In this document: positions 1 through 44,370 of the stretch, piece by piece
Layout of the letters: the number at the start of each line of letters is the position of its first letter
Position numbering within the stretch: position 1 is the first letter of the stretch
Source: a virus
IMG/VR virus record: IMGVR_UViG_3300032223_001186
Coordinates: 1-44,370 of that record
Reading direction: 5' to 3' (one strand)
Length of the DNA: 44,370 nucleotides
Made by a program: the position numbers and the translations under genes
The notes under the pieces: generated by a model
Seen by the model: the letters and a program-made list of their open reading frames with translations, nothing else
What the model was told of the DNA's origin: nothing
Database searches by the model: none

Positions 1-123
1 AGCGCCGATGTGACGGCCCCGGCATGCAGGTGAAATACCAGATTCGGTTTCCACGAAAGCCCAGTGACTACCGCATCGCCAGATGTCGGCATCGTCCAGT
101 TGAGCGTTTGAGACAGCGGAGCT
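1..123. repeat. Left copy of the 123-bp terminal repeat (assembly overlap)
   Basis: These 123 bases are identical to 44248-44370. The repeat lies inside a single tail gene whose frame is open across the join, so I read it as the overlap left when a circular or circularly permuted genome was assembled, not as a physical end. Removing one copy gives a unit length of 44,247 bp. Confidence 0.95.
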
Positions 124-509
124 TCAGTGGACGTGAAGGCGATGAAATTGACCACATATCCGGTCGACGCTGTATTTGTAGTCCAATTAAGCGTGAATCC
201 GTCAGTCCCTATAGTCAGGGAAGCAATGGATTCGACGGCCCCGGAATTCGTTACAAAGTTGATCGGTTGATTTGCAAAATATCTTGCCGTGTTGGATATT
301 CCGACGCCATCCTGAATAGCCGCGCAGACGGAGTATCCGCCACCGAACGGTGACCAGAACCCCGCCATTTGCTTGACGCCGCCCTGCCATGTTGCCGAGG
401 AGGTGTTGCCCGCGCTGAAAAAGATGATGCATGAGGCCTGGAACCCTAGCCCGGTGACGCTTTGGCTGGTAACCGCGCTTGATTTCGTAAACGATCCTGA
501 GTAAGCCAT
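1..509 (-). CDS. Tail hub/fibre protein, N-terminal part (continues at 44370)
   Basis: This is the first part of the long tail protein that continues at the other end of the window. The ATG is at 509-507, directly after the tape measure stop at 510, and the frame runs off the edge without a stop. Joined through the terminal repeat with 40872-44247 it gives 1,295 codons (1,294 residues). The portion here starts MAYSGSFTKSSAVTSQSV and forms the first of three related N-terminal repeats. Each repeat has a pattern like vTGLsF.P.L near its start and a pattern like FtLNWTt...G.v..FiAf near its end. Only the N-terminal third of the first half of the protein is here; see the 40872-44370 entry for the hub and fibre domains. 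Confidence 0.9.
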   Translation of the reverse strand, partial: MAYSGSFTKSSAVTSQSVTGLGFQASCIIFFSAGNTSSATWQGGVKQMAGFWSPFGGGYSVCAAIQDGVGISNTARYFANQPINFVTNSGAVESIASLTIGTDGFTLNWTTNTASTGYVVNFIAFTSTEAPLSQTLNWTMPTSGDAVVTGLSWKPNLVFHLHAGAVTSA

Positions 510-2702
510 CTATCGCGCCGCCGGTGAGTATTTCGGATTCGTAGACTTCAGGTATGCCGGCAGTTGCCGCGCCACTTCGCGAACGAACTCACGCGGGTTC
601 GTCATGCCGTGAGCATGGAAGTTCATCGAACCGACCGAGTTGGAAGCTATCGCCGCCATCATCGGCAGCATCAGCCCCGCGCCGCCCGCCAGTTGGTGAT
701 TCGGTACGATCTTGCCAGCCTGATCGGGAATGAAGAGTTCCGGCCCGCGTTCGCCGACGATTGAAGGAACCCCGAGCGGAGGCCGTCCGCCGTCGGCAAA
801 CGGAAGAAACGCATTTACCATCATCACTGCCGCAAGTTCGGTAACGGCAGCCGTCAGAACAACGTTTGATGTCGTCAGAACAGCGTTTGAGGTGCTCACG
901 ACTACTTGCCCAGCCGTATTCGCCAAAACTGCTGCTGTATTGCTGATCTGTGCCGCCGCTGCGCTTCCAAAAACAAACTTCAAAAGTGTATTTGCCAGCG
1001 TGTCCAGTCCGAGAGCCGTGATAAGCCTTTGAATAGACTCGGTAAAGATGCGCCCCAGCATTTGCTGCCCAATTCCTTGTAGGGCCTGACGAATGTCTTT
1101 GCCTACTTCTTTACCTGCGTTGCCGCTTGTAATTCCATGAGCCAACGCTCCTCCGAGTTGACTTGGAACCTGCTTTCCGATTTCCCGAAGATCATGTAGC
1201 AACGGAGCAATGCCCGCCGCCCTCTGCCGCATCCGGTCCATCTGAGCCTGAAGTGCGTCGAGAGCCTGAAGTTCCTGAGAAACGCTTTGACCCTGTTCTT
1301 CCTTTAGCGCGATCTGCTGTAACAAAATGTCTTCGCGCAGTTTAAGTTGGGTGCCGAGCGGAACGTTGACCGCTTGCGCCATCTGAAAGATACGCTGAGA
1401 CTCTGCGATGTCTTTTTCTCGCGCCGTCGTTGTTTTGACTCCAGACTTTGCCAAAGACATTTCGATGTTCAGATCAGCCGGAAGCCGTGATCCGAGAGGC
1501 GCGTCAATCTTCGCCTCTTTGATGTTCTGTCCGTTGCGCTCCCGTTTTTCGTCCAGATTGATTTTTGTCCAGCGTTGCTGCTGGGCTTCCATCGCATCGT
1601 TATAGGATTTGATCTCGGTGAGTTCTTTGTTGCGCGCCGCTTGAACTGCTTTCAGTTCTTCTTCAAACTGCTTCTGTCGCCATTCCCGAATTGCAAAGTC
1701 AGACTCGGCCCGTCGAGCTGCTTTGGACTGTGCCTTTTCCTCCTCTGCGTCAATCTTGTCAGATTGCGTTTGAATCGAAGCCGTCGAAAGATCGCCTTGC
1801 TGTTCCTCAATTTTCCGCAGTTCGTTTTGCACCACAACAAGATCACGTGCCTGAGTTGAGATATCAATCTTTGCGCCCTTGGTGAACCGCTCGCCAAGAG
1901 TATCCAGTCCAGGGATGAAGTTCCCGGCGACAGCCATAGCACCGGCTCCAGCCGCACCGGCTTCAGCAGTCCGCGACATCTCATCAAGGATCAGTTTCTT
2001 TTTTGCTTCAAAAAAACGTTTTTGTCCTTCAAGTTGTGCTGCCTGATCTGCCTTTCCTGCTGTTTCACCAGCCGCCCCAGCGAATCGAACATCAGCCATC
2101 TTCGCTAGTTCTTCGCGCAGTTTGGATATCTTTTTGCCAAACTCTTCGGCACCTTCGGCGGCGCGTTTCTCTGCTGAGATTACAGGGTCCCATGCCTGCG
2201 CCAGTTCCCCAACTTTTTCAACACCCCTGCCAACGGCTTCCGCCACCGCCACAGCGCCGACAGCAGGGAAGATCGCCATAGCAGCGCTACCGGCTCCAAT
2301 GTTCGCCAGAAACCGTTCTGCTGCGCGGATAGACGATCCGCCTTCAGCTACACGCAACGCCCCAGACAACGCCTGAAGTTCTGTAACCGAAGAATGAGCC
2401 GCGGTGCCGACGTTTCGCGCCCCCTGCGCGACGCCGCCCAGGCTTGTTGTCATTGCCTGGTTTCGCTGAATCGCCAGTGAGAGCGCCGCGTTTTCACGAG
2501 ACTGTGCCGCAATCAGCCGATCAATCGCAGCCGAAAATGAATCCGTTGCCGATGATGACTGGCTCATCGAAACGGTCATCGAAGAAGCGATCTTGGCTCC
2601 CGCCGATTGTGCAGCCTTTTCCGCCGACTTGAAGTCTACTTCCAGCCGCGACCAGTCGCCTGAAACCTCAATCTTTACCGCGCCGAGAACGTTGTCAGCC
2701 AT
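510..2702 (-). CDS. Tail tape measure protein
   Basis: A 730-residue protein in the usual tape measure position, directly after the frameshifted tail chaperone pair and before the tail hub. It is alanine-rich and mostly helical. A hydrophobic segment lies near residues 140-160 (AMAIFPAVGAVAVAEAVG), a long charged coiled-coil stretch follows, and a second hydrophobic region lies near residues 590-650. The C-terminus has the motif GERGPELFIPDQAGKIVP, which is typical of tape measure proteins of long-tailed phages. In this family the protein fills the tail tube during assembly and sets tail length; at the usual rule of about 0.15 nm per residue, 730 residues suggest a tail of roughly 110 nm. It starts 3 nt after the chaperone stop, so the two are probably translated together. 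Confidence 0.93.
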   Translation of the reverse strand: MADNVLGAVKIEVSGDWSRLEVDFKSAEKAAQSAGAKIASSMTVSMSQSSSATDSFSAAIDRLIAAQSRENAALSLAIQRNQAMTTSLGGVAQGARNVGTAAHSSVTELQALSGALRVAEGGSSIRAAERFLANIGAGSAAMAIFPAVGAVAVAEAVGRGVEKVGELAQAWDPVISAEKRAAEGAEEFGKKISKLREELAKMADVRFAGAAGETAGKADQAAQLEGQKRFFEAKKKLILDEMSRTAEAGAAGAGAMAVAGNFIPGLDTLGERFTKGAKIDISTQARDLVVVQNELRKIEEQQGDLSTASIQTQSDKIDAEEEKAQSKAARRAESDFAIREWRQKQFEEELKAVQAARNKELTEIKSYNDAMEAQQQRWTKINLDEKRERNGQNIKEAKIDAPLGSRLPADLNIEMSLAKSGVKTTTAREKDIAESQRIFQMAQAVNVPLGTQLKLREDILLQQIALKEEQGQSVSQELQALDALQAQMDRMRQRAAGIAPLLHDLREIGKQVPSQLGGALAHGITSGNAGKEVGKDIRQALQGIGQQMLGRIFTESIQRLITALGLDTLANTLLKFVFGSAAAAQISNTAAVLANTAGQVVVSTSNAVLTTSNVVLTAAVTELAAVMMVNAFLPFADGGRPPLGVPSIVGERGPELFIPDQAGKIVPNHQLAGGAGLMLPMMAAIASNSVGSMNFHAHGMTNPREFVREVARQLPAYLKSTNPKYSPAAR

Positions 2703-2704
2703 CG

Positions 2705-3405
2705 TCAGTTCACCGCATTCTTTCGTGTCGCCCAGTCCGGCAGATCATCCGTAGCGCCCGCCAGTTGCTTATCAGGCCGCGAAGCCATCCACTTGTCAGC
2801 CAGTGTTTTAGATTTTCGTTCTGCGCGGTTTCCCTTACCCAGAAGGTCTTCCGGCGTCCACGGTGTACCCTCGCTATCGAAGTGCGCGTTGTAGAGTGTC
2901 GCCTGAATCGAGGCATGCAGGTAGTTCTGCCGTTCAATTCCATCCAGCCACACCTGACGCAGTTCCGCGAACTCCCTGGGAGTTAGGCTCCACAGGACGT
3001 CTTCGGATAACCCGAGCCCGTCCCGTGAAGTCCCGAACGCCCAGAGCTTCAGCCAATCGTCTTCGCTGTATCCGGCGTGCTGGCTGCTTCCGGAATCGGC
3101 TGCGCGGAGAAGTCCGCTTCCGGGTACGCTTTTTTTAAGGCTTCGACAACGGCACCAGATACCGCCAGTTCGTCATCCTGCGACATCAGCCCTGCCAGTT
3201 CCAGATCGCTCCCGAACTGCGGAACCCATGCCGTAGTCACCGGATTAACGGAACCGCACGCTGCGGCCGCCAATTCGATACTGTTGGCTGTCGCCACATT
3301 CTTGCCCCACTTGCCCAGCAGGTAGTGTGTGGCGTAGCAGACGCGCAGTGTGAGGACCACCCCACACTGCAGCGTCACTTTGGTGTCTTCAATCGGTCGC
3401 CGCAT
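2705..3405 (-). CDS. Tail assembly chaperone, long form made by -1 frameshift (lambda GT-like)
   Basis: This is the extended product formed if ribosomes slip -1 at 3136-3130. The first 92 codons are shared with the short chaperone (3049-3405). After the slip the frame runs open from 3130 to the stop at 2705 and adds 141 residues, 233 in total. The downstream frame has no good start of its own; the only nearby one is a GTG at 2953, inside the conserved-looking segment LTPREFAELRQVWLDGIERQ, which argues that it is expressed as an extension. Two overlapping chaperone frames between tail tube and tape measure, linked by -1 frameshifting, are the rule in long-tailed phages (lambda G and GT). The extension is expected to bind the tape measure while the common part recruits tail tube subunits. 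Frame continuity was checked codon by codon. Confidence 0.88.
3049..3405 (-). CDS. Tail assembly chaperone, short form (lambda G-like)
   Basis: A 118-residue protein whose ATG overlaps the tail tube stop by one base (TAATG). Position and size match the short tail assembly chaperone that lies between tail tube and tape measure in siphoviruses. The reading frame passes through codons TTA AAA AAA GCG at residues 91-94 and stops 25 codons later, exactly the layout expected when the longer form is made by slippage there. The sequence is alanine-rich and acidic near the C-terminus and has no catalytic motif. In the family the protein is a chaperone of tail assembly and is not found in the finished virion. 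Confidence 0.85.
   Translation of the reverse strand: MRRPIEDTKVTLQCGVVLTLRVCYATHYLLGKWGKNVATANSIELAAAACGSVNPVTTAWVPQFGSDLELAGLMSQDDELAVSGAVVEALKKAYPEADFSAQPIPEAASTPDTAKTIG
3130..3136 (-). other. Slippery heptamer A AAA AAA for -1 ribosomal frameshift
   Basis: On the minus strand the zero-frame codons are TTA AAA AAA GCG, so the heptamer fits the X XXY YYZ rule in phase. Slipping one base back leads into a frame that stays open for 141 codons to 2705. The site stands near the end of the short chaperone gene, as in lambda G/GT. Confidence 0.88.
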
Positions 3406-3875
3406 TACTGGAGCACCGGCGCGCCGTTGTTGCTGAGTTCGATCTCGGCCGTGAACACGTCGCCCACTTTGCCGGTCTCGTTAAAGCCGGTCACGTATGC
3501 GGCAAAGTAGTCAACCGAGTTGGGAGTCGCCGTGGGATAGATCGCTTTCCAGTTCACAAGCGTCTGATTGACCAACAGATACCGAAGTCCGCGAACCAAC
3601 CCAGAAATGGAGTTTTCGTGAGTCGCTTCCTGCGGTTGGAAGAAGATCTTAAACTTGATCGTTCCCATATCCAATAGGGTGGAAATCCGACGCCGCCAGA
3701 GGTCACCAGCGTTGGTCACATCAACGGTATCGGCTTTGAGAGGCATCGTGAAGTCAGCCACGTTGCAGATGGTCGTGAAGGTTTCCGGAGACGAACCGTT
3801 ACCGGCCTGAAGCTGGAACCCGGTGAATGAAAGACCGGCGCCTACGCCGGAAGTTTGAGAAGCTGGTGCAGCCAT
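3405..3875 (-). CDS. Major tail tube protein
   Basis: A 156-residue protein starting MAAPASQTSGVGAGLSF, rich in beta-prone sequence. It lies between a DUF3168-type tail terminator and the tail chaperones, which is the invariant place of the tail tube gene in siphoviruses. It carries patterns common in this family, such as an early GFQLQAGNGSSPETFTTI segment and a C-terminal VGDVFTAEIELSNNGAP. Many copies should stack as hexameric rings to form the tube. The upstream sequence has a GGAG ribosome-binding site about 11 nt before the ATG, and the stop overlaps the start of the chaperone gene, so the two are coupled. The family assignment rests on position and overall character rather than a unique motif. 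Confidence 0.82.
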   Translation of the reverse strand: MAAPASQTSGVGAGLSFTGFQLQAGNGSSPETFTTICNVADFTMPLKADTVDVTNAGDLWRRRISTLLDMGTIKFKIFFQPQEATHENSISGLVRGLRYLLVNQTLVNWKAIYPTATPNSVDYFAAYVTGFNETGKVGDVFTAEIELSNNGAPVLQ

Positions 3876-3890
3876 GTCTGTGTTTCTCCT

Positions 3891-4310
3891 TTAAGTCGCA
3901 AACTCGTTTGAAAAGATCCTGATATCAATCAGGCGCATATACGTCATTGGGTCAGTCTGAGCGATTCCCATATCCCGGTCGCCCACCACATAGTTCGGAT
4001 TTGCAATTGCGCCCGTCCCCGGCCCGTCGAACGTGGCGAAAAACGCTATCAGCGTGTCGCCCACCAGCGAAGCGTTTTCGCTGTCATTGCCGGTTCCGTA
4101 GATCCTGAACTGAATCCTGCTGAAACTCGTCGGCATCTGGCCAGACGACACATAATCGTGCGGATTCGCCACCGCCTCCATCACCACAGCCGGAAACGCC
4201 ACGCCCTGCGGAAGACGCTGATCGAACATCCGGAATGGTGAAGTACCAAGCAACGCCGTCAAAGGCGCATAAACGCTGGCAGCGGCCCAAATGCGTGCTT
4301 TCAGTGTCAT
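3891..4310 (-). CDS. Tail completion/terminator protein (DUF3168-like)
   Basis: A 139-residue protein that begins MTLKARIWAAASVYAPLTAL and carries the segment RLPQGVAFPAVVMEAV. An early helix followed by 'qg.afPavv' and a later 'IDIRIFSNE' strand is the usual pattern of DUF3168 tail terminator proteins. In this family a hexameric ring caps the tail tube at its head-proximal end and joins it to the neck. Its ATG overlaps the preceding stop (ATGA) and it is followed by the tail tube gene after a 15-nt gap containing that gene's ribosome-binding site. Confidence 0.8.
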   Translation of the reverse strand: MTLKARIWAAASVYAPLTALLGTSPFRMFDQRLPQGVAFPAVVMEAVANPHDYVSSGQMPTSFSRIQFRIYGTGNDSENASLVGDTLIAFFATFDGPGTGAIANPNYVVGDRDMGIAQTDPMTYMRLIDIRIFSNEFAT

Positions 4311-4723
4311 GGTCTGGATACCACCACTTTCTGAAGCCGCAACCGCGTCTGAGTACGCTGGCTGTCCGATTCCGCTCCGAGCAAATCGTACCGCGTGCCG
4401 TCAACATCAACCTGCCATCCGAGCGGAGTTGCCGCATTGCCCGCGAATGAGTAATAGCGATCCAGCAGCACGTGCCGGAACCATTCCGACAGTACGTTCG
4501 GGTCGGTTTTCACTTCGGTTGCCATGAGTCGTCCAGTAGACTCCGGTGCGTCCATGCAGGGTATGTTCGTCATGCTCGATACTGCCGTGTACGTGCCGAG
4601 ATAGTTGCCGGTCGGACCTTGCGTCTTCACCGGCTGGTAGAAGGTCGCCAGAGAGGAGAACAGTCCTGTCAGTCGCGCCGTGGGCATCACCTGAGCGATG
4701 GCGTTCTGAAATCCCTGGGTCAT
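4307..4723 (-). CDS. Head closure / head-tail joining protein
   Basis: A 138-residue protein starting MTQGFQNAIAQVMPTAR. The frame is open 20 codons further upstream, but the ATG at 4723 overlaps the stop of the connector gene (TGATG) and is the natural coupled start. It lies between a gp6-like connector and a DUF3168-type terminator, where head closure (stopper) proteins are encoded. The sequence has a beta-rich centre and a final segment TRLRLQKVVVSRP. The function is assigned mainly from gene order; no catalytic motif is expected. It would form a ring under the connector and hold the packaged DNA until the tail binds. Confidence 0.65.
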   Translation of the reverse strand: MTQGFQNAIAQVMPTARLTGLFSSLATFYQPVKTQGPTGNYLGTYTAVSSMTNIPCMDAPESTGRLMATEVKTDPNVLSEWFRHVLLDRYYSFAGNAATPLGWQVDVDGTRYDLLGAESDSQRTQTRLRLQKVVVSRP

Positions 4724-5175
4724 CAGAATCCCTGCCCTTGCTGCCGCTGGATCTGGTTCCAGTAGCGGTCTCGCAGACTCCATCCGTTGTTCACCTGCTC
4801 AATAATCATGAAGGCCCCGGAATCGTCGTCGGTTTCCCGGTAGCTCTTGGCCTGTTCGCGCAACATCTTGGCCGCATTCTGCGGTGCCATCTCAACGTCT
4901 AGGATGCGGGTGAACATCGCCAACTTCGAAGCGTTCGAAGCCATCGCATCCAGCAGCAGCGCTGCCACCCTGAGATACGAAAGCGGAGTAGCCGGCAGAT
5001 TGCGGCCCGCAGGAGGCGTGAAGAACATGCCACTCTGAAATTGACTTTGCTGAATCGTATAAGCCGCCGTGATTTCTGTGTCTTCAAAGACTGGATTTAA
5101 AGAGTCGGTATCCGAAATGAGCAGCCGAATGTAGCTTATTGCCGGATATGCTGCGAAGTCATAGGAGAACGACAT
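4723..5175 (-). CDS. Head-tail connector (adaptor) protein, gp6-like
   Basis: A 150-residue protein with the N-terminal signature ISYIRLLISDTDSLNPVF followed by FEDTEITAAYTI. The pattern 'iRllisDtd...pvf.D.eI' is characteristic of head-tail connector proteins that dock under the portal. The rest is helical, including a 'LRVAALLLDAMASNASKLAM' helix common to this family. It starts immediately after the stop of the secreted protein gene (5176) and is coupled to the head closure gene downstream. It should form a 12- or 13-subunit ring that extends the portal channel. Confidence 0.8.
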   Translation of the reverse strand: MSFSYDFAAYPAISYIRLLISDTDSLNPVFEDTEITAAYTIQQSQFQSGMFFTPPAGRNLPATPLSYLRVAALLLDAMASNASKLAMFTRILDVEMAPQNAAKMLREQAKSYRETDDDSGAFMIIEQVNNGWSLRDRYWNQIQRQQGQGF

Positions 5176-5610
5176 TCACCGGCCCTGCCTTTCGTTTCTG
5201 ATAGATATCGTCGTATACAATGCGGTTGCTCCAATGTTCAGGATGATGTTTTCCCGGTCCCAGACAGAACCGTGCGGTAGCTTGTGCGTCAGTTCTTCAC
5301 CGACCAGAAGCCATGACAAAGTCGCAACCTTAAGCCCTGTGAACCGTGCCTGATTGACACCGCACCCATCAGAAGATTGGAGTACCGGATTCAATTCACA
5401 TGCGCCTCTGGCGATACCGCGCTGAGTTGTTATTGCATCCTCGATGGTGGCAGCAGACGCCATTACAGCAGTCACCCGACGCCACCGAACCGATTTCGGC
5501 ACCTGATCGTGTTTGGCCCGCAGTTCGTGAACCACTCTCGATACGTCAAAAGAGATCGATGCCGCATGAAGCGACACTGTCAACGCCAGCGATGTGAGTA
5601 ACCGTCTCAT
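5176..5610 (-). CDS. Small exported or membrane protein of unknown function
   Basis: A 144-residue protein starting MRRLLTSLALTVSLHAAS, which reads as a signal peptide: two arginines, a short hydrophobic stretch and an A-x-A-like site near residue 17. The start at 5610 overlaps the stop of the fibre-like gene (TGATG), so the longer open frame to 5682 is not needed. A second hydrophobic segment lies at the C-terminus (IILNIGATALYTTISI). Two cysteines (ACELNPVL and DGCGV) could form a disulphide after export. I do not recognise the family. An exported protein among neck genes is unusual; it could act on the host envelope, for example in superinfection exclusion, or be a virion component. The function is open. 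Confidence 0.7.
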   Translation of the reverse strand: MRRLLTSLALTVSLHAASISFDVSRVVHELRAKHDQVPKSVRWRRVTAVMASAATIEDAITTQRGIARGACELNPVLQSSDGCGVNQARFTGLKVATLSWLLVGEELTHKLPHGSVWDRENIILNIGATALYTTISIRNERQGR

Positions 5611-6701
5611 CAGAATGAACTCAGCGACGCCCGTTTCCATGTGTTGGTTGCGGTGCAGACATAGATAAAATCGGCATCCCACTCAATCTGTCCCGCCGTC
5701 CCTGTTGCGCTGGAACTTGCTGGCGTTGTCAATGGAGACTGGATGCCGCCGCCGAAATATGCAGGGTCCGCGACGGCATAAACAGCCCATCGAGTAGTGC
5801 CGATTCCGAGAGAGTTGACCAGTAATCCGTAGTTGGTTCCTACCGATCCAACGCCGCTTCCACTGCCCACAAGAAAAGAAGCGTGAGCCGTTACTGTCCC
5901 GCCAGCGTTAACCGTCAGTTCTGAACGGATTCCCGCTGAATCCGTAACGGTTTGATTGGTGACGGAGACTAAACCGGCCACAACTGAGCTTTTAGACACA
6001 ATCCCAGATCCAGCCAGTCCCAATGCAGACCTGACTCCAATAATTCCGCCACCATTTCCAGTGGTTGTCATGTTTTGAATGTTACCAGGTTGAACGCCTA
6101 CATTCGCACGAACTGCAATGTTCTGGACTGAGGACGCTGCTGTTGGGTTGGCTATCACCCCGGCATGAACAGCCCTTGTTTGCGTTGTTCCATCACTAGT
6201 TGTCCCGACATACAGCATGTCACCTGTCTGTCTCACTGCACTTGCTACTGATTGCCCAATCAGGTTGCCGCCTGTTGTGGCAGTTGCGCCCGTAAGCGAC
6301 AGTGTTTTTAATGTATCGTCGAAGGTAAACGTGGAATCTGCGCCAAACACGCCGTTGTTATTAAACTGAACCTGAGTGTCAAACCCAGCAGGGGATTCCG
6401 GTGGGAACACACCCCCTGAAACATTCGCCACCGTATACGGCCCCCCGCTGGCTGGAACGTTCCATTGAGATGTCACCGGGTAATCGGCGCCTGACTGATT
6501 GTAGACCACGTCATAGAGACCAGGCAGCAGACACAAATCAATCCCATCGGAGATGTTGACCAGTTGCCGAGCATTCAGCACTGTCGCCCCAGATACCGTT
6601 GTTGCGTACAACAGCGTATAGGTGATACTTCCAGTCCACGGCGTGCCGTCAGGATTCAGGAAGTCGTCGAGGATGTTGATGTATCCGGTTGAGCAACTCA
6701 T
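5610..6701 (-). CDS. Fibre-like or head-decoration structural protein
   Basis: A 363-residue protein rich in Gly, Ser, Thr, Ala and Val with many short beta-prone repeats, such as FDTQVQFNNNGVFGADST and GTAGQIEWDADFIYVCT. The 'vQfNnnG.fGads.ftfd' and C-terminal 'Gq.e.D.dfiYvCtatnTWKRa' patterns are common in phage tail fibres and other trimeric appendage proteins. Its position, directly after the major capsid gene and a transcription terminator and before the neck genes, is unusual for a tail fibre, so a head fibre or neck appendage is also possible. The start ATG follows an AGGGT ribosome-binding site. The stop overlaps the start of the exported protein gene. Confidence 0.7.
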   Translation of the reverse strand: MSCSTGYINILDDFLNPDGTPWTGSITYTLLYATTVSGATVLNARQLVNISDGIDLCLLPGLYDVVYNQSGADYPVTSQWNVPASGGPYTVANVSGGVFPPESPAGFDTQVQFNNNGVFGADSTFTFDDTLKTLSLTGATATTGGNLIGQSVASAVRQTGDMLYVGTTSDGTTQTRAVHAGVIANPTAASSVQNIAVRANVGVQPGNIQNMTTTGNGGGIIGVRSALGLAGSGIVSKSSVVAGLVSVTNQTVTDSAGIRSELTVNAGGTVTAHASFLVGSGSGVGSVGTNYGLLVNSLGIGTTRWAVYAVADPAYFGGGIQSPLTTPASSSATGTAGQIEWDADFIYVCTATNTWKRASLSSF

Positions 6702-6719
6702 CGTTTACCCTTTACTGAA

Positions 6720-6764
6720 ACAGAAACGCCGCGTTGACCCCTCCCCCGAGTTGTCACCGCGGCG
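6720..6764 (-). terminator. Rho-independent terminator after the major capsid gene
   Basis: On the minus strand a 7-bp stem CGCCGCG/CGCGGCG (6764-6758 with 6733-6727), extended by GAC/GTC pairs, is followed by TTTCTGTTTC. It lies in the 88-nt gap downstream of the capsid gene. Partial termination here would raise capsid mRNA above that of the neck and tail genes. Confidence 0.75.
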
Positions 6765-6789
6765 TGCCCTGCAATGCAACGTTTTATCC

Positions 6790-8154
6790 TTAGACGCCCT
6801 GCCCGGTGGATGCGACAGTCGAACGACCATCGATCTGCGTGCCGCCCATTACCGTGACGATCTTCATGTCCTGGTCCATCGTGAGGAAGTCGCCAAGCAT
6901 CGGATCGACGCCGCCGCCCATCCGCTGCGTGTTCGGAACCTTTGTAAAGATCTGCGGAGTTTCGAAGCCCTGCAGGAATCCGAATTCCGAGTTTGGCCGA
7001 TTCTGGCTGGCCGGATCGACCGTGATACCCCACATGGTGTCCTGAACACCAGCAGTGGTGCAGACGATGGGAATGTACGGATCGATCACCACGTCCATGT
7101 TCTCCATGAGCCAGTTCTTGGCCTGGAGGAACTGAGATGGGAAGCCCTGAACGTTTGCCGTGCCGCCTTCAACGGAAAGTTGAATGCTGCCGGCCGCCAT
7201 CAGGTTCTTCGCTACCGCAGTGAGGCGAGGCCCGCACCACAGACGCAGACGCCCCTGGATGGTGATCGGGTCTCCGCCCGAATCGCGCTGCAGTGCCAGA
7301 ACTTTGAGAGCATCCATGATTCCCTGAGCCGAGAGAGGCGGATTGTTCGAAGATGCGCCGTAAGTGGTGGTCACCAGATTGCGATATGACGCCGAGTACA
7401 GGCTGGTATTGAGCCCGGTCGACGCCGTATACAGAGTGGTGATGGTCTTGGAGATTCCGCGGTTGCCGGCAATCGCGAGACGCTGCGCCAAATCCTTGAA
7501 GATACCGAGATCGTCGTTCACGAACGCGCGCCAGTTCACCGAAGTCATGGCCTGGTAGAGCTTCGGCTGATACTGGATCGGCGCCGTGTTGGTGGAAGGC
7601 GAGTTCTGCGGAGACGGCCCGATGAGAGCGCGCTGCGGAGGCGGTCCGGCCGCATCCATCGCGGTCAGCGGAGTGACCACACCGTCCAGCAGGTAGCGGG
7701 AAACGAGGCGGAAGTCGCGGAGCGTGTGAACCTTCACCAGGTCCTTATTGACAACCGGCCACTCGCTGTAGAAACCGTAGTACATGCGATCCAGCACGTC
7801 CACGTAAAGCGCCTGGTAATCGGTGACGCTCATGGTTTCGCGCAATCCGAGCATGCGGTTGCCGCCGCGCGGATCAGCGTACAGACCGGGATACCGTTCG
7901 GCCAGATGCATGACGGCGACCTCTTCGGTCGGAGCCATCGCCTGCTTCACGAACCAGGGATCAATGCGGCCCGCGAGAGCGTCGGCATACAGCCGGGTCG
8001 CTTCCTTGACGCGCCGCTGATGGATGGCGTTCTTGTTGCGCCGGATCTGAGAAAAGCCGCTAAGTTCGGAGTGAGAAGTGATCCCACCTTCCGGCCCCAT
8101 GAGACGGCCATGATCGTCAATCTGGCCGTAGTTTCCAATGTTTTCGAGATTCAT
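6790..8154 (-). CDS. Major capsid protein (HK97 fold)
   Basis: A 454-residue protein that follows protease-scaffold and decoration genes, the standard order for HK97-fold capsids. It has no obvious N-terminal delta domain of its own. The centre contains the segment YQAMTSVNWRAFVNDDLGIF followed by a helical run and DSGGDPITIQGRLRLWCGP, which resembles Mu gpT-like and related major head subunits. The C-terminal part has MFW-like beta segments (WGITVDPASQNRPNSEFGF) and ends in a short loop. A good ribosome-binding site (GGGAG, 7 nt before ATG) and the terminator just downstream suit a highly expressed gene. The assignment rests on size, order and general resemblance. Confidence 0.88.
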   Translation of the reverse strand: MNLENIGNYGQIDDHGRLMGPEGGITSHSELSGFSQIRRNKNAIHQRRVKEATRLYADALAGRIDPWFVKQAMAPTEEVAVMHLAERYPGLYADPRGGNRMLGLRETMSVTDYQALYVDVLDRMYYGFYSEWPVVNKDLVKVHTLRDFRLVSRYLLDGVVTPLTAMDAAGPPPQRALIGPSPQNSPSTNTAPIQYQPKLYQAMTSVNWRAFVNDDLGIFKDLAQRLAIAGNRGISKTITTLYTASTGLNTSLYSASYRNLVTTTYGASSNNPPLSAQGIMDALKVLALQRDSGGDPITIQGRLRLWCGPRLTAVAKNLMAAGSIQLSVEGGTANVQGFPSQFLQAKNWLMENMDVVIDPYIPIVCTTAGVQDTMWGITVDPASQNRPNSEFGFLQGFETPQIFTKVPNTQRMGGGVDPMLGDFLTMDQDMKIVTVMGGTQIDGRSTVASTGQGV

Positions 8155-8156
8155 AT

Positions 8157-8564
8157 TTAGGCTCCCAGAACTCCCAGAAGAACGCCCACAGTGGCACCGG
8201 CCCCGGAAGTCATGGCCGCTTGAGTCGGATCGTAGAACCCGATGAAAGTGCCGGACGGGTTGGCGTCAATCGTCATACCGTACCGGACGTTGGTTGTCGC
8301 ATCCAGCGTGCCGCCTGAGGCATAAAGCTTGTCGCCGGGTTTGATGCTGGTGTTGACCAGAGGAGAGTTCGCCAGCCGAGAGATAACGAACAGGTTGAAC
8401 GAACCGTTCGTCAGCACCGTGGCACCAAGGACGACCGACTGATAGGCGTCGAGCGCCACAGCGGGAATCTGGCCGACGAGAACAAAGTCGCCAGCGAGTA
8501 CCGAAGACGGCAACGCGATATTGCGTCGGCTGCTGGGTGTCCCGGTATAGAGTTGGTTCATCAT
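8157..8564 (-). CDS. Capsid decoration protein (DUF2190-like)
   Basis: A 135-residue protein between the protease-scaffold and the major capsid gene. It is small, glycine- and alanine-rich and beta-prone. The segment SVLAGDFVLVGQIPAVAL and a C-terminal run ending GATVGVLLGVLGA recall DUF2190-type or lambda gpD-like head stabilising proteins, which usually hold this gene position. In that family trimers or similar assemblies sit on the capsid surface after expansion. Two ATG codons stand in tandem at the start and cannot be told apart; the first is used here. It begins 3 nt after the protease stop. Confidence 0.72.
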   Translation of the reverse strand: MMNQLYTGTPSSRRNIALPSSVLAGDFVLVGQIPAVALDAYQSVVLGATVLTNGSFNLFVISRLANSPLVNTSIKPGDKLYASGGTLDATTNVRYGMTIDANPSGTFIGFYDPTQAAMTSGAGATVGVLLGVLGA

Positions 8565-8567
8565 GGC

Positions 8568-10211
8568 TTAGTTGGCCCGCCCTTCCGCAGCCTTCTTCGA
8601 AGCTGCTTCGCTGAGTCCAAGTTCCTGGAAGATCCCGGCGAACTCGTCGAGGCTTTCTTTCTCTTCGGCCCGCGCCTTGATTCGCGCTTCCGCGATCTTG
8701 ATCGGATCGGCCGCCAGTTCGGTACCGACGTTGAAGCCGCGAACATTGCCGCCGAGGATTGCGCCGAGCCGCTTCGCTTCCGTATTCACCAGAACCGTCA
8801 GAGCGTCCGCGTCAACCGCGCCGTCCTTGGTCGGAATGGTTTCACGCAGCACGGTATCGACCACATAAGACTTCTGCGCTTCGGTGAATCCGATGGTTGC
8901 CAGAGCGCGGTGAGCGATGACGGTAGCGTCCCCGCGCCGGGCTCGTTCCTGAAGCGGAGCCGTCGCAGCAGCGATGCCCGCCTCAATGAGTCGTTTAATT
9001 TCGGCTTCGTTCATTTCGACGTTGCCCCTTTCTTCTGAATCCAAAATCCCTGCATCCCGTGCCGCTTCAGCCAGCGCCAGACCGCCGCGCCCTGCCTTTG
9101 TCACGTAGTCGACGCTTTCGACATAGTCGATGCTGGCCAGTTCCGGTTTTCCTTCGACCAGACGCCCAGTACCCTTACCACCGGCCCGGATGCTAAGACC
9201 GATATGCGGAGCGCGTTCTTCAACCTTCTGCGCATAATCCGCCATGACCTTCGCTTCGGCGTACAGTCCCGGTCCTTTCGCGCCGTTTGCGTCCCACCGT
9301 GCGTTGCTGGTGAGGATGGCAGCCAAGTTGTCCAGATTGCCTTCAGGTCTCGCTGATTCTTCCGCCATCGTCGGATGGTTCCAGAACATCAGCGTGCCCG
9401 CTTTGAATTTGTCGGCGCTGGCTTCGAGCACTGCCGCCGGATAGTGTGCGGTTGAGCCTGTACCGGGAGAAATGAGTTTCACAGGGTACACCGACCGAGC
9501 CTCGATCAACTTCAGATCGGTCAGGAACTCCGCGCCGGACGATTCCACGAGTTTTAGGTCTGCCGCCTGAGTTCCGGTCGCCGACTCTTTCGCATCCGCG
9601 CCAGCCTGCCACGCCTTCGGCAAGTACTTCTCCCATCCTTTGCGCTTCGCTATGGCAATGATACGCGACTTGATGCCGCTCGGCCCGAGGTTACCGGAAC
9701 CGGCTCGTCCCATCGCGTGAACCGCCGCCATGATATCTTCCGGCTTCAGGATTGGAAATGATCTGCCTTTACCGGCGAAGTCGTCATGAGAAGCCTTGTC
9801 GCGCGCGGCCTTGGAAATGAACCGCTCATAGACAGGGAATTCTGAGTAAAGATTGTCGCGCTTCGACTCTTCCATCGCTGCCAGGTGATCCGCTTCGTCC
9901 GCTTCAGTCTCGTAGACCGTCCGGACTGCCACGTCTTCACTCTGGTCGAAATCAATAGTGGCCTTTGCAGCCCCGGCGCCGGTTTGCGAGATCGAATATG
10001 GCGCCCGGTATGTGTCACCATTGCACTGGTAGATTACGTCGCCAGATTCGGCATCCCCGAAGTAATCAACAAAGTAGCCCCATGATTGAGTCCCGCGGAA
10101 GTGATCCGAGATTTCATCGCGCAGTCGAGATATCACGTCGCTGGAAGCGAGTTCGCTTGCAGCCTCGCGAATCGCCACCGTGATTGCCGCATGTTCTGCG
10201 TGAAGTGCCAT
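8568..10211 (-). CDS. Capsid maturation protease with scaffold region
   Basis: A 547-residue protein with several parts. Residues 1-110 form an N-terminal domain with DYFGDAESGDVIYQCNGD. Around residues 125-200 is a DUF6582-like helical segment (GIKSRIIAIAKRKGWEKYLP) that I recognise from phage head genes. Residues about 240-390 look like a prohead protease: a candidate catalytic His lies in FWNHP (near 279), a candidate Ser in HIGLSIRA (near 340), and SVDYVTKAGRGG follows. The C-terminal 150 residues are charged, helical and scaffold-like. The gene order protease, decoration, capsid supports this reading. The start is set at ATG 10211; a TTG three codons upstream is possible. A TACGAT -10-like hexamer lies 8 nt upstream of this ATG. 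Confidence 0.85.
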   Translation of the reverse strand: MALHAEHAAITVAIREAASELASSDVISRLRDEISDHFRGTQSWGYFVDYFGDAESGDVIYQCNGDTYRAPYSISQTGAGAAKATIDFDQSEDVAVRTVYETEADEADHLAAMEESKRDNLYSEFPVYERFISKAARDKASHDDFAGKGRSFPILKPEDIMAAVHAMGRAGSGNLGPSGIKSRIIAIAKRKGWEKYLPKAWQAGADAKESATGTQAADLKLVESSGAEFLTDLKLIEARSVYPVKLISPGTGSTAHYPAAVLEASADKFKAGTLMFWNHPTMAEESARPEGNLDNLAAILTSNARWDANGAKGPGLYAEAKVMADYAQKVEERAPHIGLSIRAGGKGTGRLVEGKPELASIDYVESVDYVTKAGRGGLALAEAARDAGILDSEERGNVEMNEAEIKRLIEAGIAAATAPLQERARRGDATVIAHRALATIGFTEAQKSYVVDTVLRETIPTKDGAVDADALTVLVNTEAKRLGAILGGNVRGFNVGTELAADPIKIAEARIKARAEEKESLDEFAGIFQELGLSEAASKKAAEGRAN

Positions 10212-10219
10212 CTGGCGCA

Positions 10220-10225
10220 ATCGTA
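10220..10225 (-). promoter_or_regulatory. Candidate -10 hexamer TACGAT for the capsid operon
   Basis: TACGAT lies 8 nt before the protease ATG with TTGCTG 18 nt further upstream. No Shine-Dalgarno sequence is seen. The placement matches the leaderless pattern seen at other first genes of this genome. Confidence 0.4.
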
Positions 10226-10284
10226 AACGGGATTATTGACCGTCAGCAAACAAACCGACAGGAATTATGTAGACTGGTATTCAC

Positions 10285-10581
10285 ATGGTCGGCAAAACGT
10301 GCTCGAAGTGCAAACTCTCCCCCGCCACGGCGAAACATCCCTGGTGCCTTGAATGCCGCGCCGAGAATCAGGCCGCAAACCGTGAGGCGAAAGATGCTCT
10401 GGCCCGAACCAAAGGCTACAGCGAAGGCGTTGACGCCATGCGCGAGACGCTGGCCGCCGAGTTCGAACGTCTCGGTACCGCCGTGGTCACGTGCCTGGAA
10501 GTCAGCAAGGCTATCCGAGTGTCGCCGCGACCTTCACTGCGTCTGGACGCGAACTACAACGTCGTGCTGCCTGGTCGTTAG
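10285..10581 (+). CDS. Small zinc-finger-like protein on the opposite strand
   Basis: A 98-residue protein beginning MVGKTCSKCKLSPATAKHPW. Four cysteines in the pattern C-x2-C-x11-C-x2-C (CSKC ... CLEC) form a likely zinc-binding site in the first 25 residues, followed by a charged helix (REAKDALARTKGYSEGVDAM) and a short beta-prone tail. The gene stands alone on the plus strand between minus-strand head genes and overlaps the neighbouring convergent gene by 4 nt. No Shine-Dalgarno sequence is visible; TAGACT lies 9 nt upstream of the ATG. Similar short Cys-rich proteins are common in phages and often have unknown roles; DNA or protein binding is possible. I do not recognise a specific family. 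Confidence 0.72.
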   Translation: MVGKTCSKCKLSPATAKHPWCLECRAENQAANREAKDALARTKGYSEGVDAMRETLAAEFERLGTAVVTCLEVSKAIRVSPRPSLRLDANYNVVLPGR

Positions 10582-10862
10582 TTGTAAGGCTCGTATGCCA
10601 CGCTGAGAGTCGCGCCGGTCGGCACATAGGCGTAGAACGCTGCCAGCGAATAGGCCGGTGAGCCCGCCTGATCGTTCATGGGAGGCGTGGTGTAGCCGGA
10701 CCCGGTCGGCACCGGCAGTCCCCTGCTGGAAGTCGTGGCCGAGTCTCCGATTCGCACAGTACCCGAACCTGTGACGGCGAAGTCGATCCATCGCGCCGTG
10801 ATGTTTGTGGACGAAATCTGAACGGTCGTGTTGGCCCCGGTAAAATCTGCAAGGTTTGTCAT
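10578..10862 (-). CDS. Small beta-rich virion-like protein
   Basis: A 94-residue protein starting MTNLADFTGANTTVQISS. It is rich in Gly, Thr, Ser and Val and appears to be all beta. It ends in GATLSVAYEPYN, which resembles the end of the plus-strand protein at 11305-11766 (GGDIGWYVEYETVAD). Such short proteins are often accessory head or tail surface proteins. The ATG at 10862 has a perfect TATAAT 6 nt upstream and no Shine-Dalgarno sequence, so it probably heads a leaderless transcript. The frame continues upstream to a TTG but the ATG is preferred. Confidence 0.65.
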   Translation of the reverse strand: MTNLADFTGANTTVQISSTNITARWIDFAVTGSGTVRIGDSATTSSRGLPVPTGSGYTTPPMNDQAGSPAYSLAAFYAYVPTGATLSVAYEPYN

Positions 10863-10891
10863 GACCGCATTATAGACGTACAATCGGATTC
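10856..10891. promoter_or_regulatory. Divergent leaderless promoter pair
   Basis: Plus strand: TTGTCA (10856-10861), 17-bp spacer, TACAAT (10879-10884), then 7 nt to ATG 10892. Minus strand: TATAAT (10874-10869), then 6 nt to ATG 10862. The two start codons are separated by only 29 nt, so both transcripts would begin at or next to their start codons. The geometry is the same as at 15915-15943. Confidence 0.7.
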
Positions 10892-11311
10892 ATGAAAGCC
10901 TACATCGTGATTTTGCTGCTGGCCACGTGTTGCGGACTTCTCGCTTGGATTGCTTGGAAAGTCACGATACTGGTCGAATCTGTCAAGCTGACCGGATCGG
11001 AATTGACCTCCGAACTGCGTCAGGGAGTTGACCGCATGGTTCGGGATATTCCGCCCGCAATCTACATCCCGCCTTATCCTGAACCGCCCGCCGCGCCTGC
11101 GCCACCTATTACTGTTGGCCCTGCTTGGGGACTGTCCAGTATTCCGAAACCAGCGAATCAGGATTACGAAATCCTGAAACGCGTCAACGGCGAACTGGTT
11201 CACCACTGCTGGCGCCATGCAGGGTCGGCCGATATCTCTGAAGCTCTGACACATCCCGAGCTTGCCATCCGCCGGCCCGATGGCACGATTGAAGGAGACT
11301 CGCAGTGCTGA
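10892..11311 (+). CDS. Membrane-anchored protein of the spike cassette
   Basis: A 139-residue protein with one N-terminal transmembrane segment (YIVILLLATCCGLLAWIAW), then a charged helical stretch, a proline-rich linker (PPYPEPPAAPAPP) and a C-terminal domain of about 60 residues containing the pair HHCW. It is the first gene of a three-gene plus-strand unit that ends with a beta-helix protein. The promoter just upstream gives a leaderless start. The layout suggests a membrane anchor with a domain outside or inside the cell. The family is not recognised; a role in host-surface change or in spike production is possible but unproven. Confidence 0.72.
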   Translation: MKAYIVILLLATCCGLLAWIAWKVTILVESVKLTGSELTSELRQGVDRMVRDIPPAIYIPPYPEPPAAPAPPITVGPAWGLSSIPKPANQDYEILKRVNGELVHHCWRHAGSADISEALTHPELAIRRPDGTIEGDSQC

Positions 11312-11766
11312 CACCTCGCTCCCCGCTTCAGAACGATACTGGCACCGCTCTGGGTACACTGGCGAATCCGCTTCGTGTTGACCCAATCAACTCCACCCCG
11401 CAAACCGTCACCGGCACCGTCAATGCGATCTCCCCGGTTCTAACAACGAAGTCCAGTGGTTCCAGTCACATTACGACGAACACGAATACTCAGATCGTCG
11501 CCGCGCCTGGCGCCGGGTTTCACCTCCGCATTCATCGGCTCTGGTGTCAGAACGGGTCCGGCGGCGCTACCACGTGGTGCTACTGGGGAAACGGATCTGG
11601 AGACCTCGTAACAGGTCCGGCGTGCTCACTGGCCGCCAATCAGCCGTTCGGCATGGATATCAAAGGCGCGTGGGTTCTCAGTTCCAATACCGGGTTGTTC
11701 CTTAGCACTGCAACCACCGGCGGCGACATTGGCTGGTATGTCGAATATGAGACGGTGGCGGACTAA
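11305..11766 (+). CDS. Beta-rich structural protein of the spike cassette
   Basis: A 153-residue protein starting at GTG 11305, supported by a strong ribosome-binding site (AAGGAG, about 8 nt upstream) and a 7-nt overlap with the previous gene. The N-terminal 45 residues are loose and Thr/Pro-rich; the rest is Gly-, Ser- and Thr-rich beta sequence with several aromatic residues (WCQNGSGGATTWCYWGNGSG). The C-terminus GGDIGWYVEYETVAD resembles that of the minus-strand protein at 10578-10862. It probably belongs to a family of small jelly-roll-like virion surface proteins. The stop overlaps the ATG of the spike gene (TAATG). The function is inferred from context only. Confidence 0.72.
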   Translation: MLTPRSPLQNDTGTALGTLANPLRVDPINSTPQTVTGTVNAISPVLTTKSSGSSHITTNTNTQIVAAPGAGFHLRIHRLWCQNGSGGATTWCYWGNGSGDLVTGPACSLAANQPFGMDIKGAWVLSSNTGLFLSTATTGGDIGWYVEYETVAD

Positions 11767-13103
11767 TGGCGCTTTCTGCAAACACGGTTCTTGAGATTCG
11801 CACCACGGGAAGCGATACGAATGGCGGAGGCTTTGTTACCGGAGCTTCCGGTACCGACTGGAGCCAACAGAACGCCGCCCAGTATTCCGTCACTGACGGC
11901 GTGACCGCTGGAACTACTACCATCGTCAGCGCCACGGCGAATTTCGGGACGGATGTTGTCGGCAATCTGATCTACGTGCAAGGTGGCACCGGAGCCGTCG
12001 CCGCTGGCTGGTATCAGATCATCTCTCGAACCAACGCGACTACCATCGTTGTTGATCGGTCAACGGGACTTACTTCCGGAACCGGAGTCACCCTGAAGAT
12101 CGGCGGCGCGCTGGCCACCATCGGCGTCGGACTCGCACTCATGACCGTCAGCGGCATGACGATGTACGTCAAAAACACCGCCACCTATTCCATCGGCACC
12201 GGTCTGACTTGGCCCGCGGGTCCGAACTATGGTGCCGAGACCCGCATGATCGGCTACACAACAACTCGCGGCGACGGCGGCCGAGCTATTGTTAAGGCCA
12301 CGGCGGCTATCACTGGCCTGACGATAGGACAGTCGGGTTGCGGGATTGAGAACTTTGAGTTCGACGGCAACAGCACTGGGACGACGGGAATCCTTGTCTC
12401 AGCGGCCTATATGCCGTCCGTTTACAACGTCTGGGCTCACCACTGGACGGCGGAAGGAATCAACGCCACCAGCAATCTCGCTGTAATTTCACGTTGCGAA
12501 GTGAACAGCTGCGCGGGAACAAACGGAGCGCTGGCTATCGCTTCCGGCTGCACGTTGATCTTCTGCTATTCCCACGACAACACGAAGTCCGGGTTCTACA
12601 CCGCTGCAAACTCGAACGTGGACTACTGCGTATCCGCCAACAACACTGGCGCGAATTCGCACGGATTCAGCAGCCAGTACGGCACCGCTTTCATGGGTTG
12701 CGTGGCCTACAATAACGCTGGGTCCGGGTTCTTTTACGGCACCAACATCGCCGCGCCCATAACCAGGTGCATCGCGGTTAACAACGGAGGTTACGGCGTC
12801 AATTTTGGCCTGACCGGATCTCCCGTCATCCCGTGGATCAACTACAACGCCTTCTACAACAACACCAGCGGAGCGCGAAACGGGATCGGCGCGGGCGCGA
12901 ACGACGTCACCCTGACCGGCGTTCCGTTCACGAACGCAGCGGGTGGCGATTACAGCCTCAACAACACCGCCGGACAAGGTGCGGCATGTCGATCTGTTGG
13001 GTTCCCTGGAACCGCAATCTATGGCACCGGATACGCCGACATCGGACCATTGCGACATCAGGACCCTTCCGCCAGCACCAACATATTCCCGATCTTCGAT
13101 TAG
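11766..13103 (+). CDS. Beta-helix tailspike-like protein
   Basis: A 445-residue protein whose middle (about residues 180-350) shows successive short turns with Asn/Gly-rich ends, for example GIENFEFDGNSTGTTGILVS, YSHDNTKSGFYTA and CVAYNNAGSGFFYG. This is typical of right-handed parallel beta-helices of the pectate-lyase or NosD type, which many phage tailspikes use to bind or cut surface polysaccharide. No catalytic residues can be assigned by eye. The N-terminal part could be an attachment domain. The gene ends the plus-strand cassette and overlaps the convergent gp10-like gene by 3-4 nt. It could be a spike, a depolymerase, or a host-expressed surface protein. Confidence 0.78.
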   Translation: MALSANTVLEIRTTGSDTNGGGFVTGASGTDWSQQNAAQYSVTDGVTAGTTTIVSATANFGTDVVGNLIYVQGGTGAVAAGWYQIISRTNATTIVVDRSTGLTSGTGVTLKIGGALATIGVGLALMTVSGMTMYVKNTATYSIGTGLTWPAGPNYGAETRMIGYTTTRGDGGRAIVKATAAITGLTIGQSGCGIENFEFDGNSTGTTGILVSAAYMPSVYNVWAHHWTAEGINATSNLAVISRCEVNSCAGTNGALAIASGCTLIFCYSHDNTKSGFYTAANSNVDYCVSANNTGANSHGFSSQYGTAFMGCVAYNNAGSGFFYGTNIAAPITRCIAVNNGGYGVNFGLTGSPVIPWINYNAFYNNTSGARNGIGAGANDVTLTGVPFTNAAGGDYSLNNTAGQGAACRSVGFPGTAIYGTGYADIGPLRHQDPSASTNIFPIFD

Positions 13104-13513
13104 TCGATAGCCTGGTTGATCGATTCGCGCGTCATGGACTGCGCCTCGTTTCGATGCTGTTCAAACGCTGGACGCAGATACGGTTGCGCTGGCATCCCCA
13201 CCCAGGATGTCGAATATGGCCCGTCACCGGCCCCCGCTGAAGCCGCTCCCCGAATCCCTGTACCGAACTCCACGTATCCCGCATGATCGGCGTCGAAACT
13301 GACCGCCGCCGCGATGCTTTTCCCGGTTTCCGCTGCCGTCACGTGTCCGGACGCTTTCAGTTCTCCAGTATCCACTGGCACCAGAGCCTGAGCCGTGTCC
13401 AGAACCTCTCCCGCCCACTTGATGACGCCGTTTCGGATGCCTTCGGTGACTTTGGCGATAACGAACCGCCCGCCGTCGCGTGGCTGGTAGACTGCGTGGC
13501 TTGTGATCTTCAT
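13100..13513 (-). CDS. HK97 gp10-like neck/tail completion protein
   Basis: A 137-residue protein with the motifs ALVPVDTGELKASGHV, HAGYVEFGTG and AQPYLRPAFE. This order ('VPvDTG.Lr.s' then 'aYveyGT' then 'qPflrPa') is diagnostic of HK97 gp10-like proteins, which sit at the head-tail neck. The frame is open further upstream, but the ATG at 13513 overlaps the stop of the zinc-ribbon gene (ATGA) and fixes the start. Here the gene lies beside the portal module rather than next to the connector genes 8 kb away, which is a rearranged order. Confidence 0.88.
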   Translation of the reverse strand: MKITSHAVYQPRDGGRFVIAKVTEGIRNGVIKWAGEVLDTAQALVPVDTGELKASGHVTAAETGKSIAAAVSFDADHAGYVEFGTGIRGAASAGAGDGPYSTSWVGMPAQPYLRPAFEQHRNEAQSMTRESINQAID

Positions 13514-13689
13514 AACCGCATCCTGATAAGCGTGAAAGACTCGTGCGATATCCACTGACGAACTCCCGGTGAGACCTCCTGAGCCTTCCACTCACATCCG
13601 CATTCGGGACACGTCCAGACGTCGCCGCTGACGTTTCCCGCCACCACCGCATCGTGGAAGTGCTTTGAACAGCATTCATCGTCGTGCAT
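13510..13689 (-). CDS. Small zinc-ribbon protein in the portal operon
   Basis: A 59-residue protein starting MHDDECCSKHFHDAVVAG. It contains CPECGCEW, and the first Cys-Cys and His residues could complete a zinc site. It lies between the gpF-like fragment and the gp10-like gene, with its start 5 nt after the preceding stop and its own stop overlapping the next ATG (ATGA). Its size and layout suggest a small structural or assembly factor. The family is unknown to me; the call of a real gene rests on coupling and the zinc-ribbon pattern. Confidence 0.65.
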   Translation of the reverse strand: MHDDECCSKHFHDAVVAGNVSGDVWTCPECGCEWKAQEVSPGVRQWISHESFTLIRMRL

Positions 13690-13693
13690 GAAA

Positions 13694-13993
13694 TCAGTCA
13701 ACGTACACCCTCCTTCTGGAATCCCGATAGGTGACGCTACAGGTGCAGTTTGGATGTAGCGGTGGTTCGTCGACCGGACCGAATCCATCTTCAGACGGGA
13801 AGAAATCGTCTTCTTCGATCTCTCCTTCGTCCGCGTTCTCGATACACCCCTCACAATTGCCCGCCCTGCCACCAGGTCCGAGCCACCAGCGTTTGTAGAC
13901 GATGTCCTCGTAGTAGTAGGACCCCGGAGCCTCCACAAGCGCCAGAACCGCCGCTGTGGCTTTAAGAATTTCAGCTTCGACTGGTGTCGGCAT
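13694..13993 (-). CDS. Orphan C-terminal domain of a gpF-like minor head protein
   Basis: A 99-residue protein that carries CEGCIENADEG followed by PLHPNCTC near the end. The pattern 'C..C......(~40)..lHPnCrC' is the signature of the C-terminal domain of Mu gpF/SPP1 gp7-like minor head proteins, which normally have more than 200 further residues before it. Here only this zinc-binding-like end is present. It starts 22 nt inside the portal gene, so translation is coupled to the portal. It may be a minimal minor head protein or a remnant that was kept. The portal C-terminus does not carry the missing part as far as I can see. Confidence 0.75.
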   Translation of the reverse strand: MPTPVEAEILKATAAVLALVEAPGSYYYEDIVYKRWWLGPGGRAGNCEGCIENADEGEIEEDDFFPSEDGFGPVDEPPLHPNCTCSVTYRDSRRRVYVD

Positions 13994-15914
13994 CTTCTTC
14001 CGCCGCTTTCAGCATCTGAACTGCCCGCGCCAGCCGCGCCGCCGCTTCCTGCAGTGTCTTTACTTCCGGCCGCGACTCCTTCACCGGCTTCCCGTCGCCC
14101 GGTTTGCCGAACGCTGGTTTCGGCGTCAGAGCGTTCTGCTGTGCCGCCTTTTGCATAATCTGAGAGTGCTCCGTCCGGTTCTGGTTATAAGCGTTCGGTC
14201 CGTCAGAGGGATACTGTTCCTCCAGAACTTCTTCGTTGTTCTCGATACCGACCTGCTGACCGAGCAACCGCACGGCTTCTTTCTGATCGATACCCTGGCC
14301 GCCCATATATGCCGCTACTATGGCCTGAACCTGCGCCGGAACGTCCGATTCGATGATGGTCGGGAAGTTCACCTGCACCGTGATATCGGTCGTCGGTGTT
14401 GCCGCCTCATAAACCAGATTTCCCTTGCTGTTGCGAACCCGCCGCGCCTCACGAATCACCATCTCACGATTGCCGAATGCTTCCCGCAGTTTGCCCGATG
14501 GAGCTTTGACGCTGGCCTTCAATGCGTAAGTGATAAGCGTGGAGAGATCCTCGCGCCATTCCTCTTGCTGCGCCGTGAAATGGAGTTCGGTCGGACGGTC
14601 CAAACTGGTAGCGGTTGCGAGATTACTGGTATTCATATCCGCAAAGAACGATTCCGGCACCCCGCCTACCATCGCCACCATGAGCTTGTACTCCCGGCAG
14701 TCGGAAGGATTGCCACCGGCTCCGCTTGTGTTGAAGGCTTCCAGTTTAGTCCCCGGCCCGGATGCAAAGATGCTGCCGTCTACCGCTGTCGGGTTCTGAT
14801 CCCACAACGAAGCGGATGGCCCGACCGTGGTCGATAATTGCTGTTTCACGCCCTGAAGCGCCTGCTGGCCACCCTTCGTGGTCAGCGTCATGCTGATCTG
14901 CGCCAAACTCTGCCGGATGGTGGCGAACGATTCCAACATCTTCCGCTGCGCCTTCGCCCAGTCAAGAGCCGCGTACACCAGCGGAATACCGAACTTCCAC
15001 TTCGCAGGACCGCCGCACTTTCGGTGATAGACCGGAATATCCCACCGAACTTGGGCGCCGCCAATCGTTGCTGGTTTCTCTGTCGGTTCATATCCGAGCG
15101 CGGGATACCATGCCGTCATGACTTTTGATGCTTCGGCCCCGGTCACATAGTCGAACGTCTTCTGCACCCATTGCCGCCGGTACAGTTGCGGAGTCTCCGT
15201 GTCGTCCGGATCGCAGATGATCTCCTGAATCTCCAGAGCGTCAATCGTGCGGACGTTCACCTCTCCAGTATTGGCCGTGTCCGTCTGAAGTGCCCAGAAG
15301 ATGTTGCCGTCGTACCGCTTGCGCCGGTCCAGATCCGTCAGCGCAACTTGGCCGAAGACTCGTTTGTTACGTTCCAGAAACGCCTTGATCTCGTCGTTTG
15401 CCGACTCATCCGTGCTGGTGATCTCCACGCCTCGGCCGAAGACATACGTCGCGCTTACGTTGATAAGCCTCTGAATCATCGGGTTTTTTACGTAGTAGAG
15501 CCTAGATATCAGCATGATCTGCTGGATACCCCACCGGGAGAACTCCAGCCACGAACCGTTGATCTCGCGCCGCCAGTCAACGTTCTGCAGGGCGAGCTCG
15601 ATGTCTCCGTATGCGCCCTGTGCGCTGATCCCGGTCGCCTCCCTGAGAAGACGTTCACTCGGAGCACCAGGCCCCGGCATCTTCCAAAACGGCTGCGCCA
15701 TCATGAGCGATTCCTCCAGTTCCCGGTCGTTCTCCTGATCCTCGCGGATACGCAGAGACTCCATCGCTTTCAGGTCCATCAGGGATTCCGTCAGTAATCG
15801 ATTCGCGCGCGCCAGATCGGCCTCGCGTTCGTATCCCCGCGCTGCGGTTCGGATCAGGTCAGGCAGTATTGCCGGCGGTTCGGGTCGGAACCAACTGCGC
15901 GGATTCAGGTTCAT
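13971..15914 (-). CDS. Portal protein
   Basis: A 647-residue protein with portal-like features: an N-terminal helical region, then LYYVKNPMIQRLINVSATYV (the common 'n..v..lv...a.yv.g' segment), ITSTDESANDEIKAFLERNK, an alternating beta region around residues 220-280 (EIICDPDDTETPQLYRRQW), a GGVPESFFADMNTSNLATAT segment near residue 425, and a charged C-terminal tail with KTLQEAAARLARAVQMLKAA. A dodecamer would form the DNA entry pore and bind terminase. The ATG at 15914 follows a TAAAAT hexamer by 7 nt with no Shine-Dalgarno sequence. The stop lies 22 nt inside the gpF-like gene. Confidence 0.92.
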   Translation of the reverse strand: MNLNPRSWFRPEPPAILPDLIRTAARGYEREADLARANRLLTESLMDLKAMESLRIREDQENDRELEESLMMAQPFWKMPGPGAPSERLLREATGISAQGAYGDIELALQNVDWRREINGSWLEFSRWGIQQIMLISRLYYVKNPMIQRLINVSATYVFGRGVEITSTDESANDEIKAFLERNKRVFGQVALTDLDRRKRYDGNIFWALQTDTANTGEVNVRTIDALEIQEIICDPDDTETPQLYRRQWVQKTFDYVTGAEASKVMTAWYPALGYEPTEKPATIGGAQVRWDIPVYHRKCGGPAKWKFGIPLVYAALDWAKAQRKMLESFATIRQSLAQISMTLTTKGGQQALQGVKQQLSTTVGPSASLWDQNPTAVDGSIFASGPGTKLEAFNTSGAGGNPSDCREYKLMVAMVGGVPESFFADMNTSNLATATSLDRPTELHFTAQQEEWREDLSTLITYALKASVKAPSGKLREAFGNREMVIREARRVRNSKGNLVYEAATPTTDITVQVNFPTIIESDVPAQVQAIVAAYMGGQGIDQKEAVRLLGQQVGIENNEEVLEEQYPSDGPNAYNQNRTEHSQIMQKAAQQNALTPKPAFGKPGDGKPVKESRPEVKTLQEAAARLARAVQMLKAAEEDADTSRS

Positions 15915-15943
15915 GGCTTCGATTTTACAGTAAACTGAGGTCT
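15915..15943. promoter_or_regulatory. Second divergent leaderless promoter pair (portal / 15944)
   Basis: Minus strand: TAAAAT (15927-15922) 7 nt before the portal ATG, with GTGCCA at a 17-bp spacing. Plus strand: TAAACT (15931-15936) 7 nt before ATG 15944. The small palindrome TTTACAGTAAA lies at the centre. The 29-nt distance between the two start codons equals that at 10863-10891. Confidence 0.55.
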
Positions 15944-16177
15944 ATGGCACAATCACCAACCACTCAGCACCATCTGAACCTTGCATCTCTCCTGAAAACG
16001 CTTGGCCATATCAGCCAGGTTCTCGCCGCCATCACCCCGATTGTTGTGGCACCGTTGGCCGCCGCCGGAACCGTGGATGCGGAAACCGCCGCAGTCATCA
16101 ACAGCGAAGCGTCTGCCGCCAGCCAGATCCTCGCCGCGGTTGTTCCGCAGTCCGATCCTGCTACACTGGGTTCGTGA
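15944..16177 (+). CDS. Small hydrophobic protein, possible holin
   Basis: A 77-residue protein starting MAQSPTTQHHLNLASLL. The segment from about residue 25 to 42 (VLAAITPIVVAPLAAAG) is hydrophobic and could span a membrane, and a second, weaker alanine-rich helix follows (AASQILAAVVPQ). It has one or two spans with polar ends, a holin-like build, and sits next to the lysis genes but on the opposite strand. It has its own promoter and terminator. Alternatives are a small virion protein or a membrane protein of unknown role. Confidence 0.62.
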   Translation: MAQSPTTQHHLNLASLLKTLGHISQVLAAITPIVVAPLAAAGTVDAETAAVINSEASAASQILAAVVPQSDPATLGS

Positions 16178-16208
16178 GCCCACCAACGATCCCCGGAACG
16201 TCCTAAAG

Positions 16209-16245
16209 CCCCATTGGCCCTGAAAGCTGATGGGGTTTTTTGCTT
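16209..16245 (+). terminator. Rho-independent terminator after the 15944 gene
   Basis: CCCCAT (16209-16214) pairs with ATGGGG (16230-16235), followed by TTTTTTGCTTTT. It lies 32 nt after the plus-strand stop. The remaining gap (16246-16328) contains no gene that I can support. Confidence 0.82.
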
Positions 16246-16328
16246 TTGTGGTACATCACCAGATAACATCCGCACTGCCACCACATCAGCCATTCCCGCA
16301 CGAAAATCTTGTTTTGACCGTCAATTTT

Positions 16329-16580
16329 TCATTTATTGTGGGATTGAAACAGACTCATCACAGCGCCGACAGCCGCCAGAAGTGCGGTCAATAGCGATGT
16401 GAGCATCCAGTGAGTGAGCGTGTCTACCCGGCTATTGCTGGCCGCGACTGCCATTCTCATCTCGGCGATAGATTCGCGTGTCTCTATTCGATGCTGATGA
16501 AAATCGCCCCTGAGTTCGGTAATGCGCTGGTCTACGCTGTTGAATCTTTCAGTAAGAAATCCACGGTCGTCCGTTGTCAC
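16329..16580 (-). CDS. XhlA-like membrane protein, possible lysis accessory
   Basis: An 83-residue protein with a charged coiled-coil N-terminal half (residues about 8-55, VDQRITELRGDFHQHRIETR) and a C-terminal transmembrane segment (LTSLLTALLAAVGAVMSLF) ending a few residues before SHNK. This topology is that of XhlA/hemolysin-type phage membrane proteins, which accompany holins and endolysins. Its ATG overlaps the stop of the preceding gene (ATGA), so it is coupled to the endolysin operon. It may act with or as the holin. Confidence 0.72.
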   Translation of the reverse strand: MTTDDRGFLTERFNSVDQRITELRGDFHQHRIETRESIAEMRMAVAASNSRVDTLTHWMLTSLLTALLAAVGAVMSLFQSHNK

Positions 16581-16840
16581 TTGCCTTGCTCCTTTTCAGG
16601 GTTTTTAGTGACCAGAAATACAGATTTCCCATCAGGCCCGATACGCTCTCCAACGCGGTCATTGTTCGCCGTCAGGTCTTGGAATGCGTCGAAGACTGCG
16701 CCGCCCCATACGTTCACTACCTTCGGTGCGGGCCAGTGTCGTACGAGCTTGAGAATGCCGACGCCACCACCAAGCCCAAGCGTTTTGATGATGGTGTCAA
16801 CGTGCCCCATCAACCAGGAGCTTGCATCGGACCATGTCAC
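16577..16840 (-). CDS. Small protein of the lysis operon
   Basis: An 87-residue protein lying between endolysin and the XhlA-like gene, overlapped by 4 nt at both ends. It has a mildly hydrophobic N-terminal region (MGHVDTIIKTLGLGGGVGIL) that may associate with the membrane, and a polar C-terminal half ending in lysines and glutamates. A membrane-associated lysis role is likely from context; the family is not recognised. Confidence 0.62.
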   Translation of the reverse strand: MTWSDASSWLMGHVDTIIKTLGLGGGVGILKLVRHWPAPKVVNVWGGAVFDAFQDLTANNDRVGERIGPDGKSVFLVTKNPEKEQGK

Positions 16841-17313
16841 GCAGATGCCTCTTTCTGTATGGCGTCCGAAACGTTCTGCTGCGAAGCTATCTGAAGCGCC
16901 AAATATCCGTATTGCGCCGTCGCGTAGACTTTCAGAACGTCGTTGGCGAACCTGTCAAAGTCGCCATCTATCTGGAACGCTGCCCATGCGTTAGCGTATG
17001 GTGCGCCATGCGTGATCAGCCATGCGTAATCCTTGCAAGATTCCTCCAGCGAATCGTAATCGGCAAATTTAGCGTCAATCAAAACCGTATGGCCGTCGAC
17101 AACCTCGTGAGTTCCAACCGTGCAGAACTGAGCATGCCTCGCCGCCTTTTTCATGCCAAAGTAGTTCGCGTGGCCGACTGGCTTCGCACCCCACTGGGAT
17201 TCTACGGCCCACTGCGCCACCAGCAGCTTCGCTGGCAGATTCGTTTCTAATTGCAACTTCACCGCGATTGCCGCCACCTCATCAAGTCTTTGTTGTCTCG
17301 TCTCGTTACTCAT
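16837..17313 (-). CDS. Endolysin, GH73-type N-acetylglucosaminidase
   Basis: A 158-residue protein with LLVAQWAVESQWGAKPVG followed by NYFGMKK. 'A..alESgwG.s......NlFGiK' is the signature of the glucosaminidase (FlgJ/GH73) family, with the catalytic Glu at residue 38. The later segment YDSLEESCKDYAWLI matches the 'f.s...s..dy..ll' part of these enzymes. It should cut peptidoglycan glycan strands for release of progeny. No signal peptide is seen, so export would need a holin, fitting the membrane proteins next to it. TAGTCT lies 7 nt before the ATG; an AAGGA just before ATG is too close to be a normal Shine-Dalgarno sequence. Confidence 0.9.
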   Translation of the reverse strand: MSNETRQQRLDEVAAIAVKLQLETNLPAKLLVAQWAVESQWGAKPVGHANYFGMKKAARHAQFCTVGTHEVVDGHTVLIDAKFADYDSLEESCKDYAWLITHGAPYANAWAAFQIDGDFDRFANDVLKVYATAQYGYLALQIASQQNVSDAIQKEASA

Positions 17314-17328
17314 TCCTTACAGACTACC

Positions 17329-17370
17329 AAAAAAAACGCCGCCAGCGGCTGGTGAGCCTGACTGACGGCG
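17329..17370 (-). terminator. Rho-independent terminator at the end of the glycosylation cassette
   Basis: On the minus strand CGCCGTCAG (17370-17362) can pair with CTGGCGGCG (17345-17337), followed by eight T (17336-17329). It lies between the last glycosyltransferase stop (17406) and the endolysin ATG (17313). Confidence 0.85.
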
Positions 17371-17405
17371 TATAGGAGGGTCAAACGGATGGAGTACTTT
17401 TGAGT

Positions 17406-18194
17406 CTACATCATTTCCAACTGAAGCGGACCAGCGTGCTTGCATGTGGCGTCGGACGGAACCTCTGCGATGTCTCCGAGCACCATGTGCCGGTAACCGT
17501 CCTCTGCTTCATTGTTCGGGTCCAGCTTGTTGTACCAATGGAACTTCTTCACCCGATGGTCGCGGTCATTGTAGCCGAGGTGCCAGAGCGGCGCGCCCGG
17601 TATCGGCACATGAGCCGCGTGCAGTAGTTCCTGAGGAATGCTCGAGCAGTGGAAGTTCTTTCCATTGCCGAAAGGTGTTCTCTGGAACCGGAAGTTGCGG
17701 TTCATAAGTCGGAAGACGGAAGGTCTCGCGAAGTGCCGGTACACTCCGTCCACTCGCACGGTCCGGTATCCCGGCCGATCAACCAAACTGAGATCCGAAT
17801 TCCACAGATACCGAATCGGCAACTTGAAAGCATGATGCTCTGTGTTCTGCAAGGTCGCGCGGATGTTTTCCACCCCGGCCCCATCAAGCAGTTCGTCCCC
17901 ATCGATTGCCAGCGCCCAGAACGGTGAGTTGACGTCTCCGCAGAGGTGGTTGTCGCCAACGCTATTGAGTAGCCTGGACAGCAGGTATTCCCGGTCCCGC
18001 GATTCATCAAAACCGTCGAAGTTTGAGTTGATGACGGTCACCTTCTCGCCCATCGCTGCGCACAGTTCCGGCGTTGCATCGGTCGAGTGATCGTCCAGAA
18101 TGAAGATGCGTTCGCAGAGCGGCAATGCAGCTTCGATAACGGCACGAATCCACCGGCCTTCGTTCCGAATCCTTAACATCCCGAATACGGTCAT
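17406..18194 (-). CDS. GT2-type glycosyltransferase D (last gene of the cassette)
   Basis: A 262-residue protein with a GT-A fold start (VFGMLRIRNEGRWIRAVIEA), then RIFILDDHSTDATPELCA, which is the 'vDDgStD.T' nucleotide-binding motif, and a metal-binding DXD-like motif in ALAIDGDELL. The C-terminal part contains WHLGYNDRDHRVKKFHWYNK. This is a family 2 glycosyltransferase, which moves a sugar from a nucleotide donor to an acceptor. It has no transmembrane segment. It begins inside the stop of the Cys-rich gene (ATGA) and ends just before the terminator. Acceptor and donor are unknown. Confidence 0.85.
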   Translation of the reverse strand: MTVFGMLRIRNEGRWIRAVIEAALPLCERIFILDDHSTDATPELCAAMGEKVTVINSNFDGFDESRDREYLLSRLLNSVGDNHLCGDVNSPFWALAIDGDELLDGAGVENIRATLQNTEHHAFKLPIRYLWNSDLSLVDRPGYRTVRVDGVYRHFARPSVFRLMNRNFRFQRTPFGNGKNFHCSSIPQELLHAAHVPIPGAPLWHLGYNDRDHRVKKFHWYNKLDPNNEAEDGYRHMVLGDIAEVPSDATCKHAGPLQLEMM

Positions 18195-18421
18195 TGTTTC
18201 GCCTTTCCCTGTAACGGGTTAATTTCTTTCGTAGCCTTCGGTTCAGCTGGGTCAAACTCATCCTGCTTCGACAACACCAGATGCGAACACGGGCAGCGGT
18301 TCACCCGGCAGCATCCGCCGCTGTCGTGGTCGCTCACAGGATGGCCGCACGTTACCGGCTTCGGTTCGCCTTCGGCCTGCGGTTCCATTGTGATACTGAC
18401 GCAGATTCTCGTGTGTGGCAT
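18191..18421 (-). CDS. Small Cys/His-rich protein in the glycosylation cassette
   Basis: A 76-residue protein with the cluster CGHPVSDHDSGGCC followed by CPCSHLVL, giving several cysteines and histidines that could bind one or two zinc ions. The ends are polar and charged. It overlaps both neighbouring glycosyltransferase genes (TGATG and ATGA). It may be an accessory protein for the enzymes or a regulator. The family is not recognised. Confidence 0.65.
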   Translation of the reverse strand: MPHTRICVSITMEPQAEGEPKPVTCGHPVSDHDSGGCCRVNRCPCSHLVLSKQDEFDPAEPKATKEINPLQGKAKQ

Positions 18422-19290
18422 CAGTACACTCTCCCTCTGTAGAATCCCGAGTACTTTGGCACCTTAATCAGGTCGTACTCGCGCCCTTCAATGTTCACTA
18501 CTTCCGGCGCTGCGTTGAGGTTCGGCAGCATCTGCTTCCACCGTTCCTCCAGATACAGCGCGTTCGGCGGCCAATCGTCCCACCGCGTCACGTTTACGCT
18601 GTGGTAGTTGACCAACTTTCCGCAGAAGTAGCGATTCCATTTGTCCACGAACTCCCGCACGCCGCGGTTGATGCGTTCCATCGCCGCAGGATCGTTCGTG
18701 GCCGTCGCGTGATGGCTCACCGATACCGATGGCACCGCCGCGCACTTCCAGCCCGCCATACGCACCCGCATCGCATAGTCACACTCGTTCTGGTGGCCGA
18801 TCTGGTCGTCGAACTTCCCGGTCTCCACCATGCAAAGTCGGTTGATGATCCACGCGAAGCCAGCTGCCCACATTACTTCGGTGTATGGTCCCCGGTCGAT
18901 AGGCGCCGCCCCGCCATTCGGGTGAACCATGCCGATCTCATGGAACCGGTCCAGATACCCGCAGAGCGTTTCGTCCCACCCGACCGTATTGATCGTGATG
19001 TCATTGTCCAGGTATGCGATATACTCCGTTTCCGCCAGCGTGAACAGCACATTCACCGCACCTGAGTATGATTCCTGCGTTGGGTTTCGGTCCACCAGCA
19101 CGAAGCGATTGTCCACCGCTGCGAACTCCCTCGCTACCAGATTGGCTTCGCAATTCTCCGGCGATTCGTTGCCGCTCATGAGGATGAAGCATCGCCACGC
19201 CGTAGTGGAGTTCTGCTGGATACTCGCCAGCGTGCCGCGCAAGCATGACGGGTTCTTGTAGCTGGCTACTCCGATATCAAGACGTCTCAC
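18421..19290 (-). CDS. GT2-type glycosyltransferase C
   Basis: A 289-residue protein, taken from GTG 19290 (VRRLDIGVASYKN); the frame is open upstream to 19374, but that part lies inside the cupin gene and lacks the fold. The GT-A start DIGVASYKNPSCLRGTLASI is followed by the metal-binding motif IAYLDNDITI and a later VEHH-type segment in PSVSVSHHATATND. The C-terminal 60 residues carry YLEERWKQMLPNL. It is a family 2 glycosyltransferase of rhamnosyl/galactosyl type by general look, but the donor cannot be assigned. It overlaps the cupin gene by 14 nt and the Cys-rich gene by one base. Confidence 0.83.
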   Translation of the reverse strand: MRRLDIGVASYKNPSCLRGTLASIQQNSTTAWRCFILMSGNESPENCEANLVAREFAAVDNRFVLVDRNPTQESYSGAVNVLFTLAETEYIAYLDNDITINTVGWDETLCGYLDRFHEIGMVHPNGGAAPIDRGPYTEVMWAAGFAWIINRLCMVETGKFDDQIGHQNECDYAMRVRMAGWKCAAVPSVSVSHHATATNDPAAMERINRGVREFVDKWNRYFCGKLVNYHSVNVTRWDDWPPNALYLEERWKQMLPNLNAAPEVVNIEGREYDLIKVPKYSGFYRGRVY

Positions 19291-19747
19291 GTTTGAACCT
19301 CGCAATCGGCTTCGCTGTCGGAACCATCGTGTAATCGCATGCAAATTTCCAGTCTGGCGGGTCGCTCCACACATCCACCGGCCACTCGTCCGGCTTATTC
19401 TTCGACCATGACGGGTTCGGCATGTTCAGGACCAGAGCTTCTTCGTTGCCGATGTTGTACAAAGCGGCCGGCGTCCCGCACGGCACAAAGCAGTACTCGC
19501 CGCCCGGTTCGATGATTTTGTCGATGATGTCGCCTTCGTAGTTCTTCCGCACCAGAACGCGCCCAGTAAGACAGAAGAACACGCCGCGCCGCTCCTTGTG
19601 CAGATGCGGCCCCTTGCGCGTCCCCGGCGCTATGGCGGTCACGTAGACCTGCCCCGGCCGCAATCCCGGCTCCGAGAGTTCGGACCAGACCGGCAGAACC
19701 CATCCATTCGGCTTCCCGTCGCTGTCAAATGTCGCGATCTTAGGCAT
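19277..19747 (-). CDS. Cupin sugar isomerase/epimerase-like protein
   Basis: A 156-residue protein with a single cupin domain. The conserved run GPHLHKERRGVFFCLTG gives the first cupin motif (HxH-like with a Glu), and IEPGGEYCFVPCGTPAALYN the second ('PG..h.ip.gvph.~yn'). The pattern and the charged 'LHkk.~.~f' segment resemble dTDP-sugar isomerases/epimerases of the WxcM/FdtA/RmlC group. It probably converts a nucleotide-sugar intermediate for use by the neighbouring glycosyltransferases. The start overlaps the preceding microprotein gene by 8 nt. The exact reaction cannot be told. Confidence 0.75.
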   Translation of the reverse strand: MPKIATFDSDGKPNGWVLPVWSELSEPGLRPGQVYVTAIAPGTRKGPHLHKERRGVFFCLTGRVLVRKNYEGDIIDKIIEPGGEYCFVPCGTPAALYNIGNEEALVLNMPNPSWSKNKPDEWPVDVWSDPPDWKFACDYTMVPTAKPIARFKRETS

Positions 19748-19835
19748 TCTTCGCCGCCTTTCGTTCTGCTTTCATCGCCTTTACCTTCTCCCAGTAGCGG
19801 TCCATCAGGTCGCCCAATGTCGTTGGTCGTTTCAT
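19740..19835 (-). CDS. 31-residue basic microprotein
   Basis: MKRPTTLGDLMDRYWEKV and a further 13 residues rich in Lys, Ala and Glu. It is predicted helical, basic and soluble. Its ATG overlaps the stop of the 23-residue membrane peptide (ATGA), and its TAA lies 8 nt inside the cupin gene. The unbroken chain of overlaps is the main support for translation. The function is unknown. Confidence 0.5.
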   Translation of the reverse strand: MKRPTTLGDLMDRYWEKVKAMKAERKAAKNA

Positions 19836-19903
19836 TCCTCGATATACCCCTTCCAAATCAAATACATGACCAACATGGCGAATAGTGCCACTATCGTGCT
19901 CAC
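19832..19903 (-). CDS. 23-residue single-span membrane microprotein
   Basis: GTG start at 19903, overlapping the stop of the reductase-methyltransferase gene (GTGA). The peptide reads VSTIVALFAMLVMYLIWKG and ends YIEE. It is almost entirely one transmembrane helix. Its TGA overlaps the ATG of the next gene (ATGA). Overlapping junctions on both sides and the clean hydrophobic sequence argue that it is real. The function is unknown. Confidence 0.5.
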   Translation of the reverse strand: MSTIVALFAMLVMYLIWKGYIEE

Positions 19904-21396
19904 ATCGGCCTCCGATACCAGTTGCTGCTGATCTGTTCGAAGCCCACCGCCGCCAGCAGCGGGTCCCAGTCGCGTTCAAAGCGATCATTTACCGCGAGGT
20001 GCATCGGAATACTGCCATCCGGCCCGGAACCGCACGCGAAGGCGTTCTGAGCGCAGAATAGGCCGCCGGGTTTCAGTGCTGCGAAGATGGCGTTAACCCA
20101 GTCTTCTACGTTCGGCACGTGCTCCAGAAAGTCGAGAGAGCAGATGGCGTCGTAGTTGTGGCCTGTGGGGAACGTCCAGCCGTAGCTCAGATCGGTTTGC
20201 AGTTTATTGCCGGTTTTCCGCCAATGCCGAAACGCTGCGTATTCTGCCGTTCGGCTTCCTGACAAATCGTGATACCACGGCTCCATAAGAGGCGATTCGG
20301 AAAGGGCCAGTGTGAGATCCCCGATGCCGTCTCCGAGAGCCAGAACGCGAGAGCATCCCGGTTCAGATGTCAGCCGGTCTACAATCCCCTTGCACATGCC
20401 GGTGTAGTTGAAGCCGGGATCATCGTGGTACGCCGATAGCTCCCAGATGTAGGCTTCCGTGGTCCGGTACCAGTTCAGCAACTCCTCGTCTCCCTGCGGA
20501 TTCGCCCGCCGGAAGTCTTCGGCTACCGCGTTATGCAGCGCGCCGAATCCCTCGCTCAATTTACCCTTCGCCTGGTCCAGCGTGATTCCGAAGAATAACG
20601 CCAGTTCGATTGCTCTGTCTTCCATCTTTGCCCTTTCTATGATCTGGTGAATCTGGTTTAGCGATCGCAGGTGCGATGATTCCTTGTACGTAGTGTCTTT
20701 GGCCCGTCGTGCCAGTCCAGGAAAATCGTCGTGGGAGCACGCTGTGACGTCCGGGTTCACCATCCGGGCGATATCGTAACGCGTTGTGCGAATCGGTTCA
20801 CCCAGTTGCCGGATCTCCCCCGACTTAGCCATCAGCACGGCATCCCAGAGAAGCTCCGCAGCGTCCCATGCGAACAATGGACTGAAGTACCGATCTGCTA
20901 CTTGTGGCGACTGGCCTTCCAGCATGGCTTCCAGCGGGTTCTTGCGTCCGACATGCGGCAACGGTCGAATGCCGAGCACGAATGTCAGCCTGACCACGAT
21001 GCCGCCATTCTCCAGCACGCACACTTCCGCAGCCCGCTTCTGCCGGCCGTAGGCGTTCGGCTGGTCCATGTTGTTGCCAGGTGACTGGTAGACGGCCTGA
21101 GTGCTGACCTGAATGAATTTAACCTTGTGTTTCTGACAGTGCGCCGCCATCAACTTTGGCCATTCGGTATTCAGCATTTTTGCTTCTGCGGGATTGCGTT
21201 CGACATCGTCAACGTTCGAATTTCCCATCAAGTACACAACAGCATCGTAGTCAGCAACGACGGGCTCGGCATCCCAGTAGCCAAGCGTGATCGGGTCCGC
21301 GCTTTGCCGCATCCATATCGGTTCCACGCAGTCCGGAACACAGAGCCGCATGTGCTGTCCCACGATGCCGGACGCGCCGAGAATCAGTACCCTCAC
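19900..21396 (-). CDS. Sugar reductase/epimerase fused to a SAM methyltransferase
   Basis: A 498-residue two-domain protein. Residues 1-240 form an NAD(P)-binding extended-SDR domain starting MRVLILGASGIVGQHM (GxxGxxG), with YGRQKRAAE giving the YxxxK pair, as in RmlD-like dTDP-4-dehydrorhamnose reductases. From about residue 330 comes a class I methyltransferase domain with SRVLALGDGIGDLTL (motif I) and DAICSLDFLEHVPN (post-motif). A short helical linker separates them. One protein would thus reduce or epimerise a nucleotide sugar and methylate a sugar or related acceptor. It overlaps the genes on both sides. Fusion order and full length are clear; substrates are not. Confidence 0.85.
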   Translation of the reverse strand: MRVLILGASGIVGQHMRLCVPDCVEPIWMRQSADPITLGYWDAEPVVADYDAVVYLMGNSNVDDVERNPAEAKMLNTEWPKLMAAHCQKHKVKFIQVSTQAVYQSPGNNMDQPNAYGRQKRAAEVCVLENGGIVVRLTFVLGIRPLPHVGRKNPLEAMLEGQSPQVADRYFSPLFAWDAAELLWDAVLMAKSGEIRQLGEPIRTTRYDIARMVNPDVTACSHDDFPGLARRAKDTTYKESSHLRSLNQIHQIIERAKMEDRAIELALFFGITLDQAKGKLSEGFGALHNAVAEDFRRANPQGDEELLNWYRTTEAYIWELSAYHDDPGFNYTGMCKGIVDRLTSEPGCSRVLALGDGIGDLTLALSESPLMEPWYHDLSGSRTAEYAAFRHWRKTGNKLQTDLSYGWTFPTGHNYDAICSLDFLEHVPNVEDWVNAIFAALKPGGLFCAQNAFACGSGPDGSIPMHLAVNDRFERDWDPLLAAVGFEQISSNWYRRPM

Positions 21397-21578
21397 GAGA
21401 TGCGCCTCGCTTCATCGTTGAGCCGCCGAAACTCAGCCCGGAAATGTTCCACCGCGAACGCCAGAGCATACCACCAGTTTGCAATCATTCGGATACTGTA
21501 CACCAGTCCCGCCCGGTGGACCAGTAGCGCCGCCCCAGGCACCACCATGAACGCGCCGAACGTCAGAGCCTCGGTCAC
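21393..21578 (-). CDS. Small membrane protein
   Basis: A 61-residue protein with a hydrophobic N-terminal half (LTFGAFMVVPGAALLVHRAG, then YSIRMIANWWYALAF) that probably spans the membrane once or twice, and a charged, arginine-rich C-terminus. It overlaps the previous glycosyltransferase and the following fusion gene by 4 nt each. It might anchor or assist the glycosylation enzymes at the membrane; this is inference. Confidence 0.62.
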   Translation of the reverse strand: MTEALTFGAFMVVPGAALLVHRAGLVYSIRMIANWWYALAFAVEHFRAEFRRLNDEARRIS

Positions 21579-22297
21579 GCTTCACCTTCCCAGAGCGCCC
21601 AGTATGGTGACGTATGACGCCCGCGCCCCCAGTTGTCGGTTCCCCACTTCGCAATGAACCGGCGCAGGTTTGGGTGGAAGTCCCCGCCCGCCTCCGGTCC
21701 GCCCCGATAACTGCTGGTCAGGCTCCCGTGGTCGCAATAGCAGCCGTCGTAGATGCCGAGCTTGTATCCTGCGTTGCGGACACGAAGACAGAAGTCGTCG
21801 TCATCCATGCCGTAGTCGACGAACCGATCGTCAAGCATCCCGATTGTGTCGATAATCCGGCGCGGGATCAGAACGCACGTGAAACAGATTGTCCGCTGTT
21901 CGTCTCGCACTCCGTCCAAGTTCGCAAGTTCCGGCATCAGGTTCTGAAGCGGGTTCCCGACGTTATTGCACGCCGATCCGATAACACCGTACTGCGGTCT
22001 TTTCTTCGACTGCTCCCACATCCGGGTGAATCCCAGAGGCGTCTGAAGCATGGCGTCATCGTTCAGAAGAATCACGTCATCCTGGCCCGCCAGAGCGATA
22101 CCGAGGTTGATGTTACGCGAATAGCAGAATGGCTTCACGCCCTGCACAGAATCAGGGTGGATCTCGGTCGCCGCCGCCCAGTCTACGCCGTCGTCAATCA
22201 CGATGATTCGGCACGTCTCGCCGGCAGCCCGGACCGCACGGACGCAGGGAACCAGATTCGCCGCGTTCTTGCTGGGGATTATGACCGTGAGTCCCAT
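21575..22297 (-). CDS. GT2-type glycosyltransferase B
   Basis: A 240-residue protein starting MGLTVIIPSKNAANLVPCV, the usual opening of a GT-A family 2 enzyme, with RIIVIDDGVDWAAATE (nucleotide-binding DDG) and the metal-binding motif VILLNDDAML. Later comes FVDYGMDDDDFCLRVRNAGY, which matches the catalytic 'f..y..Dddl~lR.~~~G' acceptor-side motif of this family. ATG 22297 overlaps the pilin stop (TGATG) and is the likely start; the frame is open a little further upstream. It directly follows the Flp-type pilin gene, which may be meaningful. Confidence 0.88.
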   Translation of the reverse strand: MGLTVIIPSKNAANLVPCVRAVRAAGETCRIIVIDDGVDWAAATEIHPDSVQGVKPFCYSRNINLGIALAGQDDVILLNDDAMLQTPLGFTRMWEQSKKRPQYGVIGSACNNVGNPLQNLMPELANLDGVRDEQRTICFTCVLIPRRIIDTIGMLDDRFVDYGMDDDDFCLRVRNAGYKLGIYDGCYCDHGSLTSSYRGGPEAGGDFHPNLRRFIAKWGTDNWGRGRHTSPYWALWEGEA

Positions 22298-22539
22298 CAG
22301 CGCTTCGCCTCCTGCCATTCAATGCCGGTCAGCTTGCCCGTGATGCTCTGGTAGATTTGACTAATTGCACCCGACAGGCTTGTGACGGTCACCAGCAAAG
22401 CAAGAGCCACCGCCGCCACGATCATCGCGTACTCCACCAGATCCTGTCCGCGTTCGTCAGTCCAGAAGTTGACGCCGTTCGGAAGTTCTCCGCTCCGACG
22501 CATCGCACGATACACTCCCGCTTCCATTATCCGTTTCAT
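22297..22539 (-). CDS. Flp/Fap-type pilin-like protein
   Basis: An 80-residue protein with a 31-residue leader, then the sequence ERGQDLVEYAMIVAAVAL. Cleavage after Gly31 would leave Gln1, with Glu at position 5 and Tyr at position 6 of the mature form. Gly-x-x-x-x-Glu-Tyr followed by a hydrophobic helix is the class III (Flp) prepilin signature read by TadV/CpaA-type peptidases. About 20 hydrophobic residues follow (AMIVAAVALALLVTVTSLSG), then a short polar tail. The ATG at 22539 overlaps the methyltransferase stop (ATGA), which fixes the start. A pilin is very unusual in a phage. It could join the host's pili, act as a decoy, or be an unrelated membrane peptide that looks alike. Confidence 0.72.
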   Translation of the reverse strand: MKRIMEAGVYRAMRRSGELPNGVNFWTDERGQDLVEYAMIVAAVALALLVTVTSLSGAISQIYQSITGKLTGIEWQEAKR

Positions 22540-23096
22540 TTCACCGCCTCCATAACTGCCGTAATCTTCCACACCTTGTCGTAGGTGTCTTGGTACTCGC
22601 GATACTCCATGCTCACGAGGTTGAACTTCGCCGTGATGCCGTATGCCTTCGCCAGCCGCCCATGCGCGAACTCTCCACCCGGCCCCGCACCGAAGTACTG
22701 AAAACTGTTCCGCGTCCATGCGGTCTTGTGCGTCGGGTCCTGAATAAATCCGGCACCCTGAAGCGCGTCTGGAACTTCGATAGTCGCCCTGCCACCCGAT
22801 GCCAGTACCCGGTGCAGTTCGTTCATGAAGTGAATGCGGCCGAGCGGATGACGTCGATTATGGCCGAGCAGTGATGCTCCGCGCGAGACAACACAATCAG
22901 GACACCATGTCTTTTGGTGCTGGCAGTCTCCGATATGCTCCGCAACGTCATGAGCCCGCACTTCCAGGACGCTGGAATCCGGCCACGGCCACGGTCCTTC
23001 CAAGTCTACGATTTGGTCCACTTCCGGCCCCGGCGCGATATCGACGCCAATGAATCCGTCGATACGGCGGTCTGAACATCCGAGATTCAGTCTCAC
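22536..23096 (-). CDS. SAM-dependent methyltransferase
   Basis: A 186-residue class I methyltransferase. It starts MRLNLGCSDRRIDGFIGVD, motif I of the family ('lNLGcg......g~inVD'), then RIHFMNELHRVLASGGRA ('l.E..RVLkpGG') and IEVPDALQGAGFIQDPTHK. The last pattern ('vPd......DPtH....wt...f.yf') is common in methyltransferases of sugar or polysaccharide clusters. A CQHQKTWCPDCVV segment between the motifs could bind zinc. It overlaps both neighbours by 4 nt. The acceptor is unknown. Confidence 0.83.
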   Translation of the reverse strand: MRLNLGCSDRRIDGFIGVDIAPGPEVDQIVDLEGPWPWPDSSVLEVRAHDVAEHIGDCQHQKTWCPDCVVSRGASLLGHNRRHPLGRIHFMNELHRVLASGGRATIEVPDALQGAGFIQDPTHKTAWTRNSFQYFGAGPGGEFAHGRLAKAYGITAKFNLVSMEYREYQDTYDKVWKITAVMEAVK

Positions 23097-23362
23097 CGCA
23101 TGCTCCGTGGCTTCTCAGCCGGTCCAGCTTCGAGCGATGGCGCAACGAAAGTCGGAACTTTCATTACCGGCTCTTTGGCTATCGGCGTCAAGCGCTTATG
23201 GTCAAACCAGCGCGAATCTTCAAGTTTCTGCTCCTTCGCGCTCGGCTGTACAATGCATTGGACGCATCCGTATAGATCGAACCCGACCGACGTTACTACC
23301 CCCTCAAAACCAGTAACAGTGTCCCGAACAGGGAAACCGAGAATCTTTATGTATTCGTTCAT
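23093..23362 (-). CDS. Small beta-barrel-like protein of unknown function
   Basis: An 89-residue protein starting MNEYIKILGFPVRDTVTGFE, with GFEGVVTSVGFDLYGCVQC next. Short proteins with 'v.D.vTGfeGvvtsi.fDlyGc~q~~v.p' occur in many phages; the sequence suggests a small SH3-like or KOW-like beta barrel. The function of that family is not known to me. The start overlaps the glycosyltransferase stop (ATGA); the frame continues upstream but this ATG is best. The C-terminal third is proline-rich and polar. Confidence 0.7.
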   Translation of the reverse strand: MNEYIKILGFPVRDTVTGFEGVVTSVGFDLYGCVQCIVQPSAKEQKLEDSRWFDHKRLTPIAKEPVMKVPTFVAPSLEAGPAEKPRSMR

Positions 23363-24108
23363 CGTTCCATCACCTCTCTGCAAACCTTGTCCCAATAGGG
23401 TACCCGTGACCACTGACGCTCCGATGCTGGTAACACGTTATGGCGCGCCATCTCAATCGGGTCATATGCGCTGCTGCTGTTGCCGCTGTGTATCCGGGCG
23501 ATCATGCTGACCACATCGGCGTCAAAGATTGCCCTTGCAGAGTATTTCGCGCTGCTTACCGATTGGCAATCCAGTCCCCGAATCCACTCCGTATCTTCGC
23601 CGTGCTGCAGGTCCGGAAACGGTCGTTCTTCCCATGCCCGTCGCCAGTAACACAGGCTGGTGCCGAGCGCGTAACGCGGGTTCGGGTTGCTGTAGAGCCA
23701 AGCTCCATTGGTATCGCCGGTCACATATCCGGACCCTGCGCATATATGGCATGGCTGGCCGTCCTGATCGCAGACCGGACACGGCTCCGCGCCACGCCAG
23801 AACAGCATCTCGTTGTACCCGACGCAATCCGCGTCGATCGCCTGAAGCAATGCAACCTGCTCCACGATCCGGTTCGGGTGACTCCAGTCGTCATCATCCC
23901 AATGCACGATGATATCGGCCATTACCGCCAACTCGTTCACTTCGTTTCGCATCCGCCCGATTGTGAAATCAGGCTGAGACTCCAGCGAAATCAAATGCGT
24001 ATTGTCGTATGTTTGCCGATAGAACGACTTTTTCGCCTGTTCCTGGAACTTCTCCCGCCCCGGTGTCTTGAGCATCACCGCGCAGACTCGCGGATTATTC
24101 TCCGCCAT
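23359..24108 (-). CDS. GT2-type glycosyltransferase A with a zinc-knuckle insertion
   Basis: A 249-residue protein with the metal-binding motif IVHWDDDDWSHP near residues 67-77, characteristic of family 2 glycosyltransferases, and later LQHGEDTEWIRGLD, which matches the acceptor-side catalytic motif. Between these lies CPVCDQDGQPCHIC followed by AGSGYV, four cysteines at 110, 113, 120 and 123 in a DnaJ-like zinc-knuckle pattern. The N-terminus (VCAVMLKTPGREKFQEQAKK) is the usual first strand and helix. The insertion probably binds zinc and may help to recognise the acceptor. It overlaps the preceding microprotein by 14 nt. Confidence 0.85.
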   Translation of the reverse strand: MAENNPRVCAVMLKTPGREKFQEQAKKSFYRQTYDNTHLISLESQPDFTIGRMRNEVNELAVMADIIVHWDDDDWSHPNRIVEQVALLQAIDADCVGYNEMLFWRGAEPCPVCDQDGQPCHICAGSGYVTGDTNGAWLYSNPNPRYALGTSLCYWRRAWEERPFPDLQHGEDTEWIRGLDCQSVSSAKYSARAIFDADVVSMIARIHSGNSSSAYDPIEMARHNVLPASERQWSRVPYWDKVCREVMER

Positions 24109-24187
24109 ACAGGCACACCATGACCGGCAGATACGCCACCGCCACGCCGATTACAACGGCGCCAATTGCCAGCAGCATCGCCTTCAT
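24095..24187 (-). CDS. 30-residue membrane microprotein
   Basis: MKAMLLAIGAVVIGVAVAYL followed by PVMVCLYGGE: one transmembrane helix with a short polar tail. The ATG overlaps the previous stop (ATGA), and the stop lies 14 nt inside glycosyltransferase A. The tidy overlaps on both sides and the all-hydrophobic sequence support a translated peptide. The function is unknown. Confidence 0.55.
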   Translation of the reverse strand: MKAMLLAIGAVVIGVAVAYLPVMVCLYGGE

Positions 24188-24357
24188 TGTTCCCTCCGTG
24201 GCCATCCAAACGACCGTTTCAGCGTCTCGCGGTCGCGCTCCGCTTCCTTCCGCATCTGGCGGATATCCCACGCGATCAGTGCCGCAATAAACACCACCAT
24301 CGCCACTGCGTAGCCGATCACCGGCCACAATTCCATCACAGCCCTACGTGTTTCCAT
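24184..24357 (-). CDS. 57-residue single-span membrane protein
   Basis: The sequence starts METRRAVMELWPVIGYAVAM, has a transmembrane helix near residues 10-30 (VIGYAVAMVVFIAALIAW), and then a charged helical tail (DIRQMRKEAERDRETLKR). The layout, a short outer end with one span and a charged cytoplasmic helix, is common in small phage membrane proteins. It overlaps the RHH gene by 14 nt and the next microprotein by 4 nt. A second in-frame ATG at codon 8 is possible. The family is unknown. Confidence 0.6.
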   Translation of the reverse strand: METRRAVMELWPVIGYAVAMVVFIAALIAWDIRQMRKEAERDRETLKRSFGWPRREQ

Positions 24358-24490
24358 CGTTCCTCTCCTTTGCTGCCTGGTGAAGAATTGCCCGCGCTAC
24401 CCACGCCTTCAGCAACATGCCAGCTTTCGCCGCCATCAGCTTCGCCGCTTCGTAGACTTCGTCCTCCACCGGGACGTTAATCTGTCTCAT
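24344..24490 (-). CDS. Small RHH-type (CopG/Arc-like) regulator
   Basis: A 48-residue protein starting MRQINVPVEDEVYEAAKLMA. One beta strand (RQINVPV) followed by two helices, with 'e.~y~~ak~~A~~~g~~l~~wv~~ai', is the ribbon-helix-helix plan used by CopG/Arc/MetJ-type repressors and many antitoxins. It is the first gene of the 16-gene cassette. Its promoter holds two direct repeats of ACTGTAAGC 11 bp apart, as RHH dimers often prefer, so self-regulation is likely. No partner toxin is obvious next to it. The start is 7 nt after a TAAGCT hexamer. Confidence 0.7.
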   Translation of the reverse strand: MRQINVPVEDEVYEAAKLMAAKAGMLLKAWVARAILHQAAKERNDGNT

Positions 24491-24527
24491 GGCTTATAGC
24501 TTACAGTGCGCTTACAGTCGAATGCAA
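24491..24527 (-). promoter_or_regulatory. Promoter and direct-repeat operator of the cassette
   Basis: On the minus strand: TTGCAT (24527-24522), 18-bp spacer, TAAGCT (24503-24498), 7 nt, then ATG 24490. ACTGTAAGC occurs twice, at 24518-24510 and 24507-24499, exactly 11 bp (one helical turn) apart, covering the spacer and the -10. It is a natural site for the RHH protein encoded just downstream. Confidence 0.62.
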
Positions 24528-24528
24528 G

Positions 24529-25896
24529 CTATATCGGTGATATTTCGTAAGGTCGCCCGAACTGGCGCACCTGAGTCTGTTCGTCTTCATCGATCAGAAG
24601 CTCTGTGACGGCCCAGACTAGCGCGTCCATGCGATCCGGCGAAGCCTCGTTCCCTTGTGGCGTCCAGCCGCACATCTGGTCTTCCAATTCGTCATACGTG
24701 CCGACGTGATGCACTCTGCCACGCTCGTAGAGACCAGCAACAGGCTCTGCTCGGATGTATTTTCCGCGAGACGCCCGGACGGCCCGAAAGTTCGCGTTTG
24801 GATCTTGAGCATAGATATTCGCCGCAACCAGATCCCCGCCGTTATTGACTTCGGCAACGATGCAATCCGCCCGCCGCGCATAATAGGCCGCCAGAGCGAT
24901 CCTCGCCCACCCCGCCGCCGATTGCTTGCAGGATAAATCCGCCATGATGAGCACATGCGCGGTATCGGTGAGAGCGGCAACGATGATGCCGGTCTCGTCG
25001 GACTCCGCGTTGTGTGATACTGCCGGATCAATCGCCACCACTATCCGCACCAGCCGATCCATCCGCACGTCGTTCCACTGGATGCGCGTGGCGTCGATAC
25101 CCTGCCGCGTCCAGAGGGCGCCCGGAACGTCGTCGAGTATTTCCGCATTGATCTCTTGCCGGCCGAGGCGGGTTCCGCGGTACGGGTCGATGACACTCCG
25201 GACAAACTCACCGCTCAGGTTAAGCCGGTTTTCGTCGCTGGTGCCTCGTGTGATAACCGTGCGCGGATTGGCGATGATGCTCTTGATTACCTTCGTCGGC
25301 TTCGGCGTCGTGGTGATGATCCCCTGCAGGTCCGGAGATGGCAGCCGGAAACCAAACATCACCTGATCCCAGGCTTCCTGCTCATACGCACAGGCGCAAA
25401 GCTCATCAAACCAGAACTTCGTAAATTGCTTGCCGCGGAGTCGCTCAGGCTCCGACGCCGGAACCGCTATACCAGTGGCCCCGGACTTGAATTGCAACAG
25501 CCCGCGTTGAGCGCTCCAGGTCGGCCGCTCCGATGGCGGGAACACTGACAGCACGCCAGAAGGTCCCTCTACCATCGTGTCGCGCACGTCTGACGCTGTC
25601 GGGCCAATCAGCAAAATGCGCGCGTCAGGATCGGCCGCCCATTGCCGAACTGATTCCGCCCCGACGCGAGTCTTCCCGAAGCCGCGTCCCGCCAGTAGCA
25701 GCCAGTAGAGCCAGTCTTTCCGGTCCATCGCCGCGCCCGGTGTCCCCGGCATCAACTGCGATGGCCGAGCGTGCCAGCTCCAGTCCCACTCTATTGATAG
25801 CGCGACCTCAGGCGGGATCGCTGCCAGTATCGCCGCTCTCTCTGAGTCTGGCAGTAATGCCAGCGATTCGAGTTTCGAGCGATTCCTTTGCTGCAT
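24529..25896 (-). CDS. terL: Terminase large subunit
   Basis: A 455-residue protein with ATPase and nuclease parts. The Walker A sequence LLAGRGFGKTRVGAE centres on Lys75, Walker B is KFWFDELCA with GIITTTPKP (coupling motif) after it, and the RNase-H-like nuclease has VAIDPAVS, IIVAALT and the final acid DRMDALVWA. Terminase cuts concatemeric DNA and packages it into the prohead through the portal. It lies after terS with an 89-nt overlap, a marked coupling. The coding end abuts the promoter region of the glycosylation cassette. Phylogeny of this protein would be the best clue to related phages and to the headful or cohesive-end strategy. Confidence 0.95.
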   Translation of the reverse strand: MQQRNRSKLESLALLPDSERAAILAAIPPEVALSIEWDWSWHARPSQLMPGTPGAAMDRKDWLYWLLLAGRGFGKTRVGAESVRQWAADPDARILLIGPTASDVRDTMVEGPSGVLSVFPPSERPTWSAQRGLLQFKSGATGIAVPASEPERLRGKQFTKFWFDELCACAYEQEAWDQVMFGFRLPSPDLQGIITTTPKPTKVIKSIIANPRTVITRGTSDENRLNLSGEFVRSVIDPYRGTRLGRQEINAEILDDVPGALWTRQGIDATRIQWNDVRMDRLVRIVVAIDPAVSHNAESDETGIIVAALTDTAHVLIMADLSCKQSAAGWARIALAAYYARRADCIVAEVNNGGDLVAANIYAQDPNANFRAVRASRGKYIRAEPVAGLYERGRVHHVGTYDELEDQMCGWTPQGNEASPDRMDALVWAVTELLIDEDEQTQVRQFGRPYEISPI

Positions 25897-26278
25897 TTAT
25901 CTCCATTTGCACCGGCGCGCCGCCCGGTCCGCTGATCTCAGTGGCCACCCGGTCACCGTATTTATCCGGCCGCATCTTACTCAGCAGCCATTTTCGCGCA
26001 TCAACTGCCACCCGGCGGCCAGCAGGGTCCAGGCTCACATCGTCAGCGATGGCGATGGTTTCCTCAGCAATGGCGTCGAGTCCGAGTCTACGCGCGTGCG
26101 CATACCGTTGAGCGAAGCCGCCATCTACCCCGACGCTGGAATCGCACCATTGGACTACAGCGGAGGCATCCGGCATGTTCTCAGATCGGCAGATTGCGCG
26201 GAGTGTTTCCCCTGCTGCCAGTCTGGTCAGTATCTCGTTTTCGATCTCATCCGACCTTCGGACGGGTTGTTTGGCCAT
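25808..26278 (-). CDS. terS: Terminase small subunit
   Basis: A 156-residue protein with an N-terminal helix-turn-helix-like region (EILTRLAAGETLRAICRS) and then ARKWLLSKMRPDKYGDRV, a signature common to Sf6-like terminase small subunits ('~AR~w~lsk~~P~~YGdk'). It should recognise the packaging site and recruit the large subunit. It overlaps terL by 89 nt. TACTAT lies 6 nt upstream of the ATG with no Shine-Dalgarno sequence. One half of the inverted repeat described at 26295-26350 lies in the promoter spacer, which suggests control by a repressor. Confidence 0.88.
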   Translation of the reverse strand: MAKQPVRRSDEIENEILTRLAAGETLRAICRSENMPDASAVVQWCDSSVGVDGGFAQRYAHARRLGLDAIAEETIAIADDVSLDPAGRRVAVDARKWLLSKMRPDKYGDRVATEISGPGGAPVQMEINAAKESLETRIAGITARLRESGDTGSDPA

Positions 26279-26428
26279 ACGCCGATAGTATGCCGTACTG
26301 CGGTATTTTTCGCAAACTTTAACTTTGCGCTTGCAATAAATCCGCAGTACTGATATTCTGGTTTTGTCAGGCAGGACCGGCGACCACCGGGCCAGCCGGG
26401 ATAAGGCTATAGGAGGCCGAAAACGATT
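26279..26428. promoter_or_regulatory. Divergent control region between terS and the early plus-strand unit
   Basis: Minus promoter: TACTAT (26290-26285) 6 nt before the terS ATG. Plus promoter: TTGCAA (26331-26336), 17-bp spacer, TATTCT (26354-26359) with an extended -10 TG. The inverted repeat GTACTGCGG (26295-26303)/CCGCAGTAC (26342-26350) puts a half-site in each promoter spacer. Inside it CGCAAA/TTTGCG (26311-26316/26324-26329) forms a second inverted repeat nearly on the same centre. A weak CCGGC/GCCGG hairpin lies in the leader at 26377-26399, and AGGAGG is at 26411-26416. Confidence 0.65.
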
Positions 26429-26620
26429 ATGACGATCCAGCGGATGAATGAAGTTTTGGAACTGGTAGCCAAGGCTGCTACCGCTTTTGCTGATGGCGAT
26501 TATGATGGCGATGGCAGCATCGAAGGTTGCACCTATGCTGAGGTAGATTGCGCAAAGGCGATGCGATTGGCCGCTGAACGGGCCGCTGTTGATTTCGCAA
26601 ACGCAGGATGCTCACTGTAA
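26429..26620 (+). CDS. Small protein of the early plus-strand unit
   Basis: A 63-residue, alanine-rich, acidic protein. It is helical at both ends, with DGDYDGDGSIEG in the middle, which looks like a loop for a divalent metal but lacks the final Glu of a true EF hand. It is the first gene after the extended -10 promoter; AGGAGG lies 12 nt before the ATG, somewhat far. The stop overlaps the next ATG (TAATG). The family is not recognised; early phage proteins of this size often inhibit host functions, but nothing in the sequence shows this. Confidence 0.62.
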   Translation: MTIQRMNEVLELVAKAATAFADGDYDGDGSIEGCTYAEVDCAKAMRLAAERAAVDFANAGCSL

Positions 26621-26877
26621 TGATTTTCATGAACACTCCCGAGAATACGCCGGTACTTGTAAACGGCGTTCGCGGTACCTTGCTGATCATGTGGACCGAT
26701 GGGACGGCAGATGTACGACTGCATGACGGTGAGACGCTGGTGGATGTTCCGCAGTCTCAGATTTCGCTTCCCGAGATCGAGTGCGACGATTGCGGTATGA
26801 CGCGCGGAGCGGTCATGTTCCGCGACTACGAAGCCGGTGCCGAATGGCTCGACCGGACATGCTGCGAGGTGGCGTGA
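26620..26877 (+). CDS. Small zinc-binding-like protein
   Basis: An 85-residue protein from ATG 26620 (TAATG overlap). The N-terminal 45 residues look like a small beta barrel (PVLVNGVRGTLLIMWTDGTA, then VRLHDGETLVDVP). The C-terminal part has CDDCG, and then CC near the end, which could bind zinc. A slightly earlier GTG/ATG is possible but the overlapping start is favoured. It is coupled to the next gene (TGATG). Function unknown. Confidence 0.62.
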   Translation: MIFMNTPENTPVLVNGVRGTLLIMWTDGTADVRLHDGETLVDVPQSQISLPEIECDDCGMTRGAVMFRDYEAGAEWLDRTCCEVA

Positions 26878-27068
26878 TGAGTTGGAAACGACATGCGCAG
26901 ATTTCCACGCGCCGAACGTGGTGGGAAGCGATCAACGGCCCGTATATGATCCAGGCGTCGAACAGCGGCTGGTACGAATGCTGGTGCAATGGTGAGTACT
27001 TCGGAGGCTCTGGCCTTCTCGGTGGAGCGATGAACTTGTGCGAGACGCACGCGAAGGAGTCCAGATAA
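26877..27068 (+). CDS. Small Trp/Cys-containing protein
   Basis: A 63-residue protein starting MSWKRHAQISTRRTWWEAIN and then GWYECWCNGEYFGGSGLLGG. It has several Trp residues and three Cys (WCN, LCETH). Coupled start (TGATG) and coupled stop (TAATG) support it. No family is recognised. Confidence 0.55.
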   Translation: MSWKRHAQISTRRTWWEAINGPYMIQASNSGWYECWCNGEYFGGSGLLGGAMNLCETHAKESR

Positions 27069-27268
27069 TGCGCCAGAAGATGATGATTCGCGTGGTGTAT
27101 GATCCGCCTCCGGTTCCGACGCGAGACATGGATTGGCGCGCGTATGACGATGACGCCGAAGGCGAACAGTTCTTTGGTGCCACAGCAGCCGAAGCACTTC
27201 AGGCTCTGGCGGAGCATCTGGAGTCTGTCGAAGCGCGGAACGAACTCAGGAAGGCGGCCCGCGCGTGA
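27068..27268 (+). CDS. Small acidic protein before the helicase
   Basis: A 66-residue protein starting MRQKMMIRVVYDPPPVPTRD, with a beta strand first, then an acidic segment with Trp and Tyr, and a helical C-terminal half (ATAAEALQALAEHLE). This plan, and the pair 'W.A~d......~~G~tp~eAl~~L~e~l', recalls small HicB-like or RHH-partner folds but is too weak for a call. It overlaps the helicase gene by 4 nt. Confidence 0.58.
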   Translation: MRQKMMIRVVYDPPPVPTRDMDWRAYDDDAEGEQFFGATAAEALQALAEHLESVEARNELRKAARA

Positions 27269-29295
27269 TCTTCCCCGTTCACCGCGACGGCATCCGCTGG
27301 ATCGTCACAATCCCGTATCCTCAGAGAAACATCGCGAAGGATGCGGGATTTCGCTGGTGCCCACAGAATCGGCACTGGTACACCACCCGCGAAGACGTGG
27401 CGAAACTGCTTATGGACCCTGCCGCTGCCGAGGCAAAGCGTGACGAATTCGCCCGGATCGGTGCCGAGCGGAAAGCACTGATTGAGGAATCCCGCGCCGC
27501 CTCTGTCGATATTGAACTACCGGCCCCGCATGGCCTGGAGTACCTGCCTTTCCAGCGTGCCGGTATCGCTACCGCACTGAAGCGCGGAAACGTCCTTTTT
27601 GGCGACGATATGGGATTAGGAAAAACTATCCAGGTGATAGGTATGATCAACGCCCGGGAGGATGTTCGTCGAGTCCTGATCGTCTGCCCCGCGACACTGA
27701 AGCAGAACTGGCAGCGTGAACTGAACAAATGGCTGGTACGGAAGTTCCGCATCGGGATTGCCGAGGGTCAGAAGTGGCCCGGTGGATACGCCGATATCAC
27801 GATCATCAACTTCGACATCCTCGAAAAGCATGCTTATCACGTGCAAGGCGAGGTGTGGGATCTGGTAGCTATTGATGAGGCTCACTACCTGAAGAACCGA
27901 GACGCGAAACGAACCCGCGCCGTTTTCGGCGTTGACTCCTACACTGCGAAGCGGAAAGACATACCGGAGTCTCCCGGCGTCCGCGGCCGCCTGCAGATCG
28001 GCATGACCGGCACCCCGATACCTAACCGCCCGAGCGAGGGTTTCGGGCTGTTTCACTGGCTGGCCCCGAATCACGAGTGTTTCAAGAGCTTCTACGTCTA
28101 CGCGAAAAAGTTTACCGGGAGTTTCGCTTACCCGGGCGCGGGATACGACCAGAACGGCGCGACAAACTTGGACGAATTGCAGGCTGCGCTCCGAGGGTCG
28201 ATCATGATCCGGCGAACAAAAGAGCAGGTCTTGAAGGAATTGCCGGCGAAACGTCGCGTGGTTATTGAACTTGAGGCGGAATCGGCGTCTGACGCGGTCG
28301 AAGACGAACGAGAGGCGGCAGAGTCCCACGAGGAAGAACTCGACCGCCTACGCGCCGCTGTGGAGCTTGCAAAGGCGTCTTCAGAGTCGGCGTACAACGA
28401 CGCAGTAGCGGCGCTGAAAAAAGGCGCATCGGTTGCGTTCACCGAGATGTCCCGACTTCGGCACGAAACAGCGATGGCGACACTGCCGCACGCGGTTGAG
28501 CATGTCCTGACCGCGCTGCGTGCTGACGACTCGCACAAGGTCGTCGTGTTCTGCCATCACGGAGACGTCGCCGTTGGAATGCTGTCAGCACTGGCTGAGG
28601 CTGGTATCGGCACCGCGTCAATCACACAGAAGACGCCGATCATGGATCGTCAGGCAGAATCAGATCGATTCCAGACGGACCCGGACTGTCGTGTGTTCGT
28701 CGGAGGAATCCAGTCTGCCGGTGTCGGTATCACCCTCACGGCCGCGTGGCATGTCGTGTTCGTAGAACTGGATTGGGTGCCCGGAAACATGAGCCAAGCG
28801 GAAGACCGGTGCAACCGGATCGGCCAGCGGAACTCCGTGCTCTGTGAGCATCTGGTGATTCAGGGCTCAATCGCGGCAACAATGGCGAAACGGCTGGTGG
28901 CGAAGCAGAACGTCATTGATTCAGCACTGGACTGTGAACACCCGGAACGTCTGACGGTCGAACAGCGGGAGATGATGGACGCTCCGATAGTCCCCGGAAG
29001 GTCGGAAGCTGCAACGCAGGACACACCGCGGACGAAGTACGCCAAGATCGCGGAGACGCTGACACCGGCCCAGATCGCCGCCGTTCACCAGGCCTTGCGG
29101 ATGCTGGCGGATTTCGACTGCGACCATGCGAAGGTTTTGAACGGTATCGGGTTTAGCCGGATCGACGGCATGATCGGACATTCGCTGGCCGATTGCGGCC
29201 GCCTCACGCCGAAACAGGCTGCGTTGGGTCAGACACTGGTGCGGAAGTACCGGAAGCAGGTTCCAGAGTCGCTACTGACTCAATGCGGGATATGA
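27265..29295 (+). CDS. SNF2-type DNA helicase/translocase with DUF5710-like N-terminus
   Basis: A 676-residue protein. Residues 1-45 resemble a DUF5710-type domain (IPYPQRNIAKDAGFRWCP, then WYTT). The helicase core starts with a Q-like PFQRAG, motif I LFGDDMGLGKT (Lys120), motif Ia LIVCPATLKQNW, motif II LVAIDEAHYLKN (DEAH 204-207), motif III MTGTPIPNRP, and ends with VFVGGIQSAGVGITLTAA (motif V) and QAEDRCNRIGQ (motif VI). A long coiled-coil insertion lies between the two RecA-like lobes (about residues 340-410). SNF2-family proteins move along double-stranded DNA or strip proteins off it. In phages they are found among replication and recombination genes. A short C-terminal helical domain follows. 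It is the last gene of the early plus unit. Confidence 0.92.
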   Translation: MIFPVHRDGIRWIVTIPYPQRNIAKDAGFRWCPQNRHWYTTREDVAKLLMDPAAAEAKRDEFARIGAERKALIEESRAASVDIELPAPHGLEYLPFQRAGIATALKRGNVLFGDDMGLGKTIQVIGMINAREDVRRVLIVCPATLKQNWQRELNKWLVRKFRIGIAEGQKWPGGYADITIINFDILEKHAYHVQGEVWDLVAIDEAHYLKNRDAKRTRAVFGVDSYTAKRKDIPESPGVRGRLQIGMTGTPIPNRPSEGFGLFHWLAPNHECFKSFYVYAKKFTGSFAYPGAGYDQNGATNLDELQAALRGSIMIRRTKEQVLKELPAKRRVVIELEAESASDAVEDEREAAESHEEELDRLRAAVELAKASSESAYNDAVAALKKGASVAFTEMSRLRHETAMATLPHAVEHVLTALRADDSHKVVVFCHHGDVAVGMLSALAEAGIGTASITQKTPIMDRQAESDRFQTDPDCRVFVGGIQSAGVGITLTAAWHVVFVELDWVPGNMSQAEDRCNRIGQRNSVLCEHLVIQGSIAATMAKRLVAKQNVIDSALDCEHPERLTVEQREMMDAPIVPGRSEAATQDTPRTKYAKIAETLTPAQIAAVHQALRMLADFDCDHAKVLNGIGFSRIDGMIGHSLADCGRLTPKQAALGQTLVRKYRKQVPESLLTQCGI

Positions 29296-30687
29296 TCCAC
29301 CGGATCACCGGAACCGCCATGCTGTTGCCTAGAGCCTTGTAGCGCGGCCCATCCGCTGCTTTTTCCATCGCAGTGTAATCGTCAGGAAAACCCTGAAGTC
29401 GTTCGCATTCTCGCGGGGTGAATCGGCGCACGCCAAACGTTTGCGCGATCTGCGTCATCACGGCGCCGACACCCATCCCGCTGCGTCCCGCCGGCAACGT
29501 CGGAGCCAAGACCGGAATCACATGCCCCGCCGCTACCGCCTGATCGTTCACGCCCGACTGGCCGTGTCCTTTCGGCGTGTGCTGACTTGGCAACGCCCCA
29601 ACCACCAGCGTCTCCGTCTCGTAGTCAATCCGCCCCATGCCACCAGCATTCAGGCAGTGGGATGTTTCGACGGTGGCGACGTAACACTGCTGTTTCGCGC
29701 CCGGTTCAGCCGCCAGTGCTCCAACGATCTGGCCGTCACCGTCGAACATGCGGACCTCATCGCGAGTGTTCTGGACGAACGCCACCCCATGCTGCTTCCC
29801 GCGCTGAAGCGTGAACATCGGATCTCCCGGCTGTCCGATACCGTCAGAGCATCGCACGTCGTCGGTACTGACTCCGGTTCGTGCGCCGGGTTCAAGGATG
29901 CGGATTGGCGACATCGCCAGCATTCCCACCTGATTGCGAATCGCGCCGTCTTTCGCCCGTGCATCCATCGTGCAGGCTACGTCAACGTCTCGCCCCCCCC
30001 CAGGCCCGACCTCGAAACCGATTCCAGTGCGTTCCGCAACATCGGCGGCAGTTTTTTCCCCCGCTTCTCTGCGCGGCGGAGAATGCCGCGCGGCACGCCT
30101 TCGCACTCAAAAAGTATTTTGCGGGGATCGGACACGTTTCGAGGACATGCGACAACGAACACACGCTTGCGTCGTTGGGCCAGTCCGAAATATTGAGCAT
30201 CGAGGACACGCCAAGCGGCAGCGCGTCGGGGTCCAGACACCATGCCTGCGTTTGTCCATCCGCCGACCGGTACGATGGCTTCATCTGCTCCAACCAGCGC
30301 AGCGAGGAATGACCCGAAGGCGTTGTCTTTTGTGCTGAGAACTCCGGGGACGTTTTCCCACAAGACAGTATCAGGCTCAATTGCATCTACCACCTCCACG
30401 AATCGTAACGTCAGGTTGCCCCGCGCATCTTCGAGACTACGCCGATTTCCGGCCATTGAGAACGCTTGGCACGGTGTCCCGGCCACCAGCAAATTCAAGT
30501 GACCGAATGACCGCGCCCGGTCAATGAAATCCGTCGCCGTGATGTCCCCCAGATTGACGCTTTCCGGGTGACGGTGCGCCAGAACGCGAGATGGGAACTT
30601 CTCCACCTCCGCAGACCAAAGCCATTGCGTCCCCGGCATTGCAGTTTCAGGCGCTCCTATTCCGCTGCACATCGTTGCGCCGGTCAT
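29204..30687 (-). CDS. DNA cytosine-5 methyltransferase, frame broken at a G9 tract
   Basis: Two adjacent frames together form one C5-methyltransferase. The first (30687-29977) has motif I (ATMCSGIGAPE), motif IV with the catalytic Cys (GTPCQAFSMAG), motif VI WENVPG and motif VIII QRRKRVFVVA, and ends soon after the G run. The second carries a variable region with ETSHCLNAGGMGRIDYETE and then motifs IX-X (RFTPRECERLQGFPDDYT and KALGNSMAVPVIRWI). A -1 shift at the run (or a tract of 7 or 10 G) would give a 494-residue protein. Options are programmed slippage, a phase-variable tract, a sequencing or assembly error, or a true pseudogene. The intact protein would methylate the phage genome against host restriction. 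It is coupled to the upstream zinc-ribbon gene (ATGA). Confidence 0.85.
29993..30001 (-). other. Homopolymer of nine G in the methyltransferase gene
   Basis: The minus strand reads CTG GGG GGG GGC in the first frame. The heptamer G GGG GGG lies in phase as a possible -1 slippery site, and a change to 7 or 10 G would also join the two halves. Confidence 0.9.
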
Positions 30688-30872
30688 ACCATTTTCCGTT
30701 TCCGCCGTGCCGACTGCCGCCGATCAGTTACCCGTCCCTGCGCTTGTCGGCACCGATCCGCCCCGCAAGTGATCTGGAGTTTATTGACCTTCACGAACGG
30801 CTTATTGCAGTGCGGACACGTCGCCGCCCCGAAGTCGCGCCGCATTGTCATCCCTGGTGAGTAATAGAGCAT
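30684..30872 (-). CDS. Small zinc-ribbon protein
   Basis: A 62-residue protein starting MLYYSPGMTMRRDFGAATC, with CPHCNKPF and later CGADRCRQAQ, a likely four-Cys zinc site, and a strongly basic C-terminus (RRQSARRKRKMV). It begins in the stop of the DnaA-like gene (TGATG) and ends in the start of the methyltransferase (ATGA). It is probably a nucleic-acid-binding protein. The family is not recognised. Confidence 0.65.
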   Translation of the reverse strand: MLYYSPGMTMRRDFGAATCPHCNKPFVKVNKLQITCGADRCRQAQGRVTDRRQSARRKRKMV

Positions 30873-31246
30873 CACGCAACATCCCCGTATGCCCGCGTCA
30901 AAAACGCGATCTGTTCCGCTTGCTGGTGAATGATTGCAGCCTGTCGCCGGATAACTTCCAGCATCGCTTTCCGGCTCGTCAGACGCGCCGTGGCATCGCC
31001 GGTATCCATTCCTTTCAGGTGGTGCATTACGGTCGTGTGGTGGCAGTTGAACGCCTCCCCGATCTGCGGATACGACATGCCGAGCTCGGTACGGCATCGA
31101 TGCATTGCTTTCCGCTTCGCCGCCATCAGGTCATGACTGGATCCGGAAAACACCATCTTGTGCCGCGTCAGATTGTGTTCAGCCGCCACCTGCTCCTGAA
31201 TCATCTGCGCTTTTTTCATCCACACAGAGTGCTTTTCCGGCGTCAT
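30872..31246 (-). CDS. DnaA domain IV-like DNA-binding protein
   Basis: A 124-residue protein. Residues about 40-78 read LMAAKRKAMHRCRTELGMSY then PQIGEAFNCHHTTVMHHLK. This matches DnaA domain IV, the 'sy.eIg~.Fg.rdHtTV~ha..k' helix-turn-helix that binds DnaA boxes. The AAA+ ATPase is absent. The N-terminus and C-terminus are helical; the latter (AIIHQQAEQIAFLTRAYG) may form a coiled coil. It may mark the phage replication origin, direct host replication proteins, or regulate transcription. It overlaps the HNH gene by 4 nt. Confidence 0.82.
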   Translation of the reverse strand: MTPEKHSVWMKKAQMIQEQVAAEHNLTRHKMVFSGSSHDLMAAKRKAMHRCRTELGMSYPQIGEAFNCHHTTVMHHLKGMDTGDATARLTSRKAMLEVIRRQAAIIHQQAEQIAFLTRAYGDVA

Positions 31247-31590
31247 TGCTTCCCACCTCCAACGCCCTCAAATATCCCCTGATAGAACGTGAACAGGTCC
31301 GCCCGGTTGATACCGTGATACTCCCAGAATCCGCGCCCCATGACATGCTGAGAATCGGAGCGCGTCCGGTGATGGCCGGCGCACAGCGGAATCGCTTGTT
31401 CGTCTTTCGACTTCTGCCCCAGTCCGCGGTCCCCGACGTGCGCCGCTTCGACGTTCCCCTCGCAGTCTCTGGCGGCCGCCAGAACGCACGGCCACTGTCG
31501 GATGAACTCAAGGTATACGGGATTCTGCGCGACCCCGCCAGCGCGGCGGATTGCTTTCAGGCTACGCTTTGCAATCGTGGTGCGCCTCAT
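31243..31590 (-). CDS. HNH-type nuclease (DUF968-like)
   Basis: A 115-residue protein with VEAAHVGDRGLGQKSKDEQA followed by IPLCAGHHRTRSDSQH. The pattern '~~~aHv...g.g.Ksdd...~PLC~~HH......g' belongs to DUF968/HNH-like nucleases of phages, which are often placed with recombination genes. Conserved His and Cys residues for a beta-beta-alpha metal site are present (H in AAHV, HH after LC). A role in branch processing, packaging or restriction-like cutting is possible. It is coupled to both neighbours (ATGA). Confidence 0.8.
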   Translation of the reverse strand: MRRTTIAKRSLKAIRRAGGVAQNPVYLEFIRQWPCVLAAARDCEGNVEAAHVGDRGLGQKSKDEQAIPLCAGHHRTRSDSQHVMGRGFWEYHGINRADLFTFYQGIFEGVGGGKQ

Positions 31591-34277
31591 TGTGCGTCAC
31601 CCGTCAGGTCGAACAAAGACGGCATGTTAACCTTCGTTTCCGCGGCCTTCAGATATTGCACCGAATCCCAGAAGTAGCCTGGATTGAGTTCCGCGCTTCG
31701 CCCCTGACGCCCGAGCAATACCGCCCGATACGGGACTGTGCCGAGGCCGCCGAACGGATCATAAACCAGTTCGCCGTGGTTCGTGTGCTGCGTAATCGTC
31801 CGGTCAGCGATATCGAACTGCATCGGGCACAGGTGACCTTCTTTGCCGGCCGCCGCTTGCATCGTGTTCATGCCGAGCATCCGCGTCACGTCGGACCAAA
31901 CCTCGTCTGACCACGACGGAGGCTGCAGGAGCATGAATGTCACCGGGAGAATGCCGGTTGCTTCCAGGTACTCACCGATGCGGACGTGGTTCTCGTAGTC
32001 ATAGACGTTCGTTGTGTAGTAGTCGCGGAACAGGCGGAAGATTTCGCCGTGGTCCAGTCCTTTCAGGTGCTCCGGCGTCAGTTGCGTGTTGCCACTGGAC
32101 CGGGTGAAGCCATGAGCGTCAGTCTGCCAGCGCGCGCGGCTGTAGTGGCCCTTCCGTACCGGCAGAGACGTCGGAAGATTGCGTTCGAATGGAATAACCT
32201 TGGGAGCATTGCCGGTCGTATCGCTGAAAACAAATCCGCATGTCGGACACTCGCCCGGTTCGCCTTCCAGTTCCTTGTGTGAACAGACGCAATCAGGCTT
32301 GGACTTCAAAACCGGTTCGTCGGCATAGGCGTTGCTGGAATCTGACGGCGGCTTCCGGAACAGCAGCAGATATTCCGGCATCCCGACGCCCATCTTTGTG
32401 CCGTCTTTGCACTGTTCGGACCATCCGAGCCTGTACGTCTGGTTGTTCTCGCGAACAACGTCGGTGACGATGGTTTTCATGCCGAGGTAGGCGAAACCAT
32501 GCTTTGTGTAGTGCATGATTGTGTCGCAGTGGAACGGGTACGCCGTCTGGAATCCGAGCCCGTTGATACCGCCCGGAGTGATCCGGTCTTTGACGTGAAT
32601 CGCCGCAATCCGGCCCGGTTTCAGCACTCGCAGGAGTTCCGGCGTCAGATAGTCCATCTGCTGGAAGAAGTGCGCTGGCGTGTCGGTATGGCCGAAATCA
32701 TTGTATGACGGCGAATATTCGTACTGGTTACCGAACGGGATGCTGGTCAATACCAGGTGTACGCTGTTCGTCTCCATCGCCCGCGTCTCCAGCACCGTAT
32801 CATTCAGCGCCAGCGTCCACCCTTCGCCGGACACCTCCACGCGCTTGACGCCAGTGCTCCGCGCCATCGCGGCCGCCATCGCCTGGTGGCTCAATCCGAA
32901 CTCCCGAATGATCTGTGTCATGTTGTCGCACAACTCCTTATGCTGTTTCCACTTCCGCTCTAAAGACTTCCGAACCTCCCGCTCCGCAGACGTGTAGATA
33001 AGGTCCACACGAACCGGCTTCGTCTGCAGGAACCGCTGAAGTCGGTGAACCGCCTGAATGAAATCGTTGAACTTGAACCCGATGCCGAGGAATATGGCCC
33101 AGTTGCAGTGACGCTGGAAGTTGCAGCCGGAGCCGCAAAGCACTGGCTTCGTTGCCAGTTCACGAACCGAGCCTTCCGAAAACCCTGCAATAATCTCTTC
33201 CCGCGTCTTCAAGTCCTGCGTTCCGAACACGCTGAGGACGTCCGGTATCGCGGTCTCGATGGCTTCGCGTTCGCGCTCCAGATCGTGCCAGATGATCCGA
33301 TGCGCGTCCGGGTCCAGCGCCCGGAGTTCCATCATCTTTGCGATGCGTTGCGGCAGACTGTCGCGCTTCTCCCGGCTGCTGTCGACGATACCGAAGGCTG
33401 CATTCTTGAACATGCGCGCCTGTCCGTCGCGTTCTTCCCCGGCGTTGCTGTGATCGGTTTCGACTTCATGCCAGTGAATGTCTAGATCCGGCAGGATGTA
33501 GCCATCGTCGGAGTATCCGAGGTCTGACGGCCGCTGAACGAAGATAGCCCACGATGACACCCACAGCCAGAACTCGCGCTCTTTGTGCGGATGAATCGTC
33601 AGGACGTCTGCTTTCGTGCTGTCGCGTTTGAAGAACCGTGTCTTCGCCTCTCCAACATCCATCACGTCCAGAAATGCGGCATAAGCCAGCAGTTCGATGT
33701 ATTCGTTGGGTGACGGTGTAGCGGTCGCAACGAACTTGTAGCGCATGCCTTCGAACACCCGCATGAATTCCCGAAAGGTCTTCGTACCGCCGAACGACCG
33801 TAGTACGCTGGCTTCGTCCAGACTGGCCCCGGCGAACTTCTTCGGATCAATCTTGCCGTCTCGGATCGTTTCGTAGTTCGTCAGGTAGACCCCGGTATCG
33901 CCGCATTCGTCCAAACTTCGAACGAACTTCAGGCCGATGCCGAGCTTGAGCGCGTCCACCGCAAACTCATGACGAACGCCGAGCGGCGCGACGATCAGGA
34001 AACGTCCCCCTGTAAAGGCTGCGATACATCGTGCAATCTCAAGCTGGATAAAGGTCTTGCCGAGGCCGAAGCTGGCGAAGATGGCGCGGCGGCCGCCAGA
34101 TACCGCCCATCGTGTGATGGCATCCTGGTGAGGCTTGAGCATGTCAGAGACCTGAATCTCCTGCATGTCCAGCCCGTCCGGTATCGCGACACACGCCTTT
34201 GCCGCGAGGAATGCGTCGTAGTCCTGTTGTGATGCGTCGTTGTTGCGCTCTAAAAAGCGCCGTGCTTTGTGGTCCAT
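31587..34277 (-). CDS. SF2 helicase fused to a DNA (adenine/cytosine-N4) methyltransferase
   Basis: An 896-residue protein. The N-terminal half has a SF2/SNF2-like helicase: motif I FASFGLGKTFIQLE (Lys74-Thr75), a DEAS motif II in FAGASLDEASVLR, motif III-like VATATPSPN and a motif VI-like AVHRLQRFLQ. From about residue 480 comes an amino-methyltransferase of the beta type: VLTSIPFGNQYEY fills the place of the catalytic DPPY/SPPY motif, and near the C-terminus LVYDPFGGLGTVPYRAVLLG gives the SAM-binding motif I. A zinc ribbon (CVCSHK...CPTCGFVF) lies between. Such helicase-methyltransferase proteins resemble restriction-related machines. SIPF in place of SPPY is worth noting. A ribosome-binding site (AGGAGAGG, 7 nt) precedes the ATG. 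Confidence 0.88.
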   Translation of the reverse strand: MDHKARRFLERNNDASQQDYDAFLAAKACVAIPDGLDMQEIQVSDMLKPHQDAITRWAVSGGRRAIFASFGLGKTFIQLEIARCIAAFTGGRFLIVAPLGVRHEFAVDALKLGIGLKFVRSLDECGDTGVYLTNYETIRDGKIDPKKFAGASLDEASVLRSFGGTKTFREFMRVFEGMRYKFVATATPSPNEYIELLAYAAFLDVMDVGEAKTRFFKRDSTKADVLTIHPHKEREFWLWVSSWAIFVQRPSDLGYSDDGYILPDLDIHWHEVETDHSNAGEERDGQARMFKNAAFGIVDSSREKRDSLPQRIAKMMELRALDPDAHRIIWHDLEREREAIETAIPDVLSVFGTQDLKTREEIIAGFSEGSVRELATKPVLCGSGCNFQRHCNWAIFLGIGFKFNDFIQAVHRLQRFLQTKPVRVDLIYTSAEREVRKSLERKWKQHKELCDNMTQIIREFGLSHQAMAAAMARSTGVKRVEVSGEGWTLALNDTVLETRAMETNSVHLVLTSIPFGNQYEYSPSYNDFGHTDTPAHFFQQMDYLTPELLRVLKPGRIAAIHVKDRITPGGINGLGFQTAYPFHCDTIMHYTKHGFAYLGMKTIVTDVVRENNQTYRLGWSEQCKDGTKMGVGMPEYLLLFRKPPSDSSNAYADEPVLKSKPDCVCSHKELEGEPGECPTCGFVFSDTTGNAPKVIPFERNLPTSLPVRKGHYSRARWQTDAHGFTRSSGNTQLTPEHLKGLDHGEIFRLFRDYYTTNVYDYENHVRIGEYLEATGILPVTFMLLQPPSWSDEVWSDVTRMLGMNTMQAAAGKEGHLCPMQFDIADRTITQHTNHGELVYDPFGGLGTVPYRAVLLGRQGRSAELNPGYFWDSVQYLKAAETKVNMPSLFDLTGDAQ

Positions 34278-34323
34278 TTAGCCGCCTCTCCTATAAGGCG
34301 TCGGAGTGCTGGGAGTGAGGGTA

Positions 34324-34339
34324 GGAGTCCTTCGACTCC
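34324..34339. other. Stable small hairpin between operons
   Basis: GGAGTC-CTTC-GACTCC (6-bp stem, 4-nt loop; extendable to GGGAGT/ACTCCC with neighbours) lies in the 67-nt gap before the helicase-methyltransferase. There is no T run, so it is not a usual terminator. It may slow transcription or protect an mRNA end. GGAGTG repeats lie beside it. Confidence 0.5.
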
Positions 34340-34344
34340 CAATA

Positions 34345-34593
34345 TCACTCCGAAGCGCTGGTACCCATGCCTGAGTGTCCCGCGCCGTCTCTGTCAGTAT
34401 GCACCGATACCGGGTGCTCGGTCAACATCAAAAGTTCTTCCATTAGAGCATCGGTCGCCGCCATGCGCAATCCGAACTGGTACGCAGTCGGCGGGTTCTG
34501 AAGCGATCCTGATGCCAGCAGTAACGTCGCAAACCGGACTTGTTCATCCCGGCATCGCTGAAGGTCAGCTTTGACGATCCATTTGCGGTTCAT
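34345..34593 (-). CDS. Small protein of the replication region
   Basis: An 82-residue protein starting MNRKWIVKADLQRCRDEQVR, mainly helical (LLLASGSLQNPPTAYQFGLR and ATDALMEELLMLTEH), with a loose polar C-terminus. Its ATG overlaps the preceding stop (ATGA); the frame continues far upstream but inside the neighbouring gene. I do not recognise the family. Confidence 0.6.
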   Translation of the reverse strand: MNRKWIVKADLQRCRDEQVRFATLLLASGSLQNPPTAYQFGLRMAATDALMEELLMLTEHPVSVHTDRDGAGHSGMGTSASE

Positions 34594-35036
34594 GCAAACA
34601 CCGATCCGCGAGTCTGCCGTCGGATCTCCGCTGCTGCAAACTCCTGTTGATAGTGGCGCATCACTGACGGCACAATTACCGGCCCCACGTTCGCTGGTGG
34701 CGGTCCATCGTGGCGACACTTCCATGCTGCCGAAATTCCGATTTCGTTCTCGATGATGATGAACCCCGATCCGTTGCACCATGAGCAATCCCGCGACGTT
34801 GCCGTGATGGTTTCGTCGTCGGGCGTCTGCTGGCATATCTCAACGATTGCCTGGACACTGGGATATGTCCGCTCCTGTTCGCGCAGTGCTTTCACTACCC
34901 GCGCCGCATGGCCGATGCTGGCTGCGTTCTTCCGTAGCGCATCCGTTCGGGCCTTTAAGGCTTCCTGGCTATCTGGTAGCCCTGGAAGGCCGCTAAATCC
35001 CTGCATGGCCTCGCGTGCTGCTTTCAGATCGATCAT
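34590..35036 (-). CDS. Replication-region protein with a zinc-knuckle-like motif
   Basis: A 148-residue protein with a helical N-terminal half (VVKALREQERTYPSVQAIVE), then CSWCNGSGFIIIENEIG and another Cys in WKCRHDG. 'C..CnGsG' with a nearby CxH is a DnaJ-like half-knuckle often seen in phage replication-loader neighbours. It ends in a helix (SVMRHYQQEFAAAEIRRQ). A role as helicase loader or accessory to initiation is possible from its location after the O-like gene; it is not shown by motifs. Both ends overlap neighbours (ATGA). Confidence 0.62.
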   Translation of the reverse strand: MIDLKAAREAMQGFSGLPGLPDSQEALKARTDALRKNAASIGHAARVVKALREQERTYPSVQAIVEICQQTPDDETITATSRDCSWCNGSGFIIIENEIGISAAWKCRHDGPPPANVGPVIVPSVMRHYQQEFAAAEIRRQTRGSVFA

Positions 35037-35236
35037 CGGTTCACCTTCGCCGCGTCAATGACCGCATCGCGCAAGGTTGAGCCCTCACCGGCGATTGCGG
35101 GATTCAGCGTAGTCGGCGTTACCTCCCAGTTCGTCTCGTCGTCTTCGTCCAGATCTGCTATCGCCGCCCATTTGCCGTATGCTTTCGCTTCGGCCCGATG
35201 TGATTCCATCCAGTCCAGAATTTCCGTATCGCTCAT
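35033..35236 (-). CDS. Small acidic protein
   Basis: A 67-residue protein starting MSDTEILDWMESHRAEAKAY, with a strongly acidic middle (ADLDEDDETNWEV). It overlaps its neighbours by 4 nt on each side. No family is recognised; the short, acidic, coupled nature suggests a small accessory or regulatory protein. Confidence 0.55.
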   Translation of the reverse strand: MSDTEILDWMESHRAEAKAYGKWAAIADLDEDDETNWEVTPTTLNPAIAGEGSTLRDAVIDAAKVNR

Positions 35237-35760
35237 CGTCCACCCTCCCGCTTCGCCCGCTCGATATCCGCTGCCGTGATCCGGTTCGTTCCCGTAACTC
35301 GAAATACCGGAATACTTGGCAATCGTACCGGCTTCGTTCGTTCCATCGCCTTCGCCGCCGCCAGAGCCGCAATGACTGGCCGGATACTGACCGCCGCAGT
35401 CAAGTCTTCAGCCGTGTCCCGTGGCCCCGCAATCTGGCGCACGGTCGCCCCCCCCAGTTGCAGAGGCTCCGCTGATTTCTCGCTTGGTATCCCGTCGTTG
35501 AACCGTGGAAGTTGCGAGTACGCTTCGACGCCATCCGCCGGTCGGAACTTTGAGCAAAACACCGCCCGCATCTCTCGCGGCCCTTCCCACTCGTTCCATA
35601 GTTCCAGACACCGATTCACCAGCCAGACGATATCCGCGTTTGTATTCGCCATTTTGCACGCCATGAGCACTATCTCTGCCCGCGCCGTCTGATCTGACGG
35701 GAAGAACTTCAGCACGGATAACCGCGCCATATCTCGTGTCGCCTGTTGCGTGTCGATCAT
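35233..35760 (-). CDS. Unknown protein downstream of the O-like gene
   Basis: A 175-residue protein. The N-terminal 90 residues are helical with conserved-looking VWLVNRCLELWNEWEGPREM and VFCSKFRPADGVEAYSQLP. Similar 'W.~~p.~mR~lfc.~~~P~dg' sequences stand next to replication genes in other phages, but I cannot give the family a name with confidence. The C-terminal half is proline- and alanine-rich and polar. It is coupled to the genes on both sides (ATGA). A helicase-loader or primosome accessory role is a guess. Confidence 0.6.
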   Translation of the reverse strand: MIDTQQATRDMARLSVLKFFPSDQTARAEIVLMACKMANTNADIVWLVNRCLELWNEWEGPREMRAVFCSKFRPADGVEAYSQLPRFNDGIPSEKSAEPLQLGGATVRQIAGPRDTAEDLTAAVSIRPVIAALAAAKAMERTKPVRLPSIPVFRVTGTNRITAADIERAKREGGR

Positions 35761-36578
35761 AACCGCCCTTCCCGATACCGCTGCTCAAATTCCATCGTCA
35801 CCGATTCCACAAACCCGACCTTCGCCGCGCCATGCCCGTTCCCGTTCGTCAGCATGCTGACGAACGGCAGAGGCGCTTCGTCCTCCCACCTTCGCCCGTT
35901 GATCCACGTAGCCGGGTGTGGCCGCTTGTCCGGAGGTCTGCTGGTCAGTTCCGGCAGTTGCAGCGTCAGCGCCCGAAGAGCCGCCGCCCGAAGCTCTGGA
36001 GTTTTCAGCACGGCCCGCGCCGCTTTCAAAGCCGCGACCTTCGCCTCCCTCCGAGGGTAGACCGGCCAGAACTTTTGGGAGAACCAACCCTCAACCGGAT
36101 CGGACACAGGCACTGCGGCTGGTTTTGCAGCAGGGGGTGTATTTCTGTTCTCTTCTATTCCCTTCCCTTCCCTTCCCTTCAATGCAGGTTTTTCCGCATG
36201 TGGGTGCGGGATTTCGGCAACGCCCTGCATGTTTTTGGCAACCCGCTGATTTTCAAAGACTTCCAGCCACTCCAAAGATATCAACCGTGGAATCACCTCT
36301 TCGAATAGCGCAACGGGTAACCGGGAGATTCTGGCGAGTGATTGCGTCGTTCCCGCACCACCCTGCGGGATTTCGCCGCGCTTTGGTTGCTTCGATGCGA
36401 TCTCCAGAATGGCAAGCCAGGCCCCCAGATGCGCCGCCCCGTTCGGATGGTCCACCAGTTCCAAGTAGCCGAGATTCGACATATCGTTCGGCACCGGCAC
36501 CCAGTCGAGACGCTTCAATTCTCGGGTCCGGTTGTTCTCGTAACGGTCGGCCCACTTTGCGACTCGGTAAGCGATCAT
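35757..36578 (-). CDS. O-like replication initiation protein
   Basis: A 273-residue protein of two parts. The N-terminal part (about residues 1-120) looks like a winged helix (GAWLAILEIASKQPKRGEIP and ISRLPVALFEEVIPRLISLE), as in DnaD/O-like replication proteins. After a basic, charged linker with the repeat KGREGKG (near 132), the C-terminal part has FWPVYPRREAKVAALKAA and later PHPATWINGRRWEDE. 'fW~.YPr...k.aA~ka......hpatWi~~rrWed' is a recurring ending of phage replication proteins. It would bind the origin and load helicase. The linker coding sequence holds a G-rich repeat (36158-36180). Confidence 0.8.
   Translation of the reverse strand: MIAYRVAKWADRYENNRTRELKRLDWVPVPNDMSNLGYLELVDHPNGAAHLGAWLAILEIASKQPKRGEIPQGGAGTTQSLARISRLPVALFEEVIPRLISLEWLEVFENQRVAKNMQGVAEIPHPHAEKPALKGREGKGIEENRNTPPAAKPAAVPVSDPVEGWFSQKFWPVYPRREAKVAALKAARAVLKTPELRAAALRALTLQLPELTSRPPDKRPHPATWINGRRWEDEAPLPFVSMLTNGNGHGAAKVGFVESVTMEFEQRYREGRL
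36158..36180 (-). repeat. Pentanucleotide repeat / G-quadruplex motif in the initiation gene
   Basis: TTCCC four times plus TTC on the plus strand. On the minus (coding) strand this gives GGG-AA-GGG-AA-GGG-AA-GGG (36177-36160), which fits the G3+N1-7 quadruplex rule. A change by one 5-bp unit would shift the frame of the initiation gene. Confidence 0.8.
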
Positions 36579-36769
36579 GGCCGATTACCAATCGGCGACT
36601 TCGCGCCTTTAACGATGTCGTATCCGACTGCGGATATTAGCTGCCCCAAGTCTCCGATGAACTGTTTTCGGAAATGAACGGGAGCCCACTTCTGGACAAA
36701 CGCGATCAGTTCTTTTTCGCTGCGTAATGCGTCGGTTGTTGGCGCAGATTGCGCCGATGAATGTTCCAT
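36575..36769 (-). CDS. Small protein before the O-like gene
   Basis: A 64-residue protein starting MEHSSAQSAPTTDALRSEKE with a helical region (LIAFVQKWAPVHFRKQFIGD) and a C-terminal GDLGQLISAVGYDIV. ATG 36769 follows GGGAACGAAC, and a TTGAAA-18-TATAGT promoter lies about 110 nt upstream, so it should be the first gene of a transcription unit. The frame is open further upstream but without a clear start. No family is recognised. Confidence 0.6.
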   Translation of the reverse strand: MEHSSAQSAPTTDALRSEKELIAFVQKWAPVHFRKQFIGDLGQLISAVGYDIVKGAKSPIGNRP

Positions 36770-36878
36770 GTTCGTTCCCTCGTTCCCAAAGTTTTGGAGG
36801 ATGGCCCCGGCCAGCAGGGGAACGACTGCCGACCGGGTTTGCGCCAAAATCCGCGTCGGGGATCAGTCCGACGAACCA

Positions 36879-36908
36879 ACTATACACCATTCGCCAAGAG
36901 TGTTTCAA
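36879..36908 (-). promoter_or_regulatory. Promoter before the O-like unit
   Basis: TTGAAA (36908-36903), 18-bp spacer, TATAGT (36884-36879), each 5 of 6 against the sigma-70 consensus. It overlaps the end of the DUF1064 gene, whose TAG lies in the -10. The 36770-36878 leader contains AAATCCGCG (36847-36855), close to the half-site discussed at 26342 and 40484. Confidence 0.6.
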
Positions 36909-37314
36909 GACTCCACTCCTCAAAAATCAGATCCGGGTACCGCTGCCTGAATAACTTTGCCTTCAGTTTGTAGGCTTCCGTCTTGAATCCCTTGAAGTCC
37001 ACCACAATCGTCTGCCCGTCGCGGATAAACCGGAAGTCCGGCACGTACTGCATCGCCCGCACCTTGCGCCCTGTGGCGTCAATGTAACCATCCATGAGCG
37101 TGTACCGCGGTTGCCGCTCCAGATTTGAGATTGCCCCAGCCTTCTCCCACAGCATGAGCAGCGATCCAGCCCGCGCTTCCCCGGCAGAGTCGAACGTCAC
37201 CCCGTTGATGGTTTTCTTCACCGCGTTGTACTTGTGCGCCTTCCTTTGGCCCGAGCCGGCAAGTGATGAGATATTGGCCCGGGCGCAAAGCTCTTGGTAT
37301 TGCTTCTCAGTCAT
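36880..37314 (-). CDS. DUF1064 nuclease (RecU/Holliday junction resolvase-like)
   Basis: A 144-residue protein with KYNAVKKTINGVTFDSAGEA, then LERQPRYTL, YVPDFRFIRDGQTIVVDFKG and TEAYKLKAKLFRQRYP. This series ('Kyna.~~~~dG~~FdS~~Ea', 'Q~~~~L', 'Y.~DF~~~~~g~~vvvD~KG~~T~~~~lK~~l') is DUF1064. The conserved Glu, Asp and Asp-x-Lys fit a PD-(D/E)xK nuclease fold, suggested to resolve or cut branched DNA. It abuts the previous gene, whose stop shares a base with its ATG. Confidence 0.87.
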   Translation of the reverse strand: MTEKQYQELCARANISSLAGSGQRKAHKYNAVKKTINGVTFDSAGEARAGSLLMLWEKAGAISNLERQPRYTLMDGYIDATGRKVRAMQYVPDFRFIRDGQTIVVDFKGFKTEAYKLKAKLFRQRYPDLIFEEWSLETLLANGV

Positions 37315-37946
37315 CAGGCTTTCTTTGGACGACCGCGACCTCGCTTCATAGTCGCGGCAGGTTCGTCGCCAACGGGTTCCGGCGTCTCTTCGATACCATC
37401 GGATTCTTCCGTCGCCTCGTAGTGCTCCATGACGCCAACAACCTGCTCAATATCCATCTGGTCCGATTCTTCCGGCGTATCGGTTGCCGGCAGTTCCTCC
37501 TGAACCGCTGACGGATCGTAGCTGATGCTGACGTTGGATGTCGGCACCGCCCGCATGTAGTTCGTCAGCATCCCGGCGCCGTTCTCGTCGGCAAACGCTA
37601 CAGTGCAACTCACGTCCGTCTTCTTGATCCCGGCTTTCTTCGAGTCCTTCCCTTTGGCCGCCTTCCGAATGACGGCGAAGTTCTCCATATAGCCGTGACA
37701 CTCCAACTGAAACGCCCGCCCGAACTGGGTTTCGTCGGTCGGCTTAAACTCGATGGTCCGGACCTCAACACGATTGTGAGGCGCATCCGGCGACCAGGTG
37801 CCGGTCATTTCCGGCAGTTCCTGCGCCCATCCGAGAGCCTCAGCGATTCTCGATGAGAACGGGAACTTCAGTGTCAGCGTCTGGTCGGACGCGGTGATGG
37901 TGACCTTCTTCAGCGTCACCTGTTTGATGTTCAGTTTTTTTGGCAT
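37314..37946 (-). CDS. Unknown recombination-region protein with AT-hook-like tail
   Basis: A 210-residue protein. Residues 1-150 are beta-rich (LNIKQVTLKKVTITASDQTL, then a second strand-rich half with CTVAFADENGAGML). A strongly acidic linker follows, and the end is MKRGRGRPKKA, a classic AT-hook core (GRGRP flanked by Lys/Arg), which binds the minor groove of AT-rich DNA. Its place between Gp157-like and DUF1064 genes suggests DNA metabolism. It might be a ssDNA-binding or annealing-type protein, but no OB-fold motif is certain. AGGAG lies 12 nt before the ATG. Confidence 0.65.
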   Translation of the reverse strand: MPKKLNIKQVTLKKVTITASDQTLTLKFPFSSRIAEALGWAQELPEMTGTWSPDAPHNRVEVRTIEFKPTDETQFGRAFQLECHGYMENFAVIRKAAKGKDSKKAGIKKTDVSCTVAFADENGAGMLTNYMRAVPTSNVSISYDPSAVQEELPATDTPEESDQMDIEQVVGVMEHYEATEESDGIEETPEPVGDEPAATMKRGRGRPKKA

Positions 37947-37961
37947 ACCGTTTCACTTCTC

Positions 37962-38696
37962 CTATTTGATTTCTACGTGTGCGCCCCGTGGCGCAAGTGT
38001 TGCCCCTGGAACTCCGTTCTTACCGGAACCGCCGCAAGATGTGCATTTCTCCGTGCATTCCGTATTGGCGCTAAACAGAACGCCAGTCGCGTTGCAAGTT
38101 TTGCACGGTTCCGCCAGTGCATTGCCGATGGCTGTCAGGTTCGGACTCCATCGCGGCGTCATCGGCGCGGCGTCCATTTTTATAAGCATCGGCAACACGC
38201 GCTCGTAGGCGTCTGCTGAGATCGTCATCGTTACCAACTGAAACTCGTTCGGTATCAGAGCCTCGTCGGTAATCACGACGGGTTGCCGGCCACCGTTACC
38301 CTTGAGGCTGATACTTCCGATTTTCCCTTCGAGTTTGCGAGGCTTCCCGGCTCTCCACTCCATCTCTTCCAGGGTGATCTGAATGGCGTTCTTAAGTACG
38401 GTCAGTTGCCGGTCGAAGACTTGGGCCCGGTCCTGCATGGCCTTCGCTTCGGCCTTCGCAGCATCCCGGATCATTTCCAGATGCTTCCACCAGCCGCGGA
38501 CCCCGTCCACCTTCTTCACTTCGGCTTTAATATATTCTGCAATCGCGAGATCTACTTCGGTCAACATCACGGCATAAGCCGTTTGCTGGTCATCCCCGAG
38601 CGTTTCTATTGGTGGCGGATTCGTCAGCAGTTCTTCCCGCTGCTCAAACAGGTCTGCTAGTCCCTGTTCTATGTTCCAGAGAGACATGCTGCTCAT
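37962..38696 (-). CDS. Siphovirus Gp157-like protein with zinc knuckle
   Basis: A 244-residue protein starting MSSMSLWNIEQGLADLFEQR. The pattern 'sLw~i.~~~~~L~~~~e......e.......~ie~K~~~~~~~i' with a long helical middle (VRGWWKHLEMIRDAAKAEAK) and EEMEWRAGKPRKLEGKIGSI matches phage Gp157, often found near recombination genes and linked to resistance to phage infection in Streptococcus. The C-terminal 45 residues carry CKTCNATGV and CTSCGGSG, a DnaJ-like zinc knuckle not usual in this family. The start overlaps the stop of the previous gene (ATGA). Confidence 0.82.
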   Translation of the reverse strand: MSSMSLWNIEQGLADLFEQREELLTNPPPIETLGDDQQTAYAVMLTEVDLAIAEYIKAEVKKVDGVRGWWKHLEMIRDAAKAEAKAMQDRAQVFDRQLTVLKNAIQITLEEMEWRAGKPRKLEGKIGSISLKGNGGRQPVVITDEALIPNEFQLVTMTISADAYERVLPMLIKMDAAPMTPRWSPNLTAIGNALAEPCKTCNATGVLFSANTECTEKCTSCGGSGKNGVPGATLAPRGAHVEIK

Positions 38697-38899
38697 CGTG
38701 ATGCCTCGTTCGAGGACTGAACCACGTCGATCAATTGCAACATAGAAGACGGCAGCGGTTCCGGCCGCCGTCCTTCCCGCCGCTTCGTCTGCCGGTGCAG
38801 GAGTTCGCAGGTGTCGATCATCTGTTCCTGCGTTTCGGCGTCCCAGTCTGCGAACTGGTCCAGCCATTCGTCTTTCGTTGACTTGCGTGGTCGCGCCAT
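38693..38899 (-). CDS. Small unknown protein before Gp157
   Basis: A 68-residue protein starting MARPRKSTKDEWLDQFADWD with charged helices (ETQEQMIDTCELLHRQTKRR) and a polar end. It has a good ribosome-binding site (AGGAG, 5 nt before ATG). It overlaps the Gp157-like gene by 4 nt. No family is recognised. Confidence 0.62.
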   Translation of the reverse strand: MARPRKSTKDEWLDQFADWDAETQEQMIDTCELLHRQTKRREGRRPEPLPSSMLQLIDVVQSSNEASR

Positions 38900-38907
38900 C
38901 GTTTCTC

Positions 38908-39546
38908 CTATTTCTCAAACCGCTTCAGAGCCGCGTGCAGGTCACACACGCAAGCCTTGTAATCTTCGACGGTTGGATTCTTTTTCTTTTCAAACCCGTC
39001 TGCGATCCTCTCGTATTCGTGTGTCGCCGTCGTGCCGCACGCTGTCAGCCGTTCGAACAGTGTCGTGAAGATATCCCCCGCAACTGCCGGTTGCCGGTCA
39101 ATCCGAATCAGCCAGTTCTCCAATTCCGAAGATCCATGTTTCGGCATGCAGACCGGCGCGGCCGTCCGCTGGTGGTCTTCGTATTCCTGACCCGCTGCGG
39201 AGTTGGCATCGTACTTCGACCATCCGCCGTTCGGCAGCGGTTTCCCGTCTTCCCGCCGTTTTGGAAACAGGCTTCCACCTTCCTGCGTCTGCCCAAAAGA
39301 GAACCGCGCATTGCATCCCATGCAGACCAGTTCGTAGTAATCGAACGACTTGCCCGCATTCTTGCCGGACTTCGCTACCGACGTTCTCAGCCGGTAGTGG
39401 ATGTCGTCTGATTGGCAGCATCCGCATCGGTTCTCCGCGTCGAAGACTTCCTGAATTGCCGCCAGTTCACCGAATAACTCCTTCGGTGTCGCGCCTTCCA
39501 CGGCAAACTGCAGCCGCCCGTTACTGCTGGTATATGTTGCCTTCAT
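38908..39546 (-). CDS. Zinc-finger-containing phage protein of unknown role
   Basis: A 212-residue protein. The first part reads FAVEGATPKELFGELAAIQE, then CGCCQSDDIHYRLRTSVAKS and YYELVCMGCNARFSFGQTQE, followed by GGSLFPKRR. The two Cys pairs (CxxC at GCCQ and CMGC) should bind zinc. 'R.......g..~yye~~C..C.a~l~~Gq.k.gg~LfpKr' is a recurring pattern in phage proteins near SSB, RecT or Gp157 genes, with unknown biochemical role. The C-terminal half is helical and charged. It overlaps the preceding gene by 4 nt. Confidence 0.72.
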   Translation of the reverse strand: MKATYTSSNGRLQFAVEGATPKELFGELAAIQEVFDAENRCGCCQSDDIHYRLRTSVAKSGKNAGKSFDYYELVCMGCNARFSFGQTQEGGSLFPKRREDGKPLPNGGWSKYDANSAAGQEYEDHQRTAAPVCMPKHGSSELENWLIRIDRQPAVAGDIFTTLFERLTACGTTATHEYERIADGFEKKKNPTVEDYKACVCDLHAALKRFEK

Positions 39547-39815
39547 CGTCCTTCCCTCTCCTGCCTTGCGGCCTGTTTCCGTTTCACATCCCGCACCGAA
39601 TCCATCACTTGGTCATAGCACCAGTCGTACAGATCGGCGCTGACGGCGTTCACTTCATCCGCCGGACACTGCGCCTTCTGCGAACAAAAGAAGTCCATGC
39701 TCTGGTAGTTTCCGAGGTTCAGTTTGAAACTGACCGAGCGGACAACTTCTACCATGCGCGTGTCCGGTTCACGTCCGGTAGCCGTGCGGCCGTCTGGACC
39801 TAAAATTTGGACCAT
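39543..39815 (-). CDS. Small unknown protein
   Basis: A 90-residue protein with a beta-rich middle (VVRSVSFKLNLGNYQSMDFF) and a helical basic C-terminus (YDQVMDSVRDVKRKQAARQE). 'sfkvnlGnye~~d~~~~~~' patterns are found in a conserved but poorly known set of phage replication-region proteins. The start ATG overlaps the preceding gene by 16 nt; its stop overlaps the next ATG (ATGA). Confidence 0.6.
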   Translation of the reverse strand: MVQILGPDGRTATGREPDTRMVEVVRSVSFKLNLGNYQSMDFFCSQKAQCPADEVNAVSADLYDWCYDQVMDSVRDVKRKQAARQEREGR

Positions 39816-40087
39816 ACGTCAGCCTCCGCGGCATGCTTCTGCCACTCACGCACGGTCAGATGTTTCGGCGCTGCCATGTCTTCCAGCGCCTGGTACACAG
39901 CCTGTTTCGTTTCGTCTGACGGAACCCGGACGCCTGCGCATTTCGCTACGCTGGCCCATTCTTCCGTGCTCATGAGCCGTGCGTTGTGTGCCGGAATCCC
40001 AACTGATGAAAGCGCCCCGACCAGCAGCGCTGCTTTCTTCTGCCGGGCGGCAAACTCGGTCAGGTGCGCGATTTGTTCCGGAGTCAT
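39800..40087 (-). CDS. Small helical protein
   Basis: A 95-residue protein starting MTPEQIAHLTEFAARQKKAA. It appears wholly helical with a central ARLMSTEEWASVAKCAGVRV. It is coupled to the RHH gene (ATGA) and overlaps the next gene by 16 nt. No family is recognised; second place after a regulator is common for small accessory proteins. Confidence 0.58.
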   Translation of the reverse strand: MTPEQIAHLTEFAARQKKAALLVGALSSVGIPAHNARLMSTEEWASVAKCAGVRVPSDETKQAVYQALEDMAAPKHLTVREWQKHAAEADVWSKF

Positions 40088-40467
40088 GCGTCCGCCTTCG
40101 GTCCGTACTGCTCAACCAGTAGCCACGCCAAGGCGGGAGCGATACCGAGCGGTTTCCGCGTTCCCTTGCGATCAAGTCCGCGCCGTTGCACTTCCGCCAC
40201 GCCACGGTCCCTCGTCTTCTGCGAGCAATAGCAAGACACCCGCTCCCACGTGTAGCCGTGGTGAGGCGTCAGCACGTCCAGTTGTTTCGGTGCCGCCTTA
40301 CCTTCGCCAAACACTTCTTCGGTCAGGTCTCGGATAATACTGCTGACGCTGCGTGACGCGGTGACCAGCTTGCGGATCGCCGTATGCGTATCGGTCGGAA
40401 TCTGTATTCTAAGTTCGCAACTTCCAAGCGCGAGCTTCGATGGTGTCTTGCTGCGTTTCTTTGCCAT
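40084..40467 (-). CDS. RHH-type regulator with C-terminal extension
   Basis: A 127-residue protein. After a basic N-terminus, residues 15-52 read CELRIQIPTDTHTAIRKLVT then ASRSVSSIIRDLTEEV: one strand and two helices, a ribbon-helix-helix DNA-binding plan. The C-terminal 70 residues contain WERVSCYCSQKTRDRGVAEV and ALAWLLVEQYG, which are not part of the RHH core. It heads the replication operon. Its promoter carries an inverted repeat (TAAATCCGC/GCGGATTTA) that shares a half-site with the terS/early region, so it may regulate itself and those promoters. The start follows a TATCCT hexamer by 6 nt. Confidence 0.65.
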   Translation of the reverse strand: MAKKRSKTPSKLALGSCELRIQIPTDTHTAIRKLVTASRSVSSIIRDLTEEVFGEGKAAPKQLDVLTPHHGYTWERVSCYCSQKTRDRGVAEVQRRGLDRKGTRKPLGIAPALAWLLVEQYGPKADA

Positions 40468-40473
40468 GACCAG

Positions 40474-40515
40474 AGGATAGCATTAAATCCGCACTGCGTA
40501 AAGTGGGCGGATTTA
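40474..40515. promoter_or_regulatory. Promoter and inverted-repeat operator of the RHH regulator
   Basis: Minus strand: TTTACG, 17-bp spacer, TATCCT (40479-40474) with an extended -10 TG, then 6 nt to ATG 40467. TAAATCCGC (40484-40492) and GCGGATTTA (40507-40515) form a perfect 9-bp inverted repeat over the spacer and -35. The half-site TAAATCCGCA also occurs at 26337-26346. Confidence 0.62.
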
Positions 40516-40875
40516 TTCCTGAATCAGTGGCGCGATCAGTTCCATGTCCGACGCAGAGAGCGTGGACCCTTCGAGCATCGCCACCGGGATCGGTTCGGCG
40601 TCAATCTGGATTGTCTGCGCAAATACCGGATCAGCCTCAAACGCGGCCGCGAACTCCGGCTTCACCATCCGCGCCGCCCCGCCGTTCACTGGCATGCTGT
40701 TCTCCTCTGTCATCAGGCCAATACGCGCCGCCGACGCTGCCCCATATTCGGCCTCCAGAAGCCGCAGGATGCGCCGAAGCCTCCATGCCCCCACCGCTGG
40801 TATCGGTTGCTGTGCCAGACGCTTTAGCGCCCCGGAATCGACAGCTATGAGTATTTCGCGAACAGTCAGGATCAT
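40513..40875 (-). CDS. Small protein downstream of the tail hub
   Basis: A 120-residue protein starting MILTVREILIAVDSGALKRL, helical, with a conserved-looking AWRLRRILRLLEAEYGAASA. It ends in a short acidic helix (DMELIAPLIQE). It is the last gene of the tail operon and overlaps the hub stop by 4 nt (ATGA). Small proteins at this place can be tail assembly or late accessory factors. No family is recognised. Confidence 0.6.
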   Translation of the reverse strand: MILTVREILIAVDSGALKRLAQQPIPAVGAWRLRRILRLLEAEYGAASAARIGLMTEENSMPVNGGAARMVKPEFAAAFEADPVFAQTIQIDAEPIPVAMLEGSTLSASDMELIAPLIQE

Positions 40876-43800
40876 GGAGTGTATGCCGTGATAATACCGC
40901 CTTCGATGGTGATTGAAGAAATGGTGGTTGGACCGCCGCTTGTAACGCCCGTCGTGCCACCGATTTTGAAGTTGCTGGAAGCTTCAACGTTGACCGCCGA
41001 AACGTCTCCAACAGTGGAAATAGTACCGGCGCTATTCAGTGACCAGTTGCCGATGTCGCTGGACAATGCGTGAAAGTTTGGCGAGTCTCCCGTTCCCAAT
41101 CCGAGATTCGTTCTTGCCGTGGCCACATTCGCCACATCCGAAAGATTGTTTGCCGACTGCAGGAAGTACGCTACGTTCTGCACTGCCGCCGTCCCCAAAC
41201 CCAGCGCCGTGCGCGCGCCCGCTGCCGTCGTTGCGCCAGTGCCGCCCTGAAGTATCGACAGCGTACCCGTGACGCCACCAGACAGCGAGATCAGTGGGAT
41301 GTCGGCCGATACCAATGTCCTAAAGGTCGGAGCCGCCGCCGCGCCTGTCGTCGGCCCTGCAAATACCTTGTTGGCCGTCTGTGTTGCCCATGTCAGCGCC
41401 AGCGTTCCCGATGTCGTAATCGGAGATCCCGCCACCGAGAGCTCCCCGGTCGGAACCGTCATCGCAACACTGGTCACCGTGCCCCCCGCCACTGTTCCAG
41501 CCGGCGAAGCTCCCGCCACTACCGGACTCGCAGAACTGCCACCACCGGAACCGCCCAAGCCTGCCCAGAAGTCGAGATATGAACCGACCACACCCACGTT
41601 GATAACCGTCACCGTGTAAACGTAGTGGCCAGCATTCGCGCCTGTCGGCATTCCTGCTAGATCAAGATACATATGAACAGGAATCAGTTTGCCCTTGACT
41701 TCCTGAATCACGTATTGACCGTTGATTAGTGCGGCAATCCCAACTGGCCGGTCGCTCATATTGATCGTCAGGTACTGGCCTGGCGTCAAACCTGGGAAAT
41801 ACGTTTCAAAGCTGAACGATACCGGGAGAGTGGCGTAAGCCGCCAGTGCCTCCTGAGCCGCCAGCAGCCCGGTCGGAGCGCTCGTGTTGTTCGTGTCGGT
41901 AATCTTCTGCTGATACTTCCCGGTTCCATGTTCGAGCGCCGCCCGCGCCTGAACCAGTGCGGTGTCTTCCACAACAATGCAATCGCCAGCCAGTCTTGTG
42001 TATTCGACCTGCAATGACCATGGAGCAGTAATCGGTAGCGATGGACCGCCGGGAACACTAGCGAGCTTTACTCCTACACTTCCAGGCGTGTAATACAGGT
42101 TCGATGTATTGCTGGTTCCTTCGACGGCAACCTGAAGCGCCTGCGTTCCGATGACCGTTGAACCACCAGACGTCAGAGCGGCTGACCATGAGAAATTTGT
42201 TGCAGATTCAGACAACGCCGCGATATATCCGGCCCCCGCGCTTTTGTTACGCACGGTGAACACACCAGCGGCCGGCGCGTCCGCATTCAATAACGGGTTT
42301 TCCCACGTCGGCATGGAATACTCGACGCCCCGATGCGATTCGGAAGCATTCAGCGCATAAACCAGATTCTGAGCGCATGCCGTCGCCGTGGCTCCAATAA
42401 GAACTTGACCCCACTGGCGATTATCAATAGCGCTCTTGAACGTATAGACCGTGTCCGCAAACGATCCGCCGCCGCTGATACCCTGATCGGTCCAGATCAC
42501 CGATCCGTCGACCGTCGTGCTTCCTGAATCGTTCCATGTCGGTTGCACCGCTCCGGACATTCCGCCTGTCGTCACCTTCTGGACGTGTCCAGCCGGATCA
42601 ATAATGATTTGTCCCGTTGTATACGGGGATAGCGCCGCCCAGTTGTATGTAGAGCCTGAAGCAGGATAGCTGATCGTGACCGTATCGCCGTCAATCGGCA
42701 GTCCGGAGAACGTGCCGACCGCCGTGTTTTGCGTGTTCTTGGTGACCCACGCAGCCACTACCTGATTCGGCAGTTCGCGGAGGCTGAAGTTTGCCGTTCC
42801 GTTTGGTGCAAATAGTTCAGACGAGTTGGCAAACGCGTTTTGTGAAAGTTGGATAATCTGCCGATCTCGGAAGTCTTGCCGGTTTTGTTCCCACTTCATG
42901 GTTTCCCAGAGAATGTCTTGAGTGACCAGTGAAAACGGAGCAGTAGTTAACGATGGAACATGAAATTGCAGTTTCTGGGTTGCGGGATCAACGAACCAGA
43001 CGAACTGCGAGGATGTGGCCAGGTTGCTGATGATGTCGGACAGCGAAGCGTAATCGGAGATTACCAGCGATGGAATCGTTGCCCCGCCTGAGACCGTGCC
43101 CAGCGTGATCGGCGATCCGGTCATGAGAGCGTTGAACAGCGTCGTAACGATGTATCCAGCTGTCACGTTAAGGAATGCCTGTGGTGGTACCAAAATCGCG
43201 TCCAGGCATTGCTCCAGCGACACCACGGAGCACATATATTTCCGGTATCCCTGAACGCCGTCCCACGTTTCTTCTATGCGATCAAACGTCCCAACGAATA
43301 CCAAAGTTGTCGCCGTCGGCCCCACGTCATAGAGAAATATTTCCGAGCCAATTGTCGGAGAGTAGGAGTCGCCGGCCGCCACGCGGATCGGAATATTTGC
43401 CGTGCCCCGCTGTCGCATCATGAGTTGGAAATCGGAATCGTTGCCGGAGAAGTCCAACCGAGCCGTCTGGTCCGTCAACCCGCCGATAGGTTCGTTGATG
43501 ACCAGCCATGCGGTACTGGGAACAGGCGGCACCGATACAGACGGCATGGCAACGAATCCGATTACCGTGCCGTTGGCGTCGTTCGTGGTCCAATTGACGG
43601 ACAGTGCGCCTGAACCAGGAAACTGAGGAACCCCGACAGCTTCAATTGTTCGAGTGTCGTTGTTGGCAATCTCCAGATAATCAGACGAGTAACTGCTGGC
43701 GACGCTCGGAGATACGCCGTTTTTATCCTGTACAGCCGTTGATACTGAGGAAGTAGAGCTATTTCTTGCCGCCAGTGACGCACGCAGGCCTCCAGTGCCC

Positions 43801-44370
43801 GCGCCGCTAGTCTTTGAGGTCGTAGCATACAGCGCAAGTCCAGGATTGAAACTAAGCCCGCTGGTGACGGTTTGTGTAACTGGAGCCGCTGCCGCTGTCT
43901 TTGTGAAACTTCCGACGAATGCGGCGGGAACCTGCAGGCATAGACTTGCAGCCTGGAACGCGCCGGAAGGATGCGATGGAAAGTTGAGTGTGAAACCGCC
44001 GCCGTCGAAACTTTTGAATGTGCCTCGGAGAGTGTCGGCGCCGATCCCTGACAGACCGAGGACGCAACCTTTCGAAGCACTGGCCCCAGAAGGACTGGAG
44101 AACTTTGAAAACGATGCAGACGTGCCGACGTTATCCGAACTGAACAAAGCCTGAAACCATTGCCCGGTTTCCGTTGCCCCTACGTTGTCGGTCGCGTTCG
44201 GTCCCATCGCTCCGAATCCGAACGCCGCGCCAGTCGCCCCTGAAGGTAGCGCCGATGTGACGGCCCCGGCATGCAGGTGAAATACCAGATTCGGTTTCCA
44301 CGAAAGCCCAGTGACTACCGCATCGCCAGATGTCGGCATCGTCCAGTTGAGCGTTTGAGACAGCGGAGCT
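40872..44370 (-). CDS. Tail hub/fibre protein (C-terminal 1,100+ residues; N-terminus at 1-509)
   Basis: This is the main part of a 1,294-residue tail-tip protein whose start is at 509 across the contig join. Near the N-terminus three related repeats of about 130 residues each occur (markers: MPTSGDAVVTGLSWKP and TQTVTSGLSFNPGLAL). The middle has a hub-like domain: VVSLEQCLDAILVPPQAFLN, LVISDYASLSDIISNLATSS and FVWFVDPATQKLQFHV, as in gp27/gp44-like baseplate hubs. The last 200 residues look like a fibre: GGTGATTAAGARTALGLGTA and NNLSDVANVATARTNLGLGT. One chain would thus join the tail tip to a receptor-binding part. The gene ends in the start of the 120-residue gene (ATGA). Confidence 0.88.
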   Translation of the reverse strand, partial: APLSQTLNWTMPTSGDAVVTGLSWKPNLVFHLHAGAVTSALPSGATGAAFGFGAMGPNATDNVGATETGQWFQALFSSDNVGTSASFSKFSSPSGASASKGCVLGLSGIGADTLRGTFKSFDGGGFTLNFPSHPSGAFQAASLCLQVPAAFVGSFTKTAAAAPVTQTVTSGLSFNPGLALYATTSKTSGAGTGGLRASLAARNSSTSSVSTAVQDKNGVSPSVASSYSSDYLEIANNDTRTIEAVGVPQFPGSGALSVNWTTNDANGTVIGFVAMPSVSVPPVPSTAWLVINEPIGGLTDQTARLDFSGNDSDFQLMMRQRGTANIPIRVAAGDSYSPTIGSEIFLYDVGPTATTLVFVGTFDRIEETWDGVQGYRKYMCSVVSLEQCLDAILVPPQAFLNVTAGYIVTTLFNALMTGSPITLGTVSGGATIPSLVISDYASLSDIISNLATSSQFVWFVDPATQKLQFHVPSLTTAPFSLVTQDILWETMKWEQNRQDFRDRQIIQLSQNAFANSSELFAPNGTANFSLRELPNQVVAAWVTKNTQNTAVGTFSGLPIDGDTVTISYPASGSTYNWAALSPYTTGQIIIDPAGHVQKVTTGGMSGAVQPTWNDSGSTTVDGSVIWTDQGISGGGSFADTVYTFKSAIDNRQWGQVLIGATATACAQNLVYALNASESHRGVEYSMPTWENPLLNADAPAAGVFTVRNKSAGAGYIAALSESATNFSWSAALTSGGSTVIGTQALQVAVEGTSNTSNLYYTPGSVGVKLASVPGGPSLPITAPWSLQVEYTRLAGDCIVVEDTALVQARAALEHGTGKYQQKITDTNNTSAPTGLLAAQEALAAYATLPVSFSFETYFPGLTPGQYLTINMSDRPVGIAALINGQYVIQEVKGKLIPVHMYLDLAGMPTGANAGHYVYTVTVINVGVVGSYLDFWAGLGGSGGGSSASPVVAGASPAGTVAGGTVTSVAMTVPTGELSVAGSPITTSGTLALTWATQTANKVFAGPTTGAAAAPTFRTLVSADIPLISLSGGVTGTLSILQGGTGATTAAGARTALGLGTAAVQNVAYFLQSANNLSDVANVATARTNLGLGTGDSPNFHALSSDIGNWSLNSAGTISTVGDVSAVNVEASSNFKIGGTTGVTSGGPTTISSITIEGGIITAYTP
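44248..44370. repeat. Right copy of the 123-bp terminal repeat (assembly overlap)
   Basis: Identical to 1-123; see the left copy. Confidence 0.95.

Follow-up and report, generated by a model that had tools for sequence, protein, structure and literature searches.

What is a compact run of sugar enzymes doing between the packaging and lysis genes of a phage? The question is raised by a minus-strand block (24490-17406) of the virus record IMG/VR IMGVR_UViG_3300032223_001186, the whole of which (44,370 bases) is called here the window. The block lies between the gene of the large terminase, terL, and that of an endolysin, and a portal gene (phrog_10963) then follows. A first-pass annotation had located it between terL and lysis, and the assignment of the flanking genes to phrog_979 and phrog_3513 agrees with this. 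It had also described sixteen genes overlapping at all 15 junctions. Re-deriving gene starts by comparison with relatives preserves the tight overlap but not the count: 15 genes have starts supported by relatives, and 13 of the 14 junctions overlap, by 1, 4, 8 or 14 nt. The sole non-overlapping junction is a 64-nt gap 3' of the reductase gene, where g11 (stop end 19740) starts at 19835, 64 nt past the reductase stop, and not 89 nt inside the reductase as first drawn. An ORF of 84 aa at 18007-18261 is spurious, being out-of-frame sequence of GT_d; it is not a gene because an HNH endonuclease (phrog_59), inserted between g14 and GT_d in the relatives L003 and L006, removes its 5' part and leaves GT_d intact. 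The features of the block and its flanks are the following.

24529-25896: terL, large terminase (phrog_979)
24344..24490, minus strand: g01, 48 aa, possible ribbon-helix-helix protein (PF21983, E=8e-4, below cut-off)
24184..24357, minus strand: g02, 57-aa single-span membrane microprotein (hydropathy 2.4; homologue in relatives, 38-44%)
24095..24187, minus strand: g03, 30-aa membrane microprotein (start, stop and length identical in L002, L004, L006 and L007)
23359..24108, minus strand: GT_a, GT2-like glycosyltransferase (family profile: heparosan synthase B 2.7e-6, SpsA; phrog_8858 glycosyltransferase, weak)
23093..23362, minus strand: g05, 89 aa, function not assigned, variable slot (phrog_37639, a family of unknown function, 8.7e-19)
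22536..23096, minus strand: MT, SAM methyltransferase (phrog_6636 methyltransferase, 2e-5; 60-79% in close relatives)
22297..22539, minus strand: Flp/Fap type IVb pilin (PF04964, 34.9 bits, cut-off 32.2)
21575..22297, minus strand: GT_b, GT2 glycosyltransferase (PF00535, 27.4 bits)
21393..21578, minus strand: g09, 61-aa conserved, weakly hydrophobic small protein (hydropathy 1.65; 76-88% in close relatives)
19900..21396, minus strand: RmlD-MT, RmlD-like SDR reductase fused to a SAM methyltransferase, 498 aa (PF04321, 7.9e-15; PF13489, 1.3e-7)
19740..19835, minus strand: g11, 31-aa basic peptide (conserved from an internal ATG in relatives)
19277..19747, minus strand: cupin, predicted nucleotide-sugar epimerase/isomerase (AF2 pLDDT 85; Foldseek; KGPHLH motif)
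18421..19290, minus strand: GT_c, GT2 glycosyltransferase (PF00535, 26.8 bits; SpsA and TagF structures)
18191..18421, minus strand: g14, 76-aa Cys/His-rich small protein (65-71% in relatives)
17406..18194, minus strand: GT_d, GT2 glycosyltransferase like polypeptide glycosyltransferases (PF13704, 32 bits)
17332-17372, minus strand: intrinsic terminator 3' of the block (sequence and fold; stem ACGCCGTCAG...CTGGCGGCGT plus T8)
16837-17313: endolysin (phrog_3513)

Judged by sequence, seven of these genes, namely GT_a, MT, GT_b, RmlD-MT, cupin, GT_c and GT_d, constitute a conserved module. When viral contigs were searched with RmlD-MT as query, eight relatives were identified, seven with 78-81% identity, and profile searches added many more. 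Counted after removal of known duplicates by means of a hand-made list, and hence approximately, all seven enzymes occur in the order GT_a-MT-GT_b-RmlD-MT-cupin-GT_c-GT_d in nine contigs of uncultivated phages, seven further contigs have the same order minus only the cupin or GT_a, and RmlD-MT, or its MT domain, adjoins GT_c in 30 contigs, mostly fragments or large phages. The proposal that genes for making, methylating and transferring a sugar form a linked unit is borne out by this synteny, homologues in related phages being found in one order and not scattered. Co-occurrence was expected to extend to the Flp-type pilin, but this is absent from the module in relatives. Variable small genes, inserted at several module junctions, would be in keeping with a chance gathering of unlinked accessory genes, but a single arrangement shared by nine contigs from diverse phages, along with the purifying selection described below, refutes this idea for the seven enzymes and makes it hardly credible for the block.

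Common in environmental phages, the module is invisible in GenBank phage genomes. RmlD-MT, GT_c, GT_d and a large-phage MT domain gave no tblastn match at 1e-5 among 50,697 GenBank phages, GT_b and MT gave weak matches only, and comparison at the DNA level gave none. A scan of bacterial genomes with the whole RmlD-MT fusion, based on limited, pattern-based sampling, retrieved nothing. One Acidobacteria contig emerged from a second scan, in which the MT domain was the query, and no other strong match was found in 396 Acidobacteriota genomes by a pattern-based scan, too limited to prove absence from bacteria.

Of the four GT2 enzymes listed in the first-pass annotation, GT_b, GT_c and GT_d are above the Pfam cut-off for GT2. 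GT_a, which in this phage features an extra CPVCxxxxxPCHIC loop, is below it when taken alone, and owes its assignment to a family profile matching GT-A-fold structures. The profile of GT_d finds GmaR as best sequence match (7e-8), and the six best Foldseek matches of its AF2 model (24 relatives, pLDDT 94) are the S-glycosyltransferases SunS and ThuS, at 13-15% identity and TM-scores to the query of 0.47-0.54. The likeness to SunS and GmaR is remote. These are the known enzymes closest to GT_d; they have a GT-A fold and polypeptide acceptors, the N-terminal domain of GmaR placing GlcNAc on flagellin (PMC9638930), but no bacteriocin peptide or flagellin was identified in this phage.

The remaining enzymes had been correctly recognized. 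Two SAM methyltransferase domains are present, in MT and in the PF13489 portion of RmlD-MT. The RmlD-like reductase is fused to the latter, matches RmlD structures (1.7e-11), and carries the motifs GASGIVG and YGRQK. Structure prediction, advised in the first-pass annotation and run for the cupin and GT_d, supports the sugar-isomerase-like nature of the cupin: the top Foldseek match of the AF2 model (14 relatives, pLDDT 85) is CapF (5e-10), the five nearest solved structures are all CapF of Staphylococcus aureus, the sequence match is to the C-terminal portion of CapF, and the KGPHLH motif is invariant. CapF is a sugar enzyme joining an SDR and a cupin. CapF (Cap5F) and the module are alike in bringing together an SDR reductase and a cupin, and CapF is the nearest structure to the latter; CapF is, in contrast, a single fused protein of a capsule pathway, whereas here cupin and SDR are separate genes, and the SDR is fused to a methyltransferase. 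An SDR with GxxGxxG and YxxxK motifs, next to a sugar cupin, is what a deoxysugar pathway of the CapF/RmlD type is expected to contain, and the block has both. It showed no gene for a sugar dehydratase or a nucleotidyltransferase, and the sugar precursor would therefore need to be supplied by the host.

The location of the module hints at the acceptor of the sugar. In the window, as in L010, L061 and L062, the module is placed between the terL and portal genes. In L006 the position is kept, 3' of a terL of a different type and before the portal. In L015, an unrelated HK97-type phage (terL phrog_9, portal phrog_12), it is found between the genes of the major head protein (phrog_10) and a head-tail adaptor (phrog_442). 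Phage-encoded glycosyltransferases are thus linked to structural genes, with the exceptions of L009, where the module sits amid replication-type genes, and L092, an Acidobacteria MAG, where it is close to an integrase. A hydropathy scan revealed no clear membrane span in the four transferases, nor in the other enzymes except for one hydrophobic stretch within the reductase fold, and a GtrA flippase (PF04138) was absent from 11 records, the same search being positive in 7 of 14 controls. What favours the virion as acceptor is the late position among structural genes, the likeness of GT_d to polypeptide transferases, and the lack of both a GtrA flippase and membrane spans in the transferases. 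We lean towards the view that soluble enzymes make a methylated deoxysugar and attach it to virion proteins, and that the block, a late-region module with coupled translation, serves autonomous virion glycosylation. The cupin would epimerise or isomerise a host-supplied NDP-4-keto-6-deoxyhexose, the RmlD-like domain would reduce its product, and the fused methyltransferase and the separate MT would methylate the sugar. In the cytoplasm, a structural protein of the phage would receive the start of the glycan from GT_d, and the chain would then be lengthened by GT_a, GT_b and GT_c; regulating or organising these enzymes is a possible role of the small proteins. Gene content, synteny, position, selection, identity pattern and fold likeness were observed directly; substrates, acceptor, order of transfer and benefit are deduced from them. 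Counting against this reading are the module amid replication-type genes in L009, the integrase-near module of L092, placed where lysogenic conversion genes too are typically found, the lack of dehydratase and nucleotidyltransferase genes in the block, the remoteness of the likeness of GT_d to SunS and GmaR, and the membrane microproteins, which virion glycosylation does not explain.

A rival hypothesis is that the module modifies a host surface polysaccharide, by acting on a lipid-linked or lipid A-core intermediate at the cytoplasmic face, with the result of altering receptors and excluding other phages. In its favour are small membrane proteins within the operon, the integrase near the module in L092 and the Phage_integrase matches in the records of L015, L062 and L009, and a cupin and a reductase resembling capsule and rhamnose enzymes. 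The module resembles gtrABC seroconversion cassettes, as both are sets of glycan modification genes borne by phages, but it lacks the GtrA flippase in the 11 records, and its transferases are without the membrane-spanning segments that characterize the GtrB type. Moreover, the window and the records containing L003 and L006 yielded no integrase, and GT_d resembles polypeptide transferases. Modification of the host surface is accordingly regarded as less likely than that of the virion, but is its main rival and, given carriers with integrases, a live one. Still less credit is given to glycosylation of phage DNA as hypermodification. Glycosyltransferases of phages often act on DNA, and the replication-type surroundings of the L009 module are compatible with this activity, but no base-modifying enzyme of the thymidylate synthase family (PF00303) was found in the 11 records, and the usual site of the module is the structural region; the hypothesis is considered very improbable.

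The pilin within the block had suggested that the module glycosylates and methylates either the co-encoded Flp protein or host Tad pili. The domain is real (34.9 bits), and is accompanied by a prepilin cleavage site, G|QDLVEY, inside the operon; in addition, there is a precedent in GmaR and like GT2 enzymes of the cytoplasm, which act on flagellins. Yet the gene is an insertion precisely at the MT/GT_b junction, and is missing there in seven close relatives that keep the whole module: the MT stop adjoins or overlaps the GT_b start in L002, L003, L004, L006, L007 and L008, and L005 has the arrangement of L006. In the whole records of 27 relatives a single weak Flp match (27.3 bits) was detected, elsewhere in the genome, after the endolysin. 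For these reasons the pilin is a genuine but accessory insertion, and not a member of the conserved system. Since it is not conserved with the module, pilus glycosylation is not what the module is conserved for; it was rejected as main function, and is judged highly unlikely altogether. Among the scanned window proteins, a subset of the ORFs, none is a Tad assembly ATPase or platform protein, and tblastn found no Flp in GenBank phages. Motif scans detected Flp-like ORFs in many viral-class contigs; many may reside in host flanks of prophages and contexts differ, hence no common Flp function is inferred. Among the three glycan targets originally envisaged, the evidence points most to the virion, then to the host surface, and least to the pilus.

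The signals thought to delimit the block fared differently. The terminator at 17332-17372, overlooked by a consensus scan, was found from sequence and folding and is strong. A dedicated promoter was not confirmed: no sigma-70 match lies near 24490, and the 3 matches in the region compare with 5.5 expected by chance. An 8-bp inverted repeat, TATAGCTT/AAGCTATA, just 5' of g01, was considered as an operator and discarded, the sequence of relatives being unrelated there. As to the RHH regulator, the g01 gene is conserved (88-90% identity in relatives), but the domain call is weak. Among the putative single-span microproteins g02 and g03 are real, but g09, conserved and with dN/dS of 0.06-0.13 against the window sequence, is weakly hydrophobic. 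The g05 slot is replaced or missing in relatives.

The enzymes of the module are under purifying selection: comparison with the window gives dN/dS values of 0.07-0.14 for GT_b, GT_c, GT_d and RmlD-MT, and higher ones, 0.11-0.39, for GT_a, MT and cupin. Identity among close relatives is mosaic. In the pair L002/L007, RmlD-MT and the first genes show 92-95% identity; this falls to 58-66% at the cupin and to 62-68% in the second half of MT. The window cupin is 83-84% identical to that of L002, and 57-64% to that of L007. L002 and L004 are 67-72% identical in a region of the reductase (21423-20983), and about 90% around it. The cupin, the variable region of the reductase and half of MT look as though they had been swapped as alleles between close relatives. 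Such exchange, against a background of conserved transferases, would change the sugar and leave its attachment the same. It may be tentatively suggested that the sugar-defining enzymes (cupin epimerase, reductase variable region, MT half) recombine between near-identical phages, the transferases remaining fixed, so that the chemistry of the coat keeps changing. It is an equally speculative thought that a widespread, as yet uncultured phage module with such allele exchange could be the virion counterpart of antigenic variation.

Few cultured phages have been shown to glycosylate their virions. The nearest kinds of system are virion glycosylation in mycobacteriophages and capsid glycosylation in chloroviruses, the module being a longer one, from uncultured phages, with sugar-making enzymes of its own. 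Virion glycosylation is described for mycobacteriophages Che8, Corndog and Myrna (Freeman et al. 2023, as cited in PMC12619734 and PMC12363180), and the likeness lies in phage-encoded transferases, with proposed action on capsid and tail proteins. In contrast, the present system has seven enzymes, sugar-making and methylating ones included, and belongs to uncultivated phages. Among GenBank phages none matches RmlD-MT, GT_c or GT_d. Chlorovirus PBCV-1 and Mimivirus perform autonomous glycosylation, with methylated deoxyhexoses on the PBCV-1 capsid, and resemble the module in encoding nucleotide-sugar enzymes of their own, together with a methyltransferase domain in fused form, that of a64r (PMC4691112). 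Yet they are giant viruses of eukaryotes in which the methyltransferase is fused to a transferase, and here it is fused to a reductase. The conserved RmlD-MT and GT_d provide a key to search for the module. If the proposed function is confirmed, it would mean that environmental phages diversify their sugar coat, possibly affecting adsorption, recognition by defence systems or particle stability.

Just upstream of the minus-strand module of seven sugar enzymes, close relatives have a large terminase gene of another type (L006, 5740-7203) than the window (24529-25896). Between terL and g01, the first gene of the block, the window carries at 24496-24535 an 8-bp inverted repeat, TATAGCTT...AAGCTATA, along with repeated ACTGTAAGC; relatives do not conserve this sequence. 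Within the module, an HNH endonuclease gene separates g14, which encodes a 76-aa Cys/His-rich protein, from the glycosyltransferase GT_d in both L003 (4831-5364) and L006 (13139-13672). Parts of the module reside also in large phage contigs (L022-L053, up to 216 kb), where the methyltransferase domain, often accompanied by the RmlD-like reductase domain, is directly followed by GT_c, and in some of them next by a further methyltransferase-like gene and a GT17-like gene.

Elsewhere in the window, a C5 cytosine DNA methylase (29204-30687) spans two overlapping ORFs, 29977-30687 and 29204-30106. As these match successive parts of phrog_116, the gene may be frameshifted or split. A 445-aa beta-helix-like protein is encoded on the plus strand (11766-13103), among structural genes residing on the minus strand.

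Two peptide patterns located Flp-type pilin ORFs in dozens of viral-class contigs (L084, L085, L087, L088, L089, L091, L103-L149). The ORF in L088 is surrounded by tail genes, including that of the major tail protein phrog_158; many of the others may lie in host flanks of prophages. In the contig L061, a Flp-like protein (13734-14036) features the sequence GQDLVEYALIV and, upstream of the prepilin site, an additional hydrophobic stretch. Its gene is immediately preceded by an endolysin gene, and followed by one for a small, possible membrane protein. This hydrophobic stretch and gene neighbourhood suggest that some phage Flp proteins have a role in lysis or at the membrane.

Follow-up and report, generated by a model that had tools for sequence, protein, structure and literature searches.

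Arc and Mnt of phage P22 are ribbon-helix-helix (RHH) repressors that bind operators over promoters; they have one RHH unit per chain and control ant. TraY of the F plasmid has two RHH units in tandem, but it acts in conjugation and binds oriT. Closer to the phage considered here is AvtR, a small virus-encoded regulator from Acidianus filamentous virus 6, which also has two RHH units per chain. AvtR represses its own gene and affects a neighboring promoter via dyad sites (PMC5569661; PDB:4hv0).

We propose a similar arrangement for a phage that is represented by a virus contig of 44,370 bases (the whole of this DNA is "the window"). The record has a direct terminal repeat of 123 bases (1-123 and 44248-44370), so it is very probably a complete phage with a circular map. 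Most of the structural genes run leftward from terS, which encodes an Sf6-like small terminase subunit (25808-26278, minus strand; Pfam Sf6_terminase, 2.4e-31); the replication genes point leftward as well, from 40467 on. Between 26429 and 29295 is a short early block that points rightward. In our main reading, which we give a probability of about 0.6, the 127-amino-acid protein encoded at 40084-40467 (minus strand), which probably has two RHH units per chain, binds an 11-bp operator. This operator would be roughly CCGCA-G-TGCGG and would lie within or beside the spacer of promoters of the sigma-70 type. By binding over its own leaderless promoter, the protein would regulate itself negatively; by binding at the early promoter (and, here, at the divergent terS promoter), it would turn those units off as it accumulates. 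Unlike AvtR, which has an archaeal host and oligomerizes over about 100 nt, this phage has two to four separate sites.

The original prediction described two inverted repeats and a shared 10-nt half-site. The repeats are exactly as it described them: GTACTGCGG (26295-26303) with CCGCAGTAC (26342-26350), and TAAATCCGC (40484-40492) with GCGGATTTA (40507-40515). Also, the half-site TAAATCCGCA occurs just twice in the 44,370 bases, at 26337 and 40484, each time in a promoter. The proposed third half-site at 36847 looks like chance, as the window has 7 matches with one mismatch, versus 4.9 expected. Nor does the exact half-site hold up as the operator. The registers of the two repeats differ, with only CCGC common to all four arms, which means that the repeats cannot just be copies of one two-fold operator. 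What all three promoters have in common is an 11-mer, (C/A)CGCAGT(A/G)C(T/G)G, at 26342-26352 (plus strand), 26293-26303 (minus strand), and 40489-40499 (minus strand). Judging from the sequences, the operator is likely to be this 11-bp dyad within each promoter, overlapped by the repeats.

The early promoter (26331-26359, plus strand) has TTGCAA, a 17-bp spacer, and TATTCT. Its putative operator, CCGCAGTACTG, is in the spacer, one base before TATTCT. The terS promoter (26285-26315, minus strand) has TTGCGA, followed either by CATACT (17 bp away) or by TACTAT, and contains an operator-like copy, CCGCAGTACGG. (A perfect copy of CCGCAGTACGG is also found in coding DNA, at 21987.) The regulator promoter has TATCCT as its -10 element (40474-40479, minus strand) and ACGCAGTGCGG, with a CGCA-G-TGCG dyad, as its putative operator. 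If a motif is trained on the two sites near 40 kb, then the early site ranks first among the remaining matches in the window; if it is trained on the two sites near 26 kb, then the regulator site ranks second, behind the coding copy. The best match outside of training was GCAGTGCGGATGTTAT (16263-16278, minus strand), a possible further copy that has 11 bases in common with the regulator promoter. The genes on either side of it converge, and next to it is a strong terminator (16205-16239). A five-copy motif that includes this site was suggestive, but we set it aside, as the relatives (described below) have nothing at that place.

The terS and regulator promoters resemble leaderless promoters in which TANNNT adjoins the open reading frame (PMC12340547). 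Four genes lack a Shine-Dalgarno sequence and have a -10 hexamer just ahead of the start codon: the regulator, terS, the portal gene, and the gene at 10892. The gap to the ATG is exactly 6 nt for the regulator (TATCCT) and for terS (where TACTAT is the hexamer that ends there), and it is 7 nt for the other two. Most internal genes have some match to the Shine-Dalgarno sequence. (The starts with this arrangement, at 15914, 26278, and 40467 on the minus strand and at 10892 on the plus strand, all belong to the first genes of their units.) If these promoters are leaderless, then the 11-mer would lie at about -25 to -15 for terS and about -32 to -22 for the regulator.

Statistics from the window give a mixed picture. 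Across the whole window, closely spaced 9-bp inverted repeats are common (9 observed, versus 7.6 in shuffled sequences), but having such repeats in at least two of the ten intergenic regions is rare (7 of 2,000 shuffles). These two particular intergenic regions share a 10-mer in 24 of 2,000 shuffles, while in half of the shuffles some 10-mer is shared between some pair of intergenic regions. These probabilities are optimistic because we had looked before choosing the motif and the regions. With such a short motif, and with a copy in coding DNA, one might ask whether the resemblance is just chance. We consider this very improbable: in related phages, the same pair of promoters also shares a motif, and one relative (G010) has 4 motif matches in 35 kb, versus 0.1 expected, each of them one base upstream of TATnnT. 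The relatives are stronger evidence than any statistic from the window.

We found seven relatives (G007 to G013) by searching with the neighboring proteins 37314-37946 and 40513-40875. (Searches with the RHH gene by itself required exact 8-residue words and missed them.) Their nucleotide identity to the window is about 67-86% over much of 27263-44370. All seven have the regulator gene, at 58-59% identity in G007 to G011 and 37% in G012 and G013. In G007 to G011, the leaderless promoter is kept, with CTATAGT ending 6 nt before the ATG. The -10 element (TATAGT) is preceded, at a distance of one base, by a motif, CATTAGTAATG in G007 to G010 and CATCAGTGATG in G011, whose two compensating changes preserve the dyad. 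The next promoter in the relatives has the same motif, CATTAGTTATG, ahead of its -10 element. The relatives' early promoters and leaders are homologous to the window's (84-95% nucleotide identity), and at the place of CCGCAGTACTG, one base before TATTCT, they have CATYAGYTATG (as CATTAGCTATG, CATCAGTTATG, or CATCAGCTATG). We saw the motif at both the early and the regulator promoters in G008, G009, and G010; for G007 and G011 we saw it at the regulator promoters alone. In G012, the regulator promoter and the next one share CAGTASRTATG; its early promoter has CATAGCGCATG, which does not clearly match that motif. At the level of sequence, both the window and its relatives have a dyad in the promoter of the regulator as well as in other promoters of the phage.

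Within each phage, then, the early and regulator promoters appear to share a motif, one that is not the same in the window as in its relatives. Because the relatives share a different motif at the same promoters, the sharing in the window is supported, and the operator seems to have changed at both promoters in parallel. A caveat is that the window's regulator site is 9 bp upstream of the -10 element, versus 1 bp in the relatives, and that the alignment of these promoters is ambiguous: the window's site may pair with a different CAGT element. (Another difference nearby is a stretch of about 650 extra bases that seems to be a small gene and separates the homolog of 40513-40875 from the regulator. 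It is present in contigs L106, at 5375-6000, L107, and L108, and is absent from the window and from G009.)

The repeat at 40484-40515 might instead be a transcription terminator for the tail operon, in which case the repeat at 26 kb would just reflect two similar divergent promoters. The final three bases of the 40-kb repeat are the stop codon of the gene at 40513-40875, and the repeat folds at -13.5 kcal/mol (z = -2.5). But it has no run of T's, a terminator scan did not find it, it lies inside a promoter, where it overlaps the putative operator, and in the relatives we read, the pair TAAATCCGC/GCGGATTTA is absent upstream of the regulator. We consider this alternative quite unlikely. Scanning the collection with the 26-kb repeat and with AATAAATCCGCAGTACTG gave only unrelated matches, mostly inside open reading frames.

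Another alternative is that the host's RNA polymerase or a host regulator, and not a phage protein, reads the shared sequence as an element of the promoter. The motif is always just upstream of or between promoter elements, and TAAATC is conserved in the early promoters whatever the operator is. On the other hand, the 11-mer varies among the phages while the -35 element, the -10 element, and the leader stay the same: in most of the relatives, TTGCA, TAAATC, TATTCT, and 58 nt of the leader are conserved around the changed motif. A host factor would need to have changed to match, so we consider this explanation unlikely.

The early leader itself (26365-26428, plus strand) is GC-rich and contains AGGAGG. 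Over 58 nt, this leader (GTCAGGCAGGACCGGCGACCACCGGGCCAGCCGGG..AAGGCTATAGGAGGCC) is almost invariant in L116, L117, L118, and most of L127 to L138, while the flanking DNA has diverged. In G010, the leader is duplicated and precedes two genes. Possibly it serves as a conserved RNA element or as an enhancer of translation. Among contigs that share only the leader (mostly fragments), we found no match to the RHH protein.

The original prediction was that one repressor could switch the early, packaging, and replication units together. A sequence shared by the early and regulator promoters is supported, given that they share a motif in the relatives as well. For packaging, we found no detectable homolog of terS in the seven relatives. 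Opposite the early promoter, the relatives shown have a divergent late gene that is not terS and that, judging by its ParB-like start, is probably methyltransferase-like. TTGCGA is found in the divergent promoters of most of these relatives (it is kept in L117 and L118, and is TTGCCA in L116), but the spacer of this late promoter has no operator. So, the case for joint control of packaging comes from the window, where the operator-like copy suggests that the same protein may control terS. Whichever units are controlled, we infer repression rather than activation from the position of the sites. As for other phages with related terS proteins (32-49% identity), they lack a matching repeat. TerL relatives (L083 to L088) did not serve as a comparison set: four of them were tested for terS and had no match, none of the six matched the RHH protein, and there is no divergent region in the two that we read, L083 and L085. 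In the unrelated phages L027 and L030, a different inverted repeat (TTAATCGTTCG) lies about 95-165 bases upstream of terS.

The original prediction also named the protein from 40084-40467 as the best candidate for the repressor, and this remains plausible: the gene is conserved, the predicted fold is RHH-like, and the recognition strand has changed. AlphaFold predicts a strand and two helices, twice over (E15-24, H25-34, H41-53 and E72-81, H83-97, H109-121), at a low confidence (pLDDT of 59). The top three structural matches are all RHH proteins: AvtR (Z = 6.5) and two entries for the F relaxosome (PDB:9f11 and PDB:9f0z, Z = 5.5 and 5.4), although even 6.5 is below a safe level, and unrelated folds reach 5.3. 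The RHH subunit in the relaxosome entries is presumably TraY. Our searches detected no sequence relation to either AvtR or TraY, Foldseek by itself gave no significant match, and the protein had no profile match in Pfam (even at E = 10) or PHROG. We ignored weak sequence matches to lauroyl acyltransferases. Hence, we suggest only that the protein works like an RHH protein, and claim no membership in a profile family; it is probably a tandem RHH autoregulator.

Comparing the protein across phages also bears on its role as the binder. The predicted DNA-contact strand, which precedes the first helix, is among the less conserved parts between the window and its relatives, unlike helix B, which is conserved. 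The strand reads CELRIQIP in the window, CSLIVKIP in G009 to G011, and TLMTVCVP in G012. By Arc's numbering, the contact residues would be E-R-Q (positions 18, 20, and 22 in the window's protein), S-I-K, and L-T-C, respectively. That the strand and the motif vary together supports this protein as the binder, short of proof.

Another phage protein could be the binder, above all the one encoded at 30872-31246, which resembles domain IV of DnaA (Pfam Bac_DnaA_C, 9.8e-13, and a match to domain IV of Mycobacterium DnaA). The shared sequence would then be a modified DnaA box (AAATCCGCA compared to TTATCCACA), and replication would be linked to early transcription. In E. coli DnaA, R399 and D433 contact the box (PMC7561715); the aligned residues differ in the phage protein, which would lead one to expect an altered box, and the window has no standard DnaA box. 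However, the relatives' CATYAGTWATG does not resemble a DnaA box, a dyad that shows compensating changes suits a binder that is dimeric or tandem, and none of the sites adjoins the gene at 30872-31246. Overall, we view a DnaA-like binder as improbable, and the probable tandem RHH protein is still the best candidate.

A shared phage operator is ordinary in kind, and the one we propose here is unusually well supported. More tentatively, and at somewhat less than even odds, an unclassified tandem RHH regulator and the operators at the early and regulator promoters may have switched their DNA specificity together, with the variants still present in living relatives. If so, these phages would form a natural series in which to follow the joint change of a regulator and its regulon. 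They would also provide a testable master regulator and regulon for an unclassified group of phages. And since the operators differ in parallel with the recognition strand, the protein-DNA code of a tandem RHH regulator might be readable from natural variants.
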